Shown: positions 1-24,940 of the stretch, piece after piece
Position numbering within the stretch: the first letter of the stretch is position 1
Layout of the letters: each line of letters opens with the position of its first letter
Source: a virus
Length of the DNA: 24,940 nucleotides
IMG/VR virus record: IMGVR_UViG_3300017786_000130
Coordinates: 1 to 24,940 of that record
Direction: 5' to 3' (one strand)
The notes under the pieces: generated by a model
What the model saw: the letters and a program-made list of their open reading frames with translations, nothing else
Databases searched by the model: none
Told to the model about the DNA's origin: nothing
Made by a program: the position numbers and the translations under genes

Positions 1-185
1 AAATCTTTAGGCTTTGCTGTCGGCTGATTAAATTCATAAAACTTTCTAAATGTCAATAGGCCATATTGCACATGCTTTTCGTTCTTTGCCATGTGCCTTC
101 TTTTAGGCTCGCATACATGCACAAACAAAGTTTTCTCCTTTGCAAATGCTTTGCCGCAGTAATCACATTTATAACTTAATTGCAT
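1..185 (-). CDS. C2HC zinc-finger protein, N-terminal 61 residues (runs off window)
   Basis: The open frame starts at an ATG (185-183) and stays open to the window edge, so only residues 1-61 are visible. Residues 7-25 hold C7-x2-C10 and H23-x-C25 around the segment CDYCGKAFAKEKTLFVHVCE, a one-finger Zn ribbon or C2HC finger, followed by a basic stretch (KRRHMAKNEKH) and an aromatic-rich segment. Proteins opening with this finger are familiar to me as conserved hypothetical genes of marine T4-like phages; their biochemical role is not known to me. The start lies inside the upstream clamp-loader-like gene (17-bp overlap), which suggests translational coupling. A DNA- or RNA-binding role is inference from the finger only. 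Confidence 0.75.
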   Translation of the reverse strand, partial: MQLSYKCDYCGKAFAKEKTLFVHVCEPKRRHMAKNEKHVQYGLLTFRKFYEFNQPTAKPKD

Positions 186-630
186 CTATCTGTTTCTTAT
201 CCCAACCAAGACCTCTACAGTGATCTTTAATTTCTTTGTTATCTGATATTGCCGCCAATGCAGAAATATCTGCACTCTTCATGTTTGGAAATATCTTCTT
301 TAAAAATTCTTCTTTTTTGTTCTTCTCTCTTTTGAGTCCTAGCCATTCATGTCTATGAATATTCTTTTCTTCTTGACCGCAACTACATGCAAGTTGCCAT
401 AGCAATTTATTATGCTTGTTTAACAGCAGGAAAAGGTTCTTATTAAAGCGTTCGTTGCCTAGCAGTACATAATGCTCCTTTAGTTCTCTAGACCCTTGTA
501 CGTTGCTTATATAGCGGTTAAGCGTGAAGTATACAACACTCTTACGTTGCTCTTCTGTAAGCTCGTCCCATATATGTTTTGCATTCATATCAACAGATGC
601 AAGGATTTCATTTAGTTTTAATTTTGACAT
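169..630 (-). CDS. Putative clamp-loader small subunit (gp62-like)
   Basis: 153 residues. I chose the ATG at 630 because it has an AAGGA ribosome site seven bases upstream and lies just after the stop of the lipoprotein gene; a longer in-frame start at 648 would overlap that gene. Residues 32-42 (VVYFTLNRYIS) followed by the NE.FN pattern near 59-64 resemble the layout of gp62-type clamp-loader subunits in marine T4-like phages. Residues 76-85 (LLWQLACSCG) and the basic helix-rich C-terminus are also seen. In T4, gp62 joins gp44 to load the gp45 sliding clamp onto DNA. No gp44 or gp45 lies in this window, so context does not confirm the assignment. It could be another small conserved phage protein. 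Confidence 0.5.
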   Translation of the reverse strand: MSKLKLNEILASVDMNAKHIWDELTEEQRKSVVYFTLNRYISNVQGSRELKEHYVLLGNERFNKNLFLLLNKHNKLLWQLACSCGQEEKNIHRHEWLGLKREKNKKEEFLKKIFPNMKSADISALAAISDNKEIKDHCRGLGWDKKQIDAIKL

Positions 631-631
631 T

Positions 632-790
632 CTAGTCCTTATTAACAATATCTGGTGTAATCATATCTATCGTATTTACTACTGTTTTACCTGCATATAT
701 GGCTGTACTAGCAGTAACATCTAAAACGGCTACTGTAGTTCCACATGCAGGAAGTAATAGAATTATGGCTACAAGTAAAAGTCTAATCAT
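632..790 (-). CDS. Small predicted lipoprotein, 52 residues
   Basis: The ATG at 790 opens a 52-residue frame ending in TAG at 634-632. The N-terminus is MIRLL, then a hydrophobic run, then a lipobox LLPAC with the candidate lipidated cysteine at residue 16. The remaining 36 residues are mildly polar and rich in T, V and A. This is a textbook signal-peptidase-II signal, so the mature protein should be a short envelope-anchored peptide. No Shine-Dalgarno sequence precedes the ATG; a -10 box ends six bases upstream (see promoter 797-825). Known phage lipoproteins of similar size, such as T5 Llp, block superinfection by binding an outer-membrane receptor; lysis-related (Rz1-like) lipoproteins are another option. 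The function here is unknown. It is the first gene of the transcription unit containing the clamp-loader-like gene. Confidence 0.72.
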   Translation of the reverse strand: MIRLLLVAIILLLPACGTTVAVLDVTASTAIYAGKTVVNTIDMITPDIVNKD

Positions 791-796
791 AGTTAT

Positions 797-825
797 ATTG
801 TACTATCTTATGCAAATAAATGCAA
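797..825 (-). promoter_or_regulatory. Sigma70-type promoter of the lipoprotein gene (leaderless geometry)
   Basis: On the minus strand TTGCAT (825-820) and TACAAT (802-797) are separated by exactly 17 bp. The -10 box ends six bases before the ATG at 790, so the expected start of transcription coincides with the start codon. It sits in the only gap (791-832) between the methyltransferase stop and the lipoprotein start. Confidence 0.65.
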
Positions 826-832
826 GAGTTTT

Positions 833-1384
833 TTATGATAACCTAGCCATTATGAAATAGTTCTTAACTGGTATATTTTTGCCAAGTTGTTTTGAATATT
901 TGTTAAATTCTCTGTATTCTTCTTTGATTATTTCATAGCCCAAAGCCAAATGTTTCTGCCTCCACCAATCTGGTGTTTGCTGTATTAGGTGTGCATTTCG
1001 TCCATCTGGAAGTATAAGTTTGGCTGGCGCACAGCTAATTAAATGGTATATGTGTGTACTATGTTCTTTAATTTCTTCAAGTGTTTTATCTAAATGATTG
1101 GGCTCTATATGTTCTAAAACATCGGTTGAGAATATCAAATCAACTTTCTTTAGAGGAACATTAAATTTTGGATTAGCAGGATCGTAACCCATAATATCGA
1201 TAGTGGGGTAGTTGTGTTTTAGAACATCAAGTAGTTGTCCTTTACCACAACCAAAATCAATCATAGATCTAATTGATTGTTTGGAAATAAATCTTTTTAG
1301 ATATTCGGGTATTTTAGAACGCTTTCCAAACTTTGTTCCGCTATGTATAAGCGAAAGCATTTCTTGATATTCAGCTGATATCAT
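833..1384 (-). CDS. Class I SAM-dependent methyltransferase
   Basis: 183 residues. The SAM-binding motif I is at residues 43-50 (DFGCGKGQ), an acidic post-I residue lies in GYDP (66-69), and the Methyltransf_11/23-type motif DVLEHI is at 88-93. This is a single-domain Rossmann methyltransferase of ordinary short length. The substrate is not readable; its place at the end of glycan island 2 suggests sugar or glycolipid methylation, but this is inference. The ATG (1384) overlaps the upstream stop by four bases (ATGA). It is the last gene before the host-type promoter at 797-825; I see no terminator between them. Confidence 0.8.
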   Translation of the reverse strand: MISAEYQEMLSLIHSGTKFGKRSKIPEYLKRFISKQSIRSMIDFGCGKGQLLDVLKHNYPTIDIMGYDPANPKFNVPLKKVDLIFSTDVLEHIEPNHLDKTLEEIKEHSTHIYHLISCAPAKLILPDGRNAHLIQQTPDWWRQKHLALGYEIIKEEYREFNKYSKQLGKNIPVKNYFIMARLS

Positions 1385-1569
1385 TTGCTGTACTCACCAC
1401 GATCAAAACTAATCTCTCTACACAGGGTTTGAATGTCCTGTATAAGAAATTCGACTTGTGTTTCATCTCGTGTTTCTTTAGGTGTGTCATACTTTAGTTT
1501 TCTTAACTCTTCAGACTTTCTATAGATGACTTCGACCTTGTTGCACATATCACTGATTTTGTGTAACAT
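1381..1569 (-). CDS. Hypothetical protein, 62 residues, helical
   Basis: Not recognised. The protein is charged and predicted mostly helical, with two Cys residues and no membrane segment. An AAGGA ribosome site lies seven bases before the ATG at 1569, and the stop overlaps the next gene by ATGA, so it is a genuine operon member translated with the methyltransferase downstream. It may be a small partner of that enzyme; nothing in the sequence proves this. Confidence 0.6.
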   Translation of the reverse strand: MLHKISDMCNKVEVIYRKSEELRKLKYDTPKETRDETQVEFLIQDIQTLCREISFDRGEYSK

Positions 1570-1594
1570 ATAGTTTTCCTTTGCTGGTTGGTTT

Positions 1595-2341
1595 TCATAA
1601 TCCTATATCGCTAGTATAAATTTCTTCCATCAACGGTTTCCAAGCAGCCGAATGATTAATATGTTCTATCATTTTGCTATCATCGGAATATTGTAAATCT
1701 GCATTTGATAGTATCGGTAAATTTTCTAAATGTGCTGGAACTAGTTCTTGTGCATTGTAAAAGAAACAGTTAGTGCTACTAGTATCAAATCCAAAATACG
1801 AGTAATTAAAATGTTCAAAGAAAAGTTTCCACTTCTGCAAACTACAACCTGATGTAGTTAACTTTCCTTTCCTAATTGTTTTCCATGGCATACTTGGCAC
1901 ATGAGGAAAACTTGCAGTAACGTTAGGACCGAACTGATCTGTAAACTCTACACAAACTGTTTTGGGTCTAAAACCTCCGTTTAAAAACAATTCGTGTGCA
2001 ATAGCGTAGTCGAAACTATCAATATCTAAACTAAAAAAGTCGCAATTGTAAGGTACTTCTTTCATAAACTGTTGTGCATTGTGTGGGTAAACTTTAGATG
2101 CTATATGCTTAAACTTGTCTGTAAATCTTTCTTTACCTTTAGGATTTTCTCTTGCATCAACACCAACACCACTCCAATCTTTATCATATTGTAAGTAATT
2201 GGTCATGTTAGTGCCGCCATCGCCCCATCCAATCTCTAAAAATGTTTTGTCTGGATTTATAATAGAATTGGTCATCATTTCTATAATGCCATCTTCTCCA
2301 TGCTGTGAATAGACTTGTTTTTCGTAGTGTAATTTATACAT
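1595..2341 (-). CDS. FkbM-like / SAM methyltransferase-fold protein
   Basis: 248 residues. The N-terminus carries SQHGEDG (12-18) followed by LEIGWGDGG (35-43), a glycine-rich motif I, and VDARENP (61-67) as the acidic residue after the second strand; FFSLDIDSFDY further on matches the motif IV region of FkbM-like enzymes. The SQHGEDG lead is typical of a family of glycan-cluster methyltransferases. The start is the ATG at 2341, which lies inside the end of the upstream FkbM gene (8-bp overlap); a TTG one codon earlier is possible but less likely. The acceptor is unknown; its neighbours suggest O-methylation of a sugar. Confidence 0.65.
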   Translation of the reverse strand: MYKLHYEKQVYSQHGEDGIIEMMTNSIINPDKTFLEIGWGDGGTNMTNYLQYDKDWSGVGVDARENPKGKERFTDKFKHIASKVYPHNAQQFMKEVPYNCDFFSLDIDSFDYAIAHELFLNGGFRPKTVCVEFTDQFGPNVTASFPHVPSMPWKTIRKGKLTTSGCSLQKWKLFFEHFNYSYFGFDTSSTNCFFYNAQELVPAHLENLPILSNADLQYSDDSKMIEHINHSAAWKPLMEEIYTSDIGL

Positions 2342-2999
2342 CAAAGTACTCCATGGGTTTTGTAGCGTTGTCTATTCCTTTTTCAAACAATCCGTCTATT
2401 TGTAATACTTGTTCACCGTTATTGTGTTCAGTGATACAGTTAGTCAATCCAAATCCTATACTGTTCATTAGTTCTATCATTTGTAATCCTGTTGGTGCTC
2501 CTTCGTTGTAAGGCTTAATTGCAAGTTCAAGTATAACATACTTTGCTTTGTCTAGCAATATTTTTCCTCCGTCAATAACATCTTTTTCTGCACCTTGTAC
2601 ATCAATTTTAATTAAGTGAAAATGTCTGTCTGACAATATATCATCTAATCTTCTTACAGGCACTTGCATGGTTATTAAATCTTTGCCTTGTATCTCTGGG
2701 TAAAAACTTGCGCCTTTGCCTGCAGGCTTTCTTTCAGAATAATAAAAATCTAGTTCGCCTTCTTCTTTGCCAAGCGCAACTATTTGGTACTCGTCAATAT
2801 GTCCATTGGCTTGTTTTTTTCCTAGTTTTAATTCACAGTAAGGATTTGCTTCGATAGAATATATGTGTGCGTTACCAAATAACATTCTCATCTCTGTTGC
2901 AAATTGTCCTATGTTTGCACCTATGTCTAGAATGTGCGGGTGTGTACCCTTAGGCCAAACTACTAAATCTTGGATATTTTCAACAATAGGATGATCCAT
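2334..2999 (-). CDS. FkbM family methyltransferase
   Basis: 221 residues from the ATG at 2999. Motif I is DIGANIG (25-31), followed by YSIEANP (47-53) and, near the middle, RRLDDIL and LIKIDVQGAEKDVI, the signature of the FkbM family (SAM-dependent O-methyltransferases, often of sugars in polysaccharide clusters). A longer frame open to 3116 exists, but those extra 39 residues are out-of-frame translation of the small membrane protein gene upstream, whose stop overlaps this ATG as TAATG. I therefore prefer the short form. Confidence 0.85.
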   Translation of the reverse strand: MDHPIVENIQDLVVWPKGTHPHILDIGANIGQFATEMRMLFGNAHIYSIEANPYCELKLGKKQANGHIDEYQIVALGKEEGELDFYYSERKPAGKGASFYPEIQGKDLITMQVPVRRLDDILSDRHFHLIKIDVQGAEKDVIDGGKILLDKAKYVILELAIKPYNEGAPTGLQMIELMNSIGFGLTNCITEHNNGEQVLQIDGLFEKGIDNATKPMEYFDV

Positions 3000-3160
3000 T
3001 AATGTTCTCCGAACTGAATGCCAAAGAAAAAACCTAATGCCAATGACAATGGTATAATAATTAATAAATCCATAAGCCAATGTAAAGCAATAGCAAGGGA
3101 TACAATTTCTTTCCAATGTATTTTACATACATCTGCCCATTGCGTTACTTTACTAAACAT
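2999..3160 (-). CDS. Small membrane protein, 53 residues
   Basis: The frame starts at the ATG 3160, which overlaps the stop of the dehydrogenase gene as TAATG, and ends at TAA 3001-2999, which overlaps the FkbM ATG the same way. The N-terminal 20 residues are polar with several basic residues; residues 21-50 form one long, or two short, hydrophobic helices with an internal His-Trp and a Pro, ending FFFGIQFGEH. Exact coupling at both ends is strong support for a real gene. I do not recognise the family. It could anchor the glycan enzymes to the inner membrane, but that is inference. Confidence 0.7.
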   Translation of the reverse strand: MFSKVTQWADVCKIHWKEIVSLAIALHWLMDLLIIIPLSLALGFFFGIQFGEH

Positions 3161-3957
3161 TAATTTTCTCTCATCCCATTAAACACAGTCTTTTTTACTT
3201 TGCTGTTGTCCTCCGTAACAACGTCTAACAAATTAAATGGTAAGTCAAGTTTTTTAATTAATGATGCAAGAGCTTTTGTATCTTTAGGCAAACACATTCC
3301 GCCATAGCCACGTAGTTCAGGATAAACGTCTAAGTACATATCGATTGCTTTTCCTGTTTTAATATATGCATTCTTAATTGTATTGTAATCACAGTCTAAC
3401 TTCTCACAAATTTCGTACATTACGTTAGCAAACGTTACCCTTACAGCAGCATATACGTTATTATAGTATTTAAGTACTTCTGCTTCATTAGGTGTTAAGT
3501 GTACTACATTCTGTGGTAATTCTCCGTGACAGTCAACCATTTTTCTATGTACCCAAATATCATGTGTACCTACTGCAAGTAGTTTATGATTGTTAAGGAA
3601 ATCATCTAATGCACAACGTTCACGTAAAAACTCTGGAACAAAAGCAATTGTTAAGTTTTTATGTTTGTCAATCATGCTTTGTGTAAAGCCAGGTACTGCC
3701 GTACTTCTAATAGCAATAATACCTTTGTAATTAATTTCTGCAAGTTCATCTATTACACTTTCAATAATAGTTGTGTCGCAGTCTCCGTTATCCATGCTTG
3801 GTGTTGGTACACAAACAAATGTAATTTCTGTGTTGAATACATCTGTAATTTGTGTATCAAGTGTAATGTCGTGTCCAACAATTTCATGTCCAATGCTTTC
3901 AAATCCTGCTTTGTTTGCTGACCCTACTGTACCAAGTCCAATGATTCCTAGTTTCAT
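3160..3957 (-). CDS. UDP-glucose/GDP-mannose dehydrogenase-like enzyme, short form
   Basis: 265 residues. The NAD-binding GLGTVG is at 7-12, then VPTP (50-53), STAVPG (85-90), EFLRER (109-114), K163/N167 in the central helix, and the catalytic loop GYGGMCLPKDT with the nucleophile C222, K225 and D226. These match the NDP-sugar 6-dehydrogenase family (UDP-glucose to UDP-glucuronate, or related substrates), which oxidises the sugar C6 in two steps. Usual members are about 390-450 residues; this one stops shortly after the central domain and lacks the C-terminal NDP-sugar-binding domain. The end is a clean stop coupled to the next gene (TAATG), so it does not look like a recent truncation. It overlaps the upstream SDR gene by ATGA, suggesting the two act in the same pathway. 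Confidence 0.85.
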   Translation of the reverse strand: MKLGIIGLGTVGSANKAGFESIGHEIVGHDITLDTQITDVFNTEITFVCVPTPSMDNGDCDTTIIESVIDELAEINYKGIIAIRSTAVPGFTQSMIDKHKNLTIAFVPEFLRERCALDDFLNNHKLLAVGTHDIWVHRKMVDCHGELPQNVVHLTPNEAEVLKYYNNVYAAVRVTFANVMYEICEKLDCDYNTIKNAYIKTGKAIDMYLDVYPELRGYGGMCLPKDTKALASLIKKLDLPFNLLDVVTEDNSKVKKTVFNGMREN

Positions 3958-4811
3958 AATAATGACTCCACTGTATGTTTTAATCCTACCTTTAATGGTG
4001 TGTAACTAAAGGTATCCGTTAATTTAAGTAATTTAGATGTATCGGGACAACGGCGCTTTGCACTGCCTATTGGTCCTGGCATTATTTCAAGTTTATTAGG
4101 ATCTACATCCATAATGTCCATAATGATTTTTGCTACATCTGAAATTTTATTCTCTTCTTGCCTGCCTACATTTATAATTTCATTGCTATGCTTTTCTACT
4201 ACTTCGTGTGTAAGTTTAACAGCGTCATCAATGTAACAGAAACTACGTGTATCATCGCCTTTAATATAGTACTCGCCTTTTGCAACACGCTCTACAAACT
4301 CACTAATAAAATGATCTTTTTGTCTAGGACCGTAAATGTTAAAGTAACGTATTACTAACCATTGTAGTCCTGAATTAGATACTAAATTTTCACCAAGTGC
4401 TTTAGGTATACTGTAACTCCATCTTGGATTTAAAATGTCTTCGAAATGAATAGGAACATTTTCGTCTGTTGGAACAGGATATATTTCTTTGTCAATTGCT
4501 CCATTAAATATTTCACATGTGCTAGTAAACACAAACTTTGTATCGGTTCCAATGTAATGTTCAATTAAATTAAATGTTGGAAGTGTATTATTAAATGCAA
4601 CTTGTGTAGGAGTTTCGTAAAATAGTCTAGTACCATTTGTTGCTGCCATGTGTATCACTGTATCACATGCTGGCATTTGTTTAACAATATCAGTATCACA
4701 AAGATTCTGACCAGACACTAAGTCGTATGCAACTACATCATTACTATCTTTAATGTAATCATAGTAATGGCTTCCTATAAAGCCTTTGTGTCCAGTCAAT
4801 ACTATCTTCAT
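3954..4811 (-). CDS. NAD-dependent epimerase/dehydratase (extended SDR)
   Basis: 285 residues. The Rossmann motif GHKGFIG (7-13) and the catalytic YxxxK (Y133-SIP-K137), with FTSTCEIF (95-102) contributing the active-site Ser/Thr, place it in the extended SDR family of nucleotide-sugar epimerases, dehydratases and decarboxylases. RYFNIYGPRQ and the later YIDDAV and NVGRQ motifs fit that family. The product cannot be fixed: UDP-glucose epimerase, dTDP-glucose dehydratase and UDP-glucuronate decarboxylase all share these motifs. Pairing with a UGD-like gene makes a UDP-glucuronate-consuming reaction an attractive guess. It overlaps both neighbours by four bases. Confidence 0.85.
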   Translation of the reverse strand: MKIVLTGHKGFIGSHYYDYIKDSNDVVAYDLVSGQNLCDTDIVKQMPACDTVIHMAATNGTRLFYETPTQVAFNNTLPTFNLIEHYIGTDTKFVFTSTCEIFNGAIDKEIYPVPTDENVPIHFEDILNPRWSYSIPKALGENLVSNSGLQWLVIRYFNIYGPRQKDHFISEFVERVAKGEYYIKGDDTRSFCYIDDAVKLTHEVVEKHSNEIINVGRQEENKISDVAKIIMDIMDVDPNKLEIMPGPIGSAKRRCPDTSKLLKLTDTFSYTPLKVGLKHTVESLL

Positions 4812-5035
4812 TTAATTACGCCAATTTTCCAATTCTCTGCACAAGATTCAGCATATGCTTTGCTGTGACCAGTAACTGCTCTGCTCTCAATAAGTTCGCC
4901 GTTTTCAAACATGTCAACAACATAGACAGATTCTTCTCTTACGATAGCACTACGATTACTAACCATTTCTTGTATGAATTGTTTTTCAGACTTATTCTTA
5001 AGTCCGTTAAGTCCTTTCGTCGCCAATTTAATCAC
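4808..5035 (-). CDS. Hypothetical protein, 75 residues
   Basis: Not recognised. The GTG start (5035) forms a GTGA overlap with the stop of the upstream glycosyltransferase gene, and its stop overlaps the SDR ATG (ATGA), so it is coupled at both ends. The N-terminal third is Lys-rich; residues from about 35 look like a small beta-strand unit (SVYVVDMFENGELIESR) with an aromatic C-terminus (AENWKIGVIK). No membrane segment or known motif is seen. Confidence 0.6.
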   Translation of the reverse strand: MIKLATKGLNGLKNKSEKQFIQEMVSNRSAIVREESVYVVDMFENGELIESRAVTGHSKAYAESCAENWKIGVIK

Positions 5036-5784
5036 CTTTTTCCCTTCTTCATTCTTTTAATTGCACGAGCTAACTGCTCGTCTCTCTTTAATTTACGATC
5101 ACCTTTGTAGTGTATAATATGGTGTTCAAGTGCTGCATTGAAATGATTTTTGCCAAGTTCTGGAAAGCGTATACGTGCAATATCATAGTTGTGTATCTTA
5201 CCTTCTTTTTCCAGCCTTTCTCTTGCAGCATCAAATGCATGACAATCTAATTGCCCTGCGAGATCGTAAATTGTATCGTGTGTATAATATTCTTTCCATA
5301 CATCAAAGAACTCTGTTGCATGTTTATGATTTAAATCAAATGCAAGGAATCCTGTTTCTGTATAGTGTGGTCTTCCAAGATAACTTGTGAATAACCCTTC
5401 TGGCAAAAATCCTTTTAAGTAGTCTTCACTGATACTACTATAAATTTCAGCATCGCTATCAATCCAATACAGTGTATCTACATCGGCATTATTTGCACAA
5501 TGCCAAATACAATAACTTTTGTGACTGAACCTTACACCATCATAGATAAACTTACCAGGCACTCTATGTGCATTACGTTTTTTAAATTCTGTAAGTTCTG
5601 GTACTGACGGTTCTAACTTTCTAATAACAAAGTTAGCCGGAGGATTATCAATCTCAACGTTGTCTACATAGATGTAAACAGTGATATTAGGATCAACAAA
5701 CTTTCTTACACTTTCTACAAAGTGTCTGCCATACTCGTGATACCCGTTATCACTAAATGTTGATACGATGCCAAGTTTTTTCAT
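5032..5784 (-). CDS. GT-A-type glycosyltransferase (DSD motif)
   Basis: 250 residues. The N-terminus reads STFSDNGYHEYG, with a Ser-Val-Pro and LTEFKK segment and then RFSHKSYCIWHCA followed by YWIDSD; D109-S-D111 is the likely metal and nucleotide-sugar DxD motif. The same ordered blocks occur in the island 1 protein at 10966-11778, so the two are paralogs. The C-terminus has a His-rich block (LEHHIIHYKGDRK) matching YLDHLKGGRK there, and ends strongly basic. It starts at the ATG 5784, which overlaps the cupin stop as TAATG. The donor and acceptor are unknown. Confidence 0.65.
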   Translation of the reverse strand: MKKLGIVSTFSDNGYHEYGRHFVESVRKFVDPNITVYIYVDNVEIDNPPANFVIRKLEPSVPELTEFKKRNAHRVPGKFIYDGVRFSHKSYCIWHCANNADVDTLYWIDSDAEIYSSISEDYLKGFLPEGLFTSYLGRPHYTETGFLAFDLNHKHATEFFDVWKEYYTHDTIYDLAGQLDCHAFDAARERLEKEGKIHNYDIARIRFPELGKNHFNAALEHHIIHYKGDRKLKRDEQLARAIKRMKKGKR

Positions 5785-6140
5785 TATGTCTTAGTACCAA
5801 CAGTTCTACGCACAATGTCGTCGTGGTTGAACTCTGCCCAGTATAGCTCAAATGCTACACCATCTTCAAGTCCTTCGAACTGATGGATCTTGCCGGGCTT
5901 CACTTGCGTAAAGTCTCCAGCTTCAAGAATAGTTTCGTCAACTAATCCTTTTTGTTCTCCGTCCTGCCAAACACGTATTAACATCTTGCCTGACTCAACA
6001 AAGAAGCCATTCCACTTAAATTGATGTTCGTGTTCAGAACACTTAAAACCTTTATTATATTCAATGCGGTGAAACTCTAGTACACCGTTTGCATGGACTA
6101 ACTCTGTGTTACCCCAAATCTTTCCTGCTTTGATACCCAT
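5784..6140 (-). CDS. Cupin-domain protein
   Basis: 118 residues, a single small beta-barrel. Metal-ligand candidates are H37 and H39 in SEHEHQ and H86 in KPGKIHQF, spaced as in the two conserved cupin motifs (HxH with a downstream Glu region, then PxxxxHxF). Such one-domain cupins are common in polysaccharide clusters as sugar isomerases or epimerases or as binding proteins. An AGGAG ribosome site stands shortly before the ATG at 6140. The gap upstream (6141-6178) holds no clear promoter, so it is probably read from the promoter at 6715-6743. Confidence 0.7.
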   Translation of the reverse strand: MGIKAGKIWGNTELVHANGVLEFHRIEYNKGFKCSEHEHQFKWNGFFVESGKMLIRVWQDGEQKGLVDETILEAGDFTQVKPGKIHQFEGLEDGVAFELYWAEFNHDDIVRRTVGTKT

Positions 6141-6178
6141 TTTATACTCCTAGATATTTTAATATACATACTTAATTA

Positions 6179-6688
6179 TCAGAGTAAGATGCTCAATTCA
6201 ACTTGTTCTGACTGTCTACTAATCTCTTTAACAAAGTAAACACATGGAGGATTTTCTTCATCGTGTAATGGTACTGACAATAATTGTCCATTTTTCATCT
6301 TTGGAAAATACCATCTTACATCTTGGTATATGTTTACTATTTCTACTGGTTGAAAGTCGGATCTGTAACCTTTAATTGGATTCATACAGAACGCTTCGAA
6401 GCCTCTTTCGTTAATACTTGTTAGTGGTAACACCTCTGGATCTGTAGCACAATCGCTATCTCCAATTAGCATACACCAATCCAAAGGCATTTGAATTTCG
6501 TATCCTCCGATATTCATTAGTATTGCTGGACTGTTAAAACTTTCTAAAAATATTAAAGGCATGAAGAAGAAGTCAGGATTACTTGGATCACTATTATCTA
6601 GTACACTAAACCTAGCGTCCTCCTCTACCTCTTCGGGCAGTTCGTTCAAATTGAACGCCTTATTATCTAATGTTAAAATTCTACTCAT
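6179..6688 (-). CDS. Conserved hypothetical phage protein, 169 residues
   Basis: A soluble, acidic protein with an aromatic-rich centre (MPLDWCMLIGD, LPLTSINERGFEAFCMNP, VNIYQDVRWYFPKMKNG) that I recognise as resembling a hypothetical protein of marine T4-like phages; I know of no assigned function. It has an AAGGA ribosome site before the ATG (6688) and is the first gene after a strong host-type promoter. It is not obviously a glycan enzyme and may be part of the conserved phage backbone between the helicase module and island 2. Confidence 0.7.
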   Translation of the reverse strand: MSRILTLDNKAFNLNELPEEVEEDARFSVLDNSDPSNPDFFFMPLIFLESFNSPAILMNIGGYEIQMPLDWCMLIGDSDCATDPEVLPLTSINERGFEAFCMNPIKGYRSDFQPVEIVNIYQDVRWYFPKMKNGQLLSVPLHDEENPPCVYFVKEISRQSEQVELSILL

Positions 6689-6714
6689 TTAGTTTTCCTT
6701 AGTTGTATTGACGT

Positions 6715-6743
6715 ATTATAACATGTTTAGTACTTGAAGTCAA
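6715..6743 (-). promoter_or_regulatory. Sigma70-type promoter before the 169-residue gene
   Basis: Minus strand: TTGACT (6743-6738), 17 bp, TATAAT (6720-6715). Both boxes are close to the bacterial consensus. Transcription should start near 6708, giving a leader of about 20 bases that carries an AAGGA ribosome site for the ATG at 6688. The -35 box lies just after the stop of the 42-residue gene (6748-6876). Confidence 0.8.
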
Positions 6744-6747
6744 GAAC

Positions 6748-6876
6748 TTAACTTTTCTTTTCGTTTTGTAATACTTTCAATTTTGCTTCTAGCTTGTCTA
6801 TAATCTTACGGCTAACTTTTTCAGCTTCGCATACTCTTATACTTTCTTGTAACTTTAGTATTTCATCGTCTACCAT
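6748..6876 (-). CDS. Hypothetical 42-residue coiled-coil protein
   Basis: The frame opens at ATG 6876, overlapping the end of the previous gene (ATGGTAG), and closes at TAA 6750-6748. The residues are almost entirely helix-forming and charged, with a heptad-like pattern (MVDDEILKLQESIRV, then KIIDKLEAKLKVLQNEKK), which suggests a short coiled coil. The overlap with the previous gene and the absence of any other candidate in 6748-6869 support it as a real gene. The function is unknown. Confidence 0.55.
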   Translation of the reverse strand: MVDDEILKLQESIRVCEAEKVSRKIIDKLEAKLKVLQNEKKS

Positions 6877-7130
6877 TTGTCTAAATTTACTCCTGCTGTG
6901 TTAAACGTACCTTTTGTCTTACTTTTTTTATAATCGAAAGGAACAGATACGGCATATGGATCAGATAATTCATTGCCCACATATTTAAAGTTTTTATAAA
7001 CTGTGGAAGGATTAACGTGATCGAAATACCTAACTACCCAGCTTTCTGCTTTATCAGCATATGCTTCGCATTCTTCGTAGGTACCGTATATTAGTTCTTT
7101 GTTGCCTAATTGAGCCTTTTCTATATTCAT
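6870..7130 (-). CDS. Hypothetical protein, 86 residues
   Basis: Starts with MNIEKAQLGNKELIYGTYEE. I chose the ATG at 7130 because it overlaps the TAA of the upstream gene as TAATG; a longer frame from a GTG at 7172 would run through that upstream gene in another frame. The protein looks like a small mixed alpha/beta fold, with a Tyr/Trp-rich centre (ESWVVRYFDHVNPSTVYKNF) and a C-terminus rich in Lys and Gly. I do not recognise the family. Confidence 0.65.
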   Translation of the reverse strand: MNIEKAQLGNKELIYGTYEECEAYADKAESWVVRYFDHVNPSTVYKNFKYVGNELSDPYAVSVPFDYKKSKTKGTFNTAGVNLDKW

Positions 7131-7276
7131 TAGTCTTGATTGTGTCTTGGATCTTGTTGTTGCTTGATCCACTCTGCTATTCTTTTTTGTTGTTCTTTAA
7201 TTGTTTCTGATTGATCTTTTATAGACTTTTTCTGAAACTTTAGTTTATCACTTTGATGTTGTTGTTGTTGACTCAT
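7130..7276 (-). CDS. Hypothetical 48-residue Gln-rich protein
   Basis: The frame starts at ATG 7276 (ATGA overlap with the membrane protein gene) and ends at TAA 7132-7130 (TAATG overlap with the next). It opens with MSQQQQHQ and continues with alternating Gln, Lys and Glu, ending KQQQDPRHNQD. It is probably a single amphipathic helix, with one Trp near the C-terminus. Precise coupling at both ends argues for a real gene despite low complexity. The function is unknown. Confidence 0.6.
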   Translation of the reverse strand: MSQQQQHQSDKLKFQKKSIKDQSETIKEQQKRIAEWIKQQQDPRHNQD

Positions 7277-7455
7277 TGTACTCCCTGTACGCCTAGTTGT
7301 ATTAAGAAGAATGATAACATCATAAACCCAAGCATTACTACTTGTACTAATGATGCAATGGCAACAAAATGAAGGGCTCTTTCAGCCCACCATTTGCCAT
7401 CTGTTTCTTGCCATTGTTTTATTTCTTCTGGTGTTGCTTCTCTATATTTTGTCAT
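7273..7455 (-). CDS. Small membrane protein, 60 residues, downstream of uvsW
   Basis: The first 25 residues are polar and Trp-rich (EEIKQWQETDGKWWAERA); residues 28-56 are hydrophobic and could span the membrane once or as a tight hairpin (FVAIASLVQVVMLGFMML and on). There is no signal cleavage site. The ATG at 7455 overlaps the uvsW stop (ATGA). The role is unknown; holin-like size and layout are noted, but there is no other support for lysis here. Confidence 0.65.
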   Translation of the reverse strand: MTKYREATPEEIKQWQETDGKWWAERALHFVAIASLVQVVMLGFMMLSFFLIQLGVQGVQ

Positions 7456-8903
7456 GTATCTATTTTTGTTATTTGAAAAGGATATTTTGCTTCTCTGTAA
7501 AATTTCTTACGTTCTGTTAAGTGACGTTTTGCATATTTACAAGTTGAAGTTATATCCCATATTTGTACGAAATCTTTATCTTCTGCTTTACGTATTCCCC
7601 TACCGATACTTTGTATTACCCTAACAAAACTTTTACCAGGTTCAACAAGCACCAAGTTAAATATCCTAGGGATATTAATCCCGACAGCAGCCACACCATA
7701 TGTAGCAATGATAACTTTTCCATCCGACGTTTTAATTTCGTCATACTCTTCCTTCCTATCTGCAAGTTTCATTTCGCCGGCAACAAAAACTGCTTCAGGT
7801 ATTTGTTCTATTATTTTTTTACCTGTATCAATTCTGTTTACTAATACCAACGTATTACCAGTCAGTGAAAATTCTTTCACTTTAGATGATATCCATGATA
7901 TTCTATCAGGATCTGTTACTAACCAAGTATACTCTTCTTGGTAGTTTCTAAATTCTTCGATGTTTTTTGTTTGTAAAATTTGTATATCTAGTTTTGCAAG
8001 TACATCTTTTTCTTGTAAGTCATGCGCAGTAACCTGATTAATAACTGGGCCTATGCCTGCAAGTATACCTTGAAATTCCCATGCTTGTTTAGGTACGGTA
8101 CCTGTTAGTCCCCAACGTATAGGAGCATTTTTTAAATTTATTGTTAATAGTTTTTTAAGCACATCTGCTTTTGCTTGATGCACCTCGTCTATGATAACAG
8201 CATTAACGCCTTCTAGAAATTCTGCAAGTGTAAGAGCATCATCATACTTGCCTTTTTTATCTAATACATTAAGACTCTGCCATGTGCATACAGTATGCGT
8301 TTTTCCTAGCTCTTTTCTGTCGCCGAAGTATACGCCTACATCAAGTCCTAAGTTAATATAATCTTCTTCTGTTTGTACAACAAGACTCTTGTTAGGCACA
8401 ATAATAATTGTACGTCCATAGGGTTCGCACAAATGGCTTAATGTTGCAGTTGTAATTGTTTTACCTGCACCAGTTGCTACTTCTTGTAAACTTTGTGGAT
8501 TATCTAAAAATTTATTTACAACATCATATTGGTAGTCTCGCAGTACAATTGGCTGTCCTTCGAGTTGATGTCCTTTAGGCCAAACCTTACCTTTATCAGC
8601 CCAGTAATTTTCTGTAATTTTTTCAAACTTTAATTCAGTTGGTTGACGATTATCAATAACTTCTATTTCATATCCAGCGTTGTCTATGATCGGCAAAATT
8701 ACATCTAAGTGTGCAAGATAACCTGATCCGCCAATACCAAAGAAACTAACAGTTCCGTCCCATCTACCTAATTTATATGCTGGCATGTGCCTTGCATAAG
8801 GTAAATCGTACTTCAACTTATTACAAATCTTTCGACGTGTTGCAACATCAAGTCCTTCACACTTAATGTTTACTTCGTCTTTAATAATCAGTTTACAGTT
8901 CAA
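7452..8903 (-). CDS. uvsW: UvsW-like superfamily 2 DNA helicase
   Basis: 483 residues. The N-terminal DNA-binding part has YKLGRWDGTVSFF (43-55), matching the YGNWDGRIRLL region of T4 UvsW. Helicase motifs follow: Walker A ATGAGKT (143-149), DEVH (239-242), GLTGT (264-268), ATYGVAAVGINIP (399-411) and motif VI QSIGRGIRK (430-438). T4 UvsW unwinds branched DNA and R-loops, helps convert origin-dependent to recombination-dependent replication and rescues stalled forks. The start is a TTG, supported by a perfect AGGAGG six bases upstream (8910-8915); it lies inside the end of the HARP-like gene (11-bp overlap). UvsX, UvsY and gp32 are encoded about 9 kb upstream in the same direction. Confidence 0.93.
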   Translation of the reverse strand: MNCKLIIKDEVNIKCEGLDVATRRKICNKLKYDLPYARHMPAYKLGRWDGTVSFFGIGGSGYLAHLDVILPIIDNAGYEIEVIDNRQPTELKFEKITENYWADKGKVWPKGHQLEGQPIVLRDYQYDVVNKFLDNPQSLQEVATGAGKTITTATLSHLCEPYGRTIIIVPNKSLVVQTEEDYINLGLDVGVYFGDRKELGKTHTVCTWQSLNVLDKKGKYDDALTLAEFLEGVNAVIIDEVHQAKADVLKKLLTINLKNAPIRWGLTGTVPKQAWEFQGILAGIGPVINQVTAHDLQEKDVLAKLDIQILQTKNIEEFRNYQEEYTWLVTDPDRISWISSKVKEFSLTGNTLVLVNRIDTGKKIIEQIPEAVFVAGEMKLADRKEEYDEIKTSDGKVIIATYGVAAVGINIPRIFNLVLVEPGKSFVRVIQSIGRGIRKAEDKDFVQIWDITSTCKYAKRHLTERKKFYREAKYPFQITKIDT

Positions 8904-10083
8904 TCAATTCCTCCTGGACTGTTGGTGCTATATCACCAACGTATACAACACATGGATGATTCTTTAGCAAATGTCTTATCATAGTTTGCCCTCCGGCAAA
9001 TAAATTATTACTAGCTAATATTGTAACATCTTTTTCTTCTTTGAACAACCACTTTGCAGGTTTTTGATTAAAAATTAAAAACTTAGCACCTTCAATTTTT
9101 CCTCCAAAACCATTATCTCTAACCCATGTATTCAAATGATCACCATCTGCATGTTTATTGGCTCTGAAGCATACTCTAAAATCACTCCTATCAAACCCGC
9201 AATTATCAATGGTATCGCATAATGTATATAACCAATTGTTTACATCACTTGTCCGATCTAGTATAACTGCAACCCTGCCATCAACTGTGTAACTTAATTT
9301 TAGGAAGTCTGCAACATCTTTAATCCAAAACTGATTAGTTTGTGAACTTGCAATCTTTTTAGTCCATTGATTATACTTTTTACTTTTACCAGTAAAAATA
9401 TGACCCATACTTTTTGCTAAAACTAGATCAGCATCAACATTATTTGTTTTGTTTTTTCTGAAATATACTTCAGCACTAGGACTAGCATTGTTAAGCTCAA
9501 CAGTACCTTCTTTAACTTTACTAGTTTTACTATACTCTTTTTCGTCCCAGTAAATTTCTTCAACTCTTTCAATAACATCTTCAAATTCGTGGTCAAACTC
9601 GAAGTCGTTAACTTTTAAGAACTCTTTGAGTAATACAAGATTGTAGTCATATAACGAAAGCGTTCTAACCTTTCTTTCTGGATCCCAACGATTTTCACTG
9701 TCTCTATTATATCGTATTTCTTTAATAAAATCGTCAAAGTCTGTTTTAAAATGGAAAGGGAATCTTAGTACAATCCTTTGTGTTTTGTCAACCTCTTCAA
9801 CCCAAACTTTCTTACTAATATCAATAACACGAAACTCTCTTTTCCATTGAGGCATTTCCATATGATTACCGTAATCAATTTCATCTGAAACTGCTTTACG
9901 ATATTTAAACAATATTTTTAGCACATATTGGGCTTGTTTTTCTGTAAAATGCTTACCTTGTGTAATAGAGTCATAAAAACTGTGTGCGGCAGAACGGTCT
10001 TGGTATTGCATGGAGTAAAATTTCCTCTCAAGCGTGTCCAAGAAATCTATGAATAGATCTTCTGTAAATGTATGGTGTCTCAT
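8893..10083 (-). CDS. HARP-like-domain protein upstream of UvsW, function unknown
   Basis: 396 residues. An N-terminal helical part (TEKQAQYVLKILFKYR, 47-62) is followed at about 103-160 by a segment resembling the HARP annealing-helicase accessory domain: RIVLRFPFHFKTDFDDFIKE, then a WDPERKVRTLSL block and a leucine helix. I see no Walker A or DExH motif, so it is not itself an obvious helicase. The C-terminal half looks like an alpha/beta fold (GRVAVILDRT, AKFLIFNQKP, DVTILASNNLFAGG). Its coupling with uvsW suggests a partner for replication-fork or D-loop processing. The ATG at 10083 has no Shine-Dalgarno sequence; a -10 box ends six bases upstream. The HARP reading is by eye only. Confidence 0.6.
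   Translation of the reverse strand: MRHHTFTEDLFIDFLDTLERKFYSMQYQDRSAAHSFYDSITQGKHFTEKQAQYVLKILFKYRKAVSDEIDYGNHMEMPQWKREFRVIDISKKVWVEEVDKTQRIVLRFPFHFKTDFDDFIKEIRYNRDSENRWDPERKVRTLSLYDYNLVLLKEFLKVNDFEFDHEFEDVIERVEEIYWDEKEYSKTSKVKEGTVELNNASPSAEVYFRKNKTNNVDADLVLAKSMGHIFTGKSKKYNQWTKKIASSQTNQFWIKDVADFLKLSYTVDGRVAVILDRTSDVNNWLYTLCDTIDNCGFDRSDFRVCFRANKHADGDHLNTWVRDNGFGGKIEGAKFLIFNQKPAKWLFKEEKDVTILASNNLFAGGQTMIRHLLKNHPCVVYVGDIAPTVQEELIEL
8910..8915 (-). promoter_or_regulatory. Ribosome binding site that fixes the uvsW TTG start
   Basis: AGGAGG on the minus strand with a six-base spacer to TTG (8903-8901). It is one of the strongest Shine-Dalgarno matches in the window and lies inside the upstream gene. 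It explains how a TTG start can be used efficiently. Confidence 0.8.
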
Positions 10084-10089
10084 ACTATT

Positions 10090-10118
10090 ATTATATAATA
10101 GAATGCCGCAAAGATCAA
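10090..10118 (-). promoter_or_regulatory. Sigma70-type promoter of the helicase module (leaderless geometry)
   Basis: Minus strand: TTGATC (10118-10113), 17 bp, TATAAT (10095-10090). The -10 box is perfect and ends six bases before the ATG at 10083, so the predicted first transcribed base is the A of the start codon. The -35 box overlaps the stop codon of the upstream glycosyltransferase gene. The spacing is the same as at the promoter 797-825. Confidence 0.65.
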
Positions 10119-10966
10119 GAGTTAATTTGCGTTTTTAGGTAATTTTCTAATCTTTTTAGAGGCAGTCCTTGTTCTATTTCTTCTACCGTAAATTCAGTCC
10201 ATGCATAATCATTTAGCCACTGTTCTCTGTCATGCAAAATAGGATCTTCAATAGTAGATAGACTAGACATACTAACATTGTATGCTAAACTTGAAGGTCC
10301 TGTGTACGCTGGTACACCATTTATGACGCTGTGAATACCTGGATTGCTTGACCAACTTATAGTTGCCCATACATCTTCGAATGACATGTCGAAATCGTCA
10401 TACGTACCAGACACATGCACAGGGTGCTGTCTAGTAACGTTGGGTAAGTATGCTTCAATTAAGTCTAACTGGCATCTAGGATGCGGTCTAAACATAATCA
10501 CTCTATCTGAATACTTTCTAATTTCAGTTACAGTGTCTGTTACCCACGAACTCATTGGCGGCATGCCTTTCCATTGCAAACTTTTATCATGTTGTCCACA
10601 TAACAAAATGTGTCTACCTTCTTTACGCCACGGTTTTAAAAATAACCCAAGAGCATTGCGACGAGTATTATCATTATTATCACTCCCAAAATAAGCGTCC
10701 CGATTAATTCCATTCACTCCTACCTTCCATGTGGTTCCTCTTTTGATTCCACCGACCTCAAGTACGATGGTGGGTTTGGATTGATTCCATATACCTTGAT
10801 TAGGCGCCATTCTACCATTAAACAGTACACTCCAAATAACATTAACGTCACTGTCAGTATCGGAATCAGTAACAGTGTGCCCGCAAGATACAATGCTACG
10901 TTCAAAAGCAGCAAAAATAGGTTTAGAATTAAGTGCGCCATATTGCTTCCACAGTTTGAATTTCAT
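10115..10966 (-). CDS. Capsule-type (KpsC/KpsS-like) glycosyltransferase, paralog 1
   Basis: 283 residues. Key blocks: KPWRKEG (111-117) followed by RHILLCGQ, then RPHPR (160-164) and WSSNPG (205-210) with INGVPA (215-220), then DREQWLNDYAWTEFTVEEIEQG near the end. RxHP plus a Ser/Asn-rich loop before a GVP motif is the pattern of capsule-polysaccharide (Kdo-transferase-like) GT-B enzymes. It shares the KPWR, Ser/Asn and W...F..EE..G blocks with four other genes of this island. It starts at an ATG overlapping the previous stop (TAATG). It is the last gene of glycan island 1. The acceptor and donor are unknown. Confidence 0.6.
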   Translation of the reverse strand: MKFKLWKQYGALNSKPIFAAFERSIVSCGHTVTDSDTDSDVNVIWSVLFNGRMAPNQGIWNQSKPTIVLEVGGIKRGTTWKVGVNGINRDAYFGSDNNDNTRRNALGLFLKPWRKEGRHILLCGQHDKSLQWKGMPPMSSWVTDTVTEIRKYSDRVIMFRPHPRCQLDLIEAYLPNVTRQHPVHVSGTYDDFDMSFEDVWATISWSSNPGIHSVINGVPAYTGPSSLAYNVSMSSLSTIEDPILHDREQWLNDYAWTEFTVEEIEQGLPLKRLENYLKTQINS

Positions 10967-11778
10967 TATTGGTTCCAGTATGGTTCCGTTCTTGGTACAA
11001 GTAGGTCTGTACGTTTGCTTTTTCCAAGGGCTTTACGTCCTCCTTTAAGATGATCAAGGTATGCTCCCCACATTGAGTTAATTAATGGATGTCCTTCACC
11101 AGTAACAAGTCCTGCTGCCCAATCCCATTCGTACATTTTAATTCTTTGACGGACAACATCAAACACAAAACTATCATGCCATTCTGGCATTTGAAAAATA
11201 CCGTCATTTTCTGCTTCATCATATACACGTTGAAACTCTTTCATAAATCTCTTGGTTTGTTTGTTACCTAGTGTAAGTGAATATAACCCACATTCACTAA
11301 ATTTGCCTTTTCTACCAAGAAAACACACATCAAAGTTAGGTGGTGTTAATTCATTTAGTCTTTCGTATGTGATTGGACTATGACAAAACGTATCTGCATC
11401 CATCCACATCAATCTTTGTGTGTCACATACTGTTGCACAATGAAAAATACTGTAAACTTTATGTGCAAAGCGAATTGCGTCCCATTTAAATCCTTTTCCT
11501 GAGTCTCTTCTTTTACTTCTTATAGGATCTCCGCTTACATCACCGTTTGCTTTAGGTACATCTTTCCATGTATTCTTAAATGCTACAAGATTTGGTACTG
11601 ACGAGTGTAAATCGTACAATATAATTCTATTATGGTCCTTAATTCGCGGATTACAGTCTTCTGCGTATACATGTAGCTTCACTTCTTCTGGCCAATTATC
11701 GATAAAACTGTCGATCATGCGTTGTCCGTACTGTTGTAAGCCTTTTGCGTGGAATGTTGTTACTACACTAATTGTCAT
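10966..11778 (-). CDS. GT-A-type glycosyltransferase (DAD motif)
   Basis: 270 residues from the ATG at 11778, which overlaps the upstream stop (ATGA) and has a GGAG site 11 bases upstream; a longer frame from a TTG at 11811 is less likely. TTFHAKGLQQYG at the N-terminus, SSVPNLVAFKN (59-69), RFAHKVYSIFHCA (103-115) and MWMDADT (124-130) align block by block with the island 2 protein at 5032-5784; D127-A-D129 is the probable DxD. Compared with that paralog it carries a short basic insertion (about 80-98, SGDPIRSKRRDSGKG). Confidence 0.65.
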   Translation of the reverse strand: MTISVVTTFHAKGLQQYGQRMIDSFIDNWPEEVKLHVYAEDCNPRIKDHNRIILYDLHSSVPNLVAFKNTWKDVPKANGDVSGDPIRSKRRDSGKGFKWDAIRFAHKVYSIFHCATVCDTQRLMWMDADTFCHSPITYERLNELTPPNFDVCFLGRKGKFSECGLYSLTLGNKQTKRFMKEFQRVYDEAENDGIFQMPEWHDSFVFDVVRQRIKMYEWDWAAGLVTGEGHPLINSMWGAYLDHLKGGRKALGKSKRTDLLVPRTEPYWNQ

Positions 11779-12194
11779 TGGAAAAAATCTCCGTTTTTCT
11801 TGCAAGTCCAAACGTGAAAAGTGCCAGCCTGTGCAACTGCATTGTACTTATGTCTATAAAGATTAGCACTTTGTACTCTATCTATCACTTTCTCGTCTTG
11901 AATGAAAACATCTGGACTTGGATTACTTAAAATTGAACCCATATGGTCCAACACTTTTAATAAATCTCTATCTATAAAGATTGTTGTTATAGTTGGAACA
12001 AAACAATCCTTTAATTTTGACTTATATACAACATTTGCACGTCTTACTCTTGGTGCACCTTTGTCATATACAAAAACAGTGCCAAATAAATCAAATAATT
12101 CATCAAATACCCCAAGTCCTTGCCCTATAACTAAGCAATCAACAAAAGGTGTCTTAACTGCACTCTTTAAAATTCTTTTTGTTGTCTTTGACAC
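11775..12194 (-). CDS. Unknown protein, 139 residues, Rossmann-like N-terminus
   Basis: The GTG start (12194) follows the FkbM stop by one base, with AAGGA nearby. The N-terminal segment VDCLVIGQGLGVFDELFDLF then GTVFVYDKG has the shape of a nucleotide- or SAM-binding beta-alpha-beta unit, and TITTIFIDRDLLKVLDHM may be another strand-helix. At 139 residues it would be a minimal or degenerate methyltransferase. I do not recognise it with confidence. Its position between an FkbM gene and a glycosyltransferase, with overlaps, makes it part of the glycan operon. Confidence 0.55.
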   Translation of the reverse strand: MSKTTKRILKSAVKTPFVDCLVIGQGLGVFDELFDLFGTVFVYDKGAPRVRRANVVYKSKLKDCFVPTITTIFIDRDLLKVLDHMGSILSNPSPDVFIQDEKVIDRVQSANLYRHKYNAVAQAGTFHVWTCKKNGDFFQ

Positions 12195-12195
12195 A

Positions 12196-12942
12196 CTATC
12201 TTCCTTGTTGTAAAGGTATTACCTTGCCACTTTTACCACTAAATTTCTCATACGGACCGTCGCCTAAATATCTACCCATATGATTTTTAGCAGGAGCCAT
12301 AAATCCTGTCTTCGGAGCCATAATCATGACTCTTTTTGACTTCATGTACACTTGGTCGTAGTTTCTTTCTAAGAAAAAGTTAACTGCTGTGTCTACATCG
12401 TTATTAATCTCAAAACATACCCAAGGATTTTGCTCTTCGATGACTTTTTCCATGCCTAAAATTGCAGGAAGTTCATAACCTTGTACATCAATTTTAATTA
12501 ATGAAATATTTTTAAGATTTTCGTCATCTAATCTCTTTACTTGCACCGTATAAAAGTCAGGTGACTCCCACATTGCAATTTTACTGTCTCCGCAGTTCTT
12601 AATACCGTCATGAAACTGTACAACGACTTCTTTATCACCAAGTGCTGAATCTCTAACTTCAACATTTGCAGCATCACCTAAATTCTTTATTAAACATTCA
12701 TGAACTCTTGTACTAGGTTCATAAGATACAATTTTCTGAAAATGTTTTTTCATATCCATTGACCAAACACCTACATTTGCTCCTACATCTACAAATGTTT
12801 GCTTCAAAGGTATAGTATCAATGATCCTTTGCCTAATTTTTCTTTCATAGTTGGGGTTAGACATGTCGGTATCTTCTTGAATATGTCTTGTCATTTTAAC
12901 TTCGTTGTCTGGCATGTACCAGCCGTTGTCTAACTGTATCAT
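12196..12942 (-). CDS. FkbM family methyltransferase
   Basis: 248 residues. Motif I VDVGANVG (51-58), SYEPS (73-77), and the FkbM signature KRLDD (136-140) plus LIKIDVQGYE (148-157) are all present, followed by WVCFEIN. It is thus a close relative in type of the protein at 2334-2999. It has an extra C-terminal tail of about 50 residues ending in a Lys/Gly-rich stretch. The ATG (12942) overlaps the preceding stop (ATGA), with an AGGAG site upstream. It probably O-methylates a sugar of the glycan made by the neighbours; this is inferred from family and context. Confidence 0.85.
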   Translation of the reverse strand: MIQLDNGWYMPDNEVKMTRHIQEDTDMSNPNYERKIRQRIIDTIPLKQTFVDVGANVGVWSMDMKKHFQKIVSYEPSTRVHECLIKNLGDAANVEVRDSALGDKEVVVQFHDGIKNCGDSKIAMWESPDFYTVQVKRLDDENLKNISLIKIDVQGYELPAILGMEKVIEEQNPWVCFEINNDVDTAVNFFLERNYDQVYMKSKRVMIMAPKTGFMAPAKNHMGRYLGDGPYEKFSGKSGKVIPLQQGR

Positions 12943-13853
12943 AAGTATCTCCTAAAGTGTCGCCATGCCTCACCTGAGGCTAATTCTTCAAAGTTCCAAT
13001 GACACATTGCTAACTTTTGCACCCAATCTTCTCTATCAAAAAGTTTAGGATCGTTTATTCTTTTTATTTTTGTATTAGATACTTCGTGACTTTGACTGTG
13101 TTCAGGTTGTGGGTCTGTTAAGAACACAGGCACGCCTTCGATAGCACTAACTACACTCGGACTACTATTATATAGCACAGTTGCCCAAGCACCTTGTAAA
13201 TCTTGTAATATACTGGGGTTACTGCTTAAAAACACGTCTTTGTGTTGTGGGAAGTATCTAGTTTTTTTATCTCCTGGATGACCTCTAACAATTATTGGTC
13301 TATCCGTAATCTCTCTTAGTGTTGCAATAGTATCGTTTGCCCATTGTACGCTGTTATACCCACGCATACTCCACCCACCGTTACGTTGCAAACAAACTAG
13401 AATATGATTACCACTTGTTCTCCATGGTTTCATTTGTATACCTAGTTTGCTACTAATTTTTGTCCATCTGTTAGGATCAACATCTGTATCAAAGTAAAAT
13501 CCTGTTGTAGGGAACACGCCGTTGAAACTGTATCTTAAATAACGATTTACATTTCCGCTATCGTATGCTAAGAATAAGTTACTGTCTACAATTAATGCTT
13601 TTTTACCGTTATTAACTTGTTGTTCAACTGCATTTCTTCTTAAAACTAAATGAGGTGCAGTTTTTCCATGCTCGTGTACAAAGCCTTGTATAAGTGCAAC
13701 ATCAGCATTTGGTACAACTTGCATTGCTGTTTGTGCAACAGCAGTGTCGCCAGAATTTCGTACCCCAGTTAAAAAATTATCTAGGATCATAGGTTTCTCT
13801 AGATTATTATTATGTGGCGGAATACCCCCGTAATATGCTACTGCTACTGTCAT
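12939..13853 (-). CDS. Capsule-type (KpsC/KpsS-like) glycosyltransferase, paralog 2
   Basis: 304 residues. KPWRTSG (142-148) then HILVCLQ; RGHP (190-193); NSSPSVVSAIEGVPVF (229-244) and DREDWVQKLAMCHWNFEELASG close to the end repeat the block order of paralog 1. It is the one member besides paralog 1 that retains the R-x-H-P motif. The N-terminus has its own strand-rich unit (TVAVAYYGG and DVALIQGF). It overlaps both neighbours by ATGA, consistent with a polycistronic glycan operon. Confidence 0.6.
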   Translation of the reverse strand: MTVAVAYYGGIPPHNNNLEKPMILDNFLTGVRNSGDTAVAQTAMQVVPNADVALIQGFVHEHGKTAPHLVLRRNAVEQQVNNGKKALIVDSNLFLAYDSGNVNRYLRYSFNGVFPTTGFYFDTDVDPNRWTKISSKLGIQMKPWRTSGNHILVCLQRNGGWSMRGYNSVQWANDTIATLREITDRPIIVRGHPGDKKTRYFPQHKDVFLSSNPSILQDLQGAWATVLYNSSPSVVSAIEGVPVFLTDPQPEHSQSHEVSNTKIKRINDPKLFDREDWVQKLAMCHWNFEELASGEAWRHFRRYL

Positions 13854-14956
13854 GGTAGTCTCTTTACGTTCTTAACTGCTACGCCATTCATAAGCTCTTC
13901 TTTTGTATATTGAGAATATGAAAGCATACACAACCAAGAACCTAAGTTGCCTCGGAACAAATCGTTAATATCAGAAAGTTTATTACGTGTAACTGGATTA
14001 GTAATATGTGTATCTAGTGTAATTGCAGGAACTCCAGCCCAAATTGCTTCTGTTGCTGCATTACTATTGATGTTTACTACACAGTAATAATCGTCATTTA
14101 AGAGCTCTTTATGTAAGTTACTTCTCTGCTTTTTAGGTGCCTTAGATCTAAATCTAATGCGCTTGTCAGTATACTTGCGTAACTCTTTTGCTACATCATA
14201 CTTCCAAGTTTTTAAATCTACATGCATAATACTTGCTGCAAAAGGCCCAGGTTCAATTACGTAAATAATTTCGCCACCTTTCCTCCAAGGTTTAGGAAAC
14301 TTTTTAAAATTGCCTAATCTATCCGAAGGTGCATCAAATGACTTGCCATAGTGTAAATGACTACGAACAACTCTATGCCATACTTTGTTTGTTTCTAAAA
14401 AGTTAGTATATCCACTGTCAATAAACCAAAAAGGATAGTTGTTATCAATTTTTCCAACAAGTAAATCTTCGTTACCTACAGTGTTTCTAATTAAACAATC
14501 TTCTTGTAAACTTGTAAAATCTCTTCTACGAATGTAAGTATTATCTTTACCGTCGCCTACCCATTGCCCTGTACCTTTTACAAAGTTTTTATAGCGAGAC
14601 TTTTTGTATGATTCAAATATATTTTCTATACCAAATGCATCAATGAAATATTCTATATTATTATGGATAGCATCAAAGTAAGCATTACGTATGTGACCTT
14701 TATTGGTATTAATTACATCCACCCATTCATCTAAATCTCTACGCACAGCCTTGAACAATTTGTCTTTAAACTTTTTCTTTTCTTCTGGTTCAAGTTTTCG
14801 AGTAGGGTCTTTCCACTTAGACTTTTTACTAATATGGTCTTGAATGTATGTTGCTGTATACCTATCTTGAATATTAAACTTATAAAGTTCTTCGGGAACA
14901 GGTACTAGCGATAACAAATAGTTTGCAATCTCTTTGTCATTCATTAACAGTTTCAT
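13850..14956 (-). CDS. Capsule-type glycosyltransferase paralog 3, with a long N-terminal extension
   Basis: 368 residues, the longest of the five paralogs. The shared part starts at about 165: FIDSGY (178-183), HRVVRSH (194-200), KPWRKGG (222-228), NSNAATEAIWAGVPA (297-311) and LSYSQYTKEELMNG. Residues 1-150 are extra: Lys-rich and mostly helical (PEEKKKFKDKLFKAVRRDL, then NAYFDAIHNNIEYFIDAFG). That extension may bind an acceptor or partner. The R-x-H-P motif is not conserved (FRSKAPKK instead). The start is at an ATG overlapping the previous stop (TAATG). Confidence 0.55.
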   Translation of the reverse strand: MKLLMNDKEIANYLLSLVPVPEELYKFNIQDRYTATYIQDHISKKSKWKDPTRKLEPEEKKKFKDKLFKAVRRDLDEWVDVINTNKGHIRNAYFDAIHNNIEYFIDAFGIENIFESYKKSRYKNFVKGTGQWVGDGKDNTYIRRRDFTSLQEDCLIRNTVGNEDLLVGKIDNNYPFWFIDSGYTNFLETNKVWHRVVRSHLHYGKSFDAPSDRLGNFKKFPKPWRKGGEIIYVIEPGPFAASIMHVDLKTWKYDVAKELRKYTDKRIRFRSKAPKKQRSNLHKELLNDDYYCVVNINSNAATEAIWAGVPAITLDTHITNPVTRNKLSDINDLFRGNLGSWLCMLSYSQYTKEELMNGVAVKNVKRLP

Positions 14957-15735
14957 TAAGAGTATTTCTCCACTAGTTTATATGCACGGCCCTGTTCTAC
15001 TTCATCAAATGTAAATTGTCCATAGGCTAAACTATGACAGTGCTGTAATATTTTATCTGTTTCAGGTCTGTACGGATTACTAAGCTGACTCAGATCGGTT
15101 GAGGCTAACGGTGATGCTGCACAAGGTACACTTACAAATGCAGGTACACCGTATAGGACTGATTCTAGTGCAGCCATGCTGTTCATTGCAACAGTAGCAT
15201 ATACACCAGATTCAAATGCGTCATAAATTGAGTACTCAAAGTTACGCTCTGTGCGTGATCCTTTTATTCGTACTTCAATAGGTAGATCGCAATACTGTTT
15301 AATTTTCTTTGTAGTTTGCTTGACCCATTTATCATAATCAATATCGTACCAAACACATGCTTTAGGATTAGGCATTACTAAAAGAATCTTTTTATCGTAG
15401 TTCTTCCAACCTTTCCATATTAGTCTTGGATCATGTTCAACTAGCATGTTCCATCTGTCATACGGTATATCGGGTCTAAATGTAGAAAGTTGATTTTCGT
15501 TTTTAACAATACGGTGCCATTTCTTTCCACCTTTCTTGTTACCTGGACTGGGAAAATTTCCGAAGTACCCTGTATCAATGTACCAGTAATCTCTATTTTC
15601 TTTTACACAATTATCAGCGTGATGCTTTTTAATTACCCCTCTGATAACCATTGGTTTGTCTAACACAGCTGAATCAACTGTTAACCTGTGCTTTGATCCT
15701 TCTACCAATATTTCTTCAGGAGATAATTTATCCAT
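14956..15735 (-). CDS. Capsule-type glycosyltransferase paralog 4
   Basis: 259 residues. WYIDTGYFGN (51-60), KKWHRIVKN (71-79), KKILLVMPNP (115-124), NSMAALESVLYGVPAF (185-200) and LAYGQFTFDEVEQGRAY near the end. It is most like paralog 5 (16424-17233) in its N-terminal half. The K-P-W-R block is altered to WKGWKNYDK, and R-x-H-P is replaced by EVRIKGSR. The start overlaps the previous stop (TAATG). The enzyme class is an inference from these shared blocks. Confidence 0.55.
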   Translation of the reverse strand: MDKLSPEEILVEGSKHRLTVDSAVLDKPMVIRGVIKKHHADNCVKENRDYWYIDTGYFGNFPSPGNKKGGKKWHRIVKNENQLSTFRPDIPYDRWNMLVEHDPRLIWKGWKNYDKKILLVMPNPKACVWYDIDYDKWVKQTTKKIKQYCDLPIEVRIKGSRTERNFEYSIYDAFESGVYATVAMNSMAALESVLYGVPAFVSVPCAASPLASTDLSQLSNPYRPETDKILQHCHSLAYGQFTFDEVEQGRAYKLVEKYS

Positions 15736-16433
15736 TAAAGGTTAACCTTAAATTTCATCATCTCAAATAATTCTCTTTTCCATTGCTTATGATATGTGCA
15801 TCTACGATAGTTTTCAAACCACGGTCCGCCTTCTGTATAATGAATTGCTTTTGGTTTGCTGTCTTCTGTTTCATCATACCAGTCAACTAACCAATTCCAT
15901 TCTTTACCTAGCTCGCCAATTTCACTATCATCTAACCAACTAAATCTGTGTAAGTATGCTCCTGTAATATCAGGATCGTTTACAAGATCCATTGTAATTT
16001 TTTTGTTACTAGGATGTCCACAGTTGTATAAAATTACACTTGACCAGTTTTTACGTGGATATATTGTTTGTTTTTGTCCGTCCATCTTTACACCTTCTTT
16101 AGGTGTATAATCATGTTGTACACACATAACTGCATACTTGTCATCTGCTTGGTCAAATAATTCTTTTATATCTGTTAAGAAAATAATGTCACTATCACAA
16201 AACAATGCCCATCCATCAAAGTTTGTAAGCTCTGGTACTAGGAAGCGTGTAAAAGTAAATTCTGTTGATGCTAGTTTATCTACAGGTCGATGATACCAAC
16301 CTTGTTCTCTTAATTCATTTTGTTTTAACGGTGTTACTGATACGTTTTCATTTCTTGTTAAGATACTATGTCTGCAAACTTGATATGCAATATCTTCTCT
16401 AGTGTCGTATCCTACGAATACTTTTAAGTCCAT
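15735..16433 (-). CDS. GT-A-type glycosyltransferase (GT8-like, DSD motif)
   Basis: 232 residues from ATG 16433, chosen over a GTG at 16448 because GGAGG stands just before this ATG. VFVGYDTREDIAYQVCRHSI at the N-terminus, FTRFLVPEL (61-69), and LFCDSDIIF (77-85) with D80-S-D82 are the usual order in GT8-like or related GT-A enzymes that use a nucleotide sugar and a divalent metal. A late His-containing block (KAIHYTEGGPWFENY) matches the C-terminal metal-ligand HxxGxxKPW-type motif in spirit. It overlaps the upstream gene by 10 bp. Confidence 0.7.
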   Translation of the reverse strand: MDLKVFVGYDTREDIAYQVCRHSILTRNENVSVTPLKQNELREQGWYHRPVDKLASTEFTFTRFLVPELTNFDGWALFCDSDIIFLTDIKELFDQADDKYAVMCVQHDYTPKEGVKMDGQKQTIYPRKNWSSVILYNCGHPSNKKITMDLVNDPDITGAYLHRFSWLDDSEIGELGKEWNWLVDWYDETEDSKPKAIHYTEGGPWFENYRRCTYHKQWKRELFEMMKFKVNL

Positions 16434-17233
16434 TGTTCCTCCAAACACGCTCTTGCTCTTCCTGTGCGTAACTCACTATCGTGAAATTGACCTGCTGCTA
16501 AATGACAGCCCCAAGCAAACAATTTATCACTGCTTGGGTAATACGGTGCTTCTATTAATGATAAGTCTTGTAGTCCGACTGGGTTTGCTGCACTAACAGG
16601 CGCTAACGTAAACACCGGAATACCCTGAAATACACTCTCAACTGCTGCATTACTATTAAATGTAACAAGAGCGTACACATCGTCGTCTAAGGCTTCTTCT
16701 AGCGTGTTATGTAGCATTCTATCTGCTCTTTGTTTATTACGTTGCCTAATTTCAATAGGCCTGTCAGTATGTTGTTTAAGTGTGTTAACAGTTTCTGATA
16801 ACCACTCTTCTAAATCAAGATCATAAAACTTCATAGGCTTTTCGTCTGGCGCAGCAATAAGAATCTTTCTACCTTTCTTATTCCACGGCTTAAACTTTTT
16901 ACCAAAGCCTTCGAATCTGCTTGAAGGGCGATCAATAAGTTTATTATGTTGAAGATTGTTCTTTACAATACGATGCCAAAACTTCCAACCATTAGGGTTA
17001 CTAGGAGTTACTTCGTTACCAAAGTATCCTGTATCCATATAATAAAAATCTCTACCATCTTCCCAACATTTATGCATCCATTTCTTTTTTAAGATACCTC
17101 GTAACACAATAGGATCTTCTGAAGCATCATAATTAAACGTATTAGAATCCTCAACAGGTGCACCGCACCCTCGAGCGAAACGATTTATATAGGGGTCTTT
17201 TTTACCCTTGCTTACAAAAATCCAATTAGTCAC
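16424..17233 (-). CDS. Capsule-type glycosyltransferase paralog 5
   Basis: 269 residues. YYMDTGYFGN (64-73), WHRIVKNNL (86-94), KPWNKKG (115-121) then RKILIAAPD, NSNAAVESVFQGIPVF (193-208), and a C-terminal LAAGQFHDSELRTGRA. A near-duplicate of paralog 4 in organisation, separated from it by the GT8-like gene. The start is a GTG overlapping the end of the nucleotidyltransferase gene; an AGAGGA lies about 12 bases upstream. R-x-H-P is replaced by EIRQRNK. Confidence 0.55.
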   Translation of the reverse strand: MTNWIFVSKGKKDPYINRFARGCGAPVEDSNTFNYDASEDPIVLRGILKKKWMHKCWEDGRDFYYMDTGYFGNEVTPSNPNGWKFWHRIVKNNLQHNKLIDRPSSRFEGFGKKFKPWNKKGRKILIAAPDEKPMKFYDLDLEEWLSETVNTLKQHTDRPIEIRQRNKQRADRMLHNTLEEALDDDVYALVTFNSNAAVESVFQGIPVFTLAPVSAANPVGLQDLSLIEAPYYPSSDKLFAWGCHLAAGQFHDSELRTGRARACLEEQWT

Positions 17234-18008
17234 GTCTTTCGATATCCTCTTCTATACAGGCTTCCCCGTATTGAACTTCTAGTATGTGTGTTAAATCATC
17301 TGTGGGGTTACTTGCTTTATGCCAAGTACCTACTGAAATATCATATCCTTTTGTTAAGGGTAAAAGCTCTACAGTATCACTAATGTTGTTCCACTCTGTT
17401 TGCATTTTAACTTTGCCTTTTAGTACATACCAATGTTCTGATCTTTGAAAGTGTCTTTGATCAGAAAGACATGCACCTGGCTCAATTACTAATTCTTTAA
17501 TTTTAAAATTGTTTTCAGGTTGATGATCTAATACTCTATACCAACCCCATTTGCGTTTTGTTTTAGGTGTTTTCCATTCTCCTAAAATCCAACTACTTGA
17601 ATTCTTTTTATCTGTACCACCAACACCAAATTGAAATTCTACTCTATTGTTGTCAGTAAACTTTTCTACTTCTGGTGAATTGCCTTCACCTCTATCTCCA
17701 CCGTTAGCAAATACTATTCTGTCATGCATTGTTTCAGATGTTTTAAGTGCTACGTCTATCGCACCACATGCCGATCCTTCCTTATCATCTTCAAATGTAA
17801 TAACATTATCTACTACAGCAAGTTCTTTAATAATAGCAATTCTTTCTTCAACGGGCATAAAAGGCATGCCCTTTTTATTTGTTAACCATTCGTCACTGTT
17901 AACACCAACCCATAACTCGTTACCAAGTTCTTTGGCTGCTTTAAAGTAGGCAATATGCCCGGAATGTAAGGGGTCAAACCCGCCTGTAACTAGTACGATT
18001 CTTTTCAT
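17226..18008 (-). CDS. Nucleotidyltransferase-cupin fusion (sugar activation enzyme)
   Basis: 260 residues, two domains. Residues 1-145: cytidylyltransferase/RfaE-C-like fold with GGFDPLHSGH (9-18; HxGH at 15-18 binds the nucleotide phosphates) and NSSSWILG (136-143) as the C-terminal motif of that family. Residues 155-260: mannose-6-phosphate-isomerase-type cupin as found at the C-terminus of type II mannose-1-phosphate guanylyltransferases, with WGWYRVL, PGACLSDQRHFQRSEHW (177-193), GTWHKASNP and EVQYGEACIEEDIERRD. The first domain would transfer a nucleotide to a sugar phosphate; the second may isomerise it. It is the first gene of glycan island 1. The ATG has no Shine-Dalgarno sequence and lies five bases after TATAAATA. 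Confidence 0.8.
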   Translation of the reverse strand: MKRIVLVTGGFDPLHSGHIAYFKAAKELGNELWVGVNSDEWLTNKKGMPFMPVEERIAIIKELAVVDNVITFEDDKEGSACGAIDVALKTSETMHDRIVFANGGDRGEGNSPEVEKFTDNNRVEFQFGVGGTDKKNSSSWILGEWKTPKTKRKWGWYRVLDHQPENNFKIKELVIEPGACLSDQRHFQRSEHWYVLKGKVKMQTEWNNISDTVELLPLTKGYDISVGTWHKASNPTDDLTHILEVQYGEACIEEDIERRD

Positions 18009-18013
18009 ACTAG

Positions 18014-18021
18014 TATTTATA
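18014..18021 (-). promoter_or_regulatory. T4-late-type promoter of glycan island 1 (leaderless geometry)
   Basis: The minus strand reads TATAAATA, an exact match to the T4 late promoter box. It sits in the 35-bp gap after the uvsY-like gene. Five bases separate it from the ATG at 18008; late transcription starts about six bases past the box, so the first transcribed base should be the A of ATG. This implies expression of island 1 late in infection, if the phage uses T4-type late transcription. Confidence 0.65.
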
Positions 18022-18043
18022 TGCGCAGTTTATGTAAAGAAAA

Positions 18044-18499
18044 TTAAATGGTTGCGTCGTCTAAACCAGCTGTTCTTAGTTTAACGATATTAGATACTTG
18101 CCATTGTTTAATGTCTAGTCCTTTGATAATTCCTAGCCATTTATTACGTAATAATGCAAACTCGTTAATAATTTTTTCAAAGTCTACAACATCAGCTTCG
18201 CCATCTACAAATTTTTCAGCATCTCTAGAACTTAATTGACGTTGATAATTTTCAACATATTTTCTAAAGTGTGTACTACGTAAACGGCGAAGCTCAATGT
18301 TTAAATATTCGAGTATTGCTTCGATCTCTTGTAACTGTCCAAATCTAGTTTCTACAATTGCAGGCATTTGTGCTGATGCTTTTTCAAGACGCCCAACAAC
18401 ATTTGTCTCTTTTTTAGCCTGTAATAATTCTGCTTCGTAGTACTGCACAGCGGCAGGTATCTTCGAAATATCTTTAGAAACTTGATCGTACCAGTTCAT
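18044..18499 (-). CDS. uvsY: UvsY-like recombination mediator
   Basis: 151 residues, helix-rich. The C-terminal half follows the T4 UvsY layout: a basic segment (RRLRSTHFRKYVENYQRQ, 71-88), an acidic stretch with D and E around 93-107 and then a long helix ending in KQWQVSNIVKLRTAG (131-145), comparable to the SRGFAIKHIQDMR end of T4 UvsY. In T4, UvsY loads UvsX onto gp32-covered single-strand DNA. Its place two genes after uvsX and three after gp32 supports the call. The ATG abuts the upstream stop, with GAGGA just before. Sequence similarity by eye is modest. Confidence 0.62.
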   Translation of the reverse strand: MNWYDQVSKDISKIPAAVQYYEAELLQAKKETNVVGRLEKASAQMPAIVETRFGQLQEIEAILEYLNIELRRLRSTHFRKYVENYQRQLSSRDAEKFVDGEADVVDFEKIINEFALLRNKWLGIIKGLDIKQWQVSNIVKLRTAGLDDATI

Positions 18500-18754
18500 T
18501 TAATCCTCATCATCCCAAATTGCATCTTCGACGTCTTCATCGTAATTAGTGTCGCCGTCATCTTCGTCCTCAGTTACATACTCAATTGCAGTATCTAAGT
18601 ATGTGTCAATACCAAAGAGTTCATTGATTGCAATTTCAGATACTCCGTGGTCTACTAGTGCAGTAACAAAACCTTTTGCTACTTCTTGTTTTTCCTTTTC
18701 AGGAACATGTTCTGACACTACGTTCCAAATGTCAGCAATTAGATCAGATTGCAT
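18500..18754 (-). CDS. Acidic 84-residue protein between uvsX and uvsY
   Basis: The first 60 residues look like a helical domain (SDLIADIWNVVSEHVPEKEK, then VAKGFVTALVDHG). The last 25 are almost all Asp and Glu (TEDEDDGDTNYDEDVEDA). I recall similar small acidic genes beside uvsX in marine T4-like phages; I know no function. An acidic tail next to ssDNA-binding proteins could mimic DNA or dock on them, but this is speculation. The GGAG ribosome site lies about 10 bases before the ATG. Confidence 0.65.
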   Translation of the reverse strand: MQSDLIADIWNVVSEHVPEKEKQEVAKGFVTALVDHGVSEIAINELFGIDTYLDTAIEYVTEDEDDGDTNYDEDVEDAIWDDED

Positions 18755-18768
18755 AGATTTCTACTCCG

Positions 18769-19845
18769 TTATTCAGTTGGTTGTTCTTCGTAAACTTCCT
18801 CATCGACTACTTCGACAGGAGTCTCTATTACAGGTGTATTTATGATATCATCCATAATTATCTGTAACTTATCTCCAGTCCATGCTTTTCGATATTCTAG
18901 CATAACTTCGCCAGTTGACGGACTTGTATACTCAAGTCTATTACCTGACTTTTTAAGATATCCTTTTGCTTCGAATAACTCAATCAATCCACTATGCGGA
19001 TCCATGCCTGTTTCATATGGTATTTCAACTTGTACACTTTCGAACGGTTTATTGTAACGTGTTTTCATTACCTTACACGCCGCTCTAATACCATGTACTT
19101 GTGAAGTTTTATTACCGTCTGCATCTACTTTAAGTTTAAGTTTCTTAATAGCTACAACAATACTAGAAGCATATACAAACCCTTGTCCACCGCTGATCTT
19201 ATCGTCTGGATCAAACATATCTTGTGATGCATATGTGTGATTAGTACATACCATACCTACGTTATAACTACCAATCATGTTAACTGTGTTACGAACAAGT
19301 GCAGTCAATGCCTTAGGCTTACGACCCATATCACCTTTCATATCACCTTTTTGGAACTGGTCAACGTCTGTAGGTGTTAGTAACATACCTAACGAATCAA
19401 TTACAAATAATACTTTAGGACGTTCTTCTTCTGCCATATCACGATATTCTTTCATAAATTCTGATACTGTTCTAGCAACATCATCAATCATGCTCATGTT
19501 AAGTTTAAGAAGTTTTTCTTCTGAAGTATCTACGTCAAGTGCTTGTAGCCACGCTTCGTCAAGTGCGTTCTCTGAGTCAACTAATACTACAAAGATGCCT
19601 TGTTCCTGTGCAGCCTTTACAATATTTGCTGAACAGAAGTAACTCTTACCACTACCTGATTCACCTGCAAACACTGTTACCTTACCAAGCGGAACACCTT
19701 TATTAAAGTCGCCACTTACAAGATAGTTTAGTGCAAAGTTTCCTGTGCTGACCCAATCAGTTGGATCATTAAAGCCAATACCAAGGCCGTCAATGCTCTT
19801 AGTGATTGTCTTTCTGAATTTACTTATGTCAAATGCTTTTGCCAT
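18769..19845 (-). CDS. uvsX: UvsX recombinase (RecA family)
   Basis: 358 residues. Walker A GESGSGKS (61-68), the DSENALD segment (90-96) and Walker B VLFVIDS (145-151) are intact; a VCTNHTY motif and SGGQGFVYASS (DNA-binding loop region) follow as in RecA/UvsX proteins. The C-terminus is acidic (EEVYEEQPTE). UvsX forms filaments on gp32-covered DNA and catalyses strand invasion, driving recombination-dependent replication in T4. The start ATG is preceded by AGGAAAGG. A 92-bp gap separates it from gp32; I found no convincing promoter there, so it is probably co-transcribed with gp32. Confidence 0.95.
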   Translation of the reverse strand: MAKAFDISKFRKTITKSIDGLGIGFNDPTDWVSTGNFALNYLVSGDFNKGVPLGKVTVFAGESGSGKSYFCSANIVKAAQEQGIFVVLVDSENALDEAWLQALDVDTSEEKLLKLNMSMIDDVARTVSEFMKEYRDMAEEERPKVLFVIDSLGMLLTPTDVDQFQKGDMKGDMGRKPKALTALVRNTVNMIGSYNVGMVCTNHTYASQDMFDPDDKISGGQGFVYASSIVVAIKKLKLKVDADGNKTSQVHGIRAACKVMKTRYNKPFESVQVEIPYETGMDPHSGLIELFEAKGYLKKSGNRLEYTSPSTGEVMLEYRKAWTGDKLQIIMDDIINTPVIETPVEVVDEEVYEEQPTE

Positions 19846-19937
19846 TTTTACCTTTCCTATGTGTTAGAGTGTAGTGTAGAAGATCTCGCTGGATACCGAA
19901 AGGAGATTTTAGCCGGAACTTCCACATACACAATTAA

Positions 19938-20951
19938 TTAACTAGCGTTTCTGCTTCTAATCATTGCAAGAATATCTTGCGCTCTGTTAGAACCATCGCC
20001 TTCACTTGCCGCAGCCTCTTGTGCTGTTGCAGTTGCAGCCGCTGGTGCCGCTTCTGCTACTGGTGCTGCCGGAGCCGCTTCAGGTGCAGGAGTTGCTGCT
20101 GGTGCTGGTGTTGCTGGTGTTGATGGAGTATATGCCTTGTTAGGATCTCCAGTACGTGACGCCATACCTGCTGGCTTAAAGTACTGACCCCAACGGTCCA
20201 TATCATATGCCTCACCGTCTACTGACGCTTCGAACATCTCTTTCATAACCTTTAACTCAACCTCACCAGGTTTCTTTGGAAGGAAATCTGACATGTTGTA
20301 AAGACCATGCGTTTCGATTGCTGCCTTTTCAGTATCACTTAATGCACGTTCTTTACGTGACCAAGATGATGTAGAATAGTCTGCATAGCCGCCTTTAGAA
20401 GTTTTCTTAACTCTAAAGTCAACGCCACGCATATAGTCTGTTGGCAGTTCTTCAAGTTCAGGATCCATTAATGCACCTTTAATGATCTGGAAGATCTGTG
20501 GTCCAATAATAAATCTACGGATTGGGTTTTCCGGAGAACTTTCTTCGTTTAACGGGTCTTCAGTAACAAACCCTTGGAATACATATGAACGTTTTTTCCA
20601 ATACTTACGTCCCATATCTTCTAAAGATTTATCTTTGAACCATGGTCGAACTTCTGTTAAGATCGGACATGGTGTGCCGTCGTTATACATTTCCATACAT
20701 GGAACTTGTACAATTACCTGACGTGAGTCAGTGTCGCCTTTTACTCCAGCAAACGGAAGTTTAATCATTGCACGTTCTGCCCAAAAGAACGTATTAGATT
20801 GATCGCTGTCAGGTAAGAAACGAATTACTGCTTCTTTGCCTTCTTGCATATTCCAATGTGGGTAAATTGCGTTGTCTCCACCGGAAGAATTTCCAGTGTT
20901 ACGATTGTTGGACTCTTGTAGTTTAGCCCTTATTTCTGCGAGTGATGCCAT
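19938..20951 (-). CDS. 32: gp32-like single-strand DNA binding protein
   Basis: 337 residues. The N-terminal LAEIRAKL helix and EAVIRFLPD (40-48) match T4 gp32's AELAAQMAKL and AVIRFLPS. The core DNA-binding fold follows, with KKRSYVFQGFV, FIIGPQIF and FRVKKTSKGGYADY. In the zinc-site region only C85 and C95 remain (nine residues apart as in T4 C77-C87), while the CPVC pair is CPIL and the preceding His is absent, so zinc binding is doubtful. The C-terminus is a long Ala/Pro-rich linker (about 260-320) ending AQDILAMIRSRNAS rather than an acidic tail. The ATG follows an AGGAGG (20957-20962) and a strong promoter. Confidence 0.93.
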   Translation of the reverse strand: MASLAEIRAKLQESNNRNTGNSSGGDNAIYPHWNMQEGKEAVIRFLPDSDQSNTFFWAERAMIKLPFAGVKGDTDSRQVIVQVPCMEMYNDGTPCPILTEVRPWFKDKSLEDMGRKYWKKRSYVFQGFVTEDPLNEESSPENPIRRFIIGPQIFQIIKGALMDPELEELPTDYMRGVDFRVKKTSKGGYADYSTSSWSRKERALSDTEKAAIETHGLYNMSDFLPKKPGEVELKVMKEMFEASVDGEAYDMDRWGQYFKPAGMASRTGDPNKAYTPSTPATPAPAATPAPEAAPAAPVAEAAPAAATATAQEAAASEGDGSNRAQDILAMIRSRNAS

Positions 20952-21008
20952 TTGTGCCTCCTATAGCCTTGTTATATGTTTTCACTTTCATGCCTAAGCA
21001 TACGTATT

Positions 21009-21037
21009 ATTATATGCTCTTTTATTTAGCCCGTCAA
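21009..21037 (-). promoter_or_regulatory. Strong sigma70-type promoter of gp32-uvsX module
   Basis: Minus strand: TTGACG (21037-21032), 17 bp, TATAAT (21014-21009). Five of six and six of six consensus bases with optimal spacing. The expected start near 21002 gives a leader of about 50 bases ending in a perfect AGGAGG. It lies directly after the terminator at 21071-21096, so the recombination module is an independent transcription unit. Confidence 0.87.
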
Positions 21038-21070
21038 CTGTTATTTTAACTAAAAGTGGTTTCATTCAGC

Positions 21071-21096
21071 CAAAAAGAAAGGAGACCGAAGTCTCC
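21071..21096 (-). terminator. Rho-independent terminator with TTCG tetraloop
   Basis: On the minus strand GGAGAC (21096-21091), loop TTCG, GTCTCC (21086-21081), then TTTCTTTTTG. A perfect 6-bp stem with the extra-stable UUCG-type loop and a U-rich tail. It closes the packaging module 25 bases after the stop of the 74-residue gene. The opposite strand has no T tract after the stem, so it works in one direction only. Confidence 0.9.
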
Positions 21097-21121
21097 CTAC
21101 TTAAATTATAACTTTGTGTTG

Positions 21122-21346
21122 TTATAGTGCCTTGTGCAATTGAGCAACTAGCTTTGCTTTAGTCAGCCTTCTATCTAATTCAATGCCGTTATCTCTGCCT
21201 AATTCTTCTAACTTAACTTTTGTCATTTTTGATAACTCAGCTTTAGTTACTTTCTTAGCTTTTGCTGGGGCCTTTTCTTTCACTTCGTCCTTTAGTACCA
21301 AAGGTTCTACTGGTGAAGTGAACAGCTTTTTAATCCAGTTAAACAT
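21122..21346 (-). CDS. Small basic protein with a SAP/HeH-like C-terminal motif, 74 residues
   Basis: The N-terminus MFNWIKKLFTS is amphipathic and could touch a membrane; a Lys/Ala-rich linker follows (EKAPAKAKKVTKAE). Residues about 34-74 (LSKMTKVKLEELGRDNGIEL and on to LVAQLHKAL) have the two-helix pattern of SAP/HeH or Rho-N-like modules, which often bind nucleic acid. The start has GGAG seven to ten bases upstream. It is the last gene before the terminator. Function not recognised. Confidence 0.6.
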   Translation of the reverse strand: MFNWIKKLFTSPVEPLVLKDEVKEKAPAKAKKVTKAELSKMTKVKLEELGRDNGIELDRRLTKAKLVAQLHKAL

Positions 21347-21380
21347 ATTCTTCTCCGTTAATGAGTATTATTTAAGTCTT

Positions 21381-23762
21381 TTAGTAAGCGCCAGCTAAGG
21401 TTTTGATTCTTTCGAGTTCTTCGAGTTCTTCTGCCCCTTGCTCTTGTGCCGGTGCCATTCGTTCTACCATCTTACGAGCAACTTGTCCTGCATGTTCGCC
21501 GAACTTCTTGTCTACCATAGTAGCAACGCCTTCTGGACCTTTTGGAAATGTGCCACTATTTTTATCGTACATACTTACAATAAATTGTGCTACTTCGTTA
21601 ATATCATATGACTTACCGTCTACTTTGAATTCTTTTTTGCCTGCTTTCTTAGCTTTGTCTAGTTCGCCGGAAAACTTGTTTCCTTCGCCAAAATCTGGCT
21701 CATCTTGTTTTTCAATATGATTGCCTTCGTCATCAAAGTCTGTGTCAACCATATCAATTGCAAACATAGCATCAGCTGCGTCATACTTGCCGTTTCTAAT
21801 TGCATCTTTAACTTTGTCTTTTGGCATTTTTAATTTTTGATCTTCGTCTGTAAAGTCACCTAAAATTTCTTCAGCACCAATTAACGCATCACTTACTCTA
21901 CCTTCTTGTTGCGTTCCTTCGTGTTGTTTATGATCTGCATTATCGTACATTTCTTGTGCGTCCTCCTGACAAGCTGCCATTAACTCGTCCATGTCTTGCA
22001 TTTCAAGATACATGTCAGCATCAAAACCTAATTTACTGTTACCATCCATTTGGCAGTCTAGTGATATTGATTTAGGATCAACTATAATGTTTGCTGGACC
22101 ATCTTCGTTTTCAATTTTTGCTTTATACGATACAGTGCAAGGTGTCATTTCGCCGTCATCGCCTGTTCCATCCCATTGAAACTCGCCTTCGAACTCGTCT
22201 GGCATAAAGCCTTCCATTGGTGGCTCAGATTGATCAGCACTTACTGCTGGTTCATCTGCCATATCACCAAAGTCTAATGATTCTAATTGCTCAGGTGCAT
22301 TTTCTTCAACCCATGCTTTAACTAATGGGCGAGCATCTCCGTTAGGATCTTCTTTTGCCTTCATTTTAATATCGTTAAACAGTCTGTTGTCTTCGATAAT
22401 ACCTTTTAAACTTTGAATAGCATTTGTGCCATCTACGCCTACTGGAAAGTCTTGGTTTACTAATTCATTTAGACTTGCAACTGCCTCTTTAATTTCTTCG
22501 TCGCTACCTGTTGTAAGAGGTGAATCTTCACCTAGTGCCATTGCCCAATTTTCAAATGCTGCAAACGGATCACTTGCTTCGTCCATATCATGTATGCCAT
22601 TACCATTGTTATCAACCCAATGACTACCATTTTCATCGTGTGAGTCATGCTCACAATCAGTTGTAGGTTTGTGCATTACATCATTACAATCTTTACAGTG
22701 ATATTTGTCTGATTCGTTTTTTGTCATTTCGACTATGTCGTCATAGCCTACAATTTCATCTTCTTTCATTAGTCTATATAGTACTGGAAATACTGATGTT
22801 AAATCTTCTTTGAAATTTCTAATAGTGAATTGATCTTTAAACTGTTCCATTACATCATCTGGTACTTCCATTGCCTCTGGTGCCTGGAAACCTTCTACGT
22901 ATGATTCATAGTGAGGTTGTTTAGCTATTTTTGCAATTCTTTCTCTTAAACTATCAAGCTGGCCTTTGCTACGTTCAACAACTGAATTTGTGTCGGAGTT
23001 CATTAAGTCGTTACGTACAACATAGCCTGTGAAACTTTTTAATTGTGCAATTTCTTCACTCATTTTAATAATGCTTTCACCAATTGCATCGTATGGAGCA
23101 CCACCATTTGCAACGTGTCTTTGCATAGCTCTTGCGCCTGCTAAGTGAATAAAAGGATATTTAAATCTTTCACCTTGTGAGTTTTCAACAAATAAAGCAG
23201 CAATATTTCTTGATCTATCACCTGGCTTCATTTCTGTATCATCAGCAAGTGTTTTACTATGCTTGATGATTAATCTTGTATCTTCCAGCTTTTGGAAGCT
23301 CTGTTTCTTAGTCCCGTATAAGGTGCTCTCGTTCATTTTATTCTCTCCGACTGGTTTTACTATTGTGTCATTATCCGCTTGTGGGTTTGAGTATTGACTT
23401 AGGAATGCATAATCCCTTTGGTCTAGATTGTCTTTAGCAATGTCTCTAGTATCAAATGCTAGTAGTCGACGCTTACTAAACTTTCTTAATTCTTTTAGAA
23501 ATCCGTACCAATTGTCTTTTTGTGGATCATCCATGCCTTCAGTAATACCATTTGAAAAGTATACTTTCATTGAATTTGGTTCAGCAAGGCTAATACTCAC
23601 GTGTCCAATATTCTTATCACCTTCATTATAATCAAAGTCAAAGAATCTGGCCTGCTCCGGGTTGATAGTAATTGACCCAGCGTCATCTCCTAATTTTAAA
23701 CCTTTAAATCTACTTCTAATTTTATAGAACAGATCGGTTGCTATGTTGTTAGTTGCGTCCAT
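21381..23762 (-). CDS. Large acidic protein downstream of terminase, 793 residues, function unknown
   Basis: The frame is open from a TTG at 23777, but I prefer the ATG at 23762 (MDATNNIATDLFYK) since it lies exactly five bases after a GATAAATA late-type box. The first 300 residues are a mixed alpha/beta region (FKGLKLGDDAGSITINPEQA; YGFLKELRKF). At about 356-382 is a Cys/His cluster (KYHCKDCNDV, then CEHDSHDENGSHW), a likely zinc site, directly followed by DNNGNGIHDMDE (384-395), a thrombospondin-3/EF-hand-like calcium loop. The rest is very acidic, ending ELERIKTLAGAY. I recall similar large hypothetical proteins in marine T4-like phages. The position suggests a head or packaging role, unproven. 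Confidence 0.7.
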   Translation of the reverse strand: MDATNNIATDLFYKIRSRFKGLKLGDDAGSITINPEQARFFDFDYNEGDKNIGHVSISLAEPNSMKVYFSNGITEGMDDPQKDNWYGFLKELRKFSKRRLLAFDTRDIAKDNLDQRDYAFLSQYSNPQADNDTIVKPVGENKMNESTLYGTKKQSFQKLEDTRLIIKHSKTLADDTEMKPGDRSRNIAALFVENSQGERFKYPFIHLAGARAMQRHVANGGAPYDAIGESIIKMSEEIAQLKSFTGYVVRNDLMNSDTNSVVERSKGQLDSLRERIAKIAKQPHYESYVEGFQAPEAMEVPDDVMEQFKDQFTIRNFKEDLTSVFPVLYRLMKEDEIVGYDDIVEMTKNESDKYHCKDCNDVMHKPTTDCEHDSHDENGSHWVDNNGNGIHDMDEASDPFAAFENWAMALGEDSPLTTGSDEEIKEAVASLNELVNQDFPVGVDGTNAIQSLKGIIEDNRLFNDIKMKAKEDPNGDARPLVKAWVEENAPEQLESLDFGDMADEPAVSADQSEPPMEGFMPDEFEGEFQWDGTGDDGEMTPCTVSYKAKIENEDGPANIIVDPKSISLDCQMDGNSKLGFDADMYLEMQDMDELMAACQEDAQEMYDNADHKQHEGTQQEGRVSDALIGAEEILGDFTDEDQKLKMPKDKVKDAIRNGKYDAADAMFAIDMVDTDFDDEGNHIEKQDEPDFGEGNKFSGELDKAKKAGKKEFKVDGKSYDINEVAQFIVSMYDKNSGTFPKGPEGVATMVDKKFGEHAGQVARKMVERMAPAQEQGAEELEELERIKTLAGAY

Positions 23763-23767
23763 ATAAC

Positions 23768-23775
23768 TATTTATC
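23768..23775 (-). promoter_or_regulatory. Late-type box GATAAATA before the 793-residue gene
   Basis: GATAAATA on the minus strand, one base from TATAAATA and a fit to the NATAAATA form known in cyanophage late promoters. Its spacing to the ATG at 23762 is five bases, the same as at 18014-18021. It overlaps the terminase stop codon. The evidence is the motif and matched geometry only. Confidence 0.5.
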
Positions 23776-24940
23776 AAAATCCTGTACTTACGAAGATCGG
23801 CATTGGGAACTGATCTTCTGTCATTCTTTCCGTCATTTTATCGTATATTTTAGGATCCCAGTCAGATAATACATTGGCCATGCGTACAATTAATAATGTT
23901 GCAGCCACTAAATCGTCGTGTTCACCTGTTTTTGCACCGTACCCAACACCATGTGCTACGAATGTTTTTAGCTCTGATATGAGCGGTTTACTGTGTATTT
24001 TCATCTTATTCTTTTCTAATAAGTTTTTAAATCCGCTACATGCAGTAATCTTTGTTTTGTGTGTTGTGTTAAATCCTTTTCTATAACGTCTAACATGTCC
24101 TTTTCTCATAGGCTCACTTAAGAATAATCCGTTAAAGTTTTCTTCACCTATATCTGCAATAACAACTAATGCTGCTTCACCGATTGTATTATTCTCTACA
24201 CTATAATATATTGTAGGACTTGCATTTCCGCCTGCTTCGCATTCTGTTTGGATGTACTGTAAAATTTCTCTTAGTGTTCTTATTTGCTGTTGTATTGGAG
24301 TTAAGTTATGTCTCCATTCTCCTACTTGTTCCATGCTAGGCATTTCAAATATTTGAATAGCACCATAGTCGCCGCCTGTACCTAAACTTGGATCCATACT
24401 TACTAGATATGTTGCTTTAGGATTAATTTTCTTATACCAGCGTGTTTGACCAGTATTCATGATAGGCTCTGATCCTTCTAGTTCTGCTAACTTAACACTA
24501 TTAATAAGTGTTTCATCAAAGATTAAGAATTCACAATCAAACTCACGTCTAAAACGTTCGTCACCGATCTTTGCTTTTTCTTCTGCTGCCCAGGCCTCAT
24601 CTCTATCTGGATGATCAACCCATGGAGCAAAATAAGGATAGAATCCGTTAGTGCCTACACCCAAATCGTTACCGTGATCGTCAAACTTTTTATTTGCTTC
24701 TGTCCAAATCATAGCAAACTGATCTTCATCTGAGTTTGGTGTACTTGTAACAATAGCTTTACCACCTGTTGACAGTGTAGGAGAAAGTGCAGTCCAAAAC
24801 TCTTTGGCTTTTTCCGGAGGTTGCACAAATGCAAACTCATCACAGTATATTAATGAAAGTGATTTACCACGTCCAGTATCTTCTGTTGTAGTAGTTGCTT
24901 GTATTCTACTACCGTTATCAAATTCAATTGTGTTTCTGTT
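23774..24940 (-). CDS. 17: Terminase large subunit (gp17), C-terminal 388 residues
   Basis: The frame is open to the window edge; the N-terminal part with Walker A is outside. The visible start contains GRGKSLSLIYCDEFAFV, whose LIYCDE is the Walker B and catalytic Glu of the packaging ATPase, and IVTSTPN is the coupling motif (T4 gp17: TTTPN). The nuclease domain has the RNase H-like acidic triad: D183 in LVSMDPSLGTGGDYG, E249 in YYSVENN and D342/D343 in GEHDDLVAA. gp17 translocates DNA into the prohead and cuts the concatemer. A GTG at 24826 would be a false internal start. Intact visible motifs give no sign of decay. Confidence 0.96.
   Translation of the reverse strand, partial: NRNTIEFDNGSRIQATTTTEDTGRGKSLSLIYCDEFAFVQPPEKAKEFWTALSPTLSTGGKAIVTSTPNSDEDQFAMIWTEANKKFDDHGNDLGVGTNGFYPYFAPWVDHPDRDEAWAAEEKAKIGDERFRREFDCEFLIFDETLINSVKLAELEGSEPIMNTGQTRWYKKINPKATYLVSMDPSLGTGGDYGAIQIFEMPSMEQVGEWRHNLTPIQQQIRTLREILQYIQTECEAGGNASPTIYYSVENNTIGEAALVVIADIGEENFNGLFLSEPMRKGHVRRYRKGFNTTHKTKITACSGFKNLLEKNKMKIHSKPLISELKTFVAHGVGYGAKTGEHDDLVAATLLIVRMANVLSDWDPKIYDKMTERMTEDQFPMPIFVSTGF

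What the first reader, a model, noticed from the sequence alone, without database searches (positions are those of the whole stretch)
10115..17233. Five diverged paralogous capsule-type glycosyltransferases in one phage operon
Genes at 10115, 12939, 13850, 14956 and 16424 (left ends) share ordered blocks: a (I/M)D(T/S)GY block followed by HR-V-(K/R) in three of them, KPW(R/N)xxG before a hydrophobic strand in four, a Ser/Asn loop plus G(V/I)P, and a terminal (F/Y)..(E/D)E...G segment. Only two keep RxHP, so catalytic chemistry may have changed in the others. Repeated duplication within one viral operon suggests stepwise assembly of a complex glycan, or diversification under selection.
Basis: partly seen in the sequence, partly recalled or inferred. 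Interest (0 to 1): 0.75.

Follow-up and report, generated by a model that had tools for sequence, protein, structure and literature searches.

The report
Phage capsule-type glycosyltransferases lacking catalytic nucleophile
A giant, apparently marine phage carries five old, diverged copies of a bacterial capsule-sugar enzyme that have all lost the amino acid their bacterial relatives need for catalysis yet are still kept intact by selection, so they probably build a phage-made sugar chain by a changed chemistry.

Summary
The five genes are true paralogs: HMMs built from other phages' orthologs of each gene find the other four at E 4e-6 or better; the best of 5,000 decoys reaches 0.037. AlphaFold models of two (pLDDT 95-96) match the retaining beta-Kdo transferases KpsC and WbbB best (Z 13.5 and 11.6 for KpsC). 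None of the five keeps the Asp nucleophile of QxxxD: it is Ser in 47/47 members of the 10115 clade and Gly in 53/53 of the 12939 clade; in the HP-less clades Gln is Pro and His is Lys/Arg (57/57). A sister clade and some other phages keep the full set. The genes lie in an old island between uvsY and uvsW of jumbo phages, with a GT8 enzyme fused to a family member in 19/44 islands. Sister phages carry KdsA+KdsB just downstream. Most likely they are active cytosolic transferases with altered chemistry. The acceptor (virion or host surface) is unresolved. New variant of a known kind.

The parts
10115..10966 (-). Family member F1 (283 aa): acidic Glu70, Gln125, Ser129 at the nucleophile position, Arg160, His162-Pro163 (RPHP)
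   Evidence: Model pLDDT 95.8; best match KpsC Z 13.5; residue mapping; Q, S, H, P each 47/47 in its non-redundant clade
12939..13853 (-). Family member F2 (304 aa): acidic Asp90, Gln156, Gly160 at the nucleophile position, His192-Pro193 (RGHP)
   Evidence: (Q, G, H, P each 53/53); type present in 44/44 non-redundant islands
13850..14956 (-). Family member F3 (368 aa), HP-less type with about 110-aa N-terminal extension; acidic Asp180, Gln->Pro236, nucleophile position Ala240, His->Lys272
14956..15735 (-). Family member F4 (259 aa), HP-less type; acidic Asp54, Gln->Pro122, nucleophile position Ala126, His->Lys158
16424..17233 (-). Family member F5 (269 aa), HP-less type; acidic Asp67 (MDTGY), Gln->Pro129, nucleophile position Pro133, His->Arg165
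   Evidence: Model pLDDT 95.3; best match KpsC Z 11.6
15735..16448 (-). GT8-family glycosyltransferase between F5 and F4; fused to an HP-less family domain in other phages
   Evidence: Pfam Glyco_transf_8 26.6 bits, cut-off 24.3; fusion in 19/44 islands
17226..18008 (-). Nucleotidyltransferase (HldE domain II-like) fused to mannose-6-P-isomerase-type cupin
   Evidence: the HldE-like match is below NCBIfam's cut-off (69.1 against 181.5 bits)
12196..12942 (-). FkbM-family methyltransferase
10966..11811 (-). Protein of glycosyltransferase look (GTx; my reading, no Pfam match), related to 5032
   Evidence: 26% identity to 5032, E 6e-27; GTx type in 43/44 islands
11775..12194 (-). Small protein of unknown function inside the cluster
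   Evidence: relatives at the same place in several sister loci
833..5784 (-). Second module: methyltransferase 833, 1595 (no family match), FkbM 2334, short UDP-glucose dehydrogenase 3160, NAD epimerase 3954, GTx 5032. It lies in the slot (between cupin 5784-6140 and gene 169) that holds KdsA-KdsB in sister phages

Best explanation
The five genes are ancient paralogs in a phage-borne branch of the KpsC/KpsS/WbbB/KrkA (retaining beta-Kdo transferase) fold. With a GT8 enzyme, FkbM methyltransferases and nucleotide-sugar enzymes they form a cytosolic glycan assembly island of T4-like jumbo phages. Shown: homology, fold (two of five modelled), a conserved acidic residue aligned with the general base, loss of the Asp nucleophile in all five, His-Pro kept in two and replaced by a basic residue in three, purifying selection. 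Inferred: they are active transferases that no longer use the covalent Asp-sugar intermediate. 10115 and 12939 (Gln and HP kept) would still use a CMP-ulosonate such as CMP-Kdo, but by direct attack of a base-activated acceptor, giving the opposite anomer. The three HP-less enzymes would use another, probably nucleoside-diphosphate, donor. Each would add one sugar to a chain on a cytosolic acceptor; I lean slightly to a virion protein over a host glycolipid.
For: Residues: MAFFT puts KpsC Glu66, Gln156, Asp160 and HP in the columns of 10115 Glu70, Gln125, Ser129, His162-Pro163 and of 16424 Asp67; hhalign pairs Gln156/Asp160 with Gln125/Ser129 without a gap. Residue roles are from PMC9587256, PMC10148158 and PMC12887879. 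Clade states; the acidic residue is present in 174 of 176 (2 gaps), the Arg before HP in 176 of 176. A clade of 19 (one with a gap at the acidic site) and three outside sequences keep E, Q, D, HP. Kdo link: KdsA (over NCBIfam's equivalog cut-off) beside KdsB in sister phages. GT partnership: GT8 fusion. No exporter found: 0/35 contigs for ABC2_membrane and for Polysacc_synt. Virion lean: in a prophage, a Bradyrhizobium phage-plasmid, CcrColossus and podovirus ct7QV12 the gene lies among or beside structural genes.
Against: No activity is shown for any member. Loss of a nucleophile also fits a non-catalytic partner. In WbbB the donor's anomeric carbon is buried so that an acceptor cannot reach it without reorganisation of the site (PMC9587256, passage); direct attack would need a changed site. 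Asp127 beside the lost site in 10115 could stand in, though it is D in 33, E in 11 and other residues in 3 of 47. By Foldseek E-value, UDP-sugar-using SenB chains mix with the Kdo enzymes for 16424 (13 Kdo-type, 11 SenB, 1 other of the 25 chains at E <= 0.001; TM to SenB 0.29-0.33, to Kdo enzymes 0.39-0.50). The contigs with five copies have no KdsA/KdsB (0 of 5), so CMP-Kdo would have to come from the host. Similarity to KpsC by sequence alone is weak (hhalign probability 2-4%; 77% for KpsS against the sister clade). In the window the island adjoins recombination genes, and in Mosig the genes adjoin RuvC and ribonucleotide reductase, not capsid or tail genes.
Confidence: 0.58

Rival explanations
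1. The nucleophile-less copies are pseudo-transferases: scaffold or regulatory partners of the GT8 enzyme (and of the intact QxxxD paralog where present).
For: All five lack Asp, and three also lack Gln and HP. The HP-less domain is fused to GT8 in 19/44 islands.
Against: The acidic residue and the Arg before HP stay fixed, the Ser of the loop too, and the clades have their own invariant residues at the lost sites (Ser, Gly, Lys/Arg), which suggests a retuned active site rather than decay. dN/dS 0.06-0.20. The QxxxD paralog is in only 8/44 islands; copies elsewhere in those genomes are not excluded.
Confidence: 0.2
2. 10115 and 12939 are still retaining Kdo transferases that use a surrogate nucleophile (Asp127 or Ser129) or an internal-return (SNi) mechanism.
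For: Gln and HP, the CMP-Kdo determinants, are invariant in both clades; KdsA/KdsB lie in sister islands.
Against: Position 127 is not invariant (D 33, E 11, others 3 of 47), and in the 12939 clade the nucleophile site is Gly in 53/53 with N 35, D 7, Q 5, P 3 and 3 others two residues earlier. PMC9587256 argues that the donor geometry seen in WbbB precludes SNi without reorganisation (passage).
Confidence: 0.17
3. The island remodels host LPS or capsule (superinfection exclusion during slow infection), as proposed for LPS genes of cyanophages and marine jumbo phages.
For: Kinship to capsule enzymes and KdsA/KdsB. Similar proposals in PMC5332604 and PMC9123017 (passages).
Against: No polysaccharide exporter or flippase family found in 35 long contigs, though the contigs are mostly fragments and the host could supply one. 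In four other phage groups the gene sits among or beside virion genes, though not in Mosig.
Confidence: 0.4
4. The glycan decorates phage DNA (T4-type glucosylation).
For: Neighbours are DNA-metabolism genes (uvsX, uvsY, uvsW).
Against: No enzyme for making a modified base showed up among the window proteins scanned with Pfam or PHROGs; the contig is a fragment, so the rest of the genome is unseen.
Confidence: 0.05

Closest known systems
KpsC (GT107), WbbB N-domain (GT99), KrkA N-domain (GT140): retaining beta-Kdo transferases
   Same: Whole-chain fold, acidic residue at the base site, and in 10115/12939 the Gln and HP of the CMP-Kdo site
   Different: No Asp nucleophile in any of the five; three also lack Gln and HP; short single modules of 259-368 aa; phage-borne
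KpsS (initiating Kdo transferase) and KpsS1 (GT118, pseudaminic acid; from PMC12887879)
   Same: KpsS is the best residue-level match of the intact sister clade and has the same E(E/D)G(Y/F) motif
   Different: Window copies lack the catalytic Asp; no acceptor known
Hypothetical proteins of Pelagibacter phage Mosig EXVC030M (QOI69148.1, QOI69146.1) and of Caulobacter phages such as CcrColossus gp127/gp128
   Same: Members of the same family by HMM, next to genes annotated as glycosyl- or methyltransferases or similar
   Different: One or two copies; no KdsA or KdsB match in these records at E 1e-5; annotated only as hypothetical
LPS gene sets of cyanophages and marine jumbo phages (PMC9123017, PMC5332604, PMC10653327; passages)
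   Same: Phage-encoded LPS/capsule sugar genes, including kdsA or kdsB
   Different: The passages read do not mention KpsC-type transferase arrays or lost nucleophiles
Tetraselmis virus 1 proteins, two of them named 'Capsule polysaccharide biosynthesis protein' (BFVD)
   Same: Same predicted fold as 16424 (query TM 0.60-0.71 for four proteins)
   Different: Giant virus of an alga; residues not examined

Membership tests
Retaining beta-Kdo transferases (GT99/GT107/GT140) | GT-B variant fold shared by KpsC, WbbB and KrkA | tested here: met
   Two of five modelled; KpsC and WbbB best (Z 13.5/12.2 and 11.6/11.5), KrkA tied with the next chains; three not modelled
Retaining beta-Kdo transferases (GT99/GT107/GT140) | Asp nucleophile of QxxxD | tested here: not met
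   Ser, Gly, Pro, Ala, Val or Ile in all five and in 157 of 157 non-redundant members of the seven clades other than the QxxxD clade; sequence alignment, geometry not measured
Retaining beta-Kdo transferases (GT99/GT107/GT140) | Gln of QxxxD and His-Pro (CMP) motif | tested here: inconclusive
   Met in 10115 and 12939; not met in 13850, 14956, 16424
Retaining beta-Kdo transferases (GT99/GT107/GT140) | Acidic general base (KpsC Glu66) | tested here: met
   Glu70/Asp90/Asp180/Asp54/Asp67 in the same alignment column; sequence alignment only, geometry not checked; WbbB takes its base from another element (PMC9587256)
Retaining beta-Kdo transferases (GT99/GT107/GT140) | Transfer of Kdo from CMP-Kdo with retention | not testable with these tools
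   Needs enzyme assay and NMR
Pfam Capsule_synth PF05159 | Match over the curated cut-off | tested here: not met
   No match for the five window proteins; 3 of 87 family members match at E <= 0.01, best 1.7e-5
Pfam DUF6716 (putative glycosyltransferase) | Match over the curated cut-off (27 bits) | tested here: not met
   16424 scores 15.6 bits; 11 of 62 members of A2 match at E <= 0.01, best 0.0013
GT8 (for 15735) | Pfam Glyco_transf_8 over cut-off | tested here: met
   26.6 bits against 24.3

The most novel reading that the evidence does not exclude
Nature has repeatedly turned a covalent-intermediate (retaining) Kdo-type transferase into nucleophile-free enzymes while keeping the general base: Ser in one lineage, Gly in another (with Asn in an outside relative, L213), and a wholly rebuilt donor site with an invariant Lys/Arg in a third. 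These work side by side as a phage assembly line. They would be, as far as the papers read here tell, the first members of this fold that are not retaining ulosonate transferases.
Probability: 0.37. Interest if true: 0.82.

Novelty: new variant of a known kind. Interest (0 to 1): 0.62.

Why it matters
[quoted passage not shown] This phage family supplies relatives with and without the nucleophile, sometimes in one island, so the step from covalent to direct transfer becomes testable. It also places a CMP-Kdo supply (KdsA, KdsB) next to such enzymes in sister jumbo phages, pointing to a phage-made Kdo-type glycan of unknown purpose.

Tried and rejected
Recent tandem duplication: rejected, since the copies group with orthologs of other phages and 44/44 non-redundant islands carry 12939-type, HP-less and GT8 genes. 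Decay: rejected. Sialic or pseudaminic acid route: NeuB family in 0/35 contigs. PHROGs: no match at E 0.001 for any of 62 members of A2. Chance similarity: rejected. No DNA glucosyltransferase is named among the 50 rows listed in each; this excludes nothing.

First family HMM was contaminated by GT8 through fused proteins; replaced by a domain-limited one. Sequence-only search of solved structures gave WbbB at E 0.43 for the whole family (HP and Ser motifs align), nothing relevant for A2 and nothing for the intact clade alone. IQ-TREE timed out; the tree with outside phages is FastTree on a subsample of 105 sequences. Several nodes in it are weak (0.31-0.66), the root is midpoint, the 14956 clade is weak in both trees (0.47-0.58), and CcrColossus gp128, which lacks HP, falls on the HP side. 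Cellular (non-phage) members were not found, but the search was narrow: of 199 genomes of one phylum, 6 matched. Two of these have it on T4-like phage contigs, one in a prophage-like region (L211), one on a 3.5-kb contig (L212), and two at E about 3e-4 were not examined. The one scan of genome contigs gave only the two phage contigs of one MAG.

Biases: loci were fetched with 16424, 10115 and the window's UDP-glucose dehydrogenase as queries, so counts of those gene types are inflated; 12939-type, GT8 and KdsA/KdsB were not queries. Loci are not one per virus; thins them by shared 60-mers (73 to 44 and 50 to 38), and the window itself drops out as a near-copy of another locus. Habitat of the IMG/VR records was not seen; 'marine' rests on Mosig and on the Red Sea MAG.
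Full report
What is there. The window is a 24.9-kb viral contig with its genes on the - strand: terminase, an SSB, UvsX, UvsY, then the island, then UvsW. Terminase and UvsX are nearest to those of jumbo phages such as Sinorhizobium phage Phosso, Agrobacterium phage Atu_ph07 and PA5oct (52-66% identity). A contig with a similar gene order is 269,730 bp long (L019), and a 335,231-bp contig in a Neomarinimicrobiota MAG is the same kind of phage (L119), so the window is most likely a piece of a jumbo phage genome (inference).

Paralogy. All ten pairs of the five proteins align. HMMs built from each gene's orthologs, without the window sequence, find the other four at E 4.1e-6 to 8.2e-72; the best of 5,000 shuffled proteins reaches 0.037. 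In a tree of 181 sequences the five fall in separate clades within two superclades: an HP side (10115, 12939 and a third clade absent from the window) and an HP-less side (16424, 14956, 13850, GT8-fused domains, Mosig copies) (support 0.82-0.85 for the split, midpoint root). Clade support is 0.995 or more for 10115, 12939, 13850 and 16424 and 0.58 for 14956. A second tree with outside phages gives the same split (0.86-0.92). One outside sequence without HP, CcrColossus gp128, falls on the HP side in both. The duplications are therefore old. Five copies are not the rule: of 44 thinned islands 26 have three copies, 8 four, 6 five and 4 two. dN/dS against orthologs at least 87% identical (one pair for 12939, four or five for the others, not independent) is 0.06-0.20 for all five, like uvsX (0.06-0.18).

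Fold. AlphaFold2 gives pLDDT 95.8 for 10115 and 95.3 for 16424. By VIA-align the best PDB chains for both are KpsC and WbbB: KpsC Z 13.5 (rmsd 3.6, 227 aligned) and WbbB 12.2 for 10115; KpsC 11.6 (rmsd 5.2, 237 aligned) and WbbB 11.5 for 16424. KrkA follows (10.6; 9.8) but lies within 1 of the next chain, a UDP-GlcNAc epimerase (9.7; 8.9). By Foldseek, ranks 1-27 for 10115 are all KpsC, WbbB or KrkA (query TM 0.34-0.55); for 16424, 13 of the 25 chains at E <= 0.001 are of these and 11 are SenB, a UDP-sugar enzyme with lower TM. So HP-positive and HP-negative copies share this fold. The other three were not modelled.

Active site. In the bacterial enzymes a Gln and an Asp of QxxxD bind the Kdo carboxylate and form the covalent adduct, an HP motif binds CMP, and a Glu is the general base (PMC9587256 and PMC10148158, passages; PMC12887879, abstract and two sections). 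I aligned the family with KpsC and KpsS of E. coli Nissle 1917. Gln156 matches Gln125, Asp160 matches Ser129, and HP matches HP. hhalign places Gln and Ser/Asp the same way without a gap; its best score is with KpsS and the intact clade (77%, E 2e-5), while KpsC alone scores low (2-4%). States in the eight non-redundant clades (176 of the 181 sequences; the five outside sequences are counted apart): 10115 clade Gln, Ser, His and Pro each 47/47; 12939 clade Gln, Gly, His and Pro each 53/53; five HP-less groups Gln->Pro 57/57, nucleophile position Pro, Ala, Val or Ile 57/57, His->Lys 47 and Arg 10 of 57; third clade Gln, Asp, His and Pro 19/19. The acidic residue is present in 174 of 176 (the other 2 have a gap), the Arg before HP in 176 of 176. 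Of the five outside sequences the podovirus keeps Q, D and HP; the two of Mosig and the two of CcrColossus lack Asp at this site. A prophage-like region and a short MAG contig also keep Q, D and HP, so the window states look derived (inference); the 12939-like copy of another phage contig has Asn there (L213).

Island. In 73 loci that span uvsY to uvsW (44 after thinning), 12939-type, HP-less and GT8 genes are in 44/44, 10115-type in 40/44, the QxxxD clade in 8/44, and GT8 is fused to the HP-less domain in 19/44. GT8 and 12939 were not search queries. Downstream, in 38 thinned loci that span cupin to w169, 23 carry KdsA and KdsB without the dehydrogenase-epimerase pair, 3 carry both sets, 9 carry UDP-glucose dehydrogenase and epimerase without KdsA/KdsB (as in the window), 2 neither and 1 KdsB only (the dehydrogenase was a query, so its count is inflated). 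One representative was named by NCBIfam: KdsA passes two equivalog cut-offs (319.8 against 314; 329.9 against 242) and not a third; KdsB is best matched by KdsB models but falls below their cut-offs (182.9 against 193). By family HMM in 35 long contigs: KdsA-type 20, KdsB-type 17, NeuB 0. The five contigs with five copies (G006, G012, G013, G018, G024) have neither KdsA nor KdsB. Exporter families ABC2_membrane and Polysacc_synt: 0 of 35 each; many contigs are fragments.

Where else. Named phages with the family: Mosig, 14 Caulobacter phage records (some are duplicate entries) and podovirus ct7QV12, 16 of 50,697 records in each of two searches. In CcrColossus the genes lie between tail and lysis genes, in ct7QV12 one gene before terminase, in a Bradyrhizobium phage-plasmid between portal and tail genes, and in a prophage-like region after portal and capsid genes and before long tail-like genes (Pfam confirms only portal and capsid). 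In Mosig they lie beside RuvC and ribonucleotide reductase genes. On balance I lean to a virion acceptor, only slightly over a host-surface one.

How it probably works. Inference: the acceptor, activated by the acidic residue, attacks the donor directly in 10115 and 12939, where Gln and HP still fit a CMP-ulosonate; in the three others the rebuilt site with an invariant Lys or Arg fits a pyrophosphate donor. The number of transferases (five plus GT8 and the GTx proteins) suits a chain of several sugars, finished by FkbM methyltransferases. None of this has been assayed.

Novelty. Phage LPS genes and kdsA/kdsB in marine viruses are known (PMC5332604, PMC10653327, PMC9123017; passages); a jumbo-phage paper lists glycosyltransferases among core genes of another lineage (PMC12619734; passages); the Mosig announcement has no word on glycosyltransferases (PMC7892664; term search). 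Relatives stand in databases as hypothetical, uncharacterized or glycosyltransferase. The listings of my ten searches of the paper library (1 to 15 papers shown per search, some of several hundred hits) showed no report of nucleophile-less KpsC-type enzymes or of KpsC-type arrays in phages; subscription papers and preprints are not held. I call it a new variant of a known kind.

Noticed in passing
window 17226-18008: Nucleotidyltransferase resembling HldE domain II (69.1 bits, cut-off 181.5) fused to a mannose-6-phosphate-isomerase-type cupin; in 43 of 44 islands.
   Followed up: partly
window 3160-3957: Short UDP-glucose dehydrogenase (265 aa; Pfam finds the NAD-binding and central domains, no C-terminal one); 73 loci with a relative.
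   Followed up: partly
window 10966-11811 and 5032-5784: Two related proteins of glycosyltransferase look (E 6e-27) without a Pfam match; the first lies on the opposite strand in many sister islands.
   Followed up: partly
window 8893-10083: 396-aa protein just before UvsW without Pfam or PHROGs match; many sister phages have at this place a protein of about 400 aa without BLAST match to it.
   Followed up: no
L119, L120, L194: Jumbo-phage-like contigs (335 kb and 153 kb) sit in a Neomarinimicrobiota MAG (PBPT01), by misbinning or infection.
   Followed up: partly
L210: Bradyrhizobium elkanii plasmid pUSDA31-2 encodes portal, tail tube and tape measure proteins, so it looks like a phage-plasmid; it carries one family member.
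   Followed up: partly
L211 8062-8742: MptE-like protein (below Pfam's cut-off) near the intact (QxxxD, HP) family member in a prophage-like region.
   Followed up: no
BFVD matches: Tetraselmis virus 1, a giant algal virus, has at least four proteins of this fold, two named capsule polysaccharide biosynthesis proteins; from recall, Tetraselmis scales are rich in Kdo.
   Followed up: no
LR756500.1, PQ898602.1: KdsA and KdsB matches also in an uncultured 462-kb phage and in Synechococcus phage S-SCSM2R.
   Followed up: no
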